Below are positions 1 to 64,000 of a stretch of DNA of 64,000 bases, piece after piece (the first letter of the stretch is position 1; every line of letters begins with the position of its first letter). The stretch covers positions 8,292,001-8,356,000 of the forward strand of contig NZ_CP109078.1 in the NCBI RefSeq assembly GCF_035917455.1, written 5' to 3'. Both the position numbers and the translations under genes were made by a program. The notes beneath the pieces are model-generated. The model was not told the DNA's origin. It saw only the letters and a list, made by a program, of their open reading frames with translations, and ran no database searches. The stretch comes from Micromonospora sp. NBC_01796 (GTDB lineage: Bacteria; Actinomycetota; Actinomycetes; Mycobacteriales; Micromonosporaceae).

Positions 1-313
1 GTGGTTGATCCGTGTCCGGACCCGGCACCCACTGCCGGTCCGGTGGCCGCAACGCCGCGTCTGTCACCTCCCGGCGCCGACGGGCGGCGTCGCTGCGGTA
101 CCGGTCGGTCAACCGGCGCGAGGCGACCGTGATCAACCAGCCCGGAGGATTGTCGGGTATGCCGTCCGTGGACCACTGGACGGCCGCCGCGAGCAGCGCG
201 TCCTGGACCGCGTCCTCGCACGTGTCGATGCCACCGTGACGCCGGACCAACGTGCCGAGAACCTGCGGCGCCAGCCGGCGGAGCAGATCGTTGACCTCGT
301 CATCGGTCTTCAT
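1..313 (-). CDS. ECF42-type RNA polymerase sigma factor, partial (runs off left edge)
   Basis: The first 104 codons of a leftward gene are visible; the rest lies outside the window. The peptide begins MKTDDEVNDLLRRLAPQVLG and continues through the sigma region 2 helix with EDAVQDALLAA, then GWLITVASRRLTDRYRSD. This is the N-terminal pattern of the large ECF sigma factors that carry a C-terminal TPR extension (ECF42), and it resembles the complete sigma factor at 3086-4315. The ATG at 313 is the only good start: the ATG just upstream in another register closes at once. A hairpin at 381-414 separates it from the SRPBCC gene. ECF42 genes often sit beside DGPF/YCII genes, but none is visible on this side. 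The C-terminal extension cannot be confirmed because it is cut. Confidence 0.8.
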   Translation of the reverse strand, partial: MKTDDEVNDLLRRLAPQVLGTLVRRHGGIDTCEDAVQDALLAAAVQWSTDGIPDNPPGWLITVASRRLTDRYRSDAARRRREVTDAALRPPDRQWVPGPDTDQP

Positions 314-380
314 CGTCCCATCATGCAACGCCCACGCGGGACTTCCCGGTCACCGACGCCGGTCTTCGTCCCGCCACCCG

Positions 381-414
381 GCCCGGCTCCGGCGGCTGGT
401 CGGCGGAGCCGGGC
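381..414 (-). terminator. GC-rich hairpin between SRPBCC gene and sigma gene
   Basis: A perfect 11-bp inverted repeat (GCCCGGCTCCG at 381-391, complement at 404-414) has a 12-nt loop and lies 10 nt past the stop of the SRPBCC gene. No T-run follows, as is common in actinomycetes. It probably ends or attenuates transcription before the sigma gene. Confidence 0.5.
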
Positions 415-423
415 TCGACGTCG

Positions 424-894
424 TCAGGAACTTCCCTCTTCGGCCTCGACGAGCCGGGCGAGATTTTCCAGCGCCATCCGCGTACCGGTCTCGTTGTCGG
501 CGGCGGGAATGCTGTCCGGCAGGCCCTCGTGCGCGATCCGCACCTCGGTTCCACCGTCCGCGTCGACCAGGGTGGTGGTCATCGTCATCGTGCCGCGCAG
601 CGCCGGGTCCGTGGTCTCGAACTCGAACACCTCGACCACCTGCTCGTCCGGCACGAGCCGGACGAAGTGCCCGTGGTACGTGTCGGTGTGCGCCGCCGAC
701 TTACCCACGCCGTCCGTGGTGTCGTACGTGAGCGAGACGCGGAACGAACCACCCTCTCTCGCCTCGAACTCGTGCACCTGGCTGCTCATGCCGACCGGAA
801 CCCGCCACTTCGCGATCGCGTGGGCGTCCAGCAGTGCCCGGTAGACGGCCGGACGTGAGGCCCGCACATGCTGCGATACGTACGTTGACTGCAT
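424..894 (-). CDS. SRPBCC (AHSA1/START-like) ligand-binding protein
   Basis: This 156-residue protein starts with the typical SRPBCC opening, in which a basic/aromatic strand (VSQHVRASRPAVYRALLDA) leads into a W-containing segment (AIAKWRVP). The fold then runs through EAREGGSFRVSLTY, GHFVRLVPDEQVVEVFEFE and ends at an amphipathic C-terminal helix (NETGTRMALENLARLVEAEE). Length and layout match the activator-of-Hsp90-ATPase-like subfamily, whose members bind hydrophobic ligands in a helix-grip cavity and are cytoplasmic. No catalytic residues can be assigned. It lies upstream of, and in the same direction as, the partial sigma gene, with a hairpin between. In actinomycetes such proteins are often paired with regulators, but a specific role here is not supported. 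Confidence 0.85.
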   Translation of the reverse strand: MQSTYVSQHVRASRPAVYRALLDAHAIAKWRVPVGMSSQVHEFEAREGGSFRVSLTYDTTDGVGKSAAHTDTYHGHFVRLVPDEQVVEVFEFETTDPALRGTMTMTTTLVDADGGTEVRIAHEGLPDSIPAADNETGTRMALENLARLVEAEEGSS

Positions 895-920
895 GGGTCG
901 AACCTAACGTCGGCGGATGG

Positions 921-2009
921 TCACGGGGTCACGGTCAGGCCGAGAAGTTCGAGGTAGTTGTCGACGAACAGGTCGCCCTTGATGTCCGAGGTGGGTCCGG
1001 CGCCGAGCACGCCGACCTCGGGTGCGTACGAGACACCGCCCTTGGGGCCGAGCGGGAGGACGATGGCGTCCGCCGCCGGCAGGTAGGTGGTCAGGTCGGT
1101 GCCGCCCCCGATCAGGGTCCGGATGTTGGCGGCCACCACCTCGGCGTGTTTCTGGGCGGCGCGGGCCATCTTCATCTCGGGTACCGCGGTGACGTCCCCG
1201 ATCGCGAACACGGTGTCCTGGCCGTGCAGCCGCAGCTCCGGTGTGACGACGAGCAGGTTGTCGGGCCGCCGGGCCGCCCGCAGGTCGGCGTCGAGATAGT
1301 CGGTGTCGGTACTCACCCCGTAGCAGGGGAACCAGATGTCCGCGGTGATCTCCGTACCGGATCCGGTGGTCACGGTGACGGTGGCCGCCCGACCCGGCTC
1401 CGACCGGGGCAGTTCCCGCAACGACGTACCGAGCAGGACCTCGACGCCCAGTTGGTCCAGTTGGGTGCGCAGGATCGAACGGAACTCGTCCGGAAAACGT
1501 CCGGAGACGAGATCCGTACCGGGGTCCACGACCGTGACGGTCTTCCCCGGCCACACCGACTTGATCTCGCCGGCGAACTCCAGCCCCACCGGTCCGGCGC
1601 CGAGGAGCAGGACCCGTCGGGCCCGGTGCAACGCGTCGCGGGTGGCCCCGAGCTTCGACCGGGCGGACGTACTGTCCTCCACATCCATCCTGGCCGGGTA
1701 CGGGTAGACCACGCCCGTGGCGAGCACGACGTAGTCGGCCCCGATCACCTCTCCGGAGCCGAGTTCGACGGCGGTCGCGGACACCCGGACCGCCCGGTCC
1801 CGGTGCACCCGTCCACGGGTCAGGAGCCGGTCGTACGGGAGGAAGATCCGATCCGCCCAGTCCGGGTCCACGGCCGCGCGCAACCCGGCGACGGTGTGCA
1901 CGAACGTGTCGCGGGGCTCGACCAGGACAACGTCGGCGACGTCGTCCAGCGCCTTCGCCACCGTGATGCCGCCGTACCCGCCGCCCACCACGACCACTGT
2001 TGGAACCAC
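921..2009 (-). CDS. NAD(P)/FAD-dependent oxidoreductase (NDH-2/AIFM2-like)
   Basis: This 362-residue two-dinucleotide-fold flavoprotein has an FAD-binding VVVVGGGYGG at its very N-terminus and a second Rossmann motif LLLGAGPVGLEFAGE near residue 150. The late FAD motif VFAIGDVTAV lies around residue 275. This is the pyridine nucleotide-disulfide oxidoreductase fold without a CxxxxC redox disulfide, as in type II NADH dehydrogenases and AIFM2/FSP1-like quinone reductases. Those enzymes pass electrons from NAD(P)H to a quinone. The GTG at 2009 is chosen because GGAGG lies 4-9 nt upstream and the glycine motif follows directly. There is no transmembrane helix. The gene is divergent from the MmyB-type regulator at 2154, an arrangement typical of that regulator family and its target oxidoreductases. 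The substrate is unknown. Confidence 0.88.
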   Translation of the reverse strand: MVPTVVVVGGGYGGITVAKALDDVADVVLVEPRDTFVHTVAGLRAAVDPDWADRIFLPYDRLLTRGRVHRDRAVRVSATAVELGSGEVIGADYVVLATGVVYPYPARMDVEDSTSARSKLGATRDALHRARRVLLLGAGPVGLEFAGEIKSVWPGKTVTVVDPGTDLVSGRFPDEFRSILRTQLDQLGVEVLLGTSLRELPRSEPGRAATVTVTTGSGTEITADIWFPCYGVSTDTDYLDADLRAARRPDNLLVVTPELRLHGQDTVFAIGDVTAVPEMKMARAAQKHAEVVAANIRTLIGGGTDLTTYLPAADAIVLPLGPKGGVSYAPEVGVLGAGPTSDIKGDLFVDNYLELLGLTVTP

Positions 2010-2141
2010 AGCACACCTCCGGGACGAATCACGAGGTGGCCCGGAAAGGCCACGCCCCCACCCTGGCGAGGCCCGCGACGACCAGGGAGTCCGAGCCGAG
2101 GGTGGTAGCGGTGGGGATACGATCCGATGACCGACTGCTGT

Positions 2142-2154
2142 TAGGTTCGGGACG
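2142..2154 (+). promoter_or_regulatory. Putative -10 element for a leaderless transcript of the MmyB-type regulator
   Basis: TAGGTT at 2142-2147 is followed by 6 nt and then the GTG start. There is no Shine-Dalgarno sequence in between. This TAnnnT-N6/7-GTG layout recurs at five other genes in the window and is the usual signature of leaderless actinobacterial mRNAs. Confidence 0.45.
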
Positions 2155-3008
2155 TGAGCGACAACGAGCTGGGTATGTTCCTGCGTATCCGCCGTGAGAC
2201 CGTGACGCCCGCCGAGGTGGGACTGCCCGCCGGACCCCGCCGCCGGACGCCGGGACTGCGCCGGTCGGAGGTCGCCGTGCTGGCCGGCGTCAGCGTCGAG
2301 TACGTCACCCGCCTCGAGCAGGGGCACGACCGGCGGCCGTCCGCCCAGGTGCTGTCGACCCTGGCCGACGCGCTCCGGCTGACCGGACGCGAACGCGTAC
2401 ACCTGCACCGCCTGGCCAAGGGGGTCGAGGGCGGTTTCACCTGCCGGGGCGACGCGGGACCGACGCGCACCGTACGACCCACCGTGCAGAGCCTGATCAA
2501 CCAGCTTGAGCCCGCGCCCGCCGTACTGCTCAACCACGTGAGCGAGATCCTCGTCTGCACCGCCGGTTACCAGCGGTTGGCGGGACCGGTCGGCCTGCTG
2601 GACGGAACACCACCGAACCTCGCCCGGTTCGTCTTCACCGACGACCGGGCCCGCTCCGCGTACCCGGACTGGGACCACGTCGCCGACGAACACGTCGCCG
2701 CACTGAAGCAGGGGCCGTTCCGGGCGGACCAGGCCGTGGCGGAGCTGGCGGACGAGTTGACCATCACCGCCGGGGAGTCGTTCACCCGCCGGGTGGGCAC
2801 CGTACCCGGGCTGCCGAGGTCCAGCGGGATCATGCGGCTGGTCCACCCCGAGGCCGGCGAGCTGCGGCTGGCCTACGAGACGCTCGAACTTCCGGTCGAC
2901 GACAACCAGCGGCTGATCGTGTACCTCCCCGCCGACCCGGCGACGACCGCCGCGCTCGACCGACTCGACCTACGAGGGTCACGCGCGCTGCGCGCCGTGG
3001 CCGGCTGA
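2154..3008 (+). CDS. XRE-family regulator with MmyB-like ligand-binding domain
   Basis: In this 284-residue protein, residues about 5-80 form a helix-turn-helix of the XRE type: LGMFLRIRRETVTP, then TPGLRRSEVAVLAGVSVEYV, with the signature YVTRLEQG. The R-R-T-P-G-L-R-R-x-E-V-A-x-L-A-G-V string is the hallmark of the MmyB-like family. The rest (about 105-280) matches the PAS-like C-terminal domain of that family, which is thought to bind a hydrophobic ligand (LLNHVSEILVCTAGYQRLAG, then FVFTDDRARSAYPDW). MmyB-like regulators in actinomycetes typically sit divergent from the oxidoreductase they control, as here with the flavoprotein at 921-2009. The GTG start appears leaderless. The ligand is not known. 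Confidence 0.92.
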   Translation: MSDNELGMFLRIRRETVTPAEVGLPAGPRRRTPGLRRSEVAVLAGVSVEYVTRLEQGHDRRPSAQVLSTLADALRLTGRERVHLHRLAKGVEGGFTCRGDAGPTRTVRPTVQSLINQLEPAPAVLLNHVSEILVCTAGYQRLAGPVGLLDGTPPNLARFVFTDDRARSAYPDWDHVADEHVAALKQGPFRADQAVAELADELTITAGESFTRRVGTVPGLPRSSGIMRLVHPEAGELRLAYETLELPVDDNQRLIVYLPADPATTAALDRLDLRGSRALRAVAG

Positions 3009-3023
3009 CAGACAGGACAAACC

Positions 3024-3089
3024 ATGACGCGGTACGCGACACCGATCGTGGACGGCACCGTCGGGGTGCGTCCACCGCTCCCACGGTGA
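3024..3089 (+). CDS. Possible 21-codon leader ORF coupled to the ECF42 gene
   Basis: An ATG at 3024, 7-10 nt after AGGAC, opens a 21-codon frame (MTRYATPIVDGTVGVRPPLP then R). Its TGA overlaps the GTG of the sigma gene by two bases (GTGA). Stop/start overlaps of this kind indicate translational coupling. No family match is recognised. It could be a true leader peptide, the remnant of a longer gene such as the DGPF/YCII partner usual for ECF42, or simply chance. Confidence 0.35.
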   Translation: MTRYATPIVDGTVGVRPPLPR

Positions 3090-4315
3090 CCTCGGTCGGT
3101 CGGGCGGTCGACGAGGCGCACCGCCGGGAGTGGGCCAACGTGCTCGCCGCGACGGTCCGCATCACCCGTGACCTGGACCTGGCTGAGGAGTGCGTCCAGG
3201 ACGCGTACGTCGCCGCGCTCGACGCGTGGACCCGTACCGGCGTACCGAGCAGTCCGGGTGCGTGGCTGACCACCGCGGCCAGGCACAAGGCGCTCGACGC
3301 GCTACGCCGGGCCGGCACCCTCCGGTCGAAGCTGCACCTGCTGGTGGAGCCGGTGCAGGCCGAGCCGGAGGTCGCCGACCCGGTCGACCACGACGACCCG
3401 CTACGCCTGGTCTTCCTCTGCTGTCACCCCGCGCTGGCGACCGAGGCCCAGGTCGCGCTGACCCTGCGGCTGGTCTGCGGCGTGTCCACCCCGGACATCG
3501 CGAGGGCCTTCCTCGTTTCCGAGACGACCATGGCGGCCCGGATCACCCGGGCGAAGAAGAAGATCACCACGGCCCGGATCCCTTTCCGGATGCCCCCGCC
3601 GGACGAACTGCCACAACGGCTGGACAGCGTCCTCACCACGATCCACCTGCTTTTCACCACCGGCCACACGGCACCGAGCGGACCCACCCTGACCAGGGAC
3701 GACATCGCCGGGCGGGCACTCGACCTGGCGCGTCTTCTGCGCGACCTGATGCCGGAGGAACGCGAGGTCCGGGGGCTGCTCGCGTTGCTGTTGGCCAACC
3801 ATGCCCGTCGGGCCACCCGTACCGGGGTGGACGGGCGCCTGCTGCTGCTCGAGGAACAGGACCGGTCGGCGTGGGACCGGCAGAGCATCGACGAGTCGCA
3901 CGAACTGGTCCTGGAAGCACTCCAGGGCGGGAGTCCCGGCCGGTTCGCCCTGCAGGCCGCCATCGCGGCCCTGCACGCCGCCGCGCCGACGTACGGCGAC
4001 ACGGACTGGGGCCAGATCCTGGTGTTCTACGACGAGTTGCTGCGGGCGTGGCCGTCGCCGGTGGTGGCGCTCAACCGGGCGGTGGCGGTGGCGATGGTCA
4101 GCGGACCGGCGACCGCGCTGGCCGAGGTCGACGCCCTGGACGACAGCGGATCCCTCGCCCGCTACCACTACCTGCCGGCGATCAGGGCCGACCTGCTGCG
4201 CCGGCTGGGGCGCAACGCCGAGGCCGCCGCCGAGTACGAGCGCGCCATCGCGTTGACCGACAACAACGCCGAACGGGACTTCCTGACCGGCCGTCTCGCC
4301 GAGACCGGACGCTGA
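3086..4315 (+). CDS. ECF42-type RNA polymerase sigma factor with TPR-like C-terminal extension
   Basis: This 409-residue protein is about twice the length of an ordinary ECF sigma factor. Region 2 is at about 15-80 (DLAEECVQDAYVAALDAW, then PGAWLTTAARHKALDALRR), and region 4 is at about 110-165 (ALTLRLVCGVSTPDIARAFL, then ARITRAKKKI). The remaining 240 residues contain the conserved DUF6596/TPR-like extension (LLFTTGHTAP, ILVFYDELLRAWPSPVVALN and a final AAAEYERAIALTDN-type TPR). In the ECF42 group this extension is needed for activity and takes the place of an anti-sigma factor; partner genes are usually DGPF proteins. None is present here except a 21-codon ORF that overlaps the GTG start. 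It lies 77 nt after the MmyB-type regulator gene and may be transcribed with it. Confidence 0.9.
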   Translation: MTSVGRAVDEAHRREWANVLAATVRITRDLDLAEECVQDAYVAALDAWTRTGVPSSPGAWLTTAARHKALDALRRAGTLRSKLHLLVEPVQAEPEVADPVDHDDPLRLVFLCCHPALATEAQVALTLRLVCGVSTPDIARAFLVSETTMAARITRAKKKITTARIPFRMPPPDELPQRLDSVLTTIHLLFTTGHTAPSGPTLTRDDIAGRALDLARLLRDLMPEEREVRGLLALLLANHARRATRTGVDGRLLLLEEQDRSAWDRQSIDESHELVLEALQGGSPGRFALQAAIAALHAAAPTYGDTDWGQILVFYDELLRAWPSPVVALNRAVAVAMVSGPATALAEVDALDDSGSLARYHYLPAIRADLLRRLGRNAEAAAEYERAIALTDNNAERDFLTGRLAETGR

Positions 4316-4491
4316 CCTGACCGGTCCGGTTGCCGCAGCGCTCCGCAGCCGATCGCCAGGCCGCCCCGCTGTACGTCGAACCGGTCGTCCTGGCAACCTC
4401 CGCCGGGAAAACGGGCACCACGACCAGCCGCCGATGGTGCATGATCTTGCGGGCACGATCATCGGATCGCGACAACGGGAGAGCGGCGAGC

Positions 4492-5676
4492 ATGACCTGC
4501 GCGACATGCGGTGTGGATGACGTCCCCAGCGGTGACGGCCACCGTTGCACGACCGACGTACGTCCGGTGCCGACGTACCGACCGGGCCGGGCGCCACTGA
4601 GCTGGCGGGTCCTGACCCTGGCATTCTTCGGTGTCGTCGCCGTGCACCTTGTCGCCACGATCGTCAACATCCTGCTGCTGGTGCAGGACTACCGGATGGT
4701 CAGGCGGCTGCAGACCGACCCGGACGGCGTCGATCCCAGCGAGATCACGGACCTGGTGCAGCGCGAGGCCGTTGGCTTTGCCGTGATCCAACTGATCTTC
4801 ATCGCCTACATCGCCGGCTACGTCGGCTGGTTCGTCCTCAGCCGAAAAACGGTGCAACGGTACGGCCGGGACCACAAGCCGGCGCTCACCCACTGGACCC
4901 TCACCGCCTGGCGGGTCGCGATCGTCGCGCTGGTCCTGTTCTCCATCGCCGTCGGCAGCAGGTCCACCCGGGCCGGCGAGGGCATCGACCTCGTCGCCGC
5001 CGCCGAAAACGACCGGTACGCGATCCTCGTCACCGCACTGCGGATCCCCATCGTCGGGCTCCTCGTCGCCGGCGTCTGCGTCGTGGCCCGCCGGATAGAC
5101 ACCATGGCCAGGAGCAGCCCGCCGCGCCCCGGCCGCTACCGACCGGAACCCTCCGACCTCGGCGCGTTGGCCCCGTCACCGACCCCGCAGCACCGGCAGG
5201 CCGGCGACGACGCCTTCTGGCAGGCGGTCGCGGACGCTACGGCACGATCCGAGGGACCACTACCGCTCCTGGAGGCGTGGGCCGACACGCCGCGCGCCCG
5301 TCGCTGGCACCTGCTCACCGATGTGTCCACGATCGCCGCCGTGCGCACCCGGCTGGCGCCGGCCGCCGGGGTGACCGTCTACGGTCAACCGCCGCGCGAT
5401 CCCGACGAGGTGACGCTGGGGCAGCTCGCCGACGAAGCCCGGCGGTTGCACGACGATCCGTCCTCGGGTGGGGCGGTCGGGCTCATCGAGGAGAGCGCCG
5501 GCGGCATGCTGCGCTTCGACCGGCTCACCTCCCAAGCCGCCCTGCTGGGCTGGCTGACCCGCGCCCGTTCGGCCAATCGGGTCGGCGTCTATCCGGCGCA
5601 CGCCAGCGCCGATCCCGTGGCGCTCAGTCCCGCTGGGACCGGCGCCGGTGTCCCCGCCCCGGGCGGTCAGCAGTAA
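4492..5676 (+). CDS. Multi-pass membrane protein of unknown function with N-terminal Cys motif
   Basis: This 394-residue protein begins MTCATCGVDD and carries a further HRC at residues 17-19, a possible small zinc ribbon. Four hydrophobic segments follow: about 40-62 (VLTLAFFGVVAVHLVATIV), about 95-118 (AVGFAVIQLIFIAYIAGYV), about 143-160 and about 182-205. The last 190 residues are hydrophilic and proline/alanine-rich, so they are probably cytoplasmic. The layout recalls DUF4328-type actinobacterial membrane proteins, but I cannot assign the family firmly. ATG 4492 is chosen because GGGAGAG lies 10-16 nt upstream; the same frame is open further upstream, but without a ribosome-binding site and through unlikely coding sequence. 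The gene stands alone between the sigma factor and the exporter operon. Confidence 0.7.
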   Translation: MTCATCGVDDVPSGDGHRCTTDVRPVPTYRPGRAPLSWRVLTLAFFGVVAVHLVATIVNILLLVQDYRMVRRLQTDPDGVDPSEITDLVQREAVGFAVIQLIFIAYIAGYVGWFVLSRKTVQRYGRDHKPALTHWTLTAWRVAIVALVLFSIAVGSRSTRAGEGIDLVAAAENDRYAILVTALRIPIVGLLVAGVCVVARRIDTMARSSPPRPGRYRPEPSDLGALAPSPTPQHRQAGDDAFWQAVADATARSEGPLPLLEAWADTPRARRWHLLTDVSTIAAVRTRLAPAAGVTVYGQPPRDPDEVTLGQLADEARRLHDDPSSGGAVGLIEESAGGMLRFDRLTSQAALLGWLTRARSANRVGVYPAHASADPVALSPAGTGAGVPAPGGQQ

Positions 5677-5726
5677 CCCGTCCCCCGTCGAGCAGTCCAC
5701 GCTTCTTGCAGAGTTCTGTTTATTAA

Positions 5727-5763
5727 TTGCGTCCTGTTGTCAGATTTTCTACGCTCGGCTCCG
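5727..5763 (+). promoter_or_regulatory. Promoter of ABC exporter operon (TTGCGT-N17-TACGCT), leaderless
   Basis: TTGCGT (5727-5732), a 17-nt spacer and TACGCT (5750-5755) are followed by only 7 nt before the GTG at 5763. No Shine-Dalgarno sequence lies between, so the mRNA probably begins at or next to the start codon. The surrounding 40 nt are unusually AT-rich for this genome. Confidence 0.55.
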
Positions 5764-6716
5764 TGACTGCTCCCCTCGTGGAGGCTGCCGGCCTCGTCAA
5801 GCGCTACCCGCCCCGCGACCGTCGATCCACGAGCTTCACCGCGGTCGACGGCATCGACTTCACCCTGCACCGGGGCCAGGCCTTCGGGTTCCTCGGCCCG
5901 AACGGGGCCGGCAAGTCCTCCACCATGCGGATGATCGCCTGCGTCTCCCCACCGACCGCCGGCACGCTGCGCGTACTCGGGATGGACCCGCGTACGGACG
6001 GGCGCCGGATCCGGGCCCGGCTGGGCGTCGTACCCCAGGACGACGCCCTGGACCGGGAGCTGACCGTACGGGAGAACCTGCTCATCTACGGCCGCTACTT
6101 CGGACTGCCGAAACAGGTCATCGCCGAACGTACCGACCGGCTGCTGGAGTTCGCCCAGCTCGACCAGCGCGCGGCGGAACGGGTCGAGTCACTCTCCGGC
6201 GGCATGCGGCGACGGCTCACCATCGCCCGGTCCCTCATCAACGAACCGGAGATCCTGCTGCTCGACGAGCCCACCACCGGGCTGGACCCGCAGGCCCGGC
6301 ACATCCTCTGGGACCGCCTGTTCCGGCTCAAGCAACAGGGGGTGAGCCTGATCCTCACCACCCACTACATGGACGAGGCCGAGCAGCTCTGCGACCGGCT
6401 GGTGGTGATGGACAAGGGACGGATCGTGGCGGAGGGCTCGCCCGCCGAGCTGATCGCCACCCACTCGACCCGGGAGGTCCTCGAACTGCGGTTCGGCACC
6501 GGCGAACAGGGCACCGCACTGGAGAAACTGCGCAACGAGGGCGTACGCGACCGGCTGGAGGAACTGCCCGACCGGCTGCTCTGGTACACCGGCGAGGGCG
6601 ACGCCGCGCTGGCCTCCGTACACCGGTTGGGTCTGCGACCGGTCACGGCCATGGTGCGACGGGCGAGCCTCGAGGACGTCTTCCTCGCCCTGACCGGCCG
6701 GACCCTGGTGGACTGA
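5763..6716 (+). CDS. ABC transporter ATP-binding protein (DrrA/NodI-like exporter)
   Basis: This 317-residue ATPase has Walker A GPNGAGKSS at about 45-53, the ABC signature LSGGMRRRL near 143 and Walker B ILLLDEPTTGLD near 165. The H-loop TTHYMDEAEQLCDRL follows at about 200. After about residue 225 it has the C-terminal extension ending in ASLEDVFLALTGR that is typical of the DrrA/CcmA/NodI group of drug and lipid exporters. The start is taken at GTG 5763, seven nt after the -10 element; an in-frame upstream start would sit inside the promoter. Two ABC-2 permeases follow with gaps of 1 and 10 nt, so this is a three-gene operon for a half-size exporter with two different membrane subunits. 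The substrate is unknown; export of an antibiotic or lipid is the usual role. Confidence 0.93.
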   Translation: MTAPLVEAAGLVKRYPPRDRRSTSFTAVDGIDFTLHRGQAFGFLGPNGAGKSSTMRMIACVSPPTAGTLRVLGMDPRTDGRRIRARLGVVPQDDALDRELTVRENLLIYGRYFGLPKQVIAERTDRLLEFAQLDQRAAERVESLSGGMRRRLTIARSLINEPEILLLDEPTTGLDPQARHILWDRLFRLKQQGVSLILTTHYMDEAEQLCDRLVVMDKGRIVAEGSPAELIATHSTREVLELRFGTGEQGTALEKLRNEGVRDRLEELPDRLLWYTGEGDAALASVHRLGLRPVTAMVRRASLEDVFLALTGRTLVD

Positions 6717-6717
6717 G

Positions 6718-7533
6718 ATGGCCACCGAAACCCTCGCCCCGCCGGTCGACGAAGCGACCACCGGCACCGGCATGGCGTTGCGGGCCTACCGGTACTGGAC
6801 GTTGCGCTACCGGCGGACCTGGCGCGGCACCATCGTCATCAGCGTCGCCAATCCCCTGCTGTTCCTGGTCGCGATGGGGCTCGGACTGGGCCGGCTGATC
6901 GGCCCGGACACGGCGGTCCTCGGCGGCGTCGGTTATCTCGCCTTCTTCGCGCCCGGCATGCTCGCCGCGGCGTCGATGCAGAACGGCATCATCGAGGCCG
7001 CCTTCCCGGTCGCCTGGAGTCGGCGGCCGGGCGGCGCCTACCCGGTCGCGGCCGGGACACCACTGGAGCCGGAGGACATCCTCCACGGCCACCTGCTGTT
7101 CATGACCCTGCGGGTCCTGACGAGCGCCGCCGCGTTCCTGGTGGTGATGGTCGCCTTCGGGGCCGCGATGTCCCCGCTGGTCGCGCTGGCCCTGCCGGCG
7201 GCCACCCTGACCGGGATGGCGTTCGCCCTCCCGTCGGCCGCCTGGGCGGTGACGCTGACCGACGTCGGACCGGTCGGGGGCGTCTTCAAGTGGGTCGTCA
7301 TGCCGCTCTACCTCTTCTCCGGCACCTTCTTCGCGGTCGAGCAGCTACCGGAGGCGCTGCGACCGGTCGTCTACGTCACGCCGCTGTGGCACGGCGTCGA
7401 ACTGTGCCGCACGCTGAGCCTCGGTACGGCCACCTGGCCGACCAGCCTGGTCCACATCGCCTACCTGGCAGCCCTGACCGGCGTCGGCTACCTCGTCGCC
7501 CGCCGCAACTACCGACGTCACCTGCACGCGTAG
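6718..7533 (+). CDS. ABC-2 type exporter permease 1
   Basis: This 271-residue integral membrane protein has about six hydrophobic helices (for example VISVANPLLFLVAMGLGLG and LRVLTSAAAFLVVMVAFGAA). It carries the ABC-2 signature region near the C-terminus, where a polar loop LPEALRPVVYVTPLWHGVEL precedes the last helices. In DrrB/NodJ-like subunits this TPLxHxxE/xL motif lies just before the final transmembrane segments. It begins one base after the ATPase stop (TGAGATG) and is followed 10 nt later by a second permease, so the complex is probably an ATPase dimer with a permease heterodimer. It acts in the cytoplasmic membrane. Confidence 0.9.
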   Translation: MATETLAPPVDEATTGTGMALRAYRYWTLRYRRTWRGTIVISVANPLLFLVAMGLGLGRLIGPDTAVLGGVGYLAFFAPGMLAAASMQNGIIEAAFPVAWSRRPGGAYPVAAGTPLEPEDILHGHLLFMTLRVLTSAAAFLVVMVAFGAAMSPLVALALPAATLTGMAFALPSAAWAVTLTDVGPVGGVFKWVVMPLYLFSGTFFAVEQLPEALRPVVYVTPLWHGVELCRTLSLGTATWPTSLVHIAYLAALTGVGYLVARRNYRRHLHA

Positions 7534-7543
7534 GGAGCCGACC

Positions 7544-8308
7544 GTGTCCTCCGCACACCTGATCGTCCTGCGCCACCTGTGGGTGCTGCGCCACGGGCGG
7601 CCGTGGAACCTCGTCGTGAACGGCATCTTCGAGCCGTTCCTCTACCTGCTCTCGGTCGGCATCGGCATCGGCCAGCTCGTCGACGACGGCGCGACCGGCG
7701 GAGCGACCACCCGGTACGCGGCCTTCGTCGCCCCGGCCCTGCTCGCCACCTCGGCGATGAACAGCGCCGTGAACGAGACCACCAACAACGCGTGGTGGCG
7801 GGTACGTTTCGACAAGCTCTACGACGCCATCGTGACCACCCCGATGCGGATCGCCGACATCGCGGTCGGTGAGATCGCCGCCTCGGTGCTCCGCAGCACC
7901 CTCTCGGCCACCTGCTTCTTCGTCGTCATCGTCGCGCTCGGCATGGTCCACTCGTGGTGGGCGGTGCTGGCCGTGCCGGCGGCGGTGCTGATCGCCTTCG
8001 CGTTCTCCGCCGCCGGGCTCGCCGCGGCGACCTACATCCGCGACCCGCACCACCACCAGTACCTGCAACTGTGCATGCTGCCGATGTTCCTGTTCGCGAC
8101 GACGTTCTACCCGCTGTCGGTCTATCCGACCGGGGTGCAGCCGGTGGTCGCGGCGCTCCCGCTCTACCAGAGCATCGAGCTGCTGCGGGGACTCACCACG
8201 GGTCACCTCGGGCTCGGCATGGTCGGGGCGACCGCGTACCTGCTGGTGATGGGGGTGGGCGGGGTGTGGCTGGCCAACCGCCGGTTGAGCGGGATGCTGC
8301 TGACCTGA
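7544..8308 (+). CDS. ABC-2 type exporter permease 2
   Basis: This 254-residue membrane protein is homologous in layout to the preceding gene. It opens with the ABC-2 N-terminal stretch (LRHGRPWNLVVNGIFEPFLY), has about six hydrophobic helices and keeps the C-terminal loop with LPLYQSIELLRGLTTG. It starts at GTG 7544 behind AGGGAG (7532-7537), 10 nt after the first permease. Having two distinct permease genes behind one ATPase is common in actinomycete drug exporters. It completes the operon 5763-8308; no regulator is directly attached, and the only regulatory feature visible is the leaderless promoter before the ATPase gene. Confidence 0.9.
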   Translation: MSSAHLIVLRHLWVLRHGRPWNLVVNGIFEPFLYLLSVGIGIGQLVDDGATGGATTRYAAFVAPALLATSAMNSAVNETTNNAWWRVRFDKLYDAIVTTPMRIADIAVGEIAASVLRSTLSATCFFVVIVALGMVHSWWAVLAVPAAVLIAFAFSAAGLAAATYIRDPHHHQYLQLCMLPMFLFATTFYPLSVYPTGVQPVVAALPLYQSIELLRGLTTGHLGLGMVGATAYLLVMGVGGVWLANRRLSGMLLT

Positions 8309-8400
8309 CCTCGGCACCGCCGACCCGTGACCAGGGGAAAGTGGGAGATGCCCGGCTAAACTCGGCGGGAAGTGGTTCTACCCAGGGCAGGTGAGCGCTG

Positions 8401-8826
8401 ATGTCGAGCTGGTACGAGTCCCGGATCGACCGCCAGATCCGCGAGGCGCAGGAGCGGGGCGAGTTCGACAACCTCCCCGGTGCCGGCAAGCCCCTCCCCG
8501 ATCGCGGCACCCCCTACGACGAGGACTGGTGGATCAAGGCCTGGATCCGGCGGGAGAACCTCACCGGGCTGGCGCCGACCTCGCTGCGGCTGCGCAAGGA
8601 AGCCGAAGACCTGGTACGCACCCTGACCGGAAAACCGTCGGAACAGGCGGTACGGGACAGCGTCGCGGATCTCAACGAGCGGATCCGGCGGGCCCGGCAG
8701 GGACTGGTCGACGGACCACCCGTACTGCTCGACACCTTCGATCCGGACGAGGTGGTCGAGATCTGGCGGGAGCAGCGGACCCGTCCCGGCGACTCTGCCA
8801 GCAAAAATGGTGCAGTTGGCGCCTGA
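8401..8826 (+). CDS. DUF1992 (DnaJ-homologue subfamily C member 28-like) protein
   Basis: This 141-residue protein carries the DUF1992 core: SRIDRQIREAQERGEFDNLP, then GAGKPLPD and the W-rich stretch DEDWWIKAWIRREN. In eukaryotes this module occurs in DNAJC28; in bacteria it stands alone and its function is unknown. It is soluble and highly charged, and has no signal peptide. The C-terminus adds RRARQGLVDGPPVLLDTFDPDEVVEIWREQR. The frame starts at ATG 8401, following AGGTGAGCG (8390-8398). It is probably monocistronic, and the next gene has its own leaderless-type start. Confidence 0.88.
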   Translation: MSSWYESRIDRQIREAQERGEFDNLPGAGKPLPDRGTPYDEDWWIKAWIRRENLTGLAPTSLRLRKEAEDLVRTLTGKPSEQAVRDSVADLNERIRRARQGLVDGPPVLLDTFDPDEVVEIWREQRTRPGDSASKNGAVGA

Positions 8827-8872
8827 CGTCGCAATCCCCTCTTCCGGAACGGCCTTCCCGCCGTTGGCCGCG

Positions 8873-8886
8873 TACCGTTTCCGCGG
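8873..8886 (+). promoter_or_regulatory. Putative -10 element for a leaderless transcript of the M15-like lipoprotein
   Basis: TACCGT at 8873-8878 lies 7 nt before the GTG at 8886, with no Shine-Dalgarno sequence between. No convincing -35 box is visible. Confidence 0.35.
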
Positions 8887-9620
8887 TGCGACGCCGTCCC
8901 CACGGGCTGATCCCGGTGCTCCTGCTGGCCCTCGCGGTCGGCGGCTGCGGCACTCCGGCACCCCGGCCCGGCGCGGGCGCGGGCGCGGGTTCCGGCTCGG
9001 GCGCGACGTCGCCGTCCGGGACGGCGAGCACCGGCACCCCGGCACCACCCGCTTTCAGCTCCGAGATCACCACGGTGACCGCCACCGAACTCGGGGCGAG
9101 CTGGCGACCCGGCTGCCCGGTCGGTCCGGCCGATCTCAGAACGCTGAAGCTGAGCTACTGGGGCTTCGACGGCCAGTCCCACCTCGGCACGATCGTCGTG
9201 CACCGTACGGTGGCCGACGAGGTTGTCGGCGTGTTCGCCACCCTGTACCGCGAACGGTTCCCGATCCGTCGACTCACCCCGGTCAGCGACTACGGCGGCA
9301 GCGACGACCGGTCGATGGCCGACGACAACAGCTCCGGGTTCAACTGCCGGGAGGCGGTGGCCGACGGGCCGACGAAGTGGTCCGCGCACGCGTACGGGCA
9401 GGCGATCGACATCAACCCGGTGGAGAACCCGTACCTGGTCGACGGCGACGTGCTGCCGCCCGCGGGCGCCCCGTACGCCGACCGTACGACGGTCGAGGGC
9501 GACGGCCTGGCGGTGCCCGGCGGGACGCTGGTGAAGGCGTTCGCCGGGGCCGGGTGGCAGTGGGGCGGCGAGTGGTCGACCGCGCCGGACTACCAGCACT
9601 TCAGCCGGACCGGCGACTGA
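8886..9620 (+). CDS. M15-like D-alanyl-D-alanine carboxypeptidase lipoprotein
   Basis: This 244-residue exported protein opens with a short basic n-region (VRRRPHG), a hydrophobic stretch and lipobox LAVGGC, followed by a Gly/Ala/Ser/Pro linker of about 35 residues. It is therefore predicted to be anchored outside the membrane by lipid. The catalytic part shows the zinc-ligand pattern of the M15 (VanY/DacC-like) peptidases: SAHAYGQAIDINPVENP supplies H and D, and PDYQHFSRTGD supplies the second His. Such enzymes trim D-Ala or L-Ala-D-Glu bonds in peptidoglycan. The region before the motif (SYWGFDGQSHLGTIVVH) is also typical. GTG 8886 fits the signal peptide. It converges on the nadR-like gene 15 nt away. 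Confidence 0.85.
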   Translation: MRRRPHGLIPVLLLALAVGGCGTPAPRPGAGAGAGSGSGATSPSGTASTGTPAPPAFSSEITTVTATELGASWRPGCPVGPADLRTLKLSYWGFDGQSHLGTIVVHRTVADEVVGVFATLYRERFPIRRLTPVSDYGGSDDRSMADDNSSGFNCREAVADGPTKWSAHAYGQAIDINPVENPYLVDGDVLPPAGAPYADRTTVEGDGLAVPGGTLVKAFAGAGWQWGGEWSTAPDYQHFSRTGD

Positions 9621-9635
9621 GCCGGGTCCGGCCGC

Positions 9636-10772
9636 TCAGCGGGAACGGTCGGCACCCGCCTCGGCCAGCGGCGGAGCGAGCCGCCAGCCGCCAGCCACCA
9701 GGTCGGCGCAGGCGGACCGGGCCGTGGCGAGACGCACCTCGGGCGGCCCCGTCAGTTCGCGTACGGGCACCCCGGTGTCGCGCAGCACCTCCCGGAACCG
9801 CCCGGTCATCCAGGCGCGCAGGTGCTCCCCGTCACGCAGGCCGTCGTCCTCGAACGGCACACCCTCGTGGTCGGTGAGCAGGTAGAGGTCGGGGCGCCGG
9901 GCGGCGGCGAGCGTCGCCACGGACGGGGAGCCCAGGTAGCGCTCCTCCCAGACCGCGGTGGCAGCCGCGTCGGTGTCACACACCAGGATCGGTCCGCCGG
10001 ACCGGGCCGCGTCGTCCTCGGCCCGATTCTGGGTCTCGGCCACCTCGACGAAGTCCTCCCGCGACCAGGTCACGTCGAACACGCTCGCCCCCGGATCGGT
10101 ACGCCGCAACGCGGTGAGCTTGCGCTGGGTCAGCTCACGGCCGAACTCCGGGACCCAGCGGGTCTGCGTCCAGACGCCGCCGTCACCGCGCAACGCCTCG
10201 GCCAGGGCACGGGCCATCGTCGTGGTGCCCGTGGACTCCGCACCGACGACCACCACCCGCCGGGTGAACCAGGCCCGCACCGGCGGGGCCAGGTGCCGCC
10301 ACTGCGACACCGGGTCCGCCCGCACCTTGGTCCCGGACACCCCGATGGTGCTCCGTGCCTGGTCAACGCAGACGTGGGTGGCGGAGAACCGCCTGGCCAG
10401 CTCGTCGCCGTACCGCTCGGAGCTGAACACGGCGTCCACCGGACCGTCGAGCGCGGCCCGGAAGACCTGACAGTGCGCGTCCCAGGCCACCGGGTCGGCG
10501 TAGTCGACCGGGTGATCGTCGACGACGCCGACGAACCACACCCACGGCGTGCTCGCGTGCACCTCGCGCAGCCAGTCCAGCCGCAGTTCGAGCGGAATCG
10601 ACTCCACACTCGACGGTGCCACCACCACGGTCACCCGGTCGCAGGCCGCCGCGGCGGTGGCGATCAGGTGATGGTGGCCGGCGTGCGGCGGGTAGAACTT
10701 GCCCACCACCAGACCGTGCCCGAACCGGCTCTCGGCGGCCGGACGGTCGGGGCGGGGCGCAGGTGCGCTCAT
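9636..10772 (-). CDS. nadR: NadR-like bifunctional NMN adenylyltransferase / nucleoside kinase
   Basis: This 378-residue protein has a nucleotidyltransferase domain (residues about 18-170) with GLVVGKFYPPHAGHHHLI, a KFxPxHxGH signature, and a late ISGTK-like VSGTKVRADP. A P-loop kinase-like domain (about 180-370) follows. In NadR these steps make NAD from nicotinamide riboside via NMN. The P-loop reads VVVGAESTGTTTMARALAEA: the usual lysine of GxxxxGK[ST] is Thr, so the kinase half is non-canonical. There is no N-terminal DNA-binding domain, unlike enterobacterial NadR. It overlaps pnuC by four bases (ATGA), so uptake and salvage are made together. Confidence 0.85.
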   Translation of the reverse strand: MSAPAPRPDRPAAESRFGHGLVVGKFYPPHAGHHHLIATAAAACDRVTVVVAPSSVESIPLELRLDWLREVHASTPWVWFVGVVDDHPVDYADPVAWDAHCQVFRAALDGPVDAVFSSERYGDELARRFSATHVCVDQARSTIGVSGTKVRADPVSQWRHLAPPVRAWFTRRVVVVGAESTGTTTMARALAEALRGDGGVWTQTRWVPEFGRELTQRKLTALRRTDPGASVFDVTWSREDFVEVAETQNRAEDDAARSGGPILVCDTDAAATAVWEERYLGSPSVATLAAARRPDLYLLTDHEGVPFEDDGLRDGEHLRAWMTGRFREVLRDTGVPVRELTGPPEVRLATARSACADLVAGGWRLAPPLAEAGADRSR

Positions 10773-11446
10773 GCGGTCACCGTGGCGCCCACCGGGCCGG
10801 GTCCTGCCGACCGTTCGCGCAGGTCGGCCCGCCATGCCCGCCACCCGAGTCCGCACAGCCCGAGGAATCCGACGTACAGGATCGCGGTCAGCCACAGGCC
10901 CTTGTAGCCGTAGAGCGGGATGTAGACCAGGTCGACCGCCGCCCACAACCACCAGCTCTCCACCAGCTTGCGCGCCTGGCCGTACGTCGCGAGCAGGGAG
11001 AGTGCGGTGGTGAACGCGTCCGGCAGCGGGACCGTCGAGCCGGTGAAACGATCCAGGAAGAACCAGAGCAGACCGGTGAGCACCACCCCCGCTGTCGCGA
11101 GGCCGGTCCACTCGACCCTCGTGGTGGTACGCACCCCGGTCACGCCGTCCCGTCCGGTGCCCCGGGTCCACTGCCACCAGCCGTACCCGCCGAGCACCAC
11201 GTAGACGATCTGCAGCCCGGCGTCCGCGTAGAGCCCGGCGGACCAGAAGACCACCATCAACAGCAGCACGTTCAGGATGCCGACCGGCCAGTTCGCGACG
11301 TGCTGCCGTACGACGAGCAGCACGCAGAGCATCCCGGTGGCGAACCCGAGCAGTTCCGCCCACGAGGTCGGCGCCCCGAACACCGTCACCGCCGGTGAGT
11401 TGAGCCAGTCCAGCATCGCCTCGTCCGTCCGCTCGGCAGTGGCCAT
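10769..11446 (-). CDS. pnuC: PnuC-like nicotinamide riboside transporter
   Basis: This 225-residue membrane protein has about seven hydrophobic helices and family-typical stretches: WPVGILNVLLLMVVFWSAGL, then YADAGLQIVYVVLGGYGWWQ, then the WWLWAAVDLVYIPLYGYKGL region. PnuC carriers take up nicotinamide riboside by facilitated diffusion, with trapping by downstream phosphorylation. The four-base overlap with the NadR-like gene fits this metabolic-trapping arrangement exactly. The start at ATG 11446 places a short cytoplasmic tail before the first helix. No NAD-responsive regulator or riboswitch was recognised in the 127 nt upstream. Confidence 0.9.
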   Translation of the reverse strand: MATAERTDEAMLDWLNSPAVTVFGAPTSWAELLGFATGMLCVLLVVRQHVANWPVGILNVLLLMVVFWSAGLYADAGLQIVYVVLGGYGWWQWTRGTGRDGVTGVRTTTRVEWTGLATAGVVLTGLLWFFLDRFTGSTVPLPDAFTTALSLLATYGQARKLVESWWLWAAVDLVYIPLYGYKGLWLTAILYVGFLGLCGLGWRAWRADLRERSAGPGPVGATVTA

Positions 11447-11561
11447 ACGCTAACGGAAGCCGTACGGCGTGCCGCGACAAGCCCTCCCCGTACCGCGCGG
11501 TTCCGCGACGGGGCGGACCTTCCTGTCACCGGAACTGATCGCCGGGCTCGGTGCCCAACCG

Positions 11562-11574
11562 TACGATCTTCGGG
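11562..11574 (+). promoter_or_regulatory. Putative -10 element for a leaderless transcript
   Basis: TACGAT at 11562-11567 lies 6 nt before GTG 11574, without a ribosome-binding site. It probably drives the two-gene unit 11574-12913. Confidence 0.4.
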
Positions 11575-12110
11575 TGTCACTCTTCGGCTACTTCATCGTC
11601 GCCCGTCACGTACGACCGCTGCCCGAGCTTCCCTCGATCGAACGGCTCTGCCGGGAGAGTGTCGACGGGATCCGTGCCGGCACGGTCGGTGGTCTCCACA
11701 GCGATGGCGACTGGCAGTTCCTACAGGTCCTGGACGGTGCCGGGCTGGACGTCGCGGACCTGGTGGCCGAGACGGGCGCGCCGGCGCTGAGCGTTTATGT
11801 GATCGAAAGCGCCGTCGGTGTGGTCGGGGGCGCCGCACCGGGCGGCGACGAGTGGTACGGCTGCCTCAACCCGGCGGACGCCGTCAGGGCGTTCGACATG
11901 CCATCCGAACTCGCCGGTTCGGTCGAGCAGACAACCGGGTACGCGGTCCGCTGGGCGGAGTCAGCGGGCCGGACGGCGGATCCGGTAGCGGTCGCCGCAG
12001 CGGTCGATGGGGGTGTCGGTCCCTTCGGCGAGGGAGTGAGATCCTTTGTCGACGGTCTCGGGTTCCGCTTCGGCTTCGTCACGGCCGAAATGGGAAGGAA
12101 GACGTCATGA
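11574..12110 (+). CDS. Conserved hypothetical protein, coupled to the next gene
   Basis: I do not recognise the family of this 178-residue soluble protein. It begins VSLFGYFIVARHVRPLPELP, is acidic and hydrophobic-poor, and contains GGLHSDGDWQFLQVLDGAGL and DEWYGCLNPADAVRAFDMPS. It has no signal peptide and no transmembrane segment. GTG 11574 is preferred over an in-frame GTG 105 nt upstream because a TACGAT -10 box sits directly before it and the upstream codons look non-coding. The last codons overlap the next gene by ATGA, so the two products are probably made together and may interact or act in sequence. Confidence 0.6.
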   Translation: MSLFGYFIVARHVRPLPELPSIERLCRESVDGIRAGTVGGLHSDGDWQFLQVLDGAGLDVADLVAETGAPALSVYVIESAVGVVGGAAPGGDEWYGCLNPADAVRAFDMPSELAGSVEQTTGYAVRWAESAGRTADPVAVAAAVDGGVGPFGEGVRSFVDGLGFRFGFVTAEMGRKTS

Positions 12111-12913
12111 CCGACACACCGAGCCGGGAGGCTCTGCTCGACCACCTGGTCACGACCCGGATCGCCGGACGGGTCGCCACCCCGCGCGACAACAACCTCG
12201 ACCATTTCCGGCGGATGAGCAAGCGCCAACCGCTCTACCTGTTCGGGCTCGAACCCGTGGGCACCTGGACGCCGGCCGAGGTACTGGCACTCATGGTGGA
12301 GCGTTGCGGAGTCTCCCCCGACGTCGGACACGTACGCGGCGACGACACCATCGACCCCGAGCGCACGGTCGAGCGGCTGGAGGCGATGGCCGTGCTCGTA
12401 CGCGACGCCGCCCGGCAGCGGCAACGGGTGCTGGTCGCGACCGGACATCCACACGGGGTGATGTCCATCCACCGCGCGCTGGCGCGGGCACTGCGTACGG
12501 CGGGCTGTTCGCTGCTCTCGGCGGCGGCGGGCTGGGCGCACCCGGACGAGCCGTCCTACCGCAGCCCGCACCGGTCGATCCGGTTCCTCGACGACGTCGC
12601 CGTGCTGACCGACTCCTCCGGTCGGCCGAAGCACACCCATTCCCCGCTGCCGATGGTGGCCATCCTGGAGGCGCTGGAGACCGCCGGCCAGCCGCTGCCC
12701 GAACTGGTCATCGGAGACCACGGGTGGGCCGGTGCGGCCGCGCAGGCCGGGATAGCCACGGTCGGTTTCGCCGACTGCAACGACCCCGCGCTGTTCGTCG
12801 GTGAGGCGGAGGGCCGGGTACGGGTGTGCGTGCCGCTGGACGACAACCTCGATCCGGGCCTCTACGCGCCGCTGACCGCGTACCTGCTGCACCACGCGGG
12901 CCTGGACGGCTGA
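12107..12913 (+). CDS. Phosphatase-like conserved protein
   Basis: This 268-residue soluble protein resembles a group of actinobacterial proteins usually labelled phosphatase. Conserved-looking stretches are RDNNLDHFRRMSKRQPLYLF near residue 26, VLVATGHPHGVMSIHRALAR near 105 and LVIGDHGWAGAAAQAGIATV near 205. The GDxGxAGAAAxAGIxTVGFAD segment looks like the end of a HAD-type or DHH-like Rossmann fold where a small substrate is recognised. I cannot name the catalytic residues with confidence. Its ATG overlaps the stop of the unknown gene at 11574, which implies translational coupling. Confidence 0.55.
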   Translation: MTDTPSREALLDHLVTTRIAGRVATPRDNNLDHFRRMSKRQPLYLFGLEPVGTWTPAEVLALMVERCGVSPDVGHVRGDDTIDPERTVERLEAMAVLVRDAARQRQRVLVATGHPHGVMSIHRALARALRTAGCSLLSAAAGWAHPDEPSYRSPHRSIRFLDDVAVLTDSSGRPKHTHSPLPMVAILEALETAGQPLPELVIGDHGWAGAAAQAGIATVGFADCNDPALFVGEAEGRVRVCVPLDDNLDPGLYAPLTAYLLHHAGLDG

Positions 12914-12940
12914 AGCCGGCCGGTCTTCTTCGACGCGCCG

Positions 12941-13456
12941 CTAGACGGCGTCGGCGGGGCGGCGGGCCACGTCCCGGGCGATCTCGGCGACGATCTCCCC
13001 GTCCTCGTCCGGTTCCTGCTCGACGAAACCAACCGACGCATAGAGCCTGCGGGCCGTGACGTTCGACTGGTCGACGGAGAGTCGGACGGCTGGACAGTCG
13101 GGGCGCTCCATCAGCCAACGCACCAGGCTCAGCACGGCGGCGCGGCCCAGCCCCCTGCCCTGCTGCCCCGCGTCGACGAGCATGCCGCCGAGCCAGTAGG
13201 TCAGGTCGTCGTTGTCATGCCCCCACATCAGGTGACCGACCACCTCCTCGTCCGCGTAGACGGCGAGCGACCGCCACACCCCCTCACGCATGCTGAGCAG
13301 CAGGTATCGGGCTGCCGACGGCGCGACGAAGGCGCGCTGCTCGTCGAGCGGCACGACGTCGGCAACCGCGCGCCAGTTCTCGTCGTCGACCGGCCGCAGT
13401 GTGACCCGCCGGTCCGCTCGGTCCGTCAACCCGTAGTCGATCAAGTCCGTGCTCAT
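12941..13456 (-). CDS. GNAT-family N-acetyltransferase
   Basis: This 171-residue protein has the GNAT fold with the acetyl-CoA-binding signature QQGRGLGRAAVLSLVRWL (Q-x-x-G-x-G/A) at about residue 107. A C-terminal strand/turn, LSVDQSNVTARRLYASVGFV, follows, as in SpeG/BltD-type polyamine acetyltransferases. The N-terminal half (VTLRPVDDENWRAVADVVPL) also fits that group, which acetylates small amines. ATG 13456 gives the expected length; the frame runs upstream without a good start. It is monocistronic and convergent with the phosphatase-like gene. The substrate is not certain. Confidence 0.88.
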   Translation of the reverse strand: MSTDLIDYGLTDRADRRVTLRPVDDENWRAVADVVPLDEQRAFVAPSAARYLLLSMREGVWRSLAVYADEEVVGHLMWGHDNDDLTYWLGGMLVDAGQQGRGLGRAAVLSLVRWLMERPDCPAVRLSVDQSNVTARRLYASVGFVEQEPDEDGEIVAEIARDVARRPADAV

Positions 13457-13619
13457 CCCGGTAGCCTTCCACGCCGCGGATCGGTTTACCGAGCCGAAAA
13501 GAGATCGAAAACTCGCCGCAGCGACGACGTTGCGATGATCTTGGCGGGCCGCCAGCCGGCGCCCAGCGGGCATCTCAGCGCGGTGCCCATTCCTGGCACA
13601 AGACAGGAGCCCTCAGCAC

Positions 13620-15476
13620 ATGCCCGACAAGTTAGACACCTCCCCGAAGGCCGCGGATCCGAACGACGACCACCGGACCGGGTTCAGCCGACGGATGTTC
13701 CTCGGCAGCGGCGCGGCGGTGGCCGGCGCGACGGTGACCACCCTCGCCGTCGCGGAGCCCGCGGCAGCGACCCGCAACGAGCACGACGAACTACTCGACT
13801 CGCTGCCCTCGGTACGCGACATCCCCCGCCGGGCCAGGATCGTCGACTACGAGATCGCCGAACTGATCGTCCTGCTCCGCGCCAACCGGCTGACCTCGGT
13901 CGAGCTGACCAGGGCGTACCTGGAGCGGATCGACCGGCTCAACGGCCCGTTCGAGGTCTACGGCGACAACGGCGGTTACAACGCGTTCGTACGGATCGAC
14001 CGGGTGGGCGCACTCGGTCAGGCCGCGGCGGCGGACAAGCTGCTGCGCAAGGGTTCGCGCTCGGCGCCGCCGCTGTGCGGCATCCCGTTCGGGATCAAGG
14101 ACTCGGTCGGCGTACGCGGGCTGGAGGCCAAGAACGGGACGCACGCGTACGACGGGAACGTGGCGTACCGCGACTCCACGGTGGTCGCCAAGTTGCGAGC
14201 GCAGGGCGCGGTGATCATCGGCCACACGATCGCCTCGGCGTTCTCGGGCTCGATCTCCGGCACCTTCGCCGGCAACGCCTGGAATCCCCGCTTCATCCCG
14301 GGCGGGTCGAGCCAGGGTTCCGGCGTCGCCACCGCCGCCCGGTTGGCGGCGGCAACCATCGGCGAGGAGACCGGTGGCTCGATCATGATGCCGGCCTCGG
14401 CGAACGGCGCCAGCGCCATCAAACCGTCGCTCGGCCTCGTCTCGACCGCCGGGGTGATGCCCCTGTCCCCCGGGTACGACGTGCTCGGACCGATCGCCCG
14501 CTCCGTCCGGGACGCCTCCCTGGTCCTGGCCGCGATCCTCGGCCCCGACCCGGCACCCGACCCGCTCACGCTGTCCGCCCCGAACCCGTTCCCCGCGCTC
14601 CCGGTCGCCGCGCGCAAGGGCAGGTCCCCACTGGCCGGCGTCACCATCGGCATCCCGCAGACCGACTGGATGACCCGCGGTGGAACCGGCACCGCCCCGG
14701 CCGAGACCTACGACGCCGACTACCGGGCGGCGTTCGAGCGGTTCAAGCAGGAGCTGGTCAGGCTCGGTGCGCGGGTCAAGGAGTTCCCCGGCCTGGACGT
14801 CACGGTGCCCGAGAACGACCCCTACTTCCGTACGCCGGACCGGTTGCCGGTGCCGGTGGGTGCCCCGGTGTCACCGGCGACCGCGGTGCTCAGCCCCAAC
14901 CGGTACGAGATCCGCTACTGGCAGGCGGTACAGGCGTTCGCCGACTCCCATCCGGCGAACGCAGAAGCGCTCCGGCGCCAGTTCGGTGACTTCGCCGCGG
15001 CTGCGGCCACGGCCGGTTCGATCCCCGCCTCCGTACGCGACGAGGGCGAACGCCGTCGCCGCGTCCTGCAGGCCAACTACCAGCGGGCGCTGGACGAGGC
15101 CGGGGTCGACTTCATGCTGGTGCTGCCGATCGGCGCCCGGATCGGGCCACGCTCCGGCGGGACCCAGTTGTCGAACTACCGCACCTTCTACCAGCTTCCG
15201 AATGCGCTGACCTGGCCGATGGTCTCGTTCCCGATCGGGTACGACGGCACCGAGGGCCTTCCGATCAACGCCGCCTTCTGGGGTCCGCGGTTCTCCGAGC
15301 CGACCCTGGTCCAGGCCGCGATCGACTACCAGGACCGGTACCCCTCGTACCACCGGGCGGCACCGCCGGACCCGACCTTCGAAGCCCAGCGCAGCCGGGG
15401 GCTGTCGCCCTCGGAGGAGGTCGTACCGCCGGAACTGTCGAACGATCCACTGGTGGCCGAGCGGGCCTGGTCATGA
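13620..15476 (+). CDS. Tat-exported amidase (amidase-signature family)
   Basis: This 618-residue protein begins with a twin-arginine signal: SRRMFLGSGAAVAGATVTTL at about residues 22-42. It is therefore folded in the cytoplasm and exported. The amidase-signature core shows the catalytic lysine in PFGIKDSVGVRG (about 155), the serine-rich PGGSSQGSGVATAARLAAAT (about 225) and the nucleophile region EETGGSIMMPASANGASAIK (about 245). Members hydrolyse amides through a Ser-cisSer-Lys triad. The C-terminal third (YRTFYQLPNALTWPMVSFPI) is also typical. ATG 13620 lies behind GACAGGAG. It overlaps a 59-codon ORF by ATGA. The substrate is unknown; it is probably an extracellular amide or peptide. Confidence 0.92.
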   Translation: MPDKLDTSPKAADPNDDHRTGFSRRMFLGSGAAVAGATVTTLAVAEPAAATRNEHDELLDSLPSVRDIPRRARIVDYEIAELIVLLRANRLTSVELTRAYLERIDRLNGPFEVYGDNGGYNAFVRIDRVGALGQAAAADKLLRKGSRSAPPLCGIPFGIKDSVGVRGLEAKNGTHAYDGNVAYRDSTVVAKLRAQGAVIIGHTIASAFSGSISGTFAGNAWNPRFIPGGSSQGSGVATAARLAAATIGEETGGSIMMPASANGASAIKPSLGLVSTAGVMPLSPGYDVLGPIARSVRDASLVLAAILGPDPAPDPLTLSAPNPFPALPVAARKGRSPLAGVTIGIPQTDWMTRGGTGTAPAETYDADYRAAFERFKQELVRLGARVKEFPGLDVTVPENDPYFRTPDRLPVPVGAPVSPATAVLSPNRYEIRYWQAVQAFADSHPANAEALRRQFGDFAAAAATAGSIPASVRDEGERRRRVLQANYQRALDEAGVDFMLVLPIGARIGPRSGGTQLSNYRTFYQLPNALTWPMVSFPIGYDGTEGLPINAAFWGPRFSEPTLVQAAIDYQDRYPSYHRAAPPDPTFEAQRSRGLSPSEEVVPPELSNDPLVAERAWS

Positions 15477-15652
15477 CGGCCACCGGTCCGTTCCTGACCG
15501 TCGAGTGGCAGCCGCTGCTCAACGCCGGTCTGCCACTGCGCGAGCCGGACGACGAGCCGGCACCCGTACTCACCGTGGAGTGGGGGCCCAAGCTCGGCAC
15601 GAGCTACTACGCGTACGCCGACGACCTCTCCGGGGAGTCGCCGCACCACTGA
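15473..15652 (+). CDS. Small 59-residue protein coupled to the amidase
   Basis: This ORF starts in the ATGA overlap with the amidase stop and ends at TGA 15650-15652, just before a strong terminator, so it belongs to the same transcript. The 59-residue product has an internal repeat: FLTVEWQPLLNAG near residue 7 and VLTVEWGPKLGTS near residue 33. A tail YYAYADDLSGESPHH follows. It is acidic and has no signal peptide or transmembrane helix. I do not know a family for it. The overlap and the repeat argue that it is a real gene rather than chance; a small partner or chaperone of the amidase is one guess. Confidence 0.6.
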   Translation: MTATGPFLTVEWQPLLNAGLPLREPDDEPAPVLTVEWGPKLGTSYYAYADDLSGESPHH

Positions 15653-15664
15653 TCCGACGAACAG

Positions 15665-15711
15665 GTACGGCGGCGGCCCGGTCCAACCAACGGACCGGGC
15701 CGCCGTCGTAC
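15665..15711 (+). terminator. Strong terminator after amidase operon
   Basis: A 20-bp stem (15665-15684 with 15692-15711, one G-U pair) closes a 7-nt loop AACCAAC, 13 nt after the stop of the small ORF. It is the strongest hairpin in this part of the window. Confidence 0.85.
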
Positions 15712-15936
15712 CCCCGAACGGGGCGGCTGCCGCCCGTTTCGACCACTTTTAGGGTGTTTCACCCCCTATATACATCGTACTTTCGGCTAGCTTCCGGCTG
15801 ACTAAACAGGTTATGGTGGCTGCACTGATCGGCCCTAAGCGAACAACCGGTCAGCTCACAGCAACACCGAACGACCTACAACGAACTTTTGTGCAGCACT
15901 TGTCTTGTCCGCGGACGAGGTGCAGGGAGGACCACC
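15712..15936 (+). promoter_or_regulatory. Leader/promoter region of the SigB/F-type sigma gene
   Basis: This non-coding stretch of 225 nt holds a short GGGCGG-CTG-CCGCCC hairpin (15721-15735) and a GGGTG-TTT-CACCC hairpin (15752-15764). These run into an AT-rich TATATACAT (15767-15775) that could serve as a -10. A -35 match is poor. Low GC here contrasts with the flanks, so a promoter is likely, but its sigma class cannot be told. AGGGAGG (15924-15930) is the ribosome-binding site. Confidence 0.4.
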
Positions 15937-16770
15937 ATGACCGCGTCAACCACCACCGAGCAGGACACCACCACAGCGGTAGCCGCCAAAGCAGCGCCGA
16001 AGCTCGACCCGAACGCGCTCACCGACTCGGCCACCGACCTGCTCCTCGCGATGACCGCCCTACCGGCGAAGCACCCCTCCCGCGCCGCCCTGCGCGACCG
16101 GGCCATCGAAGCCTGGCTCCCCCTGGCCAACCACCTCGCCCACCGCTACGGCGGACGCGGCGAACCCACCGACGACCTCACCCAAACCGCCGCCATCGGC
16201 CTCATCAAAGCCATCGACAAATTCGACCCCACCCGCGGCGTCGACTTCGCCGGCTACGCCATCCCCACCATCATCGGCGAACTCAAGCGCCACTTCCGCG
16301 ACCGCACCTGGGACATCCGCGTCCCCCGCCGCCTCCAGGAACTCCGCCTCAGCATCAGCGAAGCCAACAGCACCCTCCTGCAAACCCTCGGCCGCTCCCC
16401 CACAGTCGCCGACATCGCCACCCACCTCAAAGTCACCGAGGAAGAAGTCCTCGAAGGCCTCGAAGGCGCCCGCGCCTACAACGCCGTCTCCCTCTCGACC
16501 CCCACCGGCGACGGCGAACGCGCCACCGAACTCGGCGACATGCTCGGCGGCGAAGACCCCGACTTCGAACAAGCCGAACTCCGCATCGCCCTCGGCCCCG
16601 CACTCGCCACCCTCGACGAGCGGGAACAGAAGATCCTCACCCTCCGCTTCTACGGCAACCTCACCCAATCCCAGATCGCCGACCAGATCGGCGTCTCCCA
16701 GATGCACGTCTCCCGCCTGCTCACCCGCGCACTGACCAAACTCCGCGGACAGCTCAGCGAGACCTACTGA
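15937..16770 (+). CDS. RNA polymerase sigma factor, SigB/SigF/SigG subfamily
   Basis: This 277-residue group 3 sigma factor has region 2 with TAAIGLIKAIDKFDPTRGVD and FAGYAIPTIIGELKRHFRDR. The diagnostic DRTWDIRVPRRLQEL follows at about residues 120-134, then region 3 (LGRSPTVADIATHLKVTEEE) and region 4 (LRFYGNLTQSQIADQIGVSQ, HVSRLLTRALTKLR). This is the stress/sporulation sigma subfamily of Gram-positive bacteria, normally controlled by anti-sigma factors; none is next to it. ATG 15937 lies six nt after AGGGAGG. The first 35 residues are a Thr/Ala-rich tail. The gene is monocistronic, with a hairpin at 16808-16842. Confidence 0.95.
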   Translation: MTASTTTEQDTTTAVAAKAAPKLDPNALTDSATDLLLAMTALPAKHPSRAALRDRAIEAWLPLANHLAHRYGGRGEPTDDLTQTAAIGLIKAIDKFDPTRGVDFAGYAIPTIIGELKRHFRDRTWDIRVPRRLQELRLSISEANSTLLQTLGRSPTVADIATHLKVTEEEVLEGLEGARAYNAVSLSTPTGDGERATELGDMLGGEDPDFEQAELRIALGPALATLDEREQKILTLRFYGNLTQSQIADQIGVSQMHVSRLLTRALTKLRGQLSETY

Positions 16771-16807
16771 GCCTCGAGGGAGGGTCCGGTACAGCGAGAC
16801 GCCGGAT

Positions 16808-16842
16808 GTCAGGGGCCGGGCCATATTGGCCCGGCCCCTGAC
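16808..16842 (+). terminator. Terminator after sigma gene
   Basis: A perfect 15-bp inverted repeat (GTCAGGGGCCGGGCC) has loop ATATT and lies 38 nt past the sigma stop. It can also end transcription coming from the convergent CGNR gene. Confidence 0.85.
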
Positions 16843-16900
16843 GCGTCGGTTCGCGACGTGATCGAACCCCGCGCCGTACGGCCGGTGTCCGGTATCGCCG

Positions 16901-17485
16901 TCATCGGTCCCGGTCGGCCGCGGTACGTCGTTTGCGTTCCCGGGCGGCGCGCAGGTTCGCGACGTTGCCGCACGTGCTGACGTCGTGCCACACACCGCTG
17001 CGGTTACGCGACGCGTCGTAGAACGCCGTACGGCAGGTCTCGTTGCGGCACAGCTTGATCCGGGACCAGGTGTCGGACTGTTGGGCGAGCAGCGTCTCCG
17101 ACCAGAGGGCTGACGCAAGCCACTCGGTGCCCCGCCCACTCGGTACGGGTCGCACCATCCCGTCCTCGCCCGGCACGAGGGTCACCGCGACACCGGGCGT
17201 CGCCCCGGACGGAAGTTCGCCACCCTCGATCAGCCGCTCGAACGTCGTACGCAGCCGACGCAGGGCAGCGGCGTCCTCGTCCGACAGGTCACCGTCCGGA
17301 ACGGCGACTCCCCGGACCGACGCCCAGTGGCGGACGCTCCGGTCCCACCACTCCTGCGCGTGCCCGCGCCCGGACAACAGATCCGGCGCGCCGTCCAGGG
17401 CACGCGTATTGATCAGATCCTGGATCAGCGCGGCACCGGTGTCGGCCGCGCGCAACCCGTACCGGCCGGTCGCCATCCATGACAT
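16901..17485 (-). CDS. CGNR zinc-finger transcriptional regulator
   Basis: This 194-residue protein has an N-terminal ABATE-type ligand domain (about 15-140; LIQDLINTRALDGAPDLL). Its C-terminal zinc-binding CGNR motif reads RIKLCRNETCRTAFYDASRN and ends in STCGNVANLRAARERKRR (about 145-190). The CxxxxC plus C-G-N pattern is the family's namesake. Such proteins are putative DNA-binding regulators, widespread in actinomycetes. It is divergent from the SDR gene at 17620, and the region between holds repeated TTGGTTCTGTC sites, so it probably controls both. ATG 17485 gives the usual length. Confidence 0.9.
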   Translation of the reverse strand: MSWMATGRYGLRAADTGAALIQDLINTRALDGAPDLLSGRGHAQEWWDRSVRHWASVRGVAVPDGDLSDEDAAALRRLRTTFERLIEGGELPSGATPGVAVTLVPGEDGMVRPVPSGRGTEWLASALWSETLLAQQSDTWSRIKLCRNETCRTAFYDASRNRSGVWHDVSTCGNVANLRAARERKRRTAADRDR

Positions 17486-17498
17486 AACCCAACACTAG

Positions 17499-17564
17499 TT
17501 GGTTCTGTCGTGGAGTGCTAACGTTCCTTCCTGACAGAGTCAAACGGATTTTGGTTCTGTCAGG
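17499..17564. promoter_or_regulatory. Direct and inverted repeats between CGNR regulator and SDR (operator)
   Basis: TTGGTTCTGTC occurs twice on the plus strand (17499-17509 and 17551-17561). The second copy also forms an inverted repeat with the stretch at 17530-17538 (CCTGACAGA against TCTGTCAGG, 9-bp arms). Such an array in a divergent promoter is likely to be the binding site of the CGNR regulator. Confidence 0.5.
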
Positions 17565-17619
17565 TCCGGGCGCCGGTCTCGCGCACCCGACCCATCCCTC
17601 CACCAGCGAAGGAACAGCG

Positions 17620-18330
17620 ATGAAGATCCAGGACTCCGTGGTGTTTGTCACCGGCGGTAGCCGCGGCCTCGGCAAGGCTCTGGTCGACGAGGTGCTCGCG
17701 CGCGGCGCGGCCAAGGTGTACGCCACCGCCCGCGACCCGAAGACGATCACCAACCCGAACGTCGTCCCGCTCCGGCTCGAACTGAGCGATCCGGCCTCGG
17801 TGGCCGCCGCCACGGCGCAGGCGTCGGACGTCAATCTTCTGATCAACAACGCCGGCGTCACCCTCGGCGCGAACTACCTCAACGGCGACCTGGCGGAGAT
17901 CCGGCGGGAGATCGAAATCAATTTCTACGGACCGCTGCAGGTGATCCGGGCCCTCGCCCCCCGGCTCATCGCGAACGGCGGCCATCTGCTCAACATCCAC
18001 TCGGCGCTGTCCTGGTACGCGGCCTTCGGCGCGTACGGGGCGTCCAAGGCGGCGCTGTGGTCGATGACCAACGGCCTGCGGCAGGACCTGCACCCGCACG
18101 GTGTCGGCGTCACCGGGCTGCACGCCGGCTGGATCGACACCGACATGGCGGCCCGGTGGGCGGCACCGGACGCTCCCCGGTCCGCCCCGGCGGACGTGGC
18201 CCGGCAGGCGATCGACGGCGTCGAGGCGGGCCGGCACGAGGTGCTCGCCGACGACTGGTCCCGGACGGTGAAGAGCGGCCTGGCGGCGGACATCACCACG
18301 CTCTACCCGCACCTGGCCGACCACGCCTGA
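17620..18330 (+). CDS. Short-chain dehydrogenase/reductase
   Basis: This 236-residue classical SDR has the coenzyme motif VTGGSRGLGKALVDEVLARG (TGxxxGxG) at residues 9-28 and NNAG near 85. The active-site serine is in IHSALSWYAAFGAYGASKAA, with Y-x-x-x-K as YGASK near 142. The acidic/basic residues after beta-2 (ATARDP) suggest NADP(H) use. ATG 17620 follows GAAGGAA by five nt. It is divergent from the CGNR regulator and presumably its target. The substrate cannot be inferred; this kind of pair often responds to small aromatic or aldehyde compounds, but that is speculation. Confidence 0.92.
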   Translation: MKIQDSVVFVTGGSRGLGKALVDEVLARGAAKVYATARDPKTITNPNVVPLRLELSDPASVAAATAQASDVNLLINNAGVTLGANYLNGDLAEIRREIEINFYGPLQVIRALAPRLIANGGHLLNIHSALSWYAAFGAYGASKAALWSMTNGLRQDLHPHGVGVTGLHAGWIDTDMAARWAAPDAPRSAPADVARQAIDGVEAGRHEVLADDWSRTVKSGLAADITTLYPHLADHA

Positions 18331-18366
18331 GCTGGCCGAGCCGGAGAAGCCGGGCAGTCACGGTGG

Positions 18367-18744
18367 TCAGCGCACCTCGCGGCCGTTCGGGTAGTCGAGG
18401 TCCAACCGCCGTACGACGTAGTCCCCCAGCGAGGTCGCGCGTGGGATGTCCGGATCATCGGTCGGACCGGCGGGCGGGTAGCTCGTCACCCGGAGTTGTT
18501 CGACGAAGGCGGACAGCGGCGCGCCTGCCCGCAGACCCGTGGTGAGCGCGATGGACAAGGCGTCAGCCATGCCCCCGAGGGTGGAGCCCTGCTTGTCCAC
18601 CGACAGGTGGACGTCGCTCAACCGGCCGTCGGCGAGCGCGGCCGTGACCAGGTGCCCCTCGGTGCCGTCCACGACAAAGCCGACGGTCGCTCCGGACCGT
18701 CGGCGCGGAACCGGCACCCTGGCGTCGACCTGCACATCTGTCAT
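18367..18744 (-). CDS. Stand-alone TSCPD domain protein (class II ribonucleotide reductase C-terminal-like)
   Basis: This 125-residue protein aligns in pattern with the C-terminal domain of vitamin B12-dependent ribonucleotide reductase NrdJ. GATVGFVVDGTEGHLVTAAL and VDKQGSTLGGMADALSIALT are followed by GLRAGAPLSAFVEQL, the AGPTDDPDIPRATSLGDYV stretch and VRRLDLDYPN. In NrdJ this region follows the catalytic barrel and ends in redox cysteines. Here no barrel is present and the protein has no cysteine. It starts at ATG 18744, four nt after GAGGGGG (18749-18755). It therefore cannot reduce ribonucleotides alone and is probably a regulator or accessory of the full enzyme encoded elsewhere. Confidence 0.8.
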   Translation of the reverse strand: MTDVQVDARVPVPRRRSGATVGFVVDGTEGHLVTAALADGRLSDVHLSVDKQGSTLGGMADALSIALTTGLRAGAPLSAFVEQLRVTSYPPAGPTDDPDIPRATSLGDYVVRRLDLDYPNGREVR

Positions 18745-18932
18745 GGAATCCCCCTCGACGGCCCGCGCGGGCTGGCACCCGCCCCGATCCGCCAAACCGT
18801 AGGTGGCCCGGGGGCCGACCACCAGCACGACACGGCACCCATTCGTACACGTGAACGAATGGGTGCCGTGCTTCGGGTCCACACCGGCGGTGCCGGGTAC
18901 GGGCGGTCACGCCCGCACCCGGCACCGGTCGG

Positions 18933-21900
18933 TCAGAGCTCCCTGACCCTGACGTTGCGGAAGTCGATCAGGTCGTTGGTGCCGTGGTTCTGCAACCCGA
19001 CGTACCCGCTGAGGAACTGCCGCAGATCGGTCGACGGGTCGCCCTGGCGGGACGACTGCTTGCCGGGTGTGTTGTCGAACTCGCTGATCACCACACCGTT
19101 GCGGATCATCGTGTAGTGCTGGCCGACCACGCGGATCTCGTAGTCGTTCCACTGGTTCTTCGGGGTCACCCCGGCCTTGTCCAGGGTGTTCGGCGAGAAG
19201 TTGTAGACCGAGCCGGTCTTCTGCGGCTCACCGGTCTCGCCGTCGTAGATCTGGATCTCGTGACCGCAGTAGATCGCTACCCAGGCCTGCGAACTGCGGG
19301 CCGACCCGACCGTGCCGCAGCTACCCGGCGGGCGCTGGTCCAGCGGGGTCCTCGGGTCCGGGAACCGGACGAAGACTCCGGTGTTGGCGCGGACGTTCTC
19401 CGGGGAGACGTCCCGGAACTGAACCTTGATCGAGTAGTCCGCGAACTGCTGGTCGGCGTACCACAGCATGCCGAGGCCACCGGAGCTGCGGATGGAGCCG
19501 TCGGGACGCAGCGAGAACGACCCGCTGGGCGCCTGACGCCAGCCGGCGAGCGACTTCGCCGAACCGTCGAAGATCGGCTCGTACCCGTTGGTGACACCGA
19601 TCGGGGACTGTGCCCCGGCCCGGCGTAGCTTCGTCACCTCACGGTTGTCGATGACGTGCGCCGCGCTCAGTTCGGCGAGGACGGCATCGAGGTGGCTGAC
19701 GAACGCACCCTTGTTCGGCCAGGTGGTCTCGTCGTCGATCAGATCGTTGATCGTGCAGCCACCGCCGGCCTGACGGTTGGCCACACCGGTGTCCGTGTCG
19801 AGCATCCAGACCGTCGGCCGGGCGTCGGCCGCGGCACAACCGGCGTTGACGTCGATCTTCCCGGTGACAACCTCGCCGTCGGCGTACGTCACCTTGACCG
19901 TCGCCTGGAAGGTGCCGTACCGCTTGTAGGTGTGCGTCGGGTGGGCCTGGGTCGACACCTTGCTGCCGTCGCCGAAGTCCCACTCCCAGGCCACGCCGCC
20001 GACCTTCGCGGCCGAGAACGCGACCGTACGGGGCTGGCTCGGTGTGACCGACTGCGCCTCGGCCAGGCTCGGGTTCGGGGTGGCCTGACCACCCTGGTAG
20101 GTGATCCGGATCAGCTTCTGGTTCTGGTGCAGGCTGAAGAAACCACCGGCGTAGTCGAGCAGGTACAGCGCGCCGTCGGGGCCGAACTTCGCGTCCATCC
20201 AGGACTGGAGCTGGGTGGTGCCGTTACCGCCCTGGATGATGCTGCGCAGGTCCTCGGCGAAGGCCGGGGCGCCCGCCTGTTCGACCTTGGTCGGGTCGAC
20301 GGTGACGGCGATCCGGTTGTTGGAGTTGGACTGGTCACCGATGAACCACTTGTTGTCCCAGTACGCCGGCCACGCGACGCCACTGTTGACGTCGACCTTC
20401 GAACGCTGGTAGGTCGGGCCGTCCATGATGGCCTGACCGCCACCGCTCAGGTACGGCTGGGTGTAGGTCGTCTGGCTGGTGACGTACGTCGGCAGGCCGC
20501 TGCCGTCGGTGCGCTTCGGGAAGACCGGGCCACCGCCCTGGGGCGAGTACCAGATCATGTTGTCCCGGGCCGGCGGGATGTTGACCAGACCGGTGTTGCG
20601 CGGCGACTCGTTCTTGAGGTTGTCGCAGTCGTACCAGCCGGTCAGGACCGTGGCGTCGGTGGTGCTGCGGTCCCGGTACGGCTGCCGGTTACCCATGCAG
20701 TACGGCCAGCCCTGGTTGCCCGCCGAGGTGATGATCGTGGCGGTCTCGTACTTCGCCGGACCCAGCTCCGGGCTCGGCGCACCCGCGTCCGGGCCGACCC
20801 ACGCGGCGGTGAGCCAGTCGTTCACCGGGTCCCAGGCGATCCGGGCGATGTTGCGTACGCCCATCACGTAGATCTCCGGACGGGTCTTGCCGCCGCCCTG
20901 CTCCTCGCCGGTGAAGAGGTTGCCCTCGGGGATCGAGTAGGTCCCGTCCGCCTCCGGGTGAATACGGATGATCTTGCCGTTGAGGTCGTTCGTGTTACCC
21001 GAGGTACGGCGGGCGTCCTGGAACGAGGTGCCCGCGTACTCCTGGGTCCAGTTGTTGCCGGAGTAACCGTCCGAACCGCCGGAGGAGTTGCTGTCACCGC
21101 TACCGATGTAGAGGTTGCCGGACTCGTCGAAGGTCATCCCGCCACCGGCGTGGCAGCAGCTGTGGATCTGGGTGTCCCAGTGCAGCAGGTCCTTGCGGGT
21201 GCCCTGGTCGATCGACTGCTGGGCGTGGTTGTACGTGAACCGGGAAACCGTACGCTGACCGATCCGCTTCTCCCGGTCGATCGACTCGTGCGGCATCCAG
21301 TAGACGTAGAACCAGCCGTTCTCCGCGAAGTTGGGGTCGAGCGTGATGCCGACCAGGCCCTCCTCGTTCTTGACCAGTTCGCTGCCGCTGCCCCGGTTGC
21401 CCATCACCTTGAGCGTGGTCAGCAGCTTGACCTGCTTGTTCTTCGGGTCCCACTGGTGGATGGTGCCGCAGCCCAGGCCCACGTTCGGGTTGGCCCAGTC
21501 GGTGACCGGCCCGGTCGCGCAGGCGGCCTTGCCGATGTAGAAGACCTTGCCGTCGGGGGCGATGGTCAGGCCGTGCGGCTCGCCGATCTGGTCGAGCTGA
21601 CCGGACTGGTTCGTCGCGGTCAGCCGCTCGATCTTGTAGTTCGAGGCGATGGTGGCCTGGCAGTCACCGCGTACCAGGCCGGTCGTCCACTGGAGGGCGC
21701 CGAGCAGGTGGCTGCGGAACTGCGCGTCGGTGGTGTAGCTGGCCTCGGTACGGCCCATGCCGGTGTAGAACGACCGGCCCCCGTCGTAGTCGCGGCACCA
21801 GGAGATCGGGTGGAACGCGCCGTTGCCGGCCAGCCCCGGGTTGTACGACTTCTCCTGCACCTGGGCGATCGTGTGGACCCGACCGACCGGGCTCGGGTTC

Positions 21901-23012
21901 CAGTTCATCCACTGGTCCGAGCGGGTCCAGTTGAGCGGCAGACCCTTGTTCGCCGGGTGCTGCCGGTCGACGACGTCCACCACCGCCTGCTGCACCGTGT
22001 TCTCCGGCGCCGGCCCGGCGTTCGGGCCGATCAGCCAGATCTCGGCGAGCTGGATCAGCGGCTCACCGCTGTTCGCGGTGATGTTCAGCCGGTAGTGCTG
22101 GTACGGCGTGGTGTTGGTGAACGTGTACTGCTTGGTCTGGAACCGCCCGGAGAACGTCTCCCCGCTGCGGGTGTCCAGGGTCGTCCAGGAGTTGCCGTCG
22201 GTCGACCCCTGGAGGGTCCAGTCCCTCGGGTCGCGTCCCTGGAAGTCGTTTGCCGACGTCAGGGCGTACTGGGCGACCGCCTTCGGTTCGGCGAGCTTCG
22301 CGGTGACCCACGCCGCCGGCGTACGGACCAGCCACTTGGTGCCGGTCAGCCCGTCGATCAGGTTCGCCTCGACCTCGCTCGGCGGGTTGCTGCCACTGGC
22401 GGTGACACTCTGGATCTTCTCCGCGTTCGGCAGGCTCGCCGCCGGGCGGGTGCCGATGAGGCCGGTGAACCACTCCGAGGTGGGCTGCGCGCGGGCGGCG
22501 TCGTGGATGCCGACGAAGCCGCCGCCACCCTTGACGTACGCCTGGAACGCCGCCTCCTGCGCGTCGTTCAAGGTCACCCCGTTGGCCGACAGGAACACCA
22601 CGCTGCGGTAGCGGTCCAGGTTCTCCGGGGTGAACACCGACGGGTCGTCGGAGTCGTGGACGAAGAAGCCGTTCTCGCTGCCCAGCTTGCGGATGGTGTT
22701 CACGGCCTTGACGACCGGGTCGTCCTGGGACGCGGCCGGCCCGTGGAACACCAGCACGTTGACCACCTGGCTACCCCAGGCGGGGGCGACAGCCGACCCG
22801 CCCACGCCCGGGTCGGGCGCCGCCGACACCGGTGTGGTCAGCAGGCCGAGCGTGAGCAGGGCACCCGACGTCAGGGCGACCGCGCGACGGAACGGTCCGG
22901 CGCCGGGACGCCGCGACCGCAGTACGCGGGCAGGTACGGGTGGCAGGGGGTCGGCGGGGTCGGAACGGAGTCGTCCGACCGATCGGGACAGCTGGAAATG
23001 GCGTTGGGCCAT
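18933..23012 (-). CDS. Exported ThuA / discoidin / sugar dehydrogenase / PKD / DUF1080 multidomain protein
   Basis: This 1359-residue secreted protein has these domains in order: a signal peptide (about 44-65), the ThuA first half (about 84-185; GGGGFVGIHDAARAQPTSEW), a discoidin-like insert (about 195-330; DWTLQGSTDGNSWTTL) and the ThuA second half (about 335-445). Then come a GSDH-type PQQ sugar dehydrogenase propeller (about 455-975; HSCCHAGGGMTFDESGNLYI), PKD (about 980-1060; WDFGDGSKVSTQAHPTHTY), a RPTVW/INDLI module (about 1063-1135) and DUF1080 (about 1145-1359), the 3-keto-disaccharide hydrolase fold. It starts at ATG 23012 after GGAGGAGGA. It is third in a row with the copper oxidase and cupredoxin genes. 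The probable role is oxidation and cleavage of glycosides outside the cell. Confidence 0.9.
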   Translation of the reverse strand: MAQRHFQLSRSVGRLRSDPADPLPPVPARVLRSRRPGAGPFRRAVALTSGALLTLGLLTTPVSAAPDPGVGGSAVAPAWGSQVVNVLVFHGPAASQDDPVVKAVNTIRKLGSENGFFVHDSDDPSVFTPENLDRYRSVVFLSANGVTLNDAQEAAFQAYVKGGGGFVGIHDAARAQPTSEWFTGLIGTRPAASLPNAEKIQSVTASGSNPPSEVEANLIDGLTGTKWLVRTPAAWVTAKLAEPKAVAQYALTSANDFQGRDPRDWTLQGSTDGNSWTTLDTRSGETFSGRFQTKQYTFTNTTPYQHYRLNITANSGEPLIQLAEIWLIGPNAGPAPENTVQQAVVDVVDRQHPANKGLPLNWTRSDQWMNWNPSPVGRVHTIAQVQEKSYNPGLAGNGAFHPISWCRDYDGGRSFYTGMGRTEASYTTDAQFRSHLLGALQWTTGLVRGDCQATIASNYKIERLTATNQSGQLDQIGEPHGLTIAPDGKVFYIGKAACATGPVTDWANPNVGLGCGTIHQWDPKNKQVKLLTTLKVMGNRGSGSELVKNEEGLVGITLDPNFAENGWFYVYWMPHESIDREKRIGQRTVSRFTYNHAQQSIDQGTRKDLLHWDTQIHSCCHAGGGMTFDESGNLYIGSGDSNSSGGSDGYSGNNWTQEYAGTSFQDARRTSGNTNDLNGKIIRIHPEADGTYSIPEGNLFTGEEQGGGKTRPEIYVMGVRNIARIAWDPVNDWLTAAWVGPDAGAPSPELGPAKYETATIITSAGNQGWPYCMGNRQPYRDRSTTDATVLTGWYDCDNLKNESPRNTGLVNIPPARDNMIWYSPQGGGPVFPKRTDGSGLPTYVTSQTTYTQPYLSGGGQAIMDGPTYQRSKVDVNSGVAWPAYWDNKWFIGDQSNSNNRIAVTVDPTKVEQAGAPAFAEDLRSIIQGGNGTTQLQSWMDAKFGPDGALYLLDYAGGFFSLHQNQKLIRITYQGGQATPNPSLAEAQSVTPSQPRTVAFSAAKVGGVAWEWDFGDGSKVSTQAHPTHTYKRYGTFQATVKVTYADGEVVTGKIDVNAGCAAADARPTVWMLDTDTGVANRQAGGGCTINDLIDDETTWPNKGAFVSHLDAVLAELSAAHVIDNREVTKLRRAGAQSPIGVTNGYEPIFDGSAKSLAGWRQAPSGSFSLRPDGSIRSSGGLGMLWYADQQFADYSIKVQFRDVSPENVRANTGVFVRFPDPRTPLDQRPPGSCGTVGSARSSQAWVAIYCGHEIQIYDGETGEPQKTGSVYNFSPNTLDKAGVTPKNQWNDYEIRVVGQHYTMIRNGVVISEFDNTPGKQSSRQGDPSTDLRQFLSGYVGLQNHGTNDLIDFRNVRVREL

Positions 23013-23096
23013 TTCTCCTCCTCCAGAGGTACGGAAAGTCCTTCGGGTGGTGGGAAAGCCGGTCGTGGTTGGGAACCGGTGCGACGGAGCCGCCGG

Positions 23097-24404
23097 TCAG
23101 CGATGGTTGGCGTGGGCGGCCGGCGCGGCGGCACCCTGGGCCGGTGCCGGGGCACCCTGCGCCGCAGCGGCACCTTGCGCCGGCGCTACGGGGGCACCCT
23201 GCGCCGGTGCGGTCGGCATCGAATTACCGTGCGGCGGCATCGCCCCGTTCTCGTCGAGGACGTGCAACGTCGTCGCCATGCCCAGGTCGGAGTGGAACTG
23301 CATGTGGCAGTGCAGCATCCAGTGACCCGGCCCGACCGAGTCGCCGGCGACGAACTGCACCCCGAAGGTGTCACCGGGCCCGAGGGTCTTGTTGTCGATG
23401 ACCGGTATCGAGTCGACGAGGGCCTTGTTCTCCCCCGCCACCATGCCGGTCCGGGTGTCCGCCCAGGAGTGCCCGTGCACATGGAACGTGTGCATGTCGT
23501 TGCCGAGTCCGATCACGATGAACTCGACCCGCTCCCCGAGCTTGGCGACCAGGCAGGTCGGACCGGGCACCGGGTTCACCGGATCGCAGGTGTCCGCGTC
23601 CGCGCTGCGCCGCAGGTTGATGGTCTGCCGGTCGCCGAAGGCCGTCACATAGGTCCGGTCCGGCCTCGGGTCACCCTGCCGGCGTACCACGAGACCGCCG
23701 AACAGCCCGGAGCTGAGGCCCTGGGTGCCGTGCGGTCCGCCGACCACGTGGTCGTGGTACCACCAGTAGCCGGCCGTGCCCTGCGAGGTGGCGCTGCGGG
23801 GCTTGGCGAACCAGATGTACGTACGCGAGCCGCCCGGCGGCACGAAGGAGTTGCTGTGCGCCGTACCGTCGGACATCTGGGTGTACTTGACCCCGTGCAC
23901 GTGCAACGAGACACCGATCGGGTGCGCCGGGTCGGTACGCAGTGCCTCCAGGGTCGCCGCCGGCACCTGGTTGTGCACGGTGATCGCCAGGCACTCACCC
24001 TCGATCATCTCCATCGTCGGCCCCGGGTAGGAGGCCGTCTCCGGTGTGAGGCCGTAACCGAGCCGGACCTGGTTGGTCACCGGATCCTTCGGCAGTTCCA
24101 CCGCGTACATCTGGATCCGGCGGTCCGGGGCGATGCAGCCCTCGGGCCGCTCGGCCGACCGGACTGCGGCGACGCCGGCACCGGCGGCCAGCTCGGCCGG
24201 GCGCTCGGTGGTGCCACCGGCGAGGGCCAACCCACCGGCGCCGACGAGCGTCGCCACCAGGACCCCCACCACCATCACCGCACGGCCCGCGCTCGACCCG
24301 AGGAACCGGACCGGCGACGCCGGACGGCCCTGCGGAACGTCGGCCGGTGGCGGCTGCACAAACTCACCTGTGTCGTTCAATTCCCTGTCCAAGGTTCTAT
24401 CCAA
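23097..24404 (-). CDS. Two-domain multicopper oxidase (small-laccase-like), membrane-anchored
   Basis: This 435-residue protein has a hydrophobic segment at about 40-62 (VMVVGVLVATLVGAGGLALA), then two cupredoxin domains. All four copper motifs are visible: SLHVHG, YWWYHDHVVGGPHGTQG, DMHTFHVHGHSW and GHWMLHCHMQFHSDLGMAT, which holds the type 1 Cys, His and Met. Two-domain oxidases form trimers and reduce O2 to water while oxidising phenols or metals. The C-terminus is a run of about 50 residues rich in AQGAP/PAQGAAA repeats, probably a flexible linker. The start is uncertain: TTG 24404 or GTG 24359. It lies between the cupredoxin-DUF1080 and ThuA-dehydrogenase genes (gaps 61 and 84 nt), and so may be the terminal oxidase of that set. 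Confidence 0.92.
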   Translation of the reverse strand: MDRTLDRELNDTGEFVQPPPADVPQGRPASPVRFLGSSAGRAVMVVGVLVATLVGAGGLALAGGTTERPAELAAGAGVAAVRSAERPEGCIAPDRRIQMYAVELPKDPVTNQVRLGYGLTPETASYPGPTMEMIEGECLAITVHNQVPAATLEALRTDPAHPIGVSLHVHGVKYTQMSDGTAHSNSFVPPGGSRTYIWFAKPRSATSQGTAGYWWYHDHVVGGPHGTQGLSSGLFGGLVVRRQGDPRPDRTYVTAFGDRQTINLRRSADADTCDPVNPVPGPTCLVAKLGERVEFIVIGLGNDMHTFHVHGHSWADTRTGMVAGENKALVDSIPVIDNKTLGPGDTFGVQFVAGDSVGPGHWMLHCHMQFHSDLGMATTLHVLDENGAMPPHGNSMPTAPAQGAPVAPAQGAAAAQGAPAPAQGAAAPAAHANHR

Positions 24405-24465
24405 TCGCTGCGCCTACCACCGTCGACGGCGGCGGAAGGGGAGAGGACGGCGTGCGGTACCGGCG

Positions 24466-27400
24466 TCACGGGGTCAGCGGGGCGATCCGGATGTTGCGGA
24501 AGCTGGCGATGTCGGCGGCGCCGTGGTTCTGCAGGCCGACGTAACCGGTCGCGTTCTGGCGCCCGGCACCGCCGGGATCGTCCGACCGCGGCGGGTCGAA
24601 AACAGCTCCGGGTACGTTGACGTACTCGTTGATCAGCACACCGTTGCGGAACACGGAGTAGTGCTGGCCGACAACACGGATCTCGTAGTCGTTCCAGGTG
24701 CCCTTCGGGGTGACCTGTGCGCCGTCGAGGTCGACCCGGTCGAAGCCGTACACCGATCCGCTCTTGTACGCGTCGCCGTCGGTCCGGTCGTTGATCTGGA
24801 GTTCGTGGCCGTACTTGATGGCCACCCACTCCGGCCGGGACTCCGTCGGGTGCTGGTGCACCTGCGGGAAGCGGACGAAGACCCCGCTGTTGGCGCGTCC
24901 GTCACCGGGGGCGTCGTCGCGCCACTGGAGCTTCAGCGAGAAGTCGCCGTAGGAGCGGATGGGGAACCAGAGCATGCCCAGACCGTCGACGGAACGGCTG
25001 GTGATCGACCCGTCGGCGTTGCGGCCGAAGCCACCCGCGCCGACCTGCTCCCACTGCTTGAAGGAGGCGACCGAGCGGTCGAGCAGCGGCTGGTAGCCCG
25101 CCTTGTCCTCGGCCTTGCCGACACCGGAGTCGCCGGCCGTGCGGATCAGGATGTTGTGTTCCTTGAGCAGGATGAGACCCCGGTGGTACAGGCGCTCGGC
25201 GACCGCGCGTACGTGGTCGACGAACTCGGCGTGGGTCGCCCAGGCCCGCTCGTCCTCGATCAGGTCGTTGATCGAGCAGCGGCCCTCGACGACCCGGTTG
25301 GTCACGCCGCTGTTCAGGGTGCCGGTCCAGACCGTCGGCCGGGTGTCGGTCACCCGGCAGACCGGCGCGGGCGGTGCGCTCTCCACGACCGTGAAGGTGG
25401 TCGACGCGGTGCCGGAGGTGTTACCCGCCCGGTCGGTGGCCCGGTAGCTGACCGTGTGCGCACCGACGGTGTTGACCGTGAGCGGCCCGGAGTAGACCGT
25501 GTAGCCCCGCCCGTCGAGGGCGTACTCGAGGCGGTGGACACCGGACTCGGTGTCGGCGGCGGTGAGCGTGACGGTGGCACTGCCGACGTACGCCCAGCTT
25601 CCGTTCTGCTGACCGGTGATCGCGGCGGTCACGGTGGGCGCGGTGGTGTCCGGGTTCGGCGGCGTCACCACGGTGAACGCGACCGACTTCGGGGTGGAGA
25701 TGTTGCCGGCGACGTCGGTGGCCCGGTACGCGACCGTGTGCTGGCCGGGCTGGTTGACCGTCACCGGGGCGGTGTACTCCGCGTACGCCTGCCCGTCGAG
25801 GGAGAACTCGACCAGGTCGACACCCGACTCGGCGTCGGTGGCGGTCACGGTCACCGTGGCGGCACCGACGTAGGCACCGGCGCTGTTCTGCGTACCGGTG
25901 ACGGCGGCCGTCGCGTCCGGAGCGGTGGTGTCGGGGTTCGGCGCCCCGACGACCTGGAAGGCGGCGGACCCGACCGGTGAGGTGTTGCCCGCCACGTCGG
26001 TCGCCCGGTACGTGACCGTGTGCTGGCCCGGGGTGTTGACCGTCACCGGGGCGGTGTACTCGGCGTACGCCTGCCCGTCGACGGCGTACTCGATCCGCTC
26101 GACGCCCGACTGGGTGTCGGTGGCGGAGACGGTCACGGTCGCGGCACCAATGTAGGCGCCGTTGCCGTCGCGGTCACCGGTGACACCGGCGCTCACCGTC
26201 GGCGGGGTGGTGTCCGGATCCGACGTGCCGGCCACGGTGAAGGCGACCGACTGCGGAGCCGAGGTGTTGCCGGCCCGGTCGGTGGCCCGGTAGTTGACCG
26301 TGTGCTCACCCGGCTGGTGCACCATGACCGGCGCGCCGTACGCGGCGTACGCCGCACCGTCGAGGGAATACTCGACCAGTTCGACACCGGACTCGGCGTC
26401 GGTGGCCGAGATCGTCACCGTCGCCATGCCGACGTACGCGCCGTCCTCGTTCCGGTCACCGGTCACCGCGGCGGTCGCCGTCGGTGCGGTGGTGTCCGGG
26501 TCCGGGGTACCGACCACGGTGAACGCGGTCGACTGGACCGGAGAGGTGTTGCCCGCCACGTCGGTCGCCCGGTACGTGACCGTGTGGGCGCCGACCGCGC
26601 TCACCGCGACCGGCGCGGTGTACGCGGCGTACGCGGCACCGTCGAGGGAGTACTCGACCAGTTCGACGCCGGACTCGGTGTCGGTGGCGGACAGGGTCAC
26701 CGTCGCGGTGCCGACGTACGCACCGTCCTCGTTCCGGTCACCGGTCACCGCGGCGGTCACCGTCGGTGCGGTGGTGTCCGGGTCCGGCGGGGCCACCACC
26801 TCGAACGCGGTCGACTGGACCGGTGAGGTGTTGCCCGCCACGTCGGTGGCGCGGTAGCTGACCGTGTGCTCGCCGGGGGCGTTGACCGTCACCGGACCCG
26901 AGTACGTGCCGTACGGGCCACCGTCGAGCGCGTACTCCACCCGGCCGACGCCCGAGCCGCTGTCGGTGGCCGAGAGGGTCACCGTGGCGGCGCCGACGTA
27001 CGCACCGTCCTCGTTCCGGTCACCGGTCACCGCGGCGGTCACCGTGGGCGGGGTCGTGTCCTCGCTCCCACCGGTGACGACGAGCAGCCCGGTCATGGCG
27101 CCGTGTCCGGGGATGGCGCAGAAGTACCGGTAGGTGCCGGGGGTGAGCGTCACGTCGACGGTCCACCGGCCCTGGTTGCTGTCGAACGGGTCGGCGAGGA
27201 TGTTCACGTTGACGTCGCTGTTGTACGCCGGGTTGCCCGTGTCGAACGTGAGGGTGTGCTGCATACCGGTCGTGTTGCCGGTCGCGGCGCTGTTCTCGAA
27301 GACGAGGGTGGTCGCACCCGCGACGGCGGTGGTGGGTACGGAGGCGTACGCCTGGAAGTTGTTGTTCGCCGTCCAGGTGAGCACCTGGGCCTGTAGTTGC

Positions 27401-27603
27401 GGGGCCGACGCGAGGGTGCCGGGCGTGCCCGAGGCGGTGTCGACCGGCTGGGCGTTCACCGGAACCGAGGCCAGTGTGGAGCTGACGAGGAGGACGGCCG
27501 CTGCCGCAAGCACCGTCATCGGGCGGCGGAGCCGACCCGTGGTGCGCCGGGTGAGCCGGCGCAGGCGACTTGGCGAACCGCGTCGCACAGGGATAGTTGG
27601 CAT
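24466..27603 (-). CDS. Exported cupredoxin / OmpL47-repeat / DUF1080 protein
   Basis: This 1045-residue protein has a long signal peptide (basic RRLTRRTTGRLRRP, then hydrophobic to VPVNAQ, about residue 51). A plastocyanin-like domain (about 70-180) has type 1 copper ligands visible in MQHTLTF and YFCAIPGHGAMTG. Six tandem OmpL47-type beta repeats of 94 residues follow (about 182-744; each with ATDxxSGVxxVEY, xHTVxYRATDxAGN). Then come the RPTVW/INDLI module (about 753-825) and DUF1080 (about 840-1045; GLGMLWFPIRSYGDFSLKLQ). ATG 27603 is chosen because GAAAGG lies upstream and the signal peptide begins there. It is first in the leftward row. The cupredoxin is well placed to ferry electrons from the sugar dehydrogenase to the copper oxidase. 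Confidence 0.9.
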   Translation of the reverse strand: MPTIPVRRGSPSRLRRLTRRTTGRLRRPMTVLAAAAVLLVSSTLASVPVNAQPVDTASGTPGTLASAPQLQAQVLTWTANNNFQAYASVPTTAVAGATTLVFENSAATGNTTGMQHTLTFDTGNPAYNSDVNVNILADPFDSNQGRWTVDVTLTPGTYRYFCAIPGHGAMTGLLVVTGGSEDTTPPTVTAAVTGDRNEDGAYVGAATVTLSATDSGSGVGRVEYALDGGPYGTYSGPVTVNAPGEHTVSYRATDVAGNTSPVQSTAFEVVAPPDPDTTAPTVTAAVTGDRNEDGAYVGTATVTLSATDTESGVELVEYSLDGAAYAAYTAPVAVSAVGAHTVTYRATDVAGNTSPVQSTAFTVVGTPDPDTTAPTATAAVTGDRNEDGAYVGMATVTISATDAESGVELVEYSLDGAAYAAYGAPVMVHQPGEHTVNYRATDRAGNTSAPQSVAFTVAGTSDPDTTPPTVSAGVTGDRDGNGAYIGAATVTVSATDTQSGVERIEYAVDGQAYAEYTAPVTVNTPGQHTVTYRATDVAGNTSPVGSAAFQVVGAPNPDTTAPDATAAVTGTQNSAGAYVGAATVTVTATDAESGVDLVEFSLDGQAYAEYTAPVTVNQPGQHTVAYRATDVAGNISTPKSVAFTVVTPPNPDTTAPTVTAAITGQQNGSWAYVGSATVTLTAADTESGVHRLEYALDGRGYTVYSGPLTVNTVGAHTVSYRATDRAGNTSGTASTTFTVVESAPPAPVCRVTDTRPTVWTGTLNSGVTNRVVEGRCSINDLIEDERAWATHAEFVDHVRAVAERLYHRGLILLKEHNILIRTAGDSGVGKAEDKAGYQPLLDRSVASFKQWEQVGAGGFGRNADGSITSRSVDGLGMLWFPIRSYGDFSLKLQWRDDAPGDGRANSGVFVRFPQVHQHPTESRPEWVAIKYGHELQINDRTDGDAYKSGSVYGFDRVDLDGAQVTPKGTWNDYEIRVVGQHYSVFRNGVLINEYVNVPGAVFDPPRSDDPGGAGRQNATGYVGLQNHGAADIASFRNIRIAPLTP
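25372..27060 (-). repeat. Six in-frame tandem repeats (about 282 bp each) coding OmpL47-type domains
   Basis: Each unit begins DTTxPxxxAxxTG and ends in xxFxVV followed by a short Pro/Ala linker. Units are about 94 codons and alike at the DNA level, with the first three closest (GDRNEDGAYVG). Recombination between units could change the repeat number. Confidence 0.9.
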
Positions 27604-28180
27604 GTCGCGTGTGCCTTTCGCGAGTCTTCCTTGAACTTTCGGTTTCCCGTCGGGGTTTCCGCGAGGGTCGATGGATGCCATGGCGGCAGACGGCAGCCTC
27701 GTCCGGCCCGCGCTGCTGCACCGGCGTGGCGGAGGCCACCCGGTCCGACATGTGGGCACACGAGTCTGAGGTCTGGGACGGACTGGACGTTGGTCGAGGT
27801 CGGACCCGCGACCGGCCGGGGGCCGTCCGCGCGTCACCGGGCGTGGAGGAATGGCGTGGTAGCGGGCGTGGCGCGCACCGCCGCGCCGGTTCGGTCTGCG
27901 GGCAACACCGACCTCGGGGAGTGCCTCTCCCCTGGTCGGACGGTGAGCTAACCGCGCCGCCGGTTACCTCGACGAAACATCTTGATGTTGACCGACACTA
28001 ACGGGCTTGGCATCAGCATGTCTACATCTTTCGACAGGATTGGCCGCACTTTCATCCGCTGCGACAAAAGACCCCTGGTTGATCACTTGCAACCCCCTCC
28101 GAACAACTGACCGCGAGCCTCGGGTCGCACCGCGCGACGACCCGAGCCCGCGCAGACATGACCGGATCCGGCCGCCGAGA
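27604..28180. other. 577-nt intergenic region with palindrome; upstream of the copper/glycoside row
   Basis: No convincing gene is seen here. The region must hold the promoter for the leftward row starting at 27603. An inverted repeat AACATC-TT-GATGTT lies at 27976-27989, in a stretch (about 27960-28090) that is less GC-rich than its surroundings. Several short poor promoter-like boxes are present, but none is convincing. The deaminase gene at 28181 ends at its right border, reading away from it. Confidence 0.45.
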
Positions 28181-29437
28181 TCAGAAGTAGGTGTGCAGGA
28201 CGTCCACGATGGTGTGTCCATCGTCGACAACCGGGATGGACCGCCACTTGTCGAACGCCGTACACGGGTGGGAGATCCCGAAGCAGACCAGGTCGCCGGG
28301 GGCGACCTCCACACCGGGCGCCACGTCGAGGTAGGTGTGGTGGTCGTTGAGGCGGGTCACACCCAAGCCGGTGGCGGGGCCGACCGCGCCGGATCGACGC
28401 CGGATCCGCAGCGGCACCGGCAACCCCTCGTCGTACGGGGCGTCGCGCTTGCCCATCCCCACGATCGCCAGCCCCGGCTCCGGGGTGGAGGTCACCTGTG
28501 CCCAGAGCTCCAACGCCGGATCCAGGGCGGCGTCGCCCGGCAGGCGGCGGAACGGGGTGCGGTCGGCGTAGAAGCCGTGGTCGTGGGTGACCGAGGCGCC
28601 GCTGCGCAGGACCACCCGGAGTTGGTGACCGGGCAGCCAGCCGCCGCCGAGCCGATCCGCCACGACGTCGAAGTACGCGCTGCCGCCGGCACTGACGATC
28701 ACCTCGTCGGCGAGCAGTCCCCGCCCGGCCAACTCGGTGACCGCCTCCCTGGTCCGGTCCAGGTACGCCGCCACCGAGGTCACGTCCTGCAGGCCACCCT
28801 CGTACGCGGTGACGCCGTCGAGACGTACCCGGGGTGCGGCGGCAGCCGCCGCGGCGACCTCGACGACCTGCTCGACCGTGCGGCACCCGGTACGCCCACC
28901 GGGATGCCCGAGCTCGACCAGGACCCGCAGGGGTGTGCGACCGGGGTGGTCCGCGAGTGCATCGCCGATCGCCTCGACACCGGCGACCGCGTCCACGAAG
29001 ATCAGCGCCTCGAAACCGAGGTCGAGTTCACCCGCCAGCCAGCGCAGCGGCACCGGGTCCAGCAGCTGGTTGGCCAGGAGGACCCGGGGCAGCCCGAAGG
29101 CGCGGCCGGCGAGCAGTTGGTTGGCGGTGGCCACGGTGATCGCCCAGGCGCCGGCGGCCAGCTGCGCCGCGAACAGGGACGGCGCCATGGTGGTCTTGCC
29201 GTGCGGGGCGAACAGGAAGCCGTGCCGGGCACAGAAGGCGGCCATGGTCGCGATGTTGTGGTCGATCGCGTCCCGGCGGGCGACCAGCACCGGCCAGGTG
29301 ACCGCGCCGTCGAAGAGGTGGCGGCCGGCCGCGACGAACTCGGTGTCGGGCACCGGTGGGCCGGGTTGCCAGAACCCCTTCGCCCGCCAGTCGAGGGCTC
29401 GCTCGTCGAACGGGTCGTGCCGCACGGGCCCTCCCAC
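28181..29437 (-). CDS. PLP-dependent D-amino-acid deaminase / D-threonine aldolase-like (alanine racemase N-terminal fold)
   Basis: This 418-residue protein of the DSD1/D-threonine aldolase fold has its PLP lysine in FLFAPHGKTTMAPSLFAAQL (about residue 77). A glycine/His segment LVELGHPGGRTGCR and a C-terminal metal site follow; the latter reads THDHGFYADR and LVCFGISHPCTAFDKWR, with His and Cys ligands for zinc. Members eliminate water or cleave D-serine, D-threonine or related D-amino acids. It lacks a signal peptide. GTG 29437 is used; GTG 29425, closer to GGGAGGG, is possible. It is divergent from the regulator at 29577, and the amidohydrolase and RidA genes lie beyond it. RidA removes the enamine/imine intermediates that such enzymes release. 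Confidence 0.85.
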   Translation of the reverse strand: MGGPVRHDPFDERALDWRAKGFWQPGPPVPDTEFVAAGRHLFDGAVTWPVLVARRDAIDHNIATMAAFCARHGFLFAPHGKTTMAPSLFAAQLAAGAWAITVATANQLLAGRAFGLPRVLLANQLLDPVPLRWLAGELDLGFEALIFVDAVAGVEAIGDALADHPGRTPLRVLVELGHPGGRTGCRTVEQVVEVAAAAAAAPRVRLDGVTAYEGGLQDVTSVAAYLDRTREAVTELAGRGLLADEVIVSAGGSAYFDVVADRLGGGWLPGHQLRVVLRSGASVTHDHGFYADRTPFRRLPGDAALDPALELWAQVTSTPEPGLAIVGMGKRDAPYDEGLPVPLRIRRRSGAVGPATGLGVTRLNDHHTYLDVAPGVEVAPGDLVCFGISHPCTAFDKWRSIPVVDDGHTIVDVLHTYF

Positions 29438-29576
29438 AGGTTCGGATGTGGCTCGCTGATGGACGCACAGCCTGCCCGATCAGGCCCGCACCGTCAACGG
29501 GTTGACGGGAGCGGGGCAGAGACAGCAGGCTATCGACGCCCTGCCTCAACGAGCTACTTCCGAACCTGGAGGGCCG

Positions 29577-30875
29577 ATGGTGATCGGTCTCGTCATCCAC
29601 GCCAGTCACCGTGCCGTGTTCGAGGACGCCGCGCGGACGCTGGCCGGGGTGAGCCTCGAGTGGGTCGTCTACGAACACGAGGACGAGGTCCGGGTACGGG
29701 TCGACCGGCTGCTCGCCCGGCAGCGGGTCGACGGGCTGTTGCTCGGCCCGGTCCCGTACGCGAAGTGTCGACACCTCCTTCCCGCGGACCTGCCGGTCGC
29801 CATCCTGCGCTCGGCCGGCCTCGACCTGTCGCTGGCCCTGTTCAAGGCGGTGGCCCGAGGGTGGCGACCCACACCGGTCAGCATCGACACCTTCGACGCG
29901 CAGACGGTGGACGAGGTCACGAGGGCGTTGGACCTGGACCCGGCCAGGGTGACCTGCCTGCCGTACGACCCGGAACAGAGCGTCGCGGGCATCGTCGCGT
30001 TCCACCGCGAGGCCCTGGCCCGCACCGGAGCCGACTACGTGATCAGCCTGCGTACGGCGGTCGCGGCGGAACTGGGCGGGGAGACCCACGTGCTCGGCGG
30101 CCTGCCCGGACCGGCGACACTGCGCGCCCAACTGCACGAGCTGGCCCTGCGGGTGCAGTCCAAACAGGCCAGTGCGCTGCGGTTCGCCGCCGGGGTGTTC
30201 CTGGTCGCGAAGGCGGGCCCGCAGCTCGACCTGGACCGGGCCCGGGTGGGCCTGATGAACCTGCTGCTGAACACCCCGGAGTTCGCCGACGCGTGGATAG
30301 AGAACCGGGGTCGGCGGGGAGTGGTGGTCTTCGCCCACCAGGCCCTGTTCGAGAAGGCGACGAGTAGCTGGGTGTCGCTTCCGGCGCTGAGCCAGGCACT
30401 CGAGGCGCTCGGGATCCGGGTCGCCGCCGGCTTCGGTGTCGGTGCGTCCGCGCGCAGTTGTGTGCACCTGGCGGAGCGGGCCGCCAACCGGGCCGAGCAG
30501 GAGGAGTCCCCGAGCGCGTTCCTGATCGAGGACGGTGGCGTCATCATCGGCCCGATGAGCCCGGCCGGTGCGGCGTTGACCTTCACCTACCGGGAGCACG
30601 GCGCGGAGCTGGAACGGCTGGCCGGCGAGGTCGGGCTCAGCGCCGCGACCCTGTCCCGGCTGGCCGCGATCGAGCGGGGCCAGATGGGCCGGGCCATCTC
30701 TCCCAGCGACCTCGCCCAGCAGCTCGGCATCACCGACCCGAGCGGCCGACGGTTGATCCGCAAGCTCGGCGACTCCGGGCTGGTCGAGGTGGAGGGCAGC
30801 ACCCAGGTACACCGCAAGGGCCGCCCGGCCCGGCTGTACCGGCTGCGCATCGGCGCCGCGATCGAGCGCCCGTGA
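29577..30875 (+). CDS. Transcriptional regulator with C-terminal winged helix and cyclase-like sensor region
   Basis: This is a 432-residue protein. The first 120 residues form an alpha/beta sensor (IGLVIHASHRAVFEDAART). Residues about 200-320 read like a GGDEF/adenylyl-cyclase-type ferredoxin fold (VGLMNLLLNTPEFADAWIEN, then GIRVAAGFGVGASARSCVHL) without catalytic GGDEF residues. The C-terminus (about 335-425) is a winged helix-turn-helix (SAATLSRLAAIE, SDLAQQLGITDPSGRRLIRK, LGDSGLVEVEGSTQV). This order, with the sensor first and the DNA-binding domain last, is unusual. ATG 29577 lies after GGAGGG. It is divergent from the deaminase and overlaps the amidohydrolase (GTGA), and so probably controls both. 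Confidence 0.7.
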   Translation: MVIGLVIHASHRAVFEDAARTLAGVSLEWVVYEHEDEVRVRVDRLLARQRVDGLLLGPVPYAKCRHLLPADLPVAILRSAGLDLSLALFKAVARGWRPTPVSIDTFDAQTVDEVTRALDLDPARVTCLPYDPEQSVAGIVAFHREALARTGADYVISLRTAVAAELGGETHVLGGLPGPATLRAQLHELALRVQSKQASALRFAAGVFLVAKAGPQLDLDRARVGLMNLLLNTPEFADAWIENRGRRGVVVFAHQALFEKATSSWVSLPALSQALEALGIRVAAGFGVGASARSCVHLAERAANRAEQEESPSAFLIEDGGVIIGPMSPAGAALTFTYREHGAELERLAGEVGLSAATLSRLAAIERGQMGRAISPSDLAQQLGITDPSGRRLIRKLGDSGLVEVEGSTQVHRKGRPARLYRLRIGAAIERP

Positions 30876-32143
30876 GCGGGCCGGTGCGCTGGGATCTGCT
30901 GCTCACCGGCGGGGACCTGCTCGATCCGGGCGGTGGCCGCAGCGGCCGGTACGACATCGCCGTACGGGACGGGCGGGTCGCCGAGGTGGGCGCGTCACTG
31001 CCGAGCGGGTACGCCGCCGAGGTGGTCGACGTGACCGGCCGGCTCGTCACGCCGGGGCTGGTCGACCTGCACACCCACGTGTACGGGGGCGCCACGTACT
31101 GGGGGATCGACCCCGACCCGGTTGCCTGGCACTCCGGGGTGACCACCTGGGTCGACGCCGGCTCGGCCGGTGCCTACTCGTTCCCGGCTCTCACGACCGC
31201 CATCGCCGGCTACACGGTGCGGGTGCCCGCGCTGCTGAACATCAGCGCCGTGGGACTGATCGCACCGGTCGGCGAGTCACGCGAGCTGGCGAACTGCGAC
31301 GTCGACCTGGCCGTGGCGACCGTCCGGGCGTACCGGGGGACGATCGTCGGGATCAAGGTACGGATGGACCGGCACAACGTCGGCGCCCACGGCACCGAAC
31401 CGCTGCGCCGGGCGGTCGAGGCGGCTCGGGAGTGCGGCCTGCCGGTGATGGTCCACATCGGAGCGGCACCGCCCTCGATAGCGCAGATGTTGCCGCTGCT
31501 GCGCCCGGGTGACCTCATCACGCACTGCGCCAGCGGCATCGCGGCCGGGCCGACCGGGTTCGATCCGGCGGCGAAGGAGGCGTACGACGCCGGGGTCCTG
31601 TTCGACGTCGGGCACGGTTCCGGCGGGTTCGCGTTCGACGTCCTGGAGGCGCAACTGGCCGCCGGTATGCCACCGCACACCGTCTCCACCGACCTGCACA
31701 GCCGGTCGCTGCACGGTCCGGCGTTCGACCTGCCCACCACCATGGCCAAGATGCTCGCCGCCGGCATGCCCCTGGAGCAGGTGGTGGAGGCGGCCACGGT
31801 CGGACCGGCCCGCGCGCTGGGCCTGGCCGGTGGCGTCGGCACGCTCGCGCCGGGCGCACCGGCGGACATCGCTGTGTTCACCGTCGAGCACGGCCGGTTC
31901 GAACTCGTCGACGTGCACGGGCAGCGCCGCACGTCGCCACTGCGCCTGGTCAACGAGACGACGTACCGGTCCGGTCGGCCGCTGCCACCGCGCCTGCCTG
32001 CGCCGGTACCGCCGTGGGTTCCGCTCACCGGCGCCCAGCGGGACGCCCTGCGCCACCGCGAACGTGCGGTACGCCAACTGCTGACCTCGCCCCTGGTGGG
32101 TCCGGACGGGCTCGCCGAACAGTTCCCCCGACACGGAGGTTGA
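30872..32143 (+). CDS. Amidohydrolase/deacetylase-family metallohydrolase
   Basis: This 423-residue protein has the amidohydrolase barrel. The first metal motif is VDLHTHVYGGATYWGIDPDP (HxH, about 65-70), followed by a lysine in GIKVRMDRHNVGAHG, His in PVMVHIGAAP, His in DLITHCASG and the catalytic Asp in TVSTDLHSRSLHG. This matches the amidohydrolase/deacetylase subgroup related to D-aminoacylases and N-acetylglucosamine-like deacetylases. It has no signal peptide, so the enzyme is cytoplasmic. Its GTG overlaps the regulator stop (GTGA), and RidA follows three nt later. Its likely job is to remove an acyl group from a D-amino acid or amino sugar before the deaminase acts; the substrate is inferred from neighbours only. 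Confidence 0.85.
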   Translation: MSGPVRWDLLLTGGDLLDPGGGRSGRYDIAVRDGRVAEVGASLPSGYAAEVVDVTGRLVTPGLVDLHTHVYGGATYWGIDPDPVAWHSGVTTWVDAGSAGAYSFPALTTAIAGYTVRVPALLNISAVGLIAPVGESRELANCDVDLAVATVRAYRGTIVGIKVRMDRHNVGAHGTEPLRRAVEAARECGLPVMVHIGAAPPSIAQMLPLLRPGDLITHCASGIAAGPTGFDPAAKEAYDAGVLFDVGHGSGGFAFDVLEAQLAAGMPPHTVSTDLHSRSLHGPAFDLPTTMAKMLAAGMPLEQVVEAATVGPARALGLAGGVGTLAPGAPADIAVFTVEHGRFELVDVHGQRRTSPLRLVNETTYRSGRPLPPRLPAPVPPWVPLTGAQRDALRHRERAVRQLLTSPLVGPDGLAEQFPRHGG

Positions 32144-32146
32144 TCC

Positions 32147-32527
32147 ATGCCGAAGAAGGTCGTCGTGGCCGACCGGGCGGCACCGCCCGGTGGTCCGTAC
32201 TCGCACGCGGTCGTGGCGGGTGGCTTCGCGTACCTCGCCGGGGCGTGCCCGGTGCGCCCGGACGGGACCTGGGTCACCGGGGACTTCGTCGAGCAGGCGC
32301 GGGCCGCGTTCACGAACCTGGCCCGGGTGGCCGAGGCGGCCGGCGGTGACCTGACCGATGCCGTACGGGTCGGGGTCTACCTGCGCGACTTCGCCGACTT
32401 CCCGGCGATGAACGAGGTCTACGTGGAGTTCTTCGGCACCGAGAAGCTGCCCGCCCGTACCACCCTGCCGGTGGCGCTGGAGGGGTTCGACATCGAGATC
32501 GACGCGGTGCTGTACCTGGGCGAGTGA
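32147..32527 (+). CDS. RidA-family enamine/imine deaminase
   Basis: This 126-residue protein of the YjgF/RidA fold has GGPYSHAVVAGGFAYLAGAC near the N-terminus, VYLRDFADFPAMNEVYVEFF in the middle, and the active-site arginine in KLPARTTLPVALEG. RidA proteins speed hydrolysis of reactive 2-aminoacrylate-type intermediates formed by PLP dehydratases. That matches the neighbouring PLP deaminase-like gene across the divergent promoter. It begins three nt after the amidohydrolase stop, with GGAGG in the preceding gene's end, and is clearly co-transcribed. A 180-nt gap with an operator-like palindrome follows before the sugar transporter. Confidence 0.92.
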   Translation: MPKKVVVADRAAPPGGPYSHAVVAGGFAYLAGACPVRPDGTWVTGDFVEQARAAFTNLARVAEAAGGDLTDAVRVGVYLRDFADFPAMNEVYVEFFGTEKLPARTTLPVALEGFDIEIDAVLYLGE

Positions 32528-32668
32528 TCCCCGGTCCCCCGCAGCCGCCGCCCCCGCAGCCGCCGGGGCGGCTCGACCGGCATGCCCGGAGAACCGCTCC
32601 CACCTGCGAAAACGTGGCTTGACGGAACACCTCGGGGAGCCCAACCTGGGGGACATCGATACCGACCT

Positions 32669-32691
32669 AATTACGAACCTGGCTCGTTATT
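32669..32691 (+). promoter_or_regulatory. 23-bp imperfect palindrome before the sugar ABC operon
   Basis: AATTACGAACC-T-GGCTCGTTATT has 11-bp arms with two mismatches and lies 16-38 nt before the GTG of the binding protein gene, in an AT-richer patch. Its left half contains CGAACCTGG, which also occurs before the regulator at 29577 and, on the other strand, before the deaminase. This is a likely repressor site. Confidence 0.5.
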
Positions 32692-32707
32692 CGAGGGGAG
32701 AGAGTCT

Positions 32708-33994
32708 GTGCGGAAACCCCTGGCACTCACCGCGCTGCTCGCGGTGGCCCTGAGCGCCGCCGCCTGCGCGCCGTCGACCGGCACGCCCACGGACAGCGCC
32801 GACGCCAAGACCGGCACGCTGCGGGTCTGGCTGTTCGACGAGGCGAACCGCGCCGCGAAGGAGGCGGTGGTCAAGGAGGCGGTCACCGAGTTCACCGCCG
32901 CCCATCCCGGAGTGACGGTCGACGTCAGCTACCTGGCGACCGACACCCGGGCGGAGAAGTACAAGGGAGCGCTCAACGATCCCGCGAGCGCCCCGGACGT
33001 GACCGAGGTCGGCAACACCGACTTGGCCGGATTCGTCGCCTCCAACGGGATGGCCGACGTCAGCGCCGACCTGAAGACCTGGCCCGAGGCCACCGATCTG
33101 CCGGCCGACCTGGTGAGCACGGTGACGGTCGGCGACAAGGCGTACGGCGTACCGTGGTGGATCGGCGTACGGGCCCTGTACTACCGCACCGACGTCTTCA
33201 CCGAACTCGGCCTGACCCCACCCACCTCGTACGCCGAACTCGTCACCACGGCGAAGAAGATCCGGGCCGAGCGCAAGGACATGCTCGGGATCGCGGTCGG
33301 CGGGCTCTACGTCTTCGGCGCCCTGCCGTTCGTCTGGGACGCCGGTGGTGACATCGCCACCGGTTCGGCCGGCGGGTACACCGCCACCATCGACTCGGCC
33401 GCGTCGAAGGCCGGCATCACCGCGTACACCAGCCTGTTCGCCGACGATATCTGCCCGGCGCAGCAGTGCGTCGACCTGACCGGCGGCGGGACCGTCGAGG
33501 CGTTCGCCGCCGGACGGGCCGGTATGGGCATCCTGGGCAACTTCAACCGCTCCGCCGTCGATGCCGGCGCGGTCAAGGGGAGGTACGCGGTCGTACCGCT
33601 GCCCGGCGCCAAGCCCGGCTCGATCGCGCCCGCCTTCGCCGGTGGGAGCAGCCTCGGCGTCTTCCGGTCCACCGGGCACCGGAGCCTGGCGGTGGAGTTC
33701 ATGCAACTGCTCGCCGGCCGCAAGTACACGCTGAAGCTCTACGACGCGATGGGCTTCGTGCCCGCGATGAAGTCCGCCCGGACCGAGGTCATCACGAAGG
33801 ACCCGCAGCTCAAGCCGTTCATCGACACGATGGAGGCGGGGACCAGGTTCGTGCCGGTGGACAAGGCGTGGACCACCATCGACGCCGAGAAGATCCTGCC
33901 GACCCTGCTCCAGAAGGTGATCACCAAACAGGCAACCGTGGACGCGGCGGCGGCCGAGGCGAACACCCGGATCACCACGGCGTTCGGCAGGTAG
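32708..33994 (+). CDS. Sugar ABC transporter substrate-binding lipoprotein
   Basis: This 428-residue type I extracellular binding protein has a signal peptide with lipobox ALSAAAC (about residue 20). A MalE-like fold follows (LRVWLFDEANRAAKEAVVKE, DVTEVGNTDLAGFVASNGMA, YGVPWWIGVRALYYRTDVF and a late FAGGSSLGVFRST). The WW-I-G-V-R-ALYYR stretch is typical of proteins that bind oligosaccharides or amino sugars. GTG 32708 lies five nt after GAGGGGAGAGAG. Two permeases and a hexosaminidase follow in an overlapping chain, so the ligand is probably an N-acetylhexosamine-containing saccharide. No ATPase gene is present; a shared MsiK-type ATPase elsewhere is expected. Confidence 0.93.
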   Translation: MRKPLALTALLAVALSAAACAPSTGTPTDSADAKTGTLRVWLFDEANRAAKEAVVKEAVTEFTAAHPGVTVDVSYLATDTRAEKYKGALNDPASAPDVTEVGNTDLAGFVASNGMADVSADLKTWPEATDLPADLVSTVTVGDKAYGVPWWIGVRALYYRTDVFTELGLTPPTSYAELVTTAKKIRAERKDMLGIAVGGLYVFGALPFVWDAGGDIATGSAGGYTATIDSAASKAGITAYTSLFADDICPAQQCVDLTGGGTVEAFAAGRAGMGILGNFNRSAVDAGAVKGRYAVVPLPGAKPGSIAPAFAGGSSLGVFRSTGHRSLAVEFMQLLAGRKYTLKLYDAMGFVPAMKSARTEVITKDPQLKPFIDTMEAGTRFVPVDKAWTTIDAEKILPTLLQKVITKQATVDAAAAEANTRITTAFGR

Positions 33995-34890
33995 TGACGG
34001 TGTCCGTGACGATCCGCCGGCAGCGGTTGACCCCACTGTGGCTGCTGCTGCCGGCGCTCGCCGTACTGGTGCCGATGTTCGCGTACCCGCTCTACCAACT
34101 GGGCCTGCTCTCCCTGTTCGAGTACGGACAACCACAGGTGAGCGGGGGCGAACCGGCCCGGTTCGTCGGCGCCGGCAACTTCCGGGCGCTGTTCGACGAC
34201 CCGACGTTCTGGACCGTGCTCGGCCAGACCGTGGTCTTCGCGACCGGCTGTGTGGTGGTGACGCTCGCCGTCGGCGCGGCGCTGGCCGTACTGCTGACCC
34301 GGATCGGCCGGGTCGCGCGGGCGGCGCTGTCGTTCGCCGCGCTGACCGCCTGGGCCGCACCGGCGATGACCGGCTCGGTGGTCTGGTCGTTCCTGTTCGA
34401 CAGCAACCTCGGGCTGGTCAACGAGGTGCTCGGGCTCGACGGTTACAACTGGTTCTACGACCGGAGCGTGGCGTTCGCGCTGGTCGGTGCCGTGGTGGTC
34501 TGGCACTCGTTCCCGTTCGTCATGATCACCCTGTACGCCGGCATCCAGGCGGTCCCCGCCTCGGTGCTGGAGGCCGCCGCGCTGGACGGCGCGGGCGCGT
34601 TCACCGCGTTCCGCCGGGTCACCGCACCGATCCTCCGGCCACTGATCATCATCGTGGTGATCCAGTCGATCATCTGGGACTTCAAGGTGTTCACCCAGAT
34701 CTACGTGATGACCGGTGGCGGGGGCATCGCCGGGCAGAACCTGGTGCTCAACGTGTACGCGTACCAGAAGGCCTTCGCCTCGTCCCAGTACGGACTCGGG
34801 TCGGCGATCGGCATCGTGATGACGGTGATCCTGCTCGTGGTGACCCTGTTCTACCTGCGGGCGCTGCGCCGTACCGGGGAGGTTCTGTGA
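33994..34890 (+). CDS. Sugar ABC transporter permease (MalF-like)
   Basis: This 298-residue membrane protein has six hydrophobic helices (first LWLLLPALAVLVPMFAYPLY). The EAA loop is SVLEAAALDGAGAFTAFRRV, followed by TAPILRP (the EAA---G---------I-LP motif), at about 190-215. This is the CUT1 family, which imports oligosaccharides. The GTG overlaps the last base of the binding-protein stop (TAGTG), although later GTGs at 34000 and 34006 are possible starts. It pairs with the MalG-like subunit whose GTG overlaps its stop. It acts in the cytoplasmic membrane and needs an ATPase supplied from elsewhere. Confidence 0.93.
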   Translation: MTVSVTIRRQRLTPLWLLLPALAVLVPMFAYPLYQLGLLSLFEYGQPQVSGGEPARFVGAGNFRALFDDPTFWTVLGQTVVFATGCVVVTLAVGAALAVLLTRIGRVARAALSFAALTAWAAPAMTGSVVWSFLFDSNLGLVNEVLGLDGYNWFYDRSVAFALVGAVVVWHSFPFVMITLYAGIQAVPASVLEAAALDGAGAFTAFRRVTAPILRPLIIIVVIQSIIWDFKVFTQIYVMTGGGGIAGQNLVLNVYAYQKAFASSQYGLGSAIGIVMTVILLVVTLFYLRALRRTGEVL

Positions 34891-35723
34891 TCCGCCGCCG
34901 TGTCGCGGACGCCGTGGCGATCGCGGTCGCGGCCGTGACGGTGTTCCCGATCTACTGGATGGTGCTGTCGGCGCTCAAACCGACCGGCGAGATCCGGTCC
35001 GCCGATCCCCGCCCCTGGACCCTGCACCCGACCCTGGAGCACTTCGGTTCCGCGCTGGGGGTCAGCGGGTTCGGCCGCTACTTCCTCAACAGCGCGGTCG
35101 TCGCGCTGACCGTGGTCGCGTTGAGCGCGCTGATCTCGTTCCTGGCCGCGGTCGCGCTGACCCGCTACCGGTTCCGCACCCGGACCACCATCCTGGTGAT
35201 GTTCCTGGTCGCGCAGATGGTTCCGGTGGAGGCGCTGAGCATCCCGCTCTTCTTCCAGATCCGCGACCTCGGCCGGACGGTCCCCGGCGTCGGGCTGAAC
35301 ACCCTCGGGTCGCTGATCCTGGTGCAGTTGGCGTTCAGCCTCCCGTTCGCGATCTGGATGCTGCGCGGTTTTGTCGCGGCGGTCCCGCAGGAGATCGAGG
35401 AGGCGGCCACTCTCGACGGGGCCGGACGCTTCACGATCCTGTGGCGAATCCTGTTCCCCCTGGTGGCACCCGGTCTGGCGGCGACGGGGGTGTTCTCCTT
35501 CATCACCGCGTGGAACGACTTCCTGTTCGCCAAGACGTTCATCATCAGCGCCACCGAGAACCAGACCCTGCCCGCCGCGCTGCTGGTGTTCTTCAAACCG
35601 GACGAGAACGACTGGGGCGGGATCATGGCCGCCTCCACCCTGATGACCATCCCGGTGCTGGTCTTCTTCATCCTGGTCCGGCGCCGGCTGGTCTCCGGGC
35701 TCGGCGGGGCGGTGAAGGACTGA
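34887..35723 (+). CDS. Sugar ABC transporter permease (MalG-like)
   Basis: This 278-residue partner permease has six hydrophobic helices (AIAVAAVTVFPIYWMVLSAL) and the EAA loop at about 170-195 (VPQEIEEAATLDGAGRFTIL followed by WRILFPLVAPG). It has the typical MalG periplasmic/extracytoplasmic stretch and a short C-terminal tail. Its GTG overlaps the MalF-like stop (GTGA), and its own stop overlaps the ATG of the hexosaminidase (TGATG), so translation of all these genes is linked. Together with the neighbouring genes it forms a CUT1 importer for a saccharide that GH20 can then cut inside the cell. Confidence 0.93.
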   Translation: MIRRRVADAVAIAVAAVTVFPIYWMVLSALKPTGEIRSADPRPWTLHPTLEHFGSALGVSGFGRYFLNSAVVALTVVALSALISFLAAVALTRYRFRTRTTILVMFLVAQMVPVEALSIPLFFQIRDLGRTVPGVGLNTLGSLILVQLAFSLPFAIWMLRGFVAAVPQEIEEAATLDGAGRFTILWRILFPLVAPGLAATGVFSFITAWNDFLFAKTFIISATENQTLPAALLVFFKPDENDWGGIMAASTLMTIPVLVFFILVRRRLVSGLGGAVKD

Positions 35724-37351
35724 TGCTCCCGCTGCCGGTCGACGTCCGTACCCTTGCCGGTTCGTTCACCCTCACCGGGGGCACGACCATCGGTGCGGAC
35801 CCGGCCTGTGCCGGGGTCGCCCGCTGGCTGGGCGAGGCGCTGTCCCGCCCGACCGGACTTCCCCTGCCGACAACCGCCGACCCCACCATCCGCCTCGCCG
35901 TCGACCCCGCGCTGCACCACGAGGGATACCACCTTCGGGTACGCCCCGACCGGATCACCATCACCGGCGGCTCCCCCGCCGGGGTCTTCTACGGCGCGCA
36001 GACCCTGCGGCAACTGCTCCCACCGGCGATCTTCCGCCGGGCGCCGGTGGTCAGCGGCCCGTGGACCGTGCCGGGGGTGGAGATCTCCGACCGGCCGCGT
36101 TTCGGCTGGCGGGGCTGCATGCTCGACGTGGCGCGGCACTTCATGCCGGTCGCCGGGGTGCTGCGCCTGATCGACCTGCTCGCCGTACACAAGCTCAACG
36201 TCCTGCACCTGCACCTGACCGACGACCAGGGGTGGCGGGTGCAGATCCGGCGCTATCCCCGGCTGACCAAGGTCGGCGGGTGGCGGCACGAGTCGATGGT
36301 CGGGTCACGTCAGCACGAGCGGTTCAACGGCCGCCCGCACGGCGGTTACTACAGCCGGGACGACATCCGGGAGATCGTCGCGTACGCGGCCGAGCGGTTC
36401 GTCACCGTGGTGCCCGAGATCGACCTGCCGGGCCACACCCAGGCGGCCATCGCGGCGTACCCCGAACTGGGCAACAACCCCGACGAGCCGGTACGCGTCT
36501 CGACCCGCTGGGGTGTGTCGCGGCGGGTGCTCAACGTCTCCGACGAGACCGTCTCGTTCTTCCGGCACGTGCTGGACGAGGTGATGGAACTCTTCCCCAG
36601 CAGGCACATCGGCATCGGCGGGGACGAGTGCGACAAGGACGAGTGGCGGGCCAGCCCGGCTGCCCGGGACCGGATGCGCGAACTCGGCCTGCGGGACGCC
36701 GACGAGTTGCAGAGCTGGTTCGTGGCGCAGTTCCAGCGCCACCTGAGCGCCAACGGACGCACCCTGTTCGGCTGGGACGAGATCCTGGAGGGTGACCTGC
36801 CACCCGGTGCGACGGTGGCGGCGTGGCGCGGCCCCGCGCTCGCGGTCGCGGCGGCCCGTGCCGGGCACGACGTGGTCGCCTGCTGGGACAGCGCCGCCTA
36901 CCTCGACTACCGCCAGTCCGACGACCCCGCCGAACCCGTCCCCGTCGGTACGGTGCTCACCGTCGCGGACGTCCGTGCCTTCGATCCGGAGCCCGCCGCG
37001 CTCCCGGCCGACCTTCGGCACCGCGTCCTCGGCGCGCAGTGCAACATCTGGACCGAGCACGCCGACCACCCACGCGCGGTCGACTACCTGGCCTTCCCGC
37101 GCCTGTCGGCGTTCGCCGAGGCGGTCTGGTCACCGGCGGGTCAGCCACCCTGGCAGGGTTTCGACCAGCGACTCGGGGAGCACCTGCGGCGCCTCGACGC
37201 GCTGGGCGTCGAGTACCGACCGCCCGGCGGGCCACAGCCCTGGCAGCGCCGACCGGACGCACCCGGCTGGCCCCGTACCCGCACCGACCGGGCGGCCGAA
37301 CTCGCCGGGCTCACCAGAAACGTGCTGCCGCCAGCGGACGGAACGGTCTGA
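35723..37351 (+). CDS. GH20 beta-N-acetylhexosaminidase, cytoplasmic
   Basis: This 542-residue protein has an N-terminal alpha/beta domain (about 1-125) followed by the GH20 barrel (about 130-500). The barrel is recognised by FGWRGCMLDVARHFMP, LNVLHLHLTDDQGWRVQIRR and the catalytic Asp-Glu pair in RHIGIGGDECDKDEW near residue 300. A tryptophan-lined pocket follows (LGAQCNIWTEHADHPR). Substrate-assisted catalysis uses the N-acetyl group of the sugar. There is no signal peptide, so it acts on sugars brought in by the preceding transporter. Its start overlaps the MalG-like stop. With the amidohydrolase, deaminase and RidA upstream, the region could break down an amino sugar plus a D-amino-acid fragment, but this is inference. 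Confidence 0.93.
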   Translation: MLPLPVDVRTLAGSFTLTGGTTIGADPACAGVARWLGEALSRPTGLPLPTTADPTIRLAVDPALHHEGYHLRVRPDRITITGGSPAGVFYGAQTLRQLLPPAIFRRAPVVSGPWTVPGVEISDRPRFGWRGCMLDVARHFMPVAGVLRLIDLLAVHKLNVLHLHLTDDQGWRVQIRRYPRLTKVGGWRHESMVGSRQHERFNGRPHGGYYSRDDIREIVAYAAERFVTVVPEIDLPGHTQAAIAAYPELGNNPDEPVRVSTRWGVSRRVLNVSDETVSFFRHVLDEVMELFPSRHIGIGGDECDKDEWRASPAARDRMRELGLRDADELQSWFVAQFQRHLSANGRTLFGWDEILEGDLPPGATVAAWRGPALAVAAARAGHDVVACWDSAAYLDYRQSDDPAEPVPVGTVLTVADVRAFDPEPAALPADLRHRVLGAQCNIWTEHADHPRAVDYLAFPRLSAFAEAVWSPAGQPPWQGFDQRLGEHLRRLDALGVEYRPPGGPQPWQRRPDAPGWPRTRTDRAAELAGLTRNVLPPADGTV

Positions 37352-37467
37352 CGCCGGGCGACGGTCAGACCGACCCGATCGGAGGGCACGGACCCGGCCT
37401 TCCATCGGCCACCATGGATGTATGTGGCGCCCTTTCCTTCGCTGCGGCGCCCGTACGGGGAAGTGAG

Positions 37468-38826
37468 ATGTCCATGGTCGAGATCCGCCACCGAACACCC
37501 AGAACCGCCCGCCGCCCCGGCCGCGCACTGCTGTCCCGGCTGGTAGCCGTCGCCGTGGCCGCGACGCTGGTCCTCCCGGTCACCACGGCTCACGCCGCCG
37601 CGGCCGACACCCAGCCGCCAACCGTGCCCGGCCCGATCGAGATCGTCGACCTCGGCACCACGTCGGTCACCCTGAGCTGGGGTCCCTCGACCGACGATGT
37701 CGCCGTCCAGCAGTACGTCGTGTACCACCGCGAGACCGACATGATCTTCAGCCAGACCACCCCGACGAACAGCATCACCTGGTCCGGGCTGCAACCGTCC
37801 CGGACCTACTACTTCAGCGTCGCGGCCCTGGACGCGGCGGGCAACAGGTCACCGAGTACCGCCGAGTTCAGGGTCACCATGGCACCGGGGGATGCCCAAC
37901 CGCCGACGGTGCCTGGCCCGGCGGTCGTGACCAACCTGGCGGACACCTCGTTGACCCTGTCCTGGGGTCGCTCCACCGACAACATCACCCTGGGGCGGTA
38001 CGAGGTGCTCTCCCTCACCCCCGCCGGGATCGAGGTGCTGGCCGTCGTCCCGCAGGTGGTGCCGTACGGTCCACGGACCACCACCACGCTGTACGGGCTG
38101 ACCCCCGACACCTCGTACACCCTCGCCGTACGCGCCGGTGACGAGGCCGGCAACTACTCGGCGCCCTCGGACTCGGTGACCGTGACGACCCTGCCCCCGG
38201 ACCGTACGCCGCCGACCGCACCGGGCACACCGGTGGCGGCGACGCTCAGCCCGAGCGAGGTCATGCTCACCTGGGACCCGTCGACCGACGTGGGCGGTGT
38301 GGTCCGCTACATCGTGTTCGACCAGGCCGCGCCCGGTGGACCGGCGGAGGTCGGTCGCACCTCCACCAACTGGGACTACGTCCCGCTGGTGCCGGGGCGG
38401 TTGTACACCTTCGTCGTCTACGCGGAGGACACCGCCGGCAACCGGTCGGCCGGCTCCGAGCCGCTCACCCTCACCGCACCCGAGGAACCACCACCGACCT
38501 GCCGGGTGGACTACCGGGTCCTCGGACAGTGGCCGGGCGCCTTCCAGGCCGAGGTGACGGTGCACAACCTCACCTCGTCGGTGGTGGACGGGTGGACGCT
38601 CCACTGGATCTTCCCGGCCGCCGGCCAGGGCATACGCCAGATCTGGAACGCGGTGGCCGACCCCCCGACCGACGCCACCCTGACCGTACGCAATGCCCAC
38701 TGGAACGGCCGGATCGCCCCGAACGGCAGCACGGCTTTCGGCTTCATCGGCTCCCGGGCCGGCGACAACCCCGCGCCCGACATGGTCACTCTCAACGGCA
38801 CGCGCTGCGACTTCACCTCGGCCTGA
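37468..38826 (+). CDS. Secreted FN3(x3)-CBM2 protein without catalytic domain
   Basis: This 452-residue exported protein has a signal peptide (RALLSRLVAVAVAATLVLPV, cut about residue 37). Three fibronectin type III domains lie at about 45-135, 140-240 and 248-335, each with a PPTxPGxxxxxxxxxxxxxLxW opening and AxDxAGNxSxxS. A C-terminal family 2 cellulose/chitin-binding module lies at about 345-450 (TCRVDYRVLGQWPGAFQAEV, VDGWTLHWIFPAAGQGIRQI). No enzyme domain is present, so this is a polysaccharide-binding or adhesion protein. ATG 37468 lies close after GTGAG and GGGGAAGTG. It lies 116 nt downstream of the GH20 gene and is followed by a bidirectional terminator. Confidence 0.88.
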   Translation: MSMVEIRHRTPRTARRPGRALLSRLVAVAVAATLVLPVTTAHAAAADTQPPTVPGPIEIVDLGTTSVTLSWGPSTDDVAVQQYVVYHRETDMIFSQTTPTNSITWSGLQPSRTYYFSVAALDAAGNRSPSTAEFRVTMAPGDAQPPTVPGPAVVTNLADTSLTLSWGRSTDNITLGRYEVLSLTPAGIEVLAVVPQVVPYGPRTTTTLYGLTPDTSYTLAVRAGDEAGNYSAPSDSVTVTTLPPDRTPPTAPGTPVAATLSPSEVMLTWDPSTDVGGVVRYIVFDQAAPGGPAEVGRTSTNWDYVPLVPGRLYTFVVYAEDTAGNRSAGSEPLTLTAPEEPPPTCRVDYRVLGQWPGAFQAEVTVHNLTSSVVDGWTLHWIFPAAGQGIRQIWNAVADPPTDATLTVRNAHWNGRIAPNGSTAFGFIGSRAGDNPAPDMVTLNGTRCDFTSA

Positions 38827-38833
38827 GAATCGC

Positions 38834-38871
38834 GGGCCCCTTCCGGTCGCCGTCGGCACCGGAGGGGGCCC
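38834..38871. terminator. Bidirectional terminator between CBM2 gene and FGE-like gene
   Basis: A 14-bp stem (38834-38847 with 38858-38871, one G-U pair) has a 10-nt loop and lies in the 58 nt between two converging genes. Confidence 0.75.
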
Positions 38872-38884
38872 GGCGGCCGACCGA

Positions 38885-39571
38885 TCAGCGCGGACCGGAA
38901 CGCGCGAGGCGGAACCCCACGTCGTCGATCCGGTACGTCGGGTGGCTGCGCCGCCGGACCGAGGCGCGGCAACTCCAGTGCTCGTCGAACCACCCGCCGC
39001 CGCGCAGCACCCGATAGGTGCCGTAGACCTCGGCGTCGTAGATGTCCCAGCACCAGTCCCAGACGTTGCCCAGCATGTCGTAGAAGCCCCAGGCGTTGGG
39101 TTGCTTGCCGCCGACGTCGTGGATCCGCTCGTCCGAGTTGCCGCGGTACCAGGCGATCTCGTCGAGCGGCCCGTAACGCGGCCCGGTCGTGCCGGCTCGA
39201 CAGGCGTACTCCCACTCGGCCTCGGTCGGCAGCCGGTACCCGTCGGAGGTGCGGTCCCACTCGACGCCCTCGTCGTCGCCGTCGACGTCGGCTGGGAACC
39301 GGTACGCCGGCACCAGCCCCTCACGTACCGACAGGGCGTTGCAGAACCGGACCGCGTCCCACCAGGTGACCTCCTCGACCGGCAGTCGATCCCCGGGTGC
39401 CGTGCCCGACCGCTCGCCGGTGACCAGCGCGTACTGGGCCCGGGTGACCGGGAAGGCCGCGAGTTGGTACGGCTCCAGCTCGACCGACCAGCTCCGCTGC
39501 GTCCGCCGGTCCGACAGGGTCACCCGTCCCGACGGGACGGTCACCATCGCCGCCCCCACCCCCGTGTCCAT
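38885..39571 (-). CDS. SUMF1/FGE-fold protein, not a canonical formylglycine-generating enzyme
   Basis: This 228-residue protein of the FGE-sulfatase fold has FPVTRAQYALVTGE, LPVEEVTWWDAVRFCNALS, YRLPTEAEWEYACRAGTTGP, DMLGNVWDWCWD and the C-terminal RVLRGGGWFDEHWSCRASVR ending GFRLAR. In true formylglycine-generating enzymes two cysteines five apart follow RGGS. Here the first is Asp and only the second is Cys, so the copper site is incomplete. It therefore resembles the wider SUMF1-like set (EgtB-, PvdO- or kinase-associated), whose roles vary. It is cytoplasmic. No sulfatase gene is nearby. The downstream ion-channel gene ends before this gene begins, on the same strand, with 18 nt between. 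Confidence 0.85.
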   Translation of the reverse strand: MDTGVGAAMVTVPSGRVTLSDRRTQRSWSVELEPYQLAAFPVTRAQYALVTGERSGTAPGDRLPVEEVTWWDAVRFCNALSVREGLVPAYRFPADVDGDDEGVEWDRTSDGYRLPTEAEWEYACRAGTTGPRYGPLDEIAWYRGNSDERIHDVGGKQPNAWGFYDMLGNVWDWCWDIYDAEVYGTYRVLRGGGWFDEHWSCRASVRRRSHPTYRIDDVGFRLARSGPR

Positions 39572-39589
39572 GGGATGCGACCCTACCGG

Positions 39590-40543
39590 TCACTGCTCCC
39601 CGGACGGGCGGGTACTCCGCTGTTCCGACCTGGTCGGCCCCACCTTGCGTTCGATGCGCAGCTCCCGTTCGAGATCGGCCACCAGGTCCCGCAGGTCGTC
39701 GAGTCGCTGGGCGATCACGATCCGGTCGACCTCGTCCGGTACGCCGTCGCCGTCCTCGTCATAGCCGTCCGCCAGGCGCTCGGTCGCCTCCAACCGGCGC
39801 GCCTCCTCCATGGAGTTGACGATGACCGCGATGAGGATGTTGAGCAGGAGGTTCGCGGTGATCAGCACGTAGCTCACGTAGTAGATCAGGGTCCAGGGCG
39901 ACACCGCCATGCCCTGTGCGATCAGGTCCGGCAGGTTCTCCTGGGAGAGCAGGACGAAGAGGGTGAGCACCGCGCGCCCGATCGTGCCGTACTGCTCCGG
40001 TTGCTCCTTGGCGAAGATCAGCCAGCCCGTCATGCCGTAGACGTACAGCGTGACGATGGCGAGGGCGAGGAAACCACCGACGCCGGGCAGGCTGCGCAGC
40101 AGCGCGGTCACGATCGTGCGGAGCCCCGGCGAGAACCGCACCAGCCGTAGGACCCGGGCGATGCGTATGACACGCAGGGCGGTGGTGTCGCCGTGCAGGC
40201 CGGGGATGAACACCGCGGCGATGACCACGAAGTCGAAGACGTTCCAGCCCTGGCGGAAGAAGTCCTGCGGGCGGCGGCCGTACGCCAGCACCCGGATCAC
40301 GATCTCGACCACGAAGACGGCACGGAAGAACCACTCCAGTGCGTGCAGGAGCGGTCCGGCCGATCCCAGGTGTTCGTACGTCTCGATGCCGAGCACGACG
40401 GCGTTGGCCCCGATCACGACGATGATCACCACGTCGAACGCCCGTGATTCCGCGATCCGCGTACATCGCCGGGCCAGCGACGAGGGCCGGGCCGGGCTTC
40501 CCGGCGGAACGGCCCGCTGGGCAGGCACCGACCGTCCGGTCAC
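39590..40543 (-). CDS. Voltage-gated-type single-domain ion channel with C-terminal Ca-loop-like motif
   Basis: This 317-residue membrane protein (GTG 40543; GTG 40528 also possible) has six helices like bacterial sodium channels. S4 is positively charged (ALRVIRIARVLRLVRFSPGL), S5/S6 follow, and the pore loop is AVLTLFVLLSQENLPDLIAQ. In NaChBac-type channels the filter reads TLESWS; here SQENLPD keeps the glutamate but not the tryptophan, so ion selectivity may differ. After S6 comes DGYDEDGDGVPDEVDR, a DxDxDGxxDxxD loop like those binding calcium, then a charged coiled coil (LDDLRDLVADLERELRIERK) that would hold the tetramer together. It is probably a cation channel; regulation by calcium is a guess. 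Confidence 0.82.
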   Translation of the reverse strand: MTGRSVPAQRAVPPGSPARPSSLARRCTRIAESRAFDVVIIVVIGANAVVLGIETYEHLGSAGPLLHALEWFFRAVFVVEIVIRVLAYGRRPQDFFRQGWNVFDFVVIAAVFIPGLHGDTTALRVIRIARVLRLVRFSPGLRTIVTALLRSLPGVGGFLALAIVTLYVYGMTGWLIFAKEQPEQYGTIGRAVLTLFVLLSQENLPDLIAQGMAVSPWTLIYYVSYVLITANLLLNILIAVIVNSMEEARRLEATERLADGYDEDGDGVPDEVDRIVIAQRLDDLRDLVADLERELRIERKVGPTRSEQRSTRPSGEQ

Positions 40544-40817
40544 AACGGGTACGGAGCCGAGAAGCGGCCGCCACCGCCAGCGACGTCGTCGCGGGTACGC
40601 GCTCTCCCATTGTCGACACCGCTCGGGACCGACGCGGCGGAACACAACACGGCACAACACTTCGGCTCGGCTGATCTCATTGGTGGATGGTAGCCAGGTG
40701 GCCCGTCCGCCGGCCGCCGTCAACCAGCCGCCCCAACGGTTCACCCAGGTCACCCCCGGGCGACGGTTGACTTGATGACGTTTCGGGGTAATTAGCACCC
40801 ATCGGTTGGCGTAGATA
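40544..40817. other. Intergenic region upstream of ion channel gene
   Basis: About 270 nt lie between the channel gene (leftward) and the promoter of the discoidin-DUF1996 gene (rightward). No ORF is convincing. An AT-richer patch near 40780-40815 precedes the rightward promoter. The true start of the channel may lie a little further into this region. Confidence 0.3.
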
Positions 40818-40846
40818 TTGACAGACCGGTCATCTGTTCGCAACAT
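40818..40846 (+). promoter_or_regulatory. Promoter TTGACA-N17-CAACAT of discoidin-DUF1996 gene
   Basis: A perfect -35 TTGACA (40818-40823) is followed by a 17-nt spacer and CAACAT (40841-40846). It lies directly before, and abuts, the operator at 40848-40865. Confidence 0.6.
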
Positions 40847-40847
40847 A

Positions 40848-40865
40848 TGGGAGAGCGCTCTCCAA
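40848..40865 (+). promoter_or_regulatory. LacI-family (CebR/CelR-like) operator
   Basis: TGGGAGAGCGCTCTCCAA contains the perfect 14-bp palindrome GGAGAGCGCTCTCC (40850-40863). It resembles the TGGGAGCGCTCCCA class bound by LacI-family regulators of polysaccharide-degrading genes, with two additional bases in each half. Its place just after the -10 box fits repression. Confidence 0.7.
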
Positions 40866-40972
40866 CATGGTACCCGCGCCACCGGTTCCCTCGACGGCAC
40901 CGGCGACGCGTGCCCCCGCACGCCGTCGCGACCCCTGCCTGCGACGGCTCCCGTCCAATCCTGGGAGTTCCG

Positions 40973-42412
40973 TTGAGAACACCACACGCACTCCGAAACC
41001 GACTCCGGCGACTCACCACCCCGTTCGGCGTCGCCGGGGTCATCATGTCCATGCTCATCGCGTCCCTGGCCGTCGGCGCGATCGAGCTCCAGGCCGCCGG
41101 CGCCGCCGTCGGCACCCCGCTCTCGCAGGGCCGACCGGCCCTCGCCTCCTCGACCGAGCTGGGCGAGTCACCGGCGGCGGCAGCGTTCGACGGCAACGGC
41201 ACCACCCGGTGGGGCAGCTCCTGGAGCGATCCACAGTGGCTACGGGTGGACCTCGGCGCAACCGCCAGCATCTCCGAGGTGGTCCTCCAGTGGGAGGCCG
41301 CGTACGCCAGGGCCTTCCAGATCCAGACCTCACCCGACGGCAACGCCTGGACCACCGTCTACAGCACCACCAACGCCACCGGCGGCACGCAGACCCTCAC
41401 CGTCACGGGCAGCGGACGCTACGTACGGATGTACGGCACCCAGCGCGGCACCGGCTACGGCTACTCGCTGTACGAGTTCAAGGTCTACGGCACGCTGAGC
41501 ACCACTCCCCCGCCGACCGGGGGGCCCGGCTACGTACCGGCCAATCCACCGGTCACCGGCGTGGTGCCGTCGACGGCGACCCCGCCGCCCACCAACCCGC
41601 CGACCACCCACCACGAGTTCCAGGCGAACTGCTCGGTGAGCCGCAGCAACCTCAACGACGACCCGATCGTGTTCTTCGGCCTGCCCGGCGCGTCGCACTC
41701 GCACACCTTCATGGGCAACACCACCACCAACGCCAACACGACGCTCCCGTCGTTGCAGGCCGGTGGCACCTCCTGCATCACGCCGGGCGACAAGACCGGC
41801 TACTGGATGCCGACGCTCCTCAACGGTGACGCCGCCGTCCAGCCGGTCGGACGCCAGGTCATCTACTACAAGAGTGGTGTCATCGACTACCGCAGCGTCC
41901 GACCGTTCCCCCCGGGCCTGCGGTACGTGGTCGGCAGCCCGTCCGCCACCCTGGACGACTTCCGCAACTCACCCGGCGCCGTCGAGGGCTTCGAGTGCGG
42001 CGACAGCGTCCGCAACTGGGACATCCCGGCGAACTGTGTCGCCGGCAGCCAACTCAACCTCCGGTTCCAGGCCCCGAGCTGCTGGGACGGCCGGTACCTG
42101 GACACCCCGGACCACAAGTCGCACATGGCCTACCCGGTGATCGGGGTCTGCCCGTCCTCGCACCCGGTGGCCGTACCGATGATCGAGTTCAAGATGGCGT
42201 GGCCGGTCAGCGGCAACATGTCCAACGTCCGCTTCGCCAGCGGGCGCGGGTACTCGTTCCACTACGACGTCTACAACGCGTGGGACCCGCCCACCCTCGC
42301 CGCGCTCTCGTCGCACTGCATCAACGGCGGCCTGCAGTGTGACCCCCGGGGCTTCGACCAGTACAAGCCGAACCGGGGCGCGGCCCTCAACGAGAACTAC
42401 GTCCTGCCGTAG
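40973..42412 (+). CDS. Secreted discoidin (CBM32-like)-DUF1996 protein
   Basis: This 479-residue exported protein has a basic start (RTPHALRNRLRRL), a hydrophobic core and a likely cut after AAGA (about residue 44). An F5/8-type C domain follows at about 48-175 (ALASSTELGESPAAAAFDGN, WLRVDLGATASISEVVLQWE, RYVRMYGTQRG). A Pro/Thr linker leads to DUF1996 at about 215-475 (VFFGLPGASHSHTFMGN, the HxH and CWDGRYLDTPDHKSHMAYP stretches). DUF1996 is common in fungal and actinomycete secretomes; its activity is not settled. TTG 40973 is preferred, since GGGAG lies five nt upstream; an in-frame ATG at 40847 sits in the operator and is unlikely. It is under the LacI-type operator, so it probably takes part in polysaccharide use. 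Confidence 0.85.
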   Translation: MRTPHALRNRLRRLTTPFGVAGVIMSMLIASLAVGAIELQAAGAAVGTPLSQGRPALASSTELGESPAAAAFDGNGTTRWGSSWSDPQWLRVDLGATASISEVVLQWEAAYARAFQIQTSPDGNAWTTVYSTTNATGGTQTLTVTGSGRYVRMYGTQRGTGYGYSLYEFKVYGTLSTTPPPTGGPGYVPANPPVTGVVPSTATPPPTNPPTTHHEFQANCSVSRSNLNDDPIVFFGLPGASHSHTFMGNTTTNANTTLPSLQAGGTSCITPGDKTGYWMPTLLNGDAAVQPVGRQVIYYKSGVIDYRSVRPFPPGLRYVVGSPSATLDDFRNSPGAVEGFECGDSVRNWDIPANCVAGSQLNLRFQAPSCWDGRYLDTPDHKSHMAYPVIGVCPSSHPVAVPMIEFKMAWPVSGNMSNVRFASGRGYSFHYDVYNAWDPPTLAALSSHCINGGLQCDPRGFDQYKPNRGAALNENYVLP

Positions 42413-42509
42413 CCGACGGCCCGGCACTCCCCCGACGGACCCGGTACGGGCTGCTGACGCCGCCCGCGCCGGGTTCGCCGGCGAGTACCCGGCCCTGACC
42501 AGGCGCAGT

Positions 42510-42523
42510 TAAGATCAAGTCCG
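42510..42523 (+). promoter_or_regulatory. Putative -10 element for a leaderless GNAT transcript
   Basis: TAAGAT at 42510-42515 is followed by 7 nt and GTG 42523. No ribosome-binding site is present. Confidence 0.45.
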
Positions 42524-43257
42524 TGGAGTCCCTCGACACGTTGCTCGCCGCGCACCGCGCGTACCTGCTCGGCTGGGACGTCGGCACATCCGCGGATCCG
42601 GAGCTGCTGACGTACCGCAGCGAGGTGCCGCACGCGACCCTCAACGGTGTGGTCCGGGTGTCCGGGCGTACGCCGAAGGACGCACTCGCCGAGGCCCGCG
42701 ACCGCCTCGACGGCGTACCCCGGGTGTGGTGGGCCGGGCCGGACAGCGATGCCGGCACCGCCGACGGCCTGCTCTCGCTCGACGCCGTCCATCTCGCGGA
42801 CCTGCCGATCATGACCATGAAGATCGACCGGCCCGCCGCCGTCCCCACGCCGGCCGGGCTGCACATCAGCGAGACCACCGACCTGGACGAGTTCGTCCCG
42901 GCGTACGGCCGGGTGTCCGGAATCCCCCCGGCGGGCATGCGAACCGCGATCGACCGGGAGCGGACGTTCGCCGGCGACGGCACGGTGGTCAGGCTGGCCG
43001 GTCGCCTCGATGACGGCCGGATCGCCGGGACGGCCGTCGCCTGGCTGAGCCACGACCTGCTCACGCTGTACTTCGTCGGCACCCAGCCCGAGTTCCGGCG
43101 TCGGGGCATCGGCACCGCGATGACGGTGGCCGCGATCGACCTGGCCCGGGAACGAGGCGTACGGGTGGCCGCCCTCACCTCCAGCCCGCCCGGTGAGCCG
43201 GTCTACCGCCGCATCGGCTTCCGTACGGTCGGCACGTTCCGGCTGATGTCGTTCTGA
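42523..43257 (+). CDS. GNAT-family N-acetyltransferase
   Basis: In this 244-residue protein the C-terminal half (about 105-244) has the GNAT core: LYFVGTQPEFRRRGIGTAMT with Q/R-x-x-G-x-G/A for acetyl-CoA, then AAIDLARERGVRVAALTSSP and GEPVYRRIGFRTVG. The N-terminal half (about 1-100) is an extra domain with GWDVGTSADPELLTYRSEVP, seen in a group of actinobacterial GNATs of unknown substrate. GTG 42523 is taken because a TAAGAT box lies seven nt ahead. It stands alone between the DUF1996 gene and the convergent TetR gene. Confidence 0.88.
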   Translation: MESLDTLLAAHRAYLLGWDVGTSADPELLTYRSEVPHATLNGVVRVSGRTPKDALAEARDRLDGVPRVWWAGPDSDAGTADGLLSLDAVHLADLPIMTMKIDRPAAVPTPAGLHISETTDLDEFVPAYGRVSGIPPAGMRTAIDRERTFAGDGTVVRLAGRLDDGRIAGTAVAWLSHDLLTLYFVGTQPEFRRRGIGTAMTVAAIDLARERGVRVAALTSSPPGEPVYRRIGFRTVGTFRLMSF

Positions 43258-43291
43258 CCTTCCCGCACCCGCCCGCCCGCAGGTCTGCTCG

Positions 43292-43861
43292 TCAGGCCGG
43301 TGGCCAGTTGCGGAGTACGGCGTCGAGGGCGTCCAGTGCCCTCAACCAGGAGACGTCCGCCTCGCGCGGGCTGTGCCGGAACCCGCCCACCCTCTCCAGG
43401 CTCACGTACCCGTGGAAGGTGCTGTGCAGCAGCCGTACGCAGTCCGTCTGATCGGGCTCGGACAGCTCGTAGCCGCGCAGGATCGCCCGGGTCATCTCCG
43501 AGTGCCGGCGTGCCGCGCTGCCGGCCGCGGTAACCGGGTCGAGTTCGACCTGCATCGCGGCGTACCGACCCGGATGCTCCTTCGCGTAGGTCCGGTAGGC
43601 GTTCGCGAACGCGACCAACGCGTCCTTGCCCGCCCGACCGGCCAGGGCGGCGGCGACCCTGTCCGCGAGTTCCGCCAGGGCCAGTACCGCCACTCTCACC
43701 CGGAGGTCGTGCGCGTTCCTGATGTGTGAGTAGAGGCTGGCGTCCCTGACCCCGAAGCCGCGCGCGAGCGCCGAGACGGTCACGTTCTCCAGGCCAACCT
43801 CGTCGGCCAGGTCCGCCGCCGCCTGCGTCAGGCGTTCGACGGTCACCCCCGCGCGTGCCAT
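43292..43861 (-). CDS. TetR/AcrR-family transcriptional regulator
   Basis: This 189-residue protein has an N-terminal helix-turn-helix (about 7-55): LTQAAADLADEVGLENVTVS, then ALARGFGVRDASLYSHIRNA. The C-terminal ligand domain (about 75-185; AYRTYAKEHPGRYAAMQVEL, LLHSTFHGYVSLERVGGF) has the WHG-like TetR_C pattern. A 17-bp palindrome 15 nt upstream of its start is the expected operator, so it probably represses itself and the divergent FBP gene. Start ATG 43861. The ligand is unknown. Confidence 0.92.
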   Translation of the reverse strand: MARAGVTVERLTQAAADLADEVGLENVTVSALARGFGVRDASLYSHIRNAHDLRVRVAVLALAELADRVAAALAGRAGKDALVAFANAYRTYAKEHPGRYAAMQVELDPVTAAGSAARRHSEMTRAILRGYELSEPDQTDCVRLLHSTFHGYVSLERVGGFRHSPREADVSWLRALDALDAVLRNWPPA

Positions 43862-43875
43862 GCGCCTCTTCCTTT

Positions 43876-43892
43876 ACCTAGACCCTCTAGGT
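43876..43892. promoter_or_regulatory. 17-bp operator-like palindrome (TetR)
   Basis: ACCTAGA-CCC-TCTAGGT is a perfect inverted repeat with 7-bp arms, between the TetR gene (start 43861) and the FBP-domain gene (start 43943). Confidence 0.6.
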
Positions 43893-43942
43893 TGCTGCTT
43901 ATTGGTTCGCCGGATTTCTCTAACGAGTGTAGCTTTTTGGCT

Positions 43943-44437
43943 ATGGAACCCCTAACCGAGCGGGACATCCGCGCGTCGTTCGTCAACTGCACCAAGGGCG
44001 AGGTGAAACGCCTGGCCATGCCCCGGGATCTGGCCGAGCGGCCCTGGGACGACCTGGACTTCCTCGGCTGGCGGGACCAGGCGGCGCCCCAGCGCGCCTA
44101 TCTGGTCGCCGGATCGGGAGACGGGGTGACGGGCGTGGCACTGAGGTTGGCGTCATCGCACGCCGGGCAGGCACGACGCAGCATGTGCTCGCTGTGCCTG
44201 ACGACCCACCCGGGCGGCGGTGTCTCGCTGATGACCGCGCGGAAGGCGGGGCCGAGCGGGCAGCAGGGCAACTCGGTGGGCATCTACATCTGCGCCGACC
44301 TGGCCTGCTCGCTCTACCTGCGCGGGAAGAAGTCGGCCGCGCCCGGCGGGCGGCTGCACGAGTCGCTCACGCAGCAGGAGCAGATCGAACGGACCTCGGC
44401 CAACCTGGCCGGGTTCCTGGACCGGGTGGTCGGGTGA
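43943..44437 (+). CDS. FBP (FusB-like, treble-clef) elongation-factor-G-binding protein
   Basis: In this 164-residue protein the C-terminal half carries a zinc treble clef: SMCSLCLTTHPGGGVSLM with CxxC at about residue 78, and IYICADLACSLYLRGKK with a second Cys pair near 115. The N-terminal helices (TERDIRASFVNCTKGEVKRL) are also typical of the FBP family. FusB, a member, binds EF-G and frees it from fusidic acid-stalled ribosomes; actinobacterial homologues are common and need not confer resistance. The start at ATG 43943 follows a T-rich leader with no strong Shine-Dalgarno. It is divergent from the TetR gene and its operator. Confidence 0.85.
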   Translation: MEPLTERDIRASFVNCTKGEVKRLAMPRDLAERPWDDLDFLGWRDQAAPQRAYLVAGSGDGVTGVALRLASSHAGQARRSMCSLCLTTHPGGGVSLMTARKAGPSGQQGNSVGIYICADLACSLYLRGKKSAAPGGRLHESLTQQEQIERTSANLAGFLDRVVG

Positions 44438-44638
44438 CCACGGGACGGAACAGGCCGGCGGACCAGCGGCTGGACGTACTCCTGATCACCGGGGCGAAAA
44501 GTGTCGGGCACCCGCTGTAACGTGCCACCCACGCCGGGTCCCCGTGCCCGACCGGGTGTACGCGGGGCACGGGCGAGTGTGACCTGTGGCCACGCCTCGT
44601 TCGGGGCACGCGCAGGATTCGACCGAGGAGGATCCGTG

Positions 44639-45289
44639 ATGACCACGTCCACCCGCCGCAGCCGGGTTGCCATGGTGTCCGACGTGGAAGCCGAACGGCT
44701 CGACCTGGCCGATCTCCTCGACACCCTCGACGACCACCAGTGGCAGGCCCGGTCGCTCTGCGCCGGCTGGTCCGTACGCGAGGTGGTCGCCCACCTCACG
44801 CTCGCCGACCGCGAGTTCACCAGCACGATGCTGCGGCTGATCCCGGCCCGTGGGGACTTCGACCGGGTGACCGCCGAGATGGCCCGCGAACGGGCCCTGC
44901 GGTACAGCCCCGGCGACCTCGTCGCACAGTTGCGGGAAACGGCCGGGCGGCCCCGACGGTTCCCCATGAGCAGCCCGCTGGACCCGCTGACCGACATCCT
45001 GGTGCACGGACAGGACATCGCCCGACCGCTCGGGCATGAGCGCCCGATACCCGTCGAGCGGGCGCGTCCGGTGCTGCAACACGTCTGGCGGAGCTTCTTC
45101 TACGGCGCCCGGAAACGCTTCACCGGGCTGCGGTTCGTGGCCACCGACGCCGACTGGTCGGCGGGCGACGGTCCCGGAGAGGTACGCGGACCAGCCGGCG
45201 ACCTGCTCCTCGTCATCACCGGTCGGCGGGCGGGGCTGACCGGGTTGACCGGTGACGGGCAGGCAGAGGTCGCGACCAGGCTGAAGTAG
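44639..45289 (+). CDS. Maleylpyruvate isomerase/DinB-like family protein (TIGR03083)
   Basis: This 216-residue protein has the N-terminal four-helix DinB-like domain (about 10-150). This contains LCAGWSVREVVAHLTLADRE with the metal-site His and DPLTDILVHGQDIARPLGHE with a second His; the third ligand is probably at the start of the bundle. The rest is the C-terminal SCP-like domain (FVATDADWSAGDGPGEVRGP, GDLLLVITGR). In actinomycetes this fold uses mycothiol as cofactor for isomerase or detoxification reactions. ATG 44639 lies after GAGGAGG; GTG 44636 is possible. It lies 201 nt after the FBP gene in the same direction. Confidence 0.88.
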   Translation: MTTSTRRSRVAMVSDVEAERLDLADLLDTLDDHQWQARSLCAGWSVREVVAHLTLADREFTSTMLRLIPARGDFDRVTAEMARERALRYSPGDLVAQLRETAGRPRRFPMSSPLDPLTDILVHGQDIARPLGHERPIPVERARPVLQHVWRSFFYGARKRFTGLRFVATDADWSAGDGPGEVRGPAGDLLLVITGRRAGLTGLTGDGQAEVATRLK

Positions 45290-45294
45290 CCCCG

Positions 45295-45306
45295 GTGGCA
45301 TGCCAC
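45295..45306. terminator. Short palindrome between converging genes
   Basis: GTGGCATGCCAC is a perfect palindrome lying just after the stop of the mycothiol-family gene and before the end of the convergent deaminase. It can only form a small hairpin. Confidence 0.25.
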
Positions 45307-45348
45307 GGGTGCGGGGACGGGACCGTCGCGGCAGCCCTCGCCGACGCC

Positions 45349-45774
45349 CTACCGGTAGTAGCCCTCGACCGGAATCCGCGCCTCGTCGAGGAGGGCCGGT
45401 CCTTCGTGCGGCACGGACGGGAACCCGCCGGACGGCTTCAGCGCCAGGAGTTGCTCGTTGGACAGGGCGTACACGACGCGGCCGAGCCCGGAGCGTTCGA
45501 TCGCGCCGGTGCACATGTTGCATGGTTGGCAACTGGTGTACATCGTCGTACCCACCGCCGTGTCGGGCGCGAGTTCCCGGGCCGCCCACCTGGCCAGTTT
45601 CAACTCCGGGTGGGCGGTGATGTCGGCGTCGGTCAGCGAGGTGTTGCGTTCCTCGGCCAGGACGGCACCGTCGGGGCCCACCAGCAGTGAGCCGAACGGC
45701 GGGTTGCCGCCCGTTCTCGCCTCGGCCGCGAGTTCGATCGCCCGGTGGAGATGCCGCTTGTCGTCCTGGCTCAT
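45349..45774 (-). CDS. Nucleoside/cytidine-deaminase-family protein
   Basis: This 141-residue protein of the cytidine deaminase superfamily has the zinc/catalytic motif ITAHPELKLARWAA (H-x-E form, about residue 52) and TSCQPCNMCTGAIERSG (P-C-x-x-C, about residue 86). The NPPFGSLLVG start is typical of guanine- or tRNA-adenosine-type deaminases. The usual HAE is HPE here, but the catalytic glutamate is present. No tRNA-binding extension is obvious. ATG 45774 gives the normal length. It is divergent from the Lrp-family regulator, which likely controls it. Likely substrates are guanine or related bases. Confidence 0.85.
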   Translation of the reverse strand: MSQDDKRHLHRAIELAAEARTGGNPPFGSLLVGPDGAVLAEERNTSLTDADITAHPELKLARWAARELAPDTAVGTTMYTSCQPCNMCTGAIERSGLGRVVYALSNEQLLALKPSGGFPSVPHEGPALLDEARIPVEGYYR

Positions 45775-45873
45775 GGTTGCTCCGTTGTCCTGGTTGGGCG
45801 GTTGTCGATTCACCGGATCCACGGGTCGCGACGGGCGGAGCCACGGTTGCGGTGGCGACGCCGCCGGGCAACC

Positions 45874-45900
45874 CTGGGATGGCTCGGAAAGCCTATCCAG
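45874..45900. promoter_or_regulatory. Imperfect palindrome in Lrp/deaminase divergent region
   Basis: CTGGGATGGC (45874-45883) and GCCTATCCAG (45891-45900) form an imperfect inverted repeat (8 of 10 pairs) with a 7-nt spacer. Lrp-family proteins often bind such sites in the promoter of their divergent target. Confidence 0.35.
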
Positions 45901-45975
45901 GCGCGGCCGGCGACTGAAGAGACTTCTCACGGCGTACGGGAAGATCGGCCGTGGATGTCCCGGTGCTCTTGCCCG

Positions 45976-46425
45976 ATGGCCGAGAATATCGACGCAACGG
46001 ACTGGTCGATCCTGGTCGAGCTGCAACGCGACGGGCGCATCCCGCTCACCGAACTGGGGCGACGGGTGAGCCTGAGTGCCTCCGCGACCACCGAACGGGT
46101 CAAGCGGCTGGAGACCGCCGGGGTGATCACCGGCTACCGTGCGGAGGTCGACCTGGTGAGAGCCGGCTTCCCGATCCTCGCCGTGGTACGCCTGAAGTAC
46201 CCGGGCAGCCAGCACCAGCCACTGCACCGGCTGCTCGGCGAGCGCCCCGAGTTCCTCGAGTGTCTGCGTACCACCGGGGACGACTGTTACGTGCTGAAGG
46301 TGGGCGCCACCTCCATGGCCCATCTCGAACGACTCATCGACGAGCTGGCCCAGTTCGGCAGCACCACCACCAATCTCGTCTACAGCCAGCCCCTGCCCTA
46401 TCGAGGACCACGGGCCCCGTCGTGA
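45976..46425 (+). CDS. Lrp/AsnC-family transcriptional regulator
   Basis: This 149-residue protein has an N-terminal helix-turn-helix (ATDWSILVELQRDGRIPLTE, then RRVSLSASATTERVKRLE) and a C-terminal RAM ligand domain. The RAM domain shows GVITGYRAEVDLVRAGFPIL, then PEFLECLRTTGDDCYVLKVG and the effector/dimer loop. Proteins of this family sense amino acids or related small molecules. ATG 45976 matches the expected domain start. It is divergent from the deaminase at 45349 and convergent with the phosphodiester glycosidase gene, with a terminator between. Confidence 0.93.
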   Translation: MAENIDATDWSILVELQRDGRIPLTELGRRVSLSASATTERVKRLETAGVITGYRAEVDLVRAGFPILAVVRLKYPGSQHQPLHRLLGERPEFLECLRTTGDDCYVLKVGATSMAHLERLIDELAQFGSTTTNLVYSQPLPYRGPRAPS

Positions 46426-46482
46426 CACTCCCGCGCTGTTGCGTCATCCTTCGTGCGCCAGCGTGGATCGACCACCGAACGA

Positions 46483-46513
46483 AGTGGCCCGGGCCGTCGC
46501 GACCCGGGCCACT
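46483..46513. terminator. Bidirectional terminator
   Basis: An 11-bp stem (AGTGGCCCGGG at 46483-46493, complement at 46503-46513) has a 9-nt loop. It lies between the ends of the Lrp gene and the converging glycosidase gene. Confidence 0.75.
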
Positions 46514-46531
46514 CGAACGATCCTTACGGCG

Positions 46532-47833
46532 TTACCGGGCCTGGGCGCCGACCGGGCCGTTGACGAAGACGAGGGCGTCACCGACGCCCCGCTGGCTGCC
46601 GCCGCTGGGCTGGTTGACCAGTTCACCCTCGACCGACATGGTGGTGGAACCGCCACCGTCGAGGTTCATCGCGTCGCGCAGACCCAACGCGTCGGCGACC
46701 ATCGCCGTCTCGGCCATCGTGGTGCCGACACTCGAGGTCATCCGGCCGTCGATCGTCGCGAGCACGATCCTGCCGTCGCGGGTCGTCCCGACGATGGTGC
46801 GGGGGTTGCGCGCGAAGAAGCTGTCCGAGGGCGACCCGACCGGCACCACGATCTCACCGCCGGCGGTGAGCCGGTAGCGGCCGTTCACCCCGAACAGTCC
46901 CGGACGGAGGTTGAGCTTGTTGCCCTTCTCGTTGACCAGGGTGTTGGTCTGCTTGACGCAACCGTTCGCGACGTTGAGCAGGGTCAGGGCATCCTGGCCC
47001 GTCGCCTGCAGCGACGTCTGGTCCGGCGTCAGCGCGGTGCCACGGGTCGTCGACGTACGGACCACGCAGCCGCGCCCGTCGAGGACCACCTCGACGCCGG
47101 GGCCGGACGGAGTCGCGGCGGCGAATTCCGGGGTGAACTGGACCACGTCACCGGGCACGGTGCACCGGGTCTGGTCGGTGAGGGCGGCACATCCCGCCGG
47201 GACCACCGGCGGGTGGTTGATGAACTCCAGTGGCATCGTGGCCTTGGTCCGTACGTTCTTGACGGTGCCGGTCCACTGCAGCCGACCCATGAGGACGACC
47301 TTGTTGGTGTTGGCGTCCACGACCACGTCGACCTCGGCGGCGTCGGTTCCCGGCTCGCTGAGCAGCTTCCCGTCGAACAGGCCCAGACCGACCGGGTCAC
47401 CGGGGTACTGCGCGCTCGCGGTGAAGGTGAAGAAGGAGGCGTTGACGCCGGCCAGCGCACCCGCGGAGCGGACGAGGTCGGTGGTCGTCTCGACACCCGC
47501 CAGGTCCGGCCCGTACGTCGCCGCCAGGTGCCCGCTGGTCTTCTTCGGATCGATGGTGAGGACGTTGACGACCCAGGGACCACGGGTGGTGGTGTTGATC
47601 TGGTCAGCCGGCGCCGGCTCGGTCCCGCGTACGATGTGGGTCAGCGTGACGCCGCTGGTCAGGGGCGTGATGACGCGCGTTTCGGTGAGATTCGTATCGC
47701 CCAGCGGTAGGACGTCGCTGCTGGCCGTGGCTTGACTGCCCGGAACCAGACCGAGGCCGACCGCCGCGACGACGGTCGCCGCGATAGCTCCGGCCCGGCG
47801 GAACGGGGATGCCGAGGGGTTGTACGAAGTCAT
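46532..47833 (-). CDS. Secreted phosphodiester glycosidase (NAGPA-like)
   Basis: This 433-residue exported protein has a signal peptide (FRRAGAIAATVVAAVGLGLV, cut after about residue 38), then a long N-terminal part (TLTHIVRGTEPAPADQINTT, VVNVLTIDPKKTSGHLAA, AGVNASFFTF). The NAGPA domain ends in AMNLDGGGSTTMSVEGELVN, where the N-x-D-G-G-G-S-T-T/M motif holds the catalytic site. This family cleaves GlcNAc-1-phosphodiesters and related phosphodiesters, in bacteria often on cell-wall polymers. The start at 47833 is eight nt after GAAGGA; 47839 is also possible. It is monocistronic. Its location among cell-wall and polysaccharide genes fits outer-polymer turnover. Confidence 0.88.
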   Translation of the reverse strand: MTSYNPSASPFRRAGAIAATVVAAVGLGLVPGSQATASSDVLPLGDTNLTETRVITPLTSGVTLTHIVRGTEPAPADQINTTTRGPWVVNVLTIDPKKTSGHLAATYGPDLAGVETTTDLVRSAGALAGVNASFFTFTASAQYPGDPVGLGLFDGKLLSEPGTDAAEVDVVVDANTNKVVLMGRLQWTGTVKNVRTKATMPLEFINHPPVVPAGCAALTDQTRCTVPGDVVQFTPEFAAATPSGPGVEVVLDGRGCVVRTSTTRGTALTPDQTSLQATGQDALTLLNVANGCVKQTNTLVNEKGNKLNLRPGLFGVNGRYRLTAGGEIVVPVGSPSDSFFARNPRTIVGTTRDGRIVLATIDGRMTSSVGTTMAETAMVADALGLRDAMNLDGGGSTTMSVEGELVNQPSGGSQRGVGDALVFVNGPVGAQAR

Positions 47834-48100
47834 GATCATGATCCTTCGCCGTCAACCCGACATCAGTCCTTCACGAACGTTGGCCGGTGAGCCAACTTCG
47901 GATGACAAAACGAGACCGAGGGCTCTGCCTCGCTCGGGTTCCGGAAGGCTCGCGTCCGGATTCCGCCGATGGTCCGGTCCGTCCCCCTTCTCTTGCTACG
48001 GTTGGGGCGAAATGCCCGGACAGTCGCACGGGGTGATGATCGATCCCTCTCACCGGACGGCGGAGCGGACGATCCCGCAGAACCGCAGGGGGTCGACAGC

Positions 48101-48976
48101 GTGTTCGACGGATTCGAGGAGTTCGACATTCCCACGTCGGGAGCGACGATCCACGGACGCCGTGGTGGCAGCGGTCCACCCGTCCTTCTCCTGCACGGCA
48201 TTCCCGAGACGCACCTGATGTGGCATCGGGTGGCGCCGCGACTCGCCGAGCACTACACGGTGGTCGCCACCGACCTGCGCGGGTACGGCGACAGCGGCAA
48301 GCCGCCGAGCACCGCCGACCACGAGCCGTACAGCATGCGGGCGACCGCTCGCGACCAGGTCGAGGTCATGCGGAGTCTGGGCTTCGAGCAGTTCAGGCTC
48401 GTCGGACACGATCGGGGTGCCCGGTGCGCGTACCGGCTCGCGCTCGACGAACCGGGTGCGGTCACCCGGCTCTCCGTCATGGACGTCGTCCCGATCGGGG
48501 ACGCGTACGGCCGCGCCGAGCGGAAGTTCAGCCTCGCGTACTGGGTCTGGTCGTTCCTGGCCGCACCGGAGCCGGTGCCTGAGCGGTTCATCGACGCGGC
48601 ACCGGCGGTCCTGGTCGACTTCATGCTCGACACGTGGCCCGAGGTGAAGGACGCCTTCCCGCCCGAGGTACGCGCCGAGTACGTCAGGAAATTCAGCGAT
48701 CCCGCCACCGTGCACGCGATCTGCGAGGAGTTCCGGGCCGCCTCGACGCTCGACTACGAACAGGACGAGGCGGACCGGGGAAAGCGGAGGATCACCTGCC
48801 CGGTGCTGTTTCTCTGGAGTCAACGCGGCTCGGTCGCGAAGCTCTACGACGACCCGCTCGGGATCTGGCGGGGATGGGCCGACGACGTTCGCGGCGGGCC
48901 GGTCCCGGTTGGCCACTTCATCCCGGAGGAGGCTCCCGAGGAGACCACCCGCCAACTGTTGGATTTCCTGCGGTAG
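48101..48976 (+). CDS. Alpha/beta hydrolase of the haloacetate (fluoroacetate) dehalogenase group
   Basis: This 291-residue hydrolase fold has the oxyanion HGIPETHLMWHRVAPRLA, the nucleophile aspartate in LVGHDRGARCAYRLALDEPG and a His near the end in PVGHFIPEEAPEETTRQLLD. The D-R-G-A-R string supplies the two arginines that hold the substrate carboxylate in fluoroacetate dehalogenases. By comparison from memory with RPA1163, its halide-pocket His and Tyr are replaced here (YHWSF becomes WVWSF, and AYADFEH becomes STLDYEQ). Defluorination is therefore doubtful and an epoxide- or ester-type role is possible. GTG 48101 follows GGGGG. It is monocistronic. Confidence 0.85.
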   Translation: MFDGFEEFDIPTSGATIHGRRGGSGPPVLLLHGIPETHLMWHRVAPRLAEHYTVVATDLRGYGDSGKPPSTADHEPYSMRATARDQVEVMRSLGFEQFRLVGHDRGARCAYRLALDEPGAVTRLSVMDVVPIGDAYGRAERKFSLAYWVWSFLAAPEPVPERFIDAAPAVLVDFMLDTWPEVKDAFPPEVRAEYVRKFSDPATVHAICEEFRAASTLDYEQDEADRGKRRITCPVLFLWSQRGSVAKLYDDPLGIWRGWADDVRGGPVPVGHFIPEEAPEETTRQLLDFLR

Positions 48977-49162
48977 GCGTCCCGCCGCGCGCGGTGATCC
49001 TCCGATCATCGTCACTGCAATCGCAGCGGTGTTGGTGGTCCAGGTGCTCGGAGCGGACGGAATACCCGCTGGCCGCAACCTAGCGAGGCGCACTGGACGG
49101 CCTCTGGCGCCCGACCGGACGTACCGCCGAGGGATCACCCTTACCGGCAGGGCGGCGCGGCG

Positions 49163-49945
49163 TCAGAGGACCTGCGCGAGGAACTGTTGGAGCCGCTGGC
49201 TGCGGGGAGCGTCGAACACTTCCGCTGGCGGGCCCGCCTCGACCACCCGGCCACGGTCCATGAAGACGACCAGGTCCGCGACCTGCCGCGCGAAGCCCAT
49301 CTCATGGGTGACGACCACCATGGTCATCCCCTGTGACGCCAGATCCGCCATCAGGGCCAGGACGCCCTTCACGAGCTCGGGGTCGAGCGCCGAGGTCGCC
49401 TCGTCGAAGAGCATGACCTGCGGGGACATCGCCAAGGCACGGGCGATGGCCACCCGTTGCTGCTGGCCGCCGGAGAGCTGCGCCGGGCGCGCATCAGCCT
49501 TGTGGCGCAGACCGACCACATCAAGGTGGTGCAGCGCGACCTCCACCGCCTCGTCCGCCGGTAGCCGCCTGAGTTGTCGCAGCGCGAGCGTCACGTTCCG
49601 CAGCACGGTCAGATGGGGGAACAGGTTGAACTGCTGGAAGACCATGCCGATCTGCTGACGCAGCAGGTCGGGGTCGCGCCGCAGTACGCTCTCCCCGTCC
49701 AGGAGTACGTCGCCACGATCGGGCTCCAGCAGGCGGTTGACGGTTCGCAGCAGGGTGGACTTCCCCGAGCCGGAGGGGCCGATGACACACGCGGTCTGCC
49801 CCCGCCCGACGTCCAGATCCACTCCGCGCAGCACCTGGTGACGGCCGAACGCCAGGTGGATGTCCCGGGTGGACAGACTCACCGACCCGGTGTCGGCGGA
49901 AGTTCGGTCCGGCGGACCTACCTCTGGTTGGTGATCGTCAGGCAC
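49163..49945 (-). CDS. Polar amino acid ABC transporter ATP-binding protein (GlnQ/TcyC-like)
   Basis: This 260-residue ATPase has Walker [21 protein letters not shown] (about 50), Q-loop [20 protein letters not shown], signature [17 protein letters not shown] (about 155) and Walker [20 protein letters not shown]. The ending [20 protein letters not shown] is the short amino-acid-importer form. GTG 49945 overlaps the end of the permease by 8 bases, so the two are translationally linked. The protein begins with a 20-residue extra tail before the first strand. It is the last of a three-gene leftward operon (binding protein, permease, ATPase) headed by a SAM-I-like riboswitch. The likely cargo is methionine, cystine or another sulfur amino acid. 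Confidence 0.93.
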
Positions 49946-50717
49946 GTATCGTCCCTCCTGCGACAGCAGAACTCGCCGGGTCGGCGGCGAGTTCCTCCTC
50001 GTCGGGGCCACTCACGCCTGCGTGCCGCAGCCGCCGGTCGATTCCGTTCACCACGTGCGTCAGCGGCACCGTGATGACCAGATAGAAGAGGCCGGCCAGG
50101 AGCAGCGCGGACTCGTTGCCGGTGTTCGCGGCGTAGTCCTGGCCGACCCGGAACAGGTCCCGCTGGCTGGCGAGCAGGCCGAGAAAGTACACCAGGCTGG
50201 AGTCCTTGATCAGCGCGATCAGTTGGTTGACCCACGCCGGCAGGATCCGTCGGACCCCCTGCGGAATGATCACCAGCCGCATCGACGTCCGGTAGGACAG
50301 CCCGAGCGCCCGGCATGCCTCCAGTTGACTGGCCTCGACGCTCTGGATGCCGGACCGGAAGATCTCACCGATGTAGGCCGCGGCGATCAGCGACAACGCG
50401 AGAATGCCGAGCGGGTACGGGTTCGGCCCCCACCAGGCCATTCCGAGCGGGGCGAGTCCGACCCCGATGAGCAGGATGGTGACCGCCGCCGGCAGACCCC
50501 GGAACACATCCGTGTAGATGCGTGCCGGCCAGCGCAGCCAACGGGTCCGAGCCAGGCCGGCGACAGCGAGGAGCATGCCGAGCAGGGTGCCCAGGATGGC
50601 CGAGATCAGCGCGAGCAGCAGGGTGTTGCGCAGGCCGACCGTGAGCATCTCGGGCAGGGCTTCGCGCATCGACTCCAGGTCGAAGAACGTCTCCCACAAC
50701 GTCTTGAGGGTATCCAT
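49938..50717 (-). CDS. Polar amino acid ABC transporter permease
   Basis: This 259-residue membrane protein of the His/Glu/Gln/Arg family has helices [40 protein letters not shown] and [20 protein letters not shown]. The EAA loop is [20 protein letters not shown], followed by [20 protein letters not shown] (about residues 155-190). A hydrophilic tail of about 30 residues follows the last helix. ATG 50717 lies 42 nt after the binding-protein stop. It overlaps the ATPase start by 8 nt. It forms a homodimeric or single-permease importer with the neighbouring genes. Confidence 0.93.
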
Positions 50718-50758
50718 CGCCTTACCTGTCTCGAACCCGTTGACCGGTCACCCTCGGA

Positions 50759-51631
50759 TCAGGCCGAGGGGGTGGCGGCGGGACTCGTCCTGACCGCCGG
50801 GTACGCGACGTTGCCGCTGCCGGGCTTGAAGGTGTCCGGGACAGGACGTCCCGGGTAGTACTGCTCCTGCAGCCGAGTCCAGGTGCCATCCTCGATCACC
50901 TGGTCGAGACCCTTGTTCAGCGCCTCGCGCAGTGCGTCGCTGCCCTTCGCGACCGCGAACGCGGTCGGCGCGGAACTGAGCTGCTTCTCCACCAGGACAA
51001 TCTTTCCGGCGCTGTCCTGGGCGGACTTCTCCCCGATTTCGGCCGGCGAGATCCAGGCGTCCGCGGTCTTGGCCTTCAACTGGTTGATTGCGCCGTTGTA
51101 GTCCGGGACGCGTACCGGATCGAGCCCTTCCTTGGTGGCATAGTCATCCTGGACCGTGCCCTGGACAACAACCACTCGGGTGCCCTTGAGATCCGCAAAA
51201 CTCTTGATCGGCGACCCGGCCGGTACGTCGAGACCGAAGTAGCCGAAGTCATACCCGTTGCCGAAGTCCACCGTCTTCTTACGGGCCTCGGTGATGGTGA
51301 TGGAGGAACTGCCCACGTCGAACTTGTGGTTGTTGACCTGCGCGAGCAAGGAGGAGAACTCGGTGCCGACAAACTCGACCTTCAGCCCCACCTTGCCGGC
51401 AACGGCGCTCAGCAGGTCGTTGTCGAAGCCGGTGAACTTCCCGTCCTTGAGATAGACGTTGGGCGGGGCGTCGCTGAGCGTACCGACCCGGAGGACACCG
51501 GGTTGGAGCAGCTTGTACGGGTTGTCGGCCGAGTCGGTGGACGACGACGAACCGCAGCCGGCAGCAGCACCGACCAGTGCGAGGGCCGCGGCGGCGGGCA
51601 GCAGACGTGCGAGGACAGATGACAGACGCAT
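50759..51631 (-). CDS. Polar amino acid ABC transporter substrate-binding lipoprotein
   Basis: This 290-residue family 3 binding protein has a signal peptide with lipobox LVGAAAGC (about residue 26) and a Ser/Thr linker. The fold follows: LRVGTLSDAPPNVYLKDGKF, GFDNDLLSAVAGKVGLKVEF, DVGSSSITITEARKKTVDFG and DAWISPAEIGEKS. ATG 51631 lies after GGAG. The mRNA leader is very long: a SAM-I-like aptamer at 51900-51987 and terminator-like hairpins at 51646-51680 lie between promoter and start. It is therefore expected to be repressed when S-adenosylmethionine is plentiful. Cargo is predicted from regulation, not from the sequence itself. Confidence 0.92.
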   Translation of the reverse strand: MRLSSVLARLLPAAAALALVGAAAGCGSSSSTDSADNPYKLLQPGVLRVGTLSDAPPNVYLKDGKFTGFDNDLLSAVAGKVGLKVEFVGTEFSSLLAQVNNHKFDVGSSSITITEARKKTVDFGNGYDFGYFGLDVPAGSPIKSFADLKGTRVVVVQGTVQDDYATKEGLDPVRVPDYNGAINQLKAKTADAWISPAEIGEKSAQDSAGKIVLVEKQLSSAPTAFAVAKGSDALREALNKGLDQVIEDGTWTRLQEQYYPGRPVPDTFKPGSGNVAYPAVRTSPAATPSA

Positions 51632-51645
51632 GTGTGGAACTCCAG

Positions 51646-51680
51646 AAAAATACGCGCGGCACAGCCGCCGGAGAACCGGC
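51646..51680 (-). terminator. Overlapping hairpins with T-run before the amino-acid transporter (possible riboswitch expression platform)
   Basis: On the minus strand GCGGC-TGT-GCCGC (51656-51668) is followed by GCGTA and TTTTT (51646-51650), just before the ribosome-binding site. A second hairpin, GCCGG-TTCT-CCGGC (51667-51680), shares two bases with it, so the two may compete. A U-run of this kind is rare in this genome. Confidence 0.55.
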
Positions 51681-51899
51681 AGGAATGGTGGCGCGACAGC
51701 CTGACCCGAACGGCGTGTTACAGCCGTTTCAGGAATGGTGGGAAAAGATGCCGGCGCGGTGTGACGACCAGCAGTCGGGTTCAGCCGTACTGGCGACAGA
51801 GCATGGTGCTGGTACGGCACAGATCGACATGCCGACGCCACCAATGCCACGTGACGTGCAGCCGACTCACTCGTTCGGCACGCGTACCCACGGAACAAA
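51681..51899 (-). other. Long 5' leader between riboswitch and binding-protein gene
   Basis: About 220 nt of non-coding leader contain the 12-nt direct repeat CCACCATTCCTG twice (minus strand, near 51679-51690 and 51730-51741). A 33-codon open frame (start near 51831, product starts MSICAVPAPC) also lies here, without good evidence of translation. Confidence 0.4.
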
Positions 51900-51987
51900 C
51901 CTCCATCGGTCCTGGCGGTAGCACCCGCACCCGATGGGGGGTTGCTGCGACGTCAACGAGCCAGGTCTCTCAGTCGCTCTGGATGGG
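51900..51987 (-). ncRNA. SAM-I (S-box)-like riboswitch
   Basis: On the minus strand the stretch beginning CCCATCCAGAG matches the actinobacterial S-box start. The outer stem CCATC (51986-51982) pairs with GATGG (51907-51903). Inside are GCGAC and GTCGC, which close P2 around GAGAGACCTGGCTCGTTGA, then GCAACC, a P3 arm and the signature GGTGCTACC. This is the core order of SAM-I aptamers. The P4 arm after GGTGCTA is very short. It lies upstream of the amino-acid ABC operon, so SAM should lower uptake. Confidence 0.82.
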
Positions 51988-52062
51988 CTCCGTCAGCTTA
52001 CTGAACCGGGGCGGAATTGTTCCAGCCAGAAACGGTACGTGTGGCGCTCACCACCGCCGTGA

Positions 52063-53013
52063 TCAGTTCACCAGCACGATCTTTCCACGCGCATGCCGGC
52101 CTTCGCTCAGTTCGTGTGCGGCCGCGGCCTCGGTAAGCGGGAACGCCGCCGCGACCGGCACCCGCAACCGGCCCTCGTCGGCGAGCGCGACCGCGATCGC
52201 GAGGCCGTGCACCGCCAGCGGGTCGGCTGGTGCTCCCACGGCCACGCCCGTGTCGTCTGCCGGCGCACCGTGTGACATGTGTACGCCGTGTGCCGCAGCG
52301 GTCCGATCCGCGATCGTCACCACACGCGCCGGGTTGCCGGCGATGGCGACGAGGTCCGGCAACGCCCCTGCGGCACAGTCGAACACCGCGTCCACTCCGG
52401 CCGGTGCCAGTGCCCGGACCCGTTCCACCAGCCCCGATCCGTACGTCGTCGGCTCGGCGCCGAGGACACGGAGAAAGTCGTGGTTGTGCTCGCTGGCCGT
52501 ACCGATGACGGTGGCACCGCGAGCGACCGCCAACTGGACGGCGATGGTGCCCACCCCGCCCGCCGCGCCCTGCACCAGCAGGGTCTGCCCGGCGTCGACC
52601 GCGAGCCGGTCGAGGACACGGGTGGCGGTCTCGACGCTGCCCGCGGCGCCGCCGGCTTCCTCCCAACTCCACCCGGCGGGTTTGGGTGCCCAGGCAGCCA
52701 GGACCGCGAAGTCGGCGTTGGCACCGCGTACGGCCGATCTGGTCATACCGAACACCTCGTCACCGATCCGGACGCCGGTGACGTCGGGGCCGATCTCGTC
52801 CACCACGCCCGCGGCGTCGAACCCGGTCCGGAACGGGAAGGTCACGGGCACCATCTCGCGCCACGCCCCGGAACGGATGGACACCTCCCCCGGCGAGATC
52901 CCGGAGGTCCGTACGGCGACGCGGATCTCGCCCGGTCCCGCGTGCGGGGCCTCCACCTCGGCGACGTGCAGGACGCTGGACGGGCCGTACTCGGTGAATT
53001 GGATCGCTCTCAT
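52063..53013 (-). CDS. Zinc-free quinone oxidoreductase (medium-chain dehydrogenase family)
   Basis: This 316-residue protein has the QOR-type N-terminal domain (MRAIQFTEYGPSSVLHVAEV, SIRSGAWREMVPVTFPFRTG). Its NADP-binding Rossmann motif is LLVQGAAGGVGTIAVQLAVA (A-A-G-x-V-G, about residue 143). The C-terminus is LSEGRHARGKIVLV, the typical H-A/xGKxVL end of quinone reductases. No structural zinc cysteines are present. It uses NADPH to reduce quinones or enones. ATG 53013 gives the standard length. It is divergent from the TetR gene at 53062 with 48 nt between, so the regulator probably represses it. Confidence 0.92.
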   Translation of the reverse strand: MRAIQFTEYGPSSVLHVAEVEAPHAGPGEIRVAVRTSGISPGEVSIRSGAWREMVPVTFPFRTGFDAAGVVDEIGPDVTGVRIGDEVFGMTRSAVRGANADFAVLAAWAPKPAGWSWEEAGGAAGSVETATRVLDRLAVDAGQTLLVQGAAGGVGTIAVQLAVARGATVIGTASEHNHDFLRVLGAEPTTYGSGLVERVRALAPAGVDAVFDCAAGALPDLVAIAGNPARVVTIADRTAAAHGVHMSHGAPADDTGVAVGAPADPLAVHGLAIAVALADEGRLRVPVAAAFPLTEAAAAHELSEGRHARGKIVLVN

Positions 53014-53048
53014 GCGGCGACCGTAACGGAGCACCCCGTCCGTTTGGC

Positions 53049-53062
53049 TAAAGTGAGAGCGG
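53049..53062 (+). promoter_or_regulatory. Putative -10 element for a leaderless tetR transcript
   Basis: TAAAGT at 53049-53054 is followed by 7 nt and GTG 53062. GTG 53053 in the same frame would overlap the box and is less likely as the start. Confidence 0.4.
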
Positions 53063-53685
53063 TGACGGCCGAAGTGATAACGCAGCTCCGTGCGGACGCC
53101 CGGGAAAACCGGGGGCGCATCCTCGCGGTCGCTCGCGCGGCCTTCGCCGCCGAGGGCCTCGACGTGCCGATCCGGGAGATCGCCCGGCGCGCCGAGGTCG
53201 GTGTCGCGACCGTCTACCGGCACTTCCAGACCAAGGAGGCGCTGCTCACCGAGGCCTTTGCCGAGCAGCTGGCCCTCTGCTCGGCGGTCGTGCGGGAGGG
53301 TCTGGCCGCCGACGACCCCTGGCGCGGGTTCGGCCTGGTGATCCGGAAACTCATGGAGATGCATGCCCTCGACCGGGGCTTCGCCCGCGCCTTCACCTCG
53401 CAGCTCCCCCAGGCGGTCGACTTCGCCGCCGACCGCGATCGCACGCTGCGTCTGCTGCTCGAACTGGTACGACGGGCGAAGGACGCCGGCTCCCTGCGGC
53501 AGGACTTCGTGCTGGAGGACTTCAGCCTGGCGCTGATGGCGAACGAGGGCATCCGGGCCGAGACGCCCGAGATGAGGGTGGCGGCGTCGCGCCGCTTCGC
53601 GGCCCTGATGATCCAGTCCTTCCAGGCGAACCCCGTCCCGATGCCGCTTCCGCCGCCCGTTCGGTTACCCCTGTCCCGACGTTGA
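53062..53685 (+). CDS. TetR-family transcriptional regulator
   Basis: This 207-residue protein has a helix-turn-helix at about 12-60 (GRILAVARAAFAAEGLDVPI, then IARRAEVGVATVYRHFQTKE) and a ligand domain (about 75-195; KLMEMHALDRGFARAFTSQL, LLLELVRRAKDAGSLRQDF). This is the TetR_C group often seen next to quinone reductases and SDR genes. GTG 53062 appears leaderless. It is divergent from the quinone oxidoreductase gene, which it probably controls. The ligand is unknown; a quinone or electrophile is the usual kind for such pairs. Confidence 0.93.
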   Translation: MTAEVITQLRADARENRGRILAVARAAFAAEGLDVPIREIARRAEVGVATVYRHFQTKEALLTEAFAEQLALCSAVVREGLAADDPWRGFGLVIRKLMEMHALDRGFARAFTSQLPQAVDFAADRDRTLRLLLELVRRAKDAGSLRQDFVLEDFSLALMANEGIRAETPEMRVAASRRFAALMIQSFQANPVPMPLPPPVRLPLSRR

Positions 53686-53692
53686 CCGTTCG

Positions 53693-54181
53693 CTATTGGA
53701 GCCCGGTGCGGACCGAGGTGATGCGGTGGGTGTTGAAGCCGAGCCAGTGCATCCGGCCCCGATAGCGGGCGTGCTCGATCTTGAGGCAGCGGTCCATGAC
53801 CACCGTCAACCCGCCGTCCTCCGCGATCTGCCCGCCCTCGGCGTTGATCACCCCGAACTGGCACCAGAGGGCGCCGGCATTGATGGCGACAGCCTCCCGG
53901 GCGATCGCCGGCAGCGCGCTCGGCGCGCGGAAGACGTTCACGACGTCCACCGGCACGGGTACGTCGAGCAGGCTCGGGTAGCTGGTCTCACCCAGAATCG
54001 TCGTCTCGCGGGGGTTCACGGGGATGACCCGGTAGCCGTGTCGTTTGAGGTAGTAGCCGACAAAATAGCTGGCCCGAAGCTCGTTGTTCGACAGACCGAC
54101 GATCGCGATGGTCCGGGTGGTGTGCAGCACGCGCTGGATCGTCGACGGGTCCTGGTACCGAGCGAGATCTGTCGTGGTCAT
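53693..54181 (-). CDS. CoA-binding domain protein (YccU-like)
   Basis: This 162-residue protein has a CoA-binding Rossmann fold: IAIVGLSNNELRASYFVGYY at the nucleotide-binding N-terminus, GYRVIPVNPRETTILGETSY, and VDVVNVFRAPSALPAIAREA near the middle. The late ALWCQFGVINAEGG and DRCLKIEHAR stretch holds the Cys/His pair typical of the YccU group. Catalysis is not established for the family. Its ATG overlaps the MetY stop (ATGA), so it is coupled to sulfur amino acid synthesis; this linkage recurs in many actinomycetes. A sulfur or acyl-CoA related role is suggested only by context. Confidence 0.88.
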   Translation of the reverse strand: MTTTDLARYQDPSTIQRVLHTTRTIAIVGLSNNELRASYFVGYYLKRHGYRVIPVNPRETTILGETSYPSLLDVPVPVDVVNVFRAPSALPAIAREAVAINAGALWCQFGVINAEGGQIAEDGGLTVVMDRCLKIEHARYRGRMHWLGFNTHRITSVRTGLQ

Positions 54182-55536
54182 GCCGCCGATACCTCATTTC
54201 CCGCCGTTGCGGCGACTGCCCCCGCCGTTGCCGCGACCTTGGCGAAACCCTGTTCCAGGTCCCAGATCAGGTCCTCGACGGATTCCGTGCCGACCGACAG
54301 GCGTACGGTACCCGGTCCGACGCCGGCCGCCCGCAGTTCGTCGTCGCTCAGTTGGCGGTGCGTGGTGCTGGCGGGGTGGATGATCAGACTCTTCGCGTCG
54401 CCCACGTTCGCCAGGTGGGACCAGAGGGTCACGCCCCGGATGAGGTCCTGCCCGCCGGATCGGCCACCGGCGCAGTCGAACGAGAACACCGCGCCCGCCC
54501 CGCCCGGCAGGTACTTCTCCACGAGTGACCGGTACCTGCTCGTCGGCAGGCCGGGGTAGGTCACGTTCGTCGCCAGGTCGTGCGACTCGAGGAACGCCGC
54601 GACCGTACGCGCGTTCTCGACGTGGCGCTGCATCCGCAGCGACAGCGTTTCGAGCCCCTGCAGGAACAGGAACGCGTTGAACGGCGAGAGCGCCCCGCCG
54701 AGGTCGCGCAGGGTCTCCGCCCGCAGCTTCATCAGGTAACCGTAGGCGCCGAACGTCTCGTGGAACTGGAGTCCGTGGTACGCCGGAGACGGATCCGCGA
54801 TCACCGGGAACCGCCCGTTGGACCAGTTGAACGTACCCGCCTCGACGACCACTCCGCCGATGCTCGTACCGTGGCCGCCGATGAACTTGGTCGCCGAGTG
54901 GATGACGATGTCGGCGCCCCATTCGATCGGGCGGCACAGGTACGGCGTGGCGAACGTGTTGTCCACGACCAACGGCAGCTCGTGCTCGTGGGCGATCGCC
55001 GCCACGGTCTCGATGTCCAGGACGTTCCCGGCGGGATTGCCGATCGTCTCACCGAAGAACGCCTTCGTGTTGGGACGGACCGCCCGCCGCCACGCGTCCG
55101 GATCATCGGGGTCGACCCAGGTCAGCTCGACGCTCATCTTGCGCAACAGGTGCTTGAACTGGTTCACCGTCCCGCCGTAGAGCGCCGTGGACGACACGAC
55201 GTGGTCGCCCGGCTGCAGCAGGGTGAAGAGCGCGGCCGCCTGGGCGGCGATGCCACTGGAGAACGCCACCGCCCCGGAGCCGCCCTCGAGGTTCGCCATC
55301 CGCTCCTCGAACACCGCGACGGTCGGGTTCATGATGCGCGAGTACGTGTTCCCGTACTCCTGCAGGTTGAAGTAGGCCGCCGCCGATTCCGGGTCCTCGA
55401 AGACGTAGCTGGTCGTCTGGAAGATCGGCACCGCGCGAGCGCCCGTGTTCGGGTCGGGTCGTTGCCCGGCGTGCAACTGCCGGGTCTCGAATCCGTATGC
55501 GTGGTCTTCCTCCGTCCGCAGGGGCTTGTCGGTCAC
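54178..55536 (-). CDS. metY: O-acetylhomoserine sulfhydrylase
   Basis: This 452-residue protein of the Cys/Met metabolism PLP family starts with [20 protein letters not shown] and has [20 protein letters not shown], then [20 protein letters not shown]. The PLP lysine is in [17 protein letters not shown] (about residue 240). A C-terminal [18 protein letters not shown] region follows. MetY makes homocysteine from O-acetylhomoserine and sulfide. GTG 55536 overlaps the MetX stop (GTGA), and its own stop overlaps the CoA-binding ATG. Co-translation with MetX, which supplies O-acetylhomoserine, is therefore clear. It acts in the cytoplasm. Confidence 0.95.
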
Positions 55537-56771
55537 GAAGGCCTCTTTCCTTGGTGTACGCCGACAGCCCGGCCGTGGGCCAGGAACTGGCGGATGATGG
55601 GGGTCTGGCGTGCCTCCTCCAGCAGGAAGCAGTCGTGCCCGTACGGCGCGTCGATCAGGTGGTACTCGACCGGCTTGCCGAGGGTGCGGAGCGCGTCCTC
55701 GATCTCCGTCGACGCCGACGGCGGATAGAGCCAGTCCGAGCTGAAGGCGATCAGCAGGGTCCGGGCAGACATGCCTTCGAGGGCCCGGACCAGTGATCCG
55801 CCGCCGTGCTGCCGTCCGAGGTCGAAGTATGTCAGCGCCCGCGACAGGTAGAGGTAGGTGTTGGCGTCGAAGCGCCGGACGAACGAGTCGGCCTGGTGGC
55901 GCAGGTAGTTCTCGACCTCGAACTCCGGCTCGGTGATCGTGTAGCGGATGTCGTCGGCGTACTGCAGCCGTCGGCCGAACTTGTCGTCCAGCGCCGGCCC
56001 GGACAGGTACGTGACGTGGCCGACCATCCTGCCCACGCCCATGCCGCCGTCCGGCGCCCGGCCCGTGCCGTAGTAGTGACCGCCCTGCCAGGCGGGATCG
56101 CGCAGGATCGCGTCCCGCGCGATCGCATTCCAGGCCAGGCCCTGCGGGTGGAGGGCGTGCGTGCTGGCGATCGCCACGACGGCGTCGACCTGGTCGGGAA
56201 ACAGGACCGCCCATTCGAGCGCCTGCATGCCGCCGAGTGATCCGCCGGCCACCGCGGCGAGTCGGTCGATGCCGAGAACGTCCAGGAACGCGCGCTGCGT
56301 CCGTACCATGTCCGCCACGGTGACCACCGGAAAGTCGGCGCCGTACGGCCTGCCTGTCGCCGGGTTGGTAGACGACGGCCCGGTGGTGCCGCGACAGCCG
56401 CCGAGCAGGTTGGTGGCGATGACGAAGTACCGGTCGGTGTCGAATGCCTTGCCCGGCCCGATCATCCCGTCCCACCAGCCGAGCCCTCGTCCGGCCGTGC
56501 CGTCACGATCGGTCGCCGCGAACCCGTCGCGGGTGCTCTCCTCGGACGGTGTCTGCGACAGACCCGCCGCGTGGGCGTCGCCACTGAGCGCGTGGCACAC
56601 CAGGATGACGTTGTCACGCTCGGGCGAGAGAAGGCCGTAGGTCTCGTACGCCACCCGGATCGGGCCCAGCTCACGGCCACAGTCGAGTCGCACCGGCTCG
56701 GGCAGGTCGAGGTACCGCGTCTTGACGGCGCCGACCGAGGCGGACCGCGCTGGTGCCACGGGTGTACTCAT
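55533..56771 (-). CDS. metX: Homoserine O-acetyltransferase
   Basis: This 412-residue alpha/beta hydrolase-type transferase has VRLDCGRELGPIRVAYETYG at the N-terminus and the HALSGDAHAAG oxyanion region. The nucleophile serine is in AAVAGGSLGGMQALEW (about residue 175), with late Asp and His in LIAFSSDWLYPP and IDAPYGHDCFLLEEARQT. It acetylates homoserine in the direct-sulfhydrylation methionine pathway. ATG 56771 is seven nt after GGGAGGAG. It heads the metX-metY-CoA-binding operon, divergent from the OsmC gene. No riboswitch is found right before it, in contrast to the amino-acid transporter 5 kb to the left. Confidence 0.95.
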   Translation of the reverse strand: MSTPVAPARSASVGAVKTRYLDLPEPVRLDCGRELGPIRVAYETYGLLSPERDNVILVCHALSGDAHAAGLSQTPSEESTRDGFAATDRDGTAGRGLGWWDGMIGPGKAFDTDRYFVIATNLLGGCRGTTGPSSTNPATGRPYGADFPVVTVADMVRTQRAFLDVLGIDRLAAVAGGSLGGMQALEWAVLFPDQVDAVVAIASTHALHPQGLAWNAIARDAILRDPAWQGGHYYGTGRAPDGGMGVGRMVGHVTYLSGPALDDKFGRRLQYADDIRYTITEPEFEVENYLRHQADSFVRRFDANTYLYLSRALTYFDLGRQHGGGSLVRALEGMSARTLLIAFSSDWLYPPSASTEIEDALRTLGKPVEYHLIDAPYGHDCFLLEEARQTPIIRQFLAHGRAVGVHQGKRPS

Positions 56772-56789
56772 AGCCAATCTCCTCCCCTC

Positions 56790-56822
56790 GGGGTATTGTC
56801 TACCACCTTCGTAGGTAATTAG
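56790..56822. promoter_or_regulatory. AT-rich divergent promoter region with TACC...GGTA palindrome
   Basis: CTACCACCTTCGTAGGTA (56800-56817) is an imperfect inverted repeat in the 83 nt between metX and the OsmC gene. TTGTCT (56796-56801) could be a -35 box for the rightward gene. It may bind a cysteine- or methionine-responsive regulator. Confidence 0.3.
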
Positions 56823-56854
56823 GCGAACGGGGCGTGGAAGGTGGAGCACGCATT

Positions 56855-57403
56855 ATGACGACTGTCGACAACGGCGTTAACGTTCAGGCACTGCTCGACG
56901 CACGGCAAGCGCTGAAGGGCGCACCCGAGGCCGCCCAGTTCACCTGGCGGGCGTCCTCGAAGTGGCAGAACGGGGTGCACAGCACCACGACGGTGGGGAA
57001 CTTCTTCGGCCTCGGGCAGGAGCAGGCCCACAAGTCCGAGACGGTGTTCGACGCCGACCACCCCGAGGTCTTCGCGGCCGAGGACAACGGCATCACCCCG
57101 ATCGAGTACCTCCTCGTCGGCCTGGCGAGCTGCCTGACCGCGGGTGTGGCGTCGGTCGCGCAGAACCGCGGCATCCAGTTGCGTTCGGTGGAGGCGACGG
57201 TCGAAGGCCAGCACGACATCCGGGGCATCCTCGGCGTCGACAGCGACGTCCGCAACGGCTTCAACGACATCAAGGTCACGTTCAACATCGACGCGGACGC
57301 GTCGAAGCAGGAGATCGAGGCGCTGGTGGCCCAGTCCCAGAAGCGCTCCGCCGTCTTCGACGCCCTGACGAACCCGACCGACGTCACCGTCGAGGTCGCC
57401 TGA
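56855..57403 (+). CDS. OsmC-family protein
   Basis: This 182-residue protein of the OsmC/Ohr fold has FTWRASSKWQNGVHSTTTVG, HPEVFAAEDNGITPIEYLLV with the catalytic cysteine in GLASCLTAGVASVAQNRG (about residue 92), and the C-terminal KRSAVFDALTNPTDVTVEVA. In the peroxidase OsmC a second cysteine lies where this has Ser (KRS-A). A dithiol peroxidase cycle is therefore unlikely, and it may be one of the single-Cys OsmC-like proteins. ATG 56855 follows GGTGGAG. It is divergent from metX, and a flavin monooxygenase gene begins within 20 nt of its stop. Confidence 0.9.
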   Translation: MTTVDNGVNVQALLDARQALKGAPEAAQFTWRASSKWQNGVHSTTTVGNFFGLGQEQAHKSETVFDADHPEVFAAEDNGITPIEYLLVGLASCLTAGVASVAQNRGIQLRSVEATVEGQHDIRGILGVDSDVRNGFNDIKVTFNIDADASKQEIEALVAQSQKRSAVFDALTNPTDVTVEVA

Positions 57404-57416
57404 GGGGGTCCGAGCC

Positions 57417-58655
57417 ATCGAGCGCATCACCACGGTGGTCGTCGGGGCGGGGCACGCGGGCCTCGCCGCGAGCCACTTCCTCACCGAACAGTCGATCGAC
57501 CACGTGGTGCTCGATCGGGGTAAGGTGGCGAACTCCTGGCGGCACGAACGCTGGGACTCCCTGCGACTGCTCACTCCCAACTGGCAGAGCCGCCTGCCGG
57601 ATCATCGCTACGAGGGCTCGGATCCCGACGGGTACATGACGACCGGCGAGGTGGTCGAGTTCATCGAGCGCTTCGCCGCCGTCGCCCGCGCCCCCGTCCG
57701 GACCGGCACGAACGTCACGTCGGTACGGCGGATCGACGACGGATACCACCTGACGACGAGCCGAGGTGAGATCCACTGCCGGACGGTGGTGATCGCGAGC
57801 GGCGCCTGCAACCGGCCGGTGGTGCCACAGCTCAGCCACGCGGTGCCGGCGTCCGTCGAGCAACTGACACCGTTCGACTACCGCGACCCCACCAAGCTGC
57901 CCGACGGCGGCGTCCTCGTCGTGGGAGCATCGGCGACCGGCGTACAACTGGCGTCCGAGCTGAGGCGGTCGGGACGGCCGGTGATCCTGTCGGTAGGCGA
58001 ACACGTACGGCTGCCGCGTTCGTACCGCGGACGGGACGTGCTGTGGTGGATGGACGCGTCGGGCGTGTGGGACCAGCGGTACGACGAGGTGGACGACCTC
58101 GCACGGGCCCGGCGTCTACCCTCGCCGCAGCTCGTCGGAACGCCCGAGCGGAGGACCCTCGATCTCAACGCCCTCGCCGCGTCGGGTGTCGAGATGGTTG
58201 GCCGGTGGGCGGCCCTGCGCGACGGTCACGCACTCTTCTCCGGTGGTCTGCGCAACGTGTTCTCCCTCGCCGACCTCAAGATGGAACGCCTGCTGGACAC
58301 GTTCGACGAGTGGGCGCACACCCAGGGACACGGCACCGAACTCGGCCCGGTCGAGCGTTTCCCGTCCACCCGCATCCCCGAGTCGCCGCGGTTACGGCTC
58401 GACCTGGGCAGCGGCGAGATCCGGACGATCGTGTGGGCGACCGGTTTCCGGCCCGACTACGGGTGGCTCGACGTGCCCGTGGTCGATCCGAAGGGACAGC
58501 TGCGCCACGACGGTGGTGCGGTCGACAGCCCCGGCATGTACGCCCTGGGCCTACCCGTACTGCGGCGGCGCAAGTCCACGTTCATCCACGGCATCGAGGA
58601 CGACGCCCGTGAGGTGATCGAGCACCTGACCCGGTTCCTGGCCACGCGCAGGTGA
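57417..58655 (+). CDS. Flavin-containing monooxygenase-type oxidoreductase (apparent ATC start)
   Basis: This protein of about 412 residues has an FAD motif VVVGAGHAGLAASHFL at residue 7 and VLDRGKVANSWRHERWDSLR. A second dinucleotide motif VLVVGASATGVQLASELR lies near 165, and a late WATGFRPDYGWLDVP motif follows. This is the YhjG/CzcO-like monooxygenase group. GAGGGGG (57402-57408) is eight nt before ATC 57417, which opens IERITTVVVGAG, exactly where homologues have MERxxTVVVGAG. No ATG or GTG is near; the first GTG (57435) would cut off the first strand. Either ATC serves as start, or an ATG was changed to ATC, or the base is a sequencing error. Confidence 0.85.
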   Translation: MERITTVVVGAGHAGLAASHFLTEQSIDHVVLDRGKVANSWRHERWDSLRLLTPNWQSRLPDHRYEGSDPDGYMTTGEVVEFIERFAAVARAPVRTGTNVTSVRRIDDGYHLTTSRGEIHCRTVVIASGACNRPVVPQLSHAVPASVEQLTPFDYRDPTKLPDGGVLVVGASATGVQLASELRRSGRPVILSVGEHVRLPRSYRGRDVLWWMDASGVWDQRYDEVDDLARARRLPSPQLVGTPERRTLDLNALAASGVEMVGRWAALRDGHALFSGGLRNVFSLADLKMERLLDTFDEWAHTQGHGTELGPVERFPSTRIPESPRLRLDLGSGEIRTIVWATGFRPDYGWLDVPVVDPKGQLRHDGGAVDSPGMYALGLPVLRRRKSTFIHGIEDDAREVIEHLTRFLATRR

Positions 58656-58670
58656 CCGCCAGGACCCGGG

Positions 58671-59291
58671 TCAGCGTGACTGCACGCCGCCCCGTGGTCG
58701 CGGGCCGTGTTCGAGGGTCGCCAGGAAGCTGTCGGCCGCGTCCTGGACACGGTCTCGGTCGCCGGTTGCCAGCAGGTCGAGCAGGAGCCCGCGGATCGTC
58801 GCGATCACCAGGGTCGCGGTGCGCGTCGCGGTCGCCACGTCGGTGTCCGGTCCCTGCGCGTCGACCAGGGCACTCATCCAGTCGGCCACGACACGGTCGA
58901 GGAACTCCGCGAACTGGCGCGGCGACTGCAGGGCGCGTCCGTAGACCGCGAAGAAGAGTCGGAACTCCGCCCCCTGGCGGGGGTCGGAGGTGCGGGTCCA
59001 GACCGCACGCGCGGCCGTGGCCAGGTCGGGCTGGTCGCCGACCGCCTCGCTCGTGGCCGCGAACGCCCGTTCCCGCAGCCGCCCGAGTATGGCCTCGAGC
59101 ATCTGCTCCTTGGTGCCGAAGTGGTGCACCAGCGTTGTGGTCGACACCCCGAGGGCGCGGGCCACCGGCCGCCACGACAGGTCGGCGAGCCCGTACTCCA
59201 CCGCGTAGTCGACCGCGGCGTCGAGCAGGTCCGCTCGCCGCTGGTGATTGACCGGCCGTCCCGTCATCGCTGCTCGTGATCCCTCTCGCAT
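58671..59291 (-). CDS. TetR-family transcriptional regulator
   Basis: This protein has 206 residues from ATG 59291, or 198 from ATG 59267 (MTGRPVNHQRRAD). A helix-turn-helix (RADLLDAAVDYAVEYGLADL, then SWRPVARALGVSTTTLVHHF) is followed by GTKEQMLEAILGRLRE. The ligand domain (about 85-200) includes FRLFFAVYGRALQSPRQFAE. It is divergent from the epimerase gene at 59360, and the two share the 15-bp-arm inverted repeat at 59300-59343. This is a textbook self- and neighbour-repressing arrangement. The ligand is unknown. It converges with the monooxygenase gene 15 nt away. Confidence 0.92.
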   Translation of the reverse strand: MREGSRAAMTGRPVNHQRRADLLDAAVDYAVEYGLADLSWRPVARALGVSTTTLVHHFGTKEQMLEAILGRLRERAFAATSEAVGDQPDLATAARAVWTRTSDPRQGAEFRLFFAVYGRALQSPRQFAEFLDRVVADWMSALVDAQGPDTDVATATRTATLVIATIRGLLLDLLATGDRDRVQDAADSFLATLEHGPRPRGGVQSR

Positions 59292-59299
59292 TGCGGTTT

Positions 59300-59343
59300 C
59301 TAGAACGATCGTACTACATTCGTTTCTCGTACGATCGTTCTAG
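59300..59343. promoter_or_regulatory. Large inverted-repeat operator (TetR)
   Basis: CTAGAACGATCGTAC (59300-59314) and its exact complement at 59329-59343 form 15-bp arms with a 14-nt spacer. Each arm also contains the small palindrome ACGATCGT. The pair probably binds two TetR dimers. Confidence 0.75.
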
Positions 59344-59359
59344 GATCTGGGAGGTCCTC

Positions 59360-60289
59360 ATGCACGTGTTCGTCACCGGAGCGTCCGGCTGGGTCGGTCG
59401 AGGGCTCGTCCCCGAGCTGCTCGCCGCCGGCCACAAGGTCACCGGGCTGGCCCGCTCGGACTCGGCGGCCCGATCCCTGCGGGAACTGGGGGCCGAGATC
59501 CATCCGGGGTCGCTCGACGACCTCGACGCCCTGCGAGACGCGGCCGCCGCCAGCGACGGCGTCGTCCACCTCGCGTTCAAGCACGACTTGTTCTTCGCCG
59601 GCGACTTCGCCGGGGCCACCGACGCCGATCGCGCGGCGATCGACGCCTTCGGCGAAACCCTCGCCGGCACCGGCAAGCCGTTTGTCATGGCCTCCGGCAT
59701 GCTCGGCGTACTCGGGCTGCCGTCCGGGGTCGTCGCCACCGAGAACGACGGGCTGGACCCGGACTCCGGCACGGGCCCGATCAGCGGGGCCGGCGGACGG
59801 ATGGCGAACGCCCGCCAGGCCCTCGCGCTCGCCGACCGGGGCGTCCGCTCCTCGATCGTGCGGCTCCCACCCGCCACCCACGGCAGGGGCGACAACGGCT
59901 TCACCACCACCGCGATCGGCTTCGCGCGCCAGAAGGGCGCCGCGGCGTACGTCGGCGACGGCGGCAACCGCTGGCCCGCCGTCCACCGCGACGATGCCGC
60001 ACGACTGTTCCGCCTCGCGGTCGAGTCCGCGCCGGCCGGCTCCGTGCTGCACGCGGTCGGCGACGAGGGTGTGCCGATTCGTCAGGTCGCCGAGACCATC
60101 GCCGCACATCTGCACCTACCCGCAGTCTCCGTCACCCCCGAGGAAGCCGGCGACCACGTCGGTTGGCTCGGGGGCCTCTGGGCAGTCGACGGGCCCGCCT
60201 CGGCACAGGTCACCCGTGACCTTCTCGGATGGGAACCCGACGGCCCCGGACTGATCGCCGACCTCCGGCAGGGCCACTACTTCTCCTGA
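59360..60289 (+). CDS. NAD-dependent epimerase/dehydratase-like SDR
   Basis: This 309-residue extended SDR has the coenzyme motif VFVTGASGWVGRGLVPELLA (TGxxGxxG) at residues 4-22 and ARSDSAARSLRELGAEIHPG (an arginine favouring NADP). It continues through a VHLAFKHDL segment, RMANARQALALADRGVRSSI and WPAVHRDDAARLFRLAVESA. The classic YxxxK is not clear, as in atypical SDR5-like members used in reductive or regulatory roles. ATG 59360 lies after GGGAGG. It is under the shared TetR operator. No substrate can be named. Confidence 0.88.
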   Translation: MHVFVTGASGWVGRGLVPELLAAGHKVTGLARSDSAARSLRELGAEIHPGSLDDLDALRDAAAASDGVVHLAFKHDLFFAGDFAGATDADRAAIDAFGETLAGTGKPFVMASGMLGVLGLPSGVVATENDGLDPDSGTGPISGAGGRMANARQALALADRGVRSSIVRLPPATHGRGDNGFTTTAIGFARQKGAAAYVGDGGNRWPAVHRDDAARLFRLAVESAPAGSVLHAVGDEGVPIRQVAETIAAHLHLPAVSVTPEEAGDHVGWLGGLWAVDGPASAQVTRDLLGWEPDGPGLIADLRQGHYFS

Positions 60290-60325
60290 GTACGGCACCC
60301 GCCCGAAGGAGCGCGCACGGCACCG

Positions 60326-60343
60326 GTCTAGGTATGCCTAGAC
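60326..60343. repeat. Short perfect inverted repeat
   Basis: GTCTAGG-TATG-CCTAGAC (7-bp arms) lies 37 nt past the epimerase stop. It could be a weak terminator or an operator for the next unit. Confidence 0.35.
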
Positions 60344-60414
60344 GGCCCGCGCACCTACCTGAACCCCGTTGACCGGTGAAGATAGGTAAGCGCTGCCGAT
60401 GTGGCAGCACCTCC

Positions 60415-60446
60415 GTCAACCGAGGATTGATCCATCAGCGGTTGAC
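60415..60446 (+). promoter_or_regulatory. Stem-loop next to the ribosome-binding site of the small ORF
   Basis: GTCAACCG (60415-60422) and CGGTTGAC (60439-60446) form 8-bp arms just before GGGAGG (60448-60453). Another hairpin, GCTGCC-N5-GGCAGC, lies at 60392-60408. This may control access of ribosomes, or serve as protein-binding sites. Confidence 0.35.
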
Positions 60447-60459
60447 AGGGAGGCAAGTC

Positions 60460-60654
60460 ATGTTTGTACATCCGGACACGTTGCTGGTTCTGGCCAACGA
60501 CCGTCGCCGTGAGTTGATCGCCGAGGCCGACCGGGGGCGTCTGCTCACCAGCGCCCGCCGGGTCCGCCGGGCACGCAAAGCCACGGCGGTACGCGGACAG
60601 CCCGCCGGTACCCTGGCCTCGTGCGAACCATCCGCGGCGGTGCCAGCCCGGTGA
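60460..60654 (+). CDS. Small basic protein coupled to the LAL regulator
   Basis: This 64-residue frame begins MFVHPDTLLVLANDRRRELI after GGGAGG. It has an arginine-rich middle (LLTSARRVRRARKATAVRG). The TGA overlaps the GTG of the LuxR-type gene (GTGA), so translation is coupled. Short proteins with the same start (MFVHPDTLLxLAxDRRRELI) are familiar as actinobacterial hypotheticals, but no function is known to me. It may form a helical, nucleic-acid- or membrane-associated peptide. Confidence 0.65.
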   Translation: MFVHPDTLLVLANDRRRELIAEADRGRLLTSARRVRRARKATAVRGQPAGTLASCEPSAAVPAR

Positions 60655-63359
60655 TGATCGGGCGGGAAAGCGAGCTGCGCCGGCTGGCGCAGCTCGCTTC
60701 GGCGCGTGAGCCGGCGGTCGCGATCATCGCGGGCGAGCCGGGCATCGGAAAGACCCGACTCGTGCACGAACTGCTGACGACCGTGCCGGCGGAGACCGTG
60801 GTCCTCGTCGGCCAGGCGGAACCCGGCTCACTGTCCCGCCCGTACGAGGTGCTCCTGGACGCCATCGACGGACGCCCGGAGGTCGACGAGGAACAGCTCA
60901 CCGCCCTCGCGGACCCGCGGCTCAGCCCGGTCGAGCGCCTGCACACCGGCCTGGCCATCCTGGCCGACCTGATCGGCGACTCCCCCGCCGTCATCGTCTT
61001 CGAGGACCTGCACTGGGCCGACTCGGAAAGCGCGGCGTTGTTCGAGCGGATCGCCGACCAGCGCGGGCCGCGGCTTCTTGTCGGAACATACCGGCCGGAC
61101 GAGGTGACCCGCCGCCAACCGGTGGCCGGCCTGCTGGCCCGGATGGAACGCCGGCACACCGTCACCCACGTACGCCTGGATCGCCTCACCCCCGCGCAGA
61201 CCGCGGCGTTGCTGGCAGCGGCCACCGGCGCCCCGGCACCACTGCGCGCCGCGACGGCACTGCACCACCGCACCGGCGGCAACCCGTTCTTCCTGGAGGA
61301 ACTGCTGCGTGCGCTGCCCAGCTACGACGTGGAGGCACTGGTCGAGCAACCACTGCCGTGGAGCCTCGCCGACGTGCTGCGCCGCCAGGTCGACGACCTC
61401 GACCCGGTCAGCCACCGCATCGTCGAGACGGCCACCGTGCTCGGCCACCGCATCCCGTTCGACCTGCTCGCCGACGTGACCGGCGCCGGCGAGGACGAGC
61501 TCATCGCCGTACTGCGCGACCTGGTCACCCGGGGCGTCCTGGTCGAGTCCGGCGACGACGAGTTCGCGTTCCGGCACGCCCTGGTACGCGAGGCGATCGC
61601 CGACCAGATGCTCGGCCGGCAGCGCCGCCGGCTGCACGAGGCGGCGCTCGACGTGCTCCTGGGCGGCGGCGCCTCCGACCCGGCCATGGTGGCGCACCAC
61701 GCCCGTGGCGCGGGCCGGTACGACGACCTGGTCGCCGCGGCCCGTCGCGGGACCGAGCTCTACCTCTCCATCGGCTCCGCCTACCAGGCCCTCCAACTGG
61801 CGGAGATGGGCCTCGACGAGGTGCCCGAGGACACCGACCTGCTCGCCTCCGCCGCCCGAGCGGCATGGCTGGCCGGACTGCTCGATGACGCCCTGCGGTA
61901 CGGCCGACGCTGGCGTGACCTCGCCGACAGCACGACGGACCGGGCCGAGTCGCTCTACCTCCTGGTCCGCATCGCGTGGGAGTCCCGCGAGACCGACGAG
62001 ATGCGCGCCCTCACGCACGACATCGGGACCCTGATCGCACAACTCCCACCCGGCGCCGACCAGGCACGGGCGATGACCGCGATCGCGCAGTCGGCGTACC
62101 TGCGCGACGACCTCGATGCCGCGCTGGTCTGGTCCGACCGCGCGCTGGCGCTGGCGGACGAGTTCGACCTGCCAGCCGTACGCCTGGCCGCGCTGATCGA
62201 GAAGGGCTCGACGCTCACCGAGCGCCCGCAGACCGCCGCCGACGGCCGCAGGATCCTGTCCACCCTGGTGAACGAGGCCGAAGCCGCGGGCGAGTGGGTG
62301 TTGGCCGCCCGTGCCCTCAACGCCCTGGTGCACGGCGAGCCACCCACCTCGCCGGTCGAGCACGCCGAGACCCTGGAACGGATGCGGGTCAACGCCGAAC
62401 GGGCCGGTTTCGAGTCACTCGCGGTGGCCACGTACTTCCAGGGCCGAGCCCGGCTCGCGTTGCGGGCCGGCGACCTGGGCACCGCGATCGCGGCCCTGGA
62501 GGAGGGGCGCGAACAGGACCGCAGCTACCGGCGCCGGGGCCGCTGGGCCGACTACCACGGGGTCTTCCTCGCCGGGCTCTACCTGGAGGCGGGCGACCTC
62601 GACCAGGTCGAGCAGCTCATCACCGACCTGGCGGCGCTGCCCAACAACCCGTCGACCACGATTCCCGGGCTGGCGTTCCACCTCGCCTGCCGTCGCGCCG
62701 ACCTTCCCGCTGCTGAAGCGAGCCTGGAGGTGCTGATCGCGGCGATGGACGAGCAGGCGTGGCGCAGCGGTGAGCAGGCTCACGACCTGATCTCCGCCGC
62801 GCTGGAGATCGGCCTGCCGACGGACCGGCTCGATCAGATGGCCACCGCGCTACTCGACTCCAACGTGTGGGACGCCTACCGGACACTCGTCGACGCCCAG
62901 CTCGCGGAGGCGCACGGCCAGCACGCCGACGCACTGGCCGGCTACCTGTCCATCGCCGAGGCTCACATCCTGGGGCCGGCGACCCGCGGCACCGTACGCG
63001 TCAACGTCGCCCGCTGTCTGCTCGCGGACGACCGGCGCGAGGAGGCCACCGCGCAGGTGGAGGCCGCCGCTCCCCTGCTGGCGCAGTGGCGGGGCTGGCG
63101 GGTGGACCAGCTCGCCCGGGTACGCGCCCGGCTCGGGATGGCGCCGGTCGACGCGGCACCAGCGGTCACCGGCCCGGCCGCCCTGACCCCCCGGGAGCGG
63201 GAGGTGGCGGTACTGATCAGCGACGGGCTGACCAACACGGAGCTGGCCCGGCGCCTCTACATCTCACCGAAAACCGCCGCCGTTCACGTCTCGAACATCC
63301 TGCGGAAGCTCGGCGTCTCGTCCCGGACCGAGGTGGGCGACCTCGTCGGTCGGCACTGA
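60651..63359 (+). CDS. LuxR-family large ATP-binding regulator (LAL)
   Basis: This 902-residue protein has an N-terminal AAA ATPase with Walker A AGEPGIGKTRLVHELLT (about residues 27-35) and Walker B VIVFEDLHWADSESAALFER (about 115). A helical, TPR-like middle (about 350-820) follows (DDLVAAARRGTELYLSIGSA, YLSIGSAYQALQLAEMGLDE). The C-terminal LuxR DNA-binding domain (about 840-902) is LTPREREVAVLISDGLTNTE, LARRLYISPKTAAVHVSNIL, RKLGVSSRTEV. This is the MalT/LAL type, often a pathway-specific activator. GTG 60651 overlaps the small ORF stop; ATG 60654 is also possible. The target is unknown. Confidence 0.95.
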   Translation: MMIGRESELRRLAQLASAREPAVAIIAGEPGIGKTRLVHELLTTVPAETVVLVGQAEPGSLSRPYEVLLDAIDGRPEVDEEQLTALADPRLSPVERLHTGLAILADLIGDSPAVIVFEDLHWADSESAALFERIADQRGPRLLVGTYRPDEVTRRQPVAGLLARMERRHTVTHVRLDRLTPAQTAALLAAATGAPAPLRAATALHHRTGGNPFFLEELLRALPSYDVEALVEQPLPWSLADVLRRQVDDLDPVSHRIVETATVLGHRIPFDLLADVTGAGEDELIAVLRDLVTRGVLVESGDDEFAFRHALVREAIADQMLGRQRRRLHEAALDVLLGGGASDPAMVAHHARGAGRYDDLVAAARRGTELYLSIGSAYQALQLAEMGLDEVPEDTDLLASAARAAWLAGLLDDALRYGRRWRDLADSTTDRAESLYLLVRIAWESRETDEMRALTHDIGTLIAQLPPGADQARAMTAIAQSAYLRDDLDAALVWSDRALALADEFDLPAVRLAALIEKGSTLTERPQTAADGRRILSTLVNEAEAAGEWVLAARALNALVHGEPPTSPVEHAETLERMRVNAERAGFESLAVATYFQGRARLALRAGDLGTAIAALEEGREQDRSYRRRGRWADYHGVFLAGLYLEAGDLDQVEQLITDLAALPNNPSTTIPGLAFHLACRRADLPAAEASLEVLIAAMDEQAWRSGEQAHDLISAALEIGLPTDRLDQMATALLDSNVWDAYRTLVDAQLAEAHGQHADALAGYLSIAEAHILGPATRGTVRVNVARCLLADDRREEATAQVEAAAPLLAQWRGWRVDQLARVRARLGMAPVDAAPAVTGPAALTPREREVAVLISDGLTNTELARRLYISPKTAAVHVSNILRKLGVSSRTEVGDLVGRH

Positions 63360-63424
63360 ACCAGGTCCCTGGCCGCCACCGACCTCTCCCCGCCGCGGCC
63401 GACGTCTCCCCGCCGCAGCCGCAG

Positions 63425-63460
63425 CCAACGCCAACGCCAACGCCAACGCCAACGCCAACG
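63425..63460 (+). repeat. (CCAACG)6 microsatellite
   Basis: Six perfect copies of a hexanucleotide lie between the LAL gene and the convergent SDR gene. The preceding bases contain a TCTCCCCGCCGC direct repeat pair. It is non-coding in the annotated frames. Confidence 0.9.
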
Positions 63461-63522
63461 GCGGGGAGCGTCGAACAACCGCGGCGGGTCGTGTGCCGGC
63501 GGCCAGTCGGTGACCACCGGGT

Positions 63523-64000
63523 TCAGAGGTAGCTGACGCCGGTCAGTCCCTCCGCCGCCGTCCAGAGCCGCTTGCCGACGGCCGGATCGGCGGCCTCCCG
63601 GCTGAGCCGGGCCTCGGTGACCGGGCCCCGCGTCTCCCAGAGCCCGGCCGGGCCGAAGAACTGGCCGCCCCGCACACCGGGCTCGGTCGCGGCGCGCAAC
63701 TGCGGCAGCGCGCCCCGCTCCACCGACTGGGTGACGAGCAGGCCGAGCGAGGCGATCACCTGCCCGAACCGACCACGGTGCGCCCAGGCACGCGGAGTCA
63801 GGTTGGTGCGGGTGAGACCGGGGTGGGCCAACGCGCTGACGATCGACGATCCGACGGCGCGCAGGCGGCGGTCCAGTTCGATGCCGAAGACAGTGGTGGC
63901 GAGCTTGGACCGCCCGTAGGCGGTAGCGCCCCGGTAACCGCGCTCGAACATCAGGTCGTCCAGGTCGAGGTGCGCGTTCCTGTGGGTGATCGAGCTGAGA
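63523..64000 (-). CDS. Short-chain dehydrogenase/reductase (retinol dehydrogenase-like), partial
   Basis: The C-terminal 158 codons of a leftward gene are seen; the start lies beyond the right edge. The visible part begins LSSITHRNAHLDLDD and has the active site in RGATAYGRSKLATTVFGIEL (Y-x-x-x-K), then VSALAHPGLTRTNLTPRAWA and a C-terminal QLRAATEPGVRGGQFFGPAG. This pattern belongs to the atypical SDRs related to retinol dehydrogenases and protochlorophyllide reductase. The coenzyme motif is not in the window. It converges on the LAL gene across the microsatellite. Confidence 0.9.
   Translation of the reverse strand, partial: LSSITHRNAHLDLDDLMFERGYRGATAYGRSKLATTVFGIELDRRLRAVGSSIVSALAHPGLTRTNLTPRAWAHRGRFGQVIASLGLLVTQSVERGALPQLRAATEPGVRGGQFFGPAGLWETRGPVTEARLSREAADPAVGKRLWTAAEGLTGVSYL

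Follow-up and report, generated by a model that had tools for sequence, protein, structure and literature searches.

The window, the whole stretch of 64,000 nucleotides of Micromonospora sp. NBC_01796 analyzed here, carries three adjacent genes that belong to one conserved cassette: an exported cupredoxin protein (gene A), a small laccase (gene B) and an exported protein with ThuA and a GSDH-type sugar dehydrogenase propeller (gene C). All three genes were found together in 108 of 120 loci from several actinobacterial families, a count in which two sets of loci are pooled, duplicates are kept and relatives are not independent. The linkage of A, B and C is far above chance. Every domain family in the cassette is already known, and what appears to be new is their combination with a small laccase of the SLAC family in a single conserved cassette. 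In the open papers, searches for ThuA with a laccase or multicopper oxidase, and for PQQ with a laccase and a cupredoxin, did not find this cassette; because most subscription journals lay outside the literature search, an earlier description is possible.

Gene layout and the two copper proteins

The host genome is a single contig of 8.56 Mb, and all the features given below lie on the minus strand of the window. Genes A (24466–27603), B (23097–24404) and C (18933–23012) run in the same direction with gaps of 61 and 84 nt, in agreement with the original prediction of three large, co-directional exported genes, and no terminator-like site was found on the minus strand between them. Of the domains that had been read from the sequence, Pfam confirmed ThuA (E = 3.4e-56), GSDH (E = 1e-19) and DUF1080 (E = 2.6e-32) in C, as well as the proposed second DUF1080 domain in A (E = 5.4e-33); in B, which had been called a multicopper oxidase, it detected two Cu-oxidase domains. 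Four features went unmentioned in that prediction: an F5/8 type C domain inside ThuA, six OmpL47-type repeats, the nature of B as a two-domain small laccase, and a module of ∼80 amino acids common to A and C.

Gene B has a TTG start and an N-terminal hydrophobic stretch, and encodes a two-domain laccase of the SLAC family. It matched solved small laccases across both domains (3t9w, 9ix9, 3cg8 and others; E = 1e-58 to 1.7e-63), with a match to SLAC-type structures that spanned ∼300 residues, and all four copper motifs (HxH, HxH, HxxHxH and HCHxxxHxxxxM) were present. In an alignment of 19 sequences, the His and Cys columns of these motifs were invariant, and the motif pattern was found in 99 of 105 laccase gene calls. 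By sequence, B belongs to the same family as the SLAC-type enzymes (Streptomyces coelicolor SCO6712, PDB 3cg8; 3t9w, 3tas, 4n8u), but it is a divergent member, 42–51% identical to the other cassette laccases, which has extra residues inserted ahead of its first HxH and lacks an obvious Tat leader. The laccase of another cassette locus (L030) was nearly identical to S. coelicolor SLAC (3cg8; E = 2e-202, few differences), and SLAC therefore belongs to the cassette laccase group; close relatives suggest that SCO6712 itself probably has the same gene neighbors.

The cupredoxin domain of gene A (27064–27447) scored below the Pfam cut-off (18.3 versus 21.2 bits), yet the plastocyanin-like assignment made earlier is supported by the ligand pattern H...C..PGH..M (HTL...CAIPGHGAM in A), which contains the type-1 ligands His, Cys, His and Met, and by auracyanin A as the best match among solved structures (E = 0.0016). 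Among the cupredoxin relatives, 106 of 108 had C..PGH..M, and the commonest patterns included the upstream HT-type His, so that the copper ligands are intact in both copper proteins, as the proposed copper system presupposed. The cupredoxin is followed by six OmpL47-type (Ig-like) repeats (25288–27057; NCBIfam NF047446, E = 1.1e-156 over six stretches), by the ∼80-amino-acid module (25117–25359), and by DUF1080 (24484–25092). The module, with the pattern C..SDTRPTV...CTINDLIDDE...FV.HV..., is without annotation: no Pfam family occurred in more than three of its 11 members, and the scattered weak matches had a best E-value of 0.0026. A second copy lies in C (19596–19838; E = 1.2e-34); in both proteins the module sits N-terminal of DUF1080, and in the host genome it was detected only in A and C.

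Conservation and neighbors of the cassette

An even sample of 247 genomes of the class contained a strong homolog of B (E < 1e-50) in 39 genomes, the host included. On the laccase side, we read as much as 20 kb of DNA surrounding each of 40 laccase sites, covering 37 of the 38 other genomes. In 36 of these 37 genomes, the laccase was accompanied by a C-type ThuA-GSDH gene, and the laccase locus of the exception, L033, is cut by a contig end. At three loci (L033, L060 and L061), no C gene was seen and the cupredoxin gene still adjoined the laccase, which ties the carrier to the oxidase. No substitute dehydrogenase was found near these three loci, which were surrounded by common core genes and by genes for a GH3 enzyme and an ABC transporter for sugars. 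The laccase at L051 stands alone. On the dehydrogenase side, where 80 named loci were found with a propeller alignment, a laccase was present within the fetched stretch in 76; of the four without, two (L076 and L079) are near contig ends. The closest named propeller relatives were from Plantactinospora (91–92% identical). Micromonospora, Streptomyces, Nonomuraea, Microbispora, Amycolatopsis, Prauserella, Promicromonospora and Georgenia were also represented among the dehydrogenase-side loci.

The 108 complete cassettes showed five gene orders: B>C>A> (55 loci), B<C>A> (23), A>B>C> (17, the order of the window), A<B>C> (10) and C>A>B> (3). The set was thus kept through several rearrangements, which argues for a functional unit, and the check proposed with the original prediction, co-occurrence of the three gene types in other genomes, came out in favor of one conserved system. 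All of the complete cassettes contained DUF1080, which was in C only in 77, in A only in 14 and in both in 17. In 113 of the 120 loci, B or A was accompanied by a sugar propeller gene.

The neighboring genes also include candidates for sugar chemistry. An AP_endonuc_2 TIM-barrel gene of the sugar-isomerase type was beside the cassette in 14 of the 120 loci, several of these genes having a Tat-like leader; in some Micromonospora, it lies between A and B, ∼25 nt after A and overlapping B. Proteins of the AP_endonuc_2 type include a 3-keto-O-glycoside eliminase and a probable hydratase, both of Agrobacterium (PMC10628242). Several cassettes of the Streptomyces type were flanked by genes for GFO/IDH/MocA proteins and ROK regulators.

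The sugar domains of genes A and C

Gene C has the architecture ThuA(F5/8C)-GSDH-PKD-module-DUF1080. The ThuA domain (21684–22760) scored well above the gathering threshold (PF06283, 191.2 versus 33.4 bits); it extends over residues 85–443 against 209 model positions, since it is split by the F5/8 type C (discoidin) domain (22041–22406; PF00754, E = 3.7e-11), which resembles one of the modules in mannosidase 7nsn of family GH92. The propeller (20088–21647; PF07995) and a PKD domain (19869–20084; PF18911, E = 2.7e-11) lie between ThuA and the module. We modeled the propeller (residues 456–975 of C) with a mean pLDDT of 74 and a pTM of 0.85. The best matches of the model were PQQ sugar dehydrogenases (Z = 25–31), which points to a GSDH fold; it aligned with 3a9g over 329 residues at 2.7 Å (Z = 31.2) and with the PQQ-bound structure 3das at Z = 28.6. 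The aldose dehydrogenases (Z = 28–31) ranked above sGDH and the hedgehog-interacting protein (∼25).

The gene had been suggested to encode a PQQ dehydrogenase, with a check of the PQQ site by structure prediction proposed, and the outcome was mixed. In the alignment to sGDH, propeller residues H166, R265-N266 and G296-P297 were invariant and corresponded to sGDH H144, R228-N229 and G247-P248, which we take to be the catalytic residues. The basic residues that hold the PQQ carboxylates are sGDH R406, R408 and K377. At the Arg pair, which was compared by anchoring on the motif 'PDG' because the global profile alignment failed to place the C-terminal third of the propeller, a canonical enzyme of the host (L153) reads 'RLRTVVYAPDG' and C reads 'SWMDAKFGPDG', a change of R.R to S.M; the K377 position was compared by eye. 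C has Met at the R408 position, as do those cassette relatives that yielded the motif. A Cys-Cys pair directly ahead of the catalytic His was invariant in two alignments (A2 and A3) and recurred in several further ThuA-GSDH proteins encoded by the host. Compared with the PQQ aldose and glucose dehydrogenases (sGDH 1c9u, ASD 2g8s, 3das, 3a9g, 2ism), the propeller of C therefore shares the predicted fold as well as the catalytic His, Arg-Asn and Gly-Pro, but it lacks the PQQ-binding Arg pair, has Cys-Cys ahead of the His, and is fused to ThuA, PKD and DUF1080.

The biosynthetic side was in line with this. No PqqE over the cut-off was found in the host, only four of the 247 class genomes were positive, and PqqE was absent from 35 of the 38 other laccase-bearing genomes (present in three). 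Hence, in the PQQ assignment, the fold and the catalytic residues stood, but equivalents of sGDH Arg406 and Arg408 and a PqqE of the host did not appear; because the PQQ-holding Arg residues are not matched, we do not file C as a PQQ enzyme. Imported PQQ, an unusual mode of PQQ binding or another cofactor are all possible for the propeller.

The DUF1080 domains of A and C (the latter at 18942–19586) are both members of PF06439, a family of 3-keto-disaccharide hydrolases, the two scoring 112.8 and 115 bits against a gathering score of 26.8; in C the match runs over the whole model, and in A it spans nearly all of it. Positions that were invariant across the A and C copies include several with Glu, Gln, Asp, Lys, Asn or His. 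The domain of C, modeled together with the helical part of the ∼80-amino-acid module (mean pLDDT 88), had DUF1080 proteins as its top structural matches, including 8v31, 8rr2, 9fbe and 8tda (Z = 18.8–19.3, 198 residues). Of these, 8v31 and 8tda are 3-keto-2-hydroxy-glucal hydratases, and 8rr2/9fbe is a 3-keto-glycoside eliminase/hydratase. DUF1080 has been linked to the cleavage of 3-keto-disaccharides in a paper that covers the 3-ketotrehalose hydrolase BT2157 and the DUF1080 protein of a lactose pathway (PMC9007349). The idea that DUF1080 is a keto-glycoside enzyme is thus supported by the structural matches and by the extra pathway genes, but with a correction, in that the nearest characterized structures have been described as eliminase/hydratases and not as simple hydrolases. 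The window copies share PF06439 with these enzymes and with BT2157 (3osd), but they form part of larger proteins with a propeller or a cupredoxin chain, carry the extra N-terminal module and come from a Gram-positive organism. The next structural matches were CBM66 and lectins (Z = 15–17, CBM66 ∼17), and, since this lectin-like fold is common to carbohydrate-binding modules such as CBM66, DUF1080 could merely bind sugar.

A possible extracellular sugar oxidation system

The explanation that we favor, although we place it slightly below an even chance, is that A, B and C form a conserved oxidative sugar system that is secreted or held at the envelope. The GSDH-type propeller of C would oxidize a sugar or glycoside outside the cell, and the electrons would pass to the cupredoxin of A and on to the type-1 copper of laccase B, which would reduce O2 to water. 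DUF1080 would cleave the oxidized (keto) glycoside by elimination and hydration, ThuA may assist with the keto-sugar reactions, and the proteins may be positioned on a glycan or at the envelope by their F5/8C, PKD and OmpL47 domains. The analysis establishes the domains, the copper ligands, the folds, the gene linkage and the unfailing DUF1080 of complete cassettes; for this chain, we infer the substrate, the position of oxidation, the cofactor, the electron route and the role of ThuA. The gene linkage, the copper motifs, the folds of the propeller and of DUF1080, the TIM-barrel, GFO and ROK neighbors and the module common to A and C all suggest such a chain, and it is weakened by the missing equivalents of Arg406 and Arg408, the absence of PqqE, the preference of known GSDH enzymes for C1, the binding-type fold of DUF1080 and the phenol activity of SLAC. 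With regard to the route of glycoside oxidation and cleavage in the original prediction, the single conserved gene system, the copper motifs and a keto-glycoside DUF1080 were supported and the PQQ part was weakened. The sequence from glycoside to 3-keto form to cleavage is that of the lactose pathway of Caulobacter (LacABC and DUF1080) and the GlycDH operon of Agrobacterium, but the dehydrogenases differ, and the available parts of the two papers report no laccase or cupredoxin (PMC9007349, PMC10628242).

We weighed this sugar chain against three other explanations. One is a plain oxidation of aldoses, in which the propeller would act at C1 to give lactones, electrons would reach the laccase and O2 via the cupredoxin, and DUF1080 would be a sugar binder only. 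Known PQQ/GSDH sugar dehydrogenases do oxidize C1, not C3, propeller relatives with a solved structure are aldose dehydrogenases, and the DUF1080 fold is near CBM66 and lectins; nevertheless, we consider this explanation unlikely, as DUF1080 is present in every complete cassette while moving between A and C, its polar residues are invariant across the copies of both genes, and the TIM-barrel and GFO/IDH/MocA neighbors of some cassettes fit keto-sugar chemistry. Fungal sugar dehydrogenases have been proposed to work with laccases in the reduction of quinones or radicals, and a comparable phenol or lignin cycle, in which the laccase would oxidize phenolics, the sugar dehydrogenase would reduce the resulting quinones or radicals and the cupredoxin would be accessory, would leave unexplained both the constant DUF1080 and ThuA and the cupredoxin gene beside the laccase at loci without a visible C gene. 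This cycle appears less likely still, even though SLAC enzymes are laccases that act on phenols (PMC3918160), which they oxidize in vitro, and one cassette laccase is nearly identical to 3cg8.

The laccase-cupredoxin pairs without a C gene at L060 and L061 could also reflect copper handling, that is, copper oxidation or storage at the envelope by these two proteins, with sugar domains that only bind the wall. We regard this as very improbable, because the recurrent cassette neighbors examined included no conspicuous transporter, chaperone or regulator for copper, and because a sugar propeller gene accompanies B or A at nearly all loci.

Many structures of Streptomyces small laccases have been solved, and the enzymes are widely used in biocatalysis; the SLAC papers that we examined treat in vitro chemistry and do not discuss gene context. 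The cassette setting suggests a natural job for these enzymes. Our specific proposal, which is more speculative than the sugar system as a whole and has perhaps a minority chance of being correct, is that SLAC is the O2-reducing end of a secreted copper chain, in which a ThuA-GSDH propeller that perhaps works without PQQ, or with a novel mode of PQQ binding, would oxidize glycosides to keto-glycosides and send electrons through the cupredoxin to SLAC, and DUF1080 would cleave the product in an elimination and a hydration step. If true, this would be an O2-driven extracellular means of breaking glycosides and would extend the known keto-glycoside pathways by a variant that uses copper and O2; its enzymes may be useful for breaking down glycans or in enzyme electrodes. 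The conserved linkage to a dedicated copper carrier, to a sugar dehydrogenase and to enzymes of keto-glycoside chemistry allows the physiological role of SLAC to be tested directly in laboratory strains. The cassette is spread across many soil actinobacteria.

Genes around the cassette

On one side of the conserved cassette of genes A (cupredoxin and DUF1080), B (small laccase) and C (ThuA, GSDH propeller and DUF1080), a small TSCPD-domain protein (window 18367-18882) adjoins C, and its TSCPD domain resembles the C-terminal part of B12-dependent ribonucleotide reductase. Upstream lies a block (window 28181-37351) that encodes a D-serine-dehydratase-like enzyme, an amidohydrolase, a RidA-type protein, an ABC transporter and a GH20 hexosaminidase. 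This block shows no evidence of being part of the cassette. In many Micromonospora cassettes, A is followed by a conserved protein (L095:14232-15245 and 17 other loci) that is exported, about 338 aa long and without a Pfam match. Some Streptomyces loci (L112, L117, L125 and L127) contain, a few kb from the cassette, another ThuA-GSDH gene as well as one for a TIM-barrel protein.

A module common to A and C

An unannotated module of about 80 aa, with the pattern CTINDLI...FV.HV, occurs both in A (window 25117-25359) and in C (window 19596-19838), and these are the only two copies in the host genome, whereas one genome from another family has up to 16. In relatives (L201, L204, L206, L219 and L222), the module is likewise carried by secreted proteins of the DUF1080 and cupredoxin types.

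Related domains elsewhere in the host genome

The host genome shows a strong expansion of ThuA, GSDH and DUF1080 domains (16, 21 and 16 matches, respectively), several of which share the same large proteins. Near 7.78 Mb, the host also encodes a canonical GSDH enzyme (L153:1336-2853) fused to CBM2, a cellulose-binding domain. This enzyme has the usual PQQ-holding arginine pair, equivalent to Arg406 and Arg408 of sGDH, which is missing from the propeller of C.
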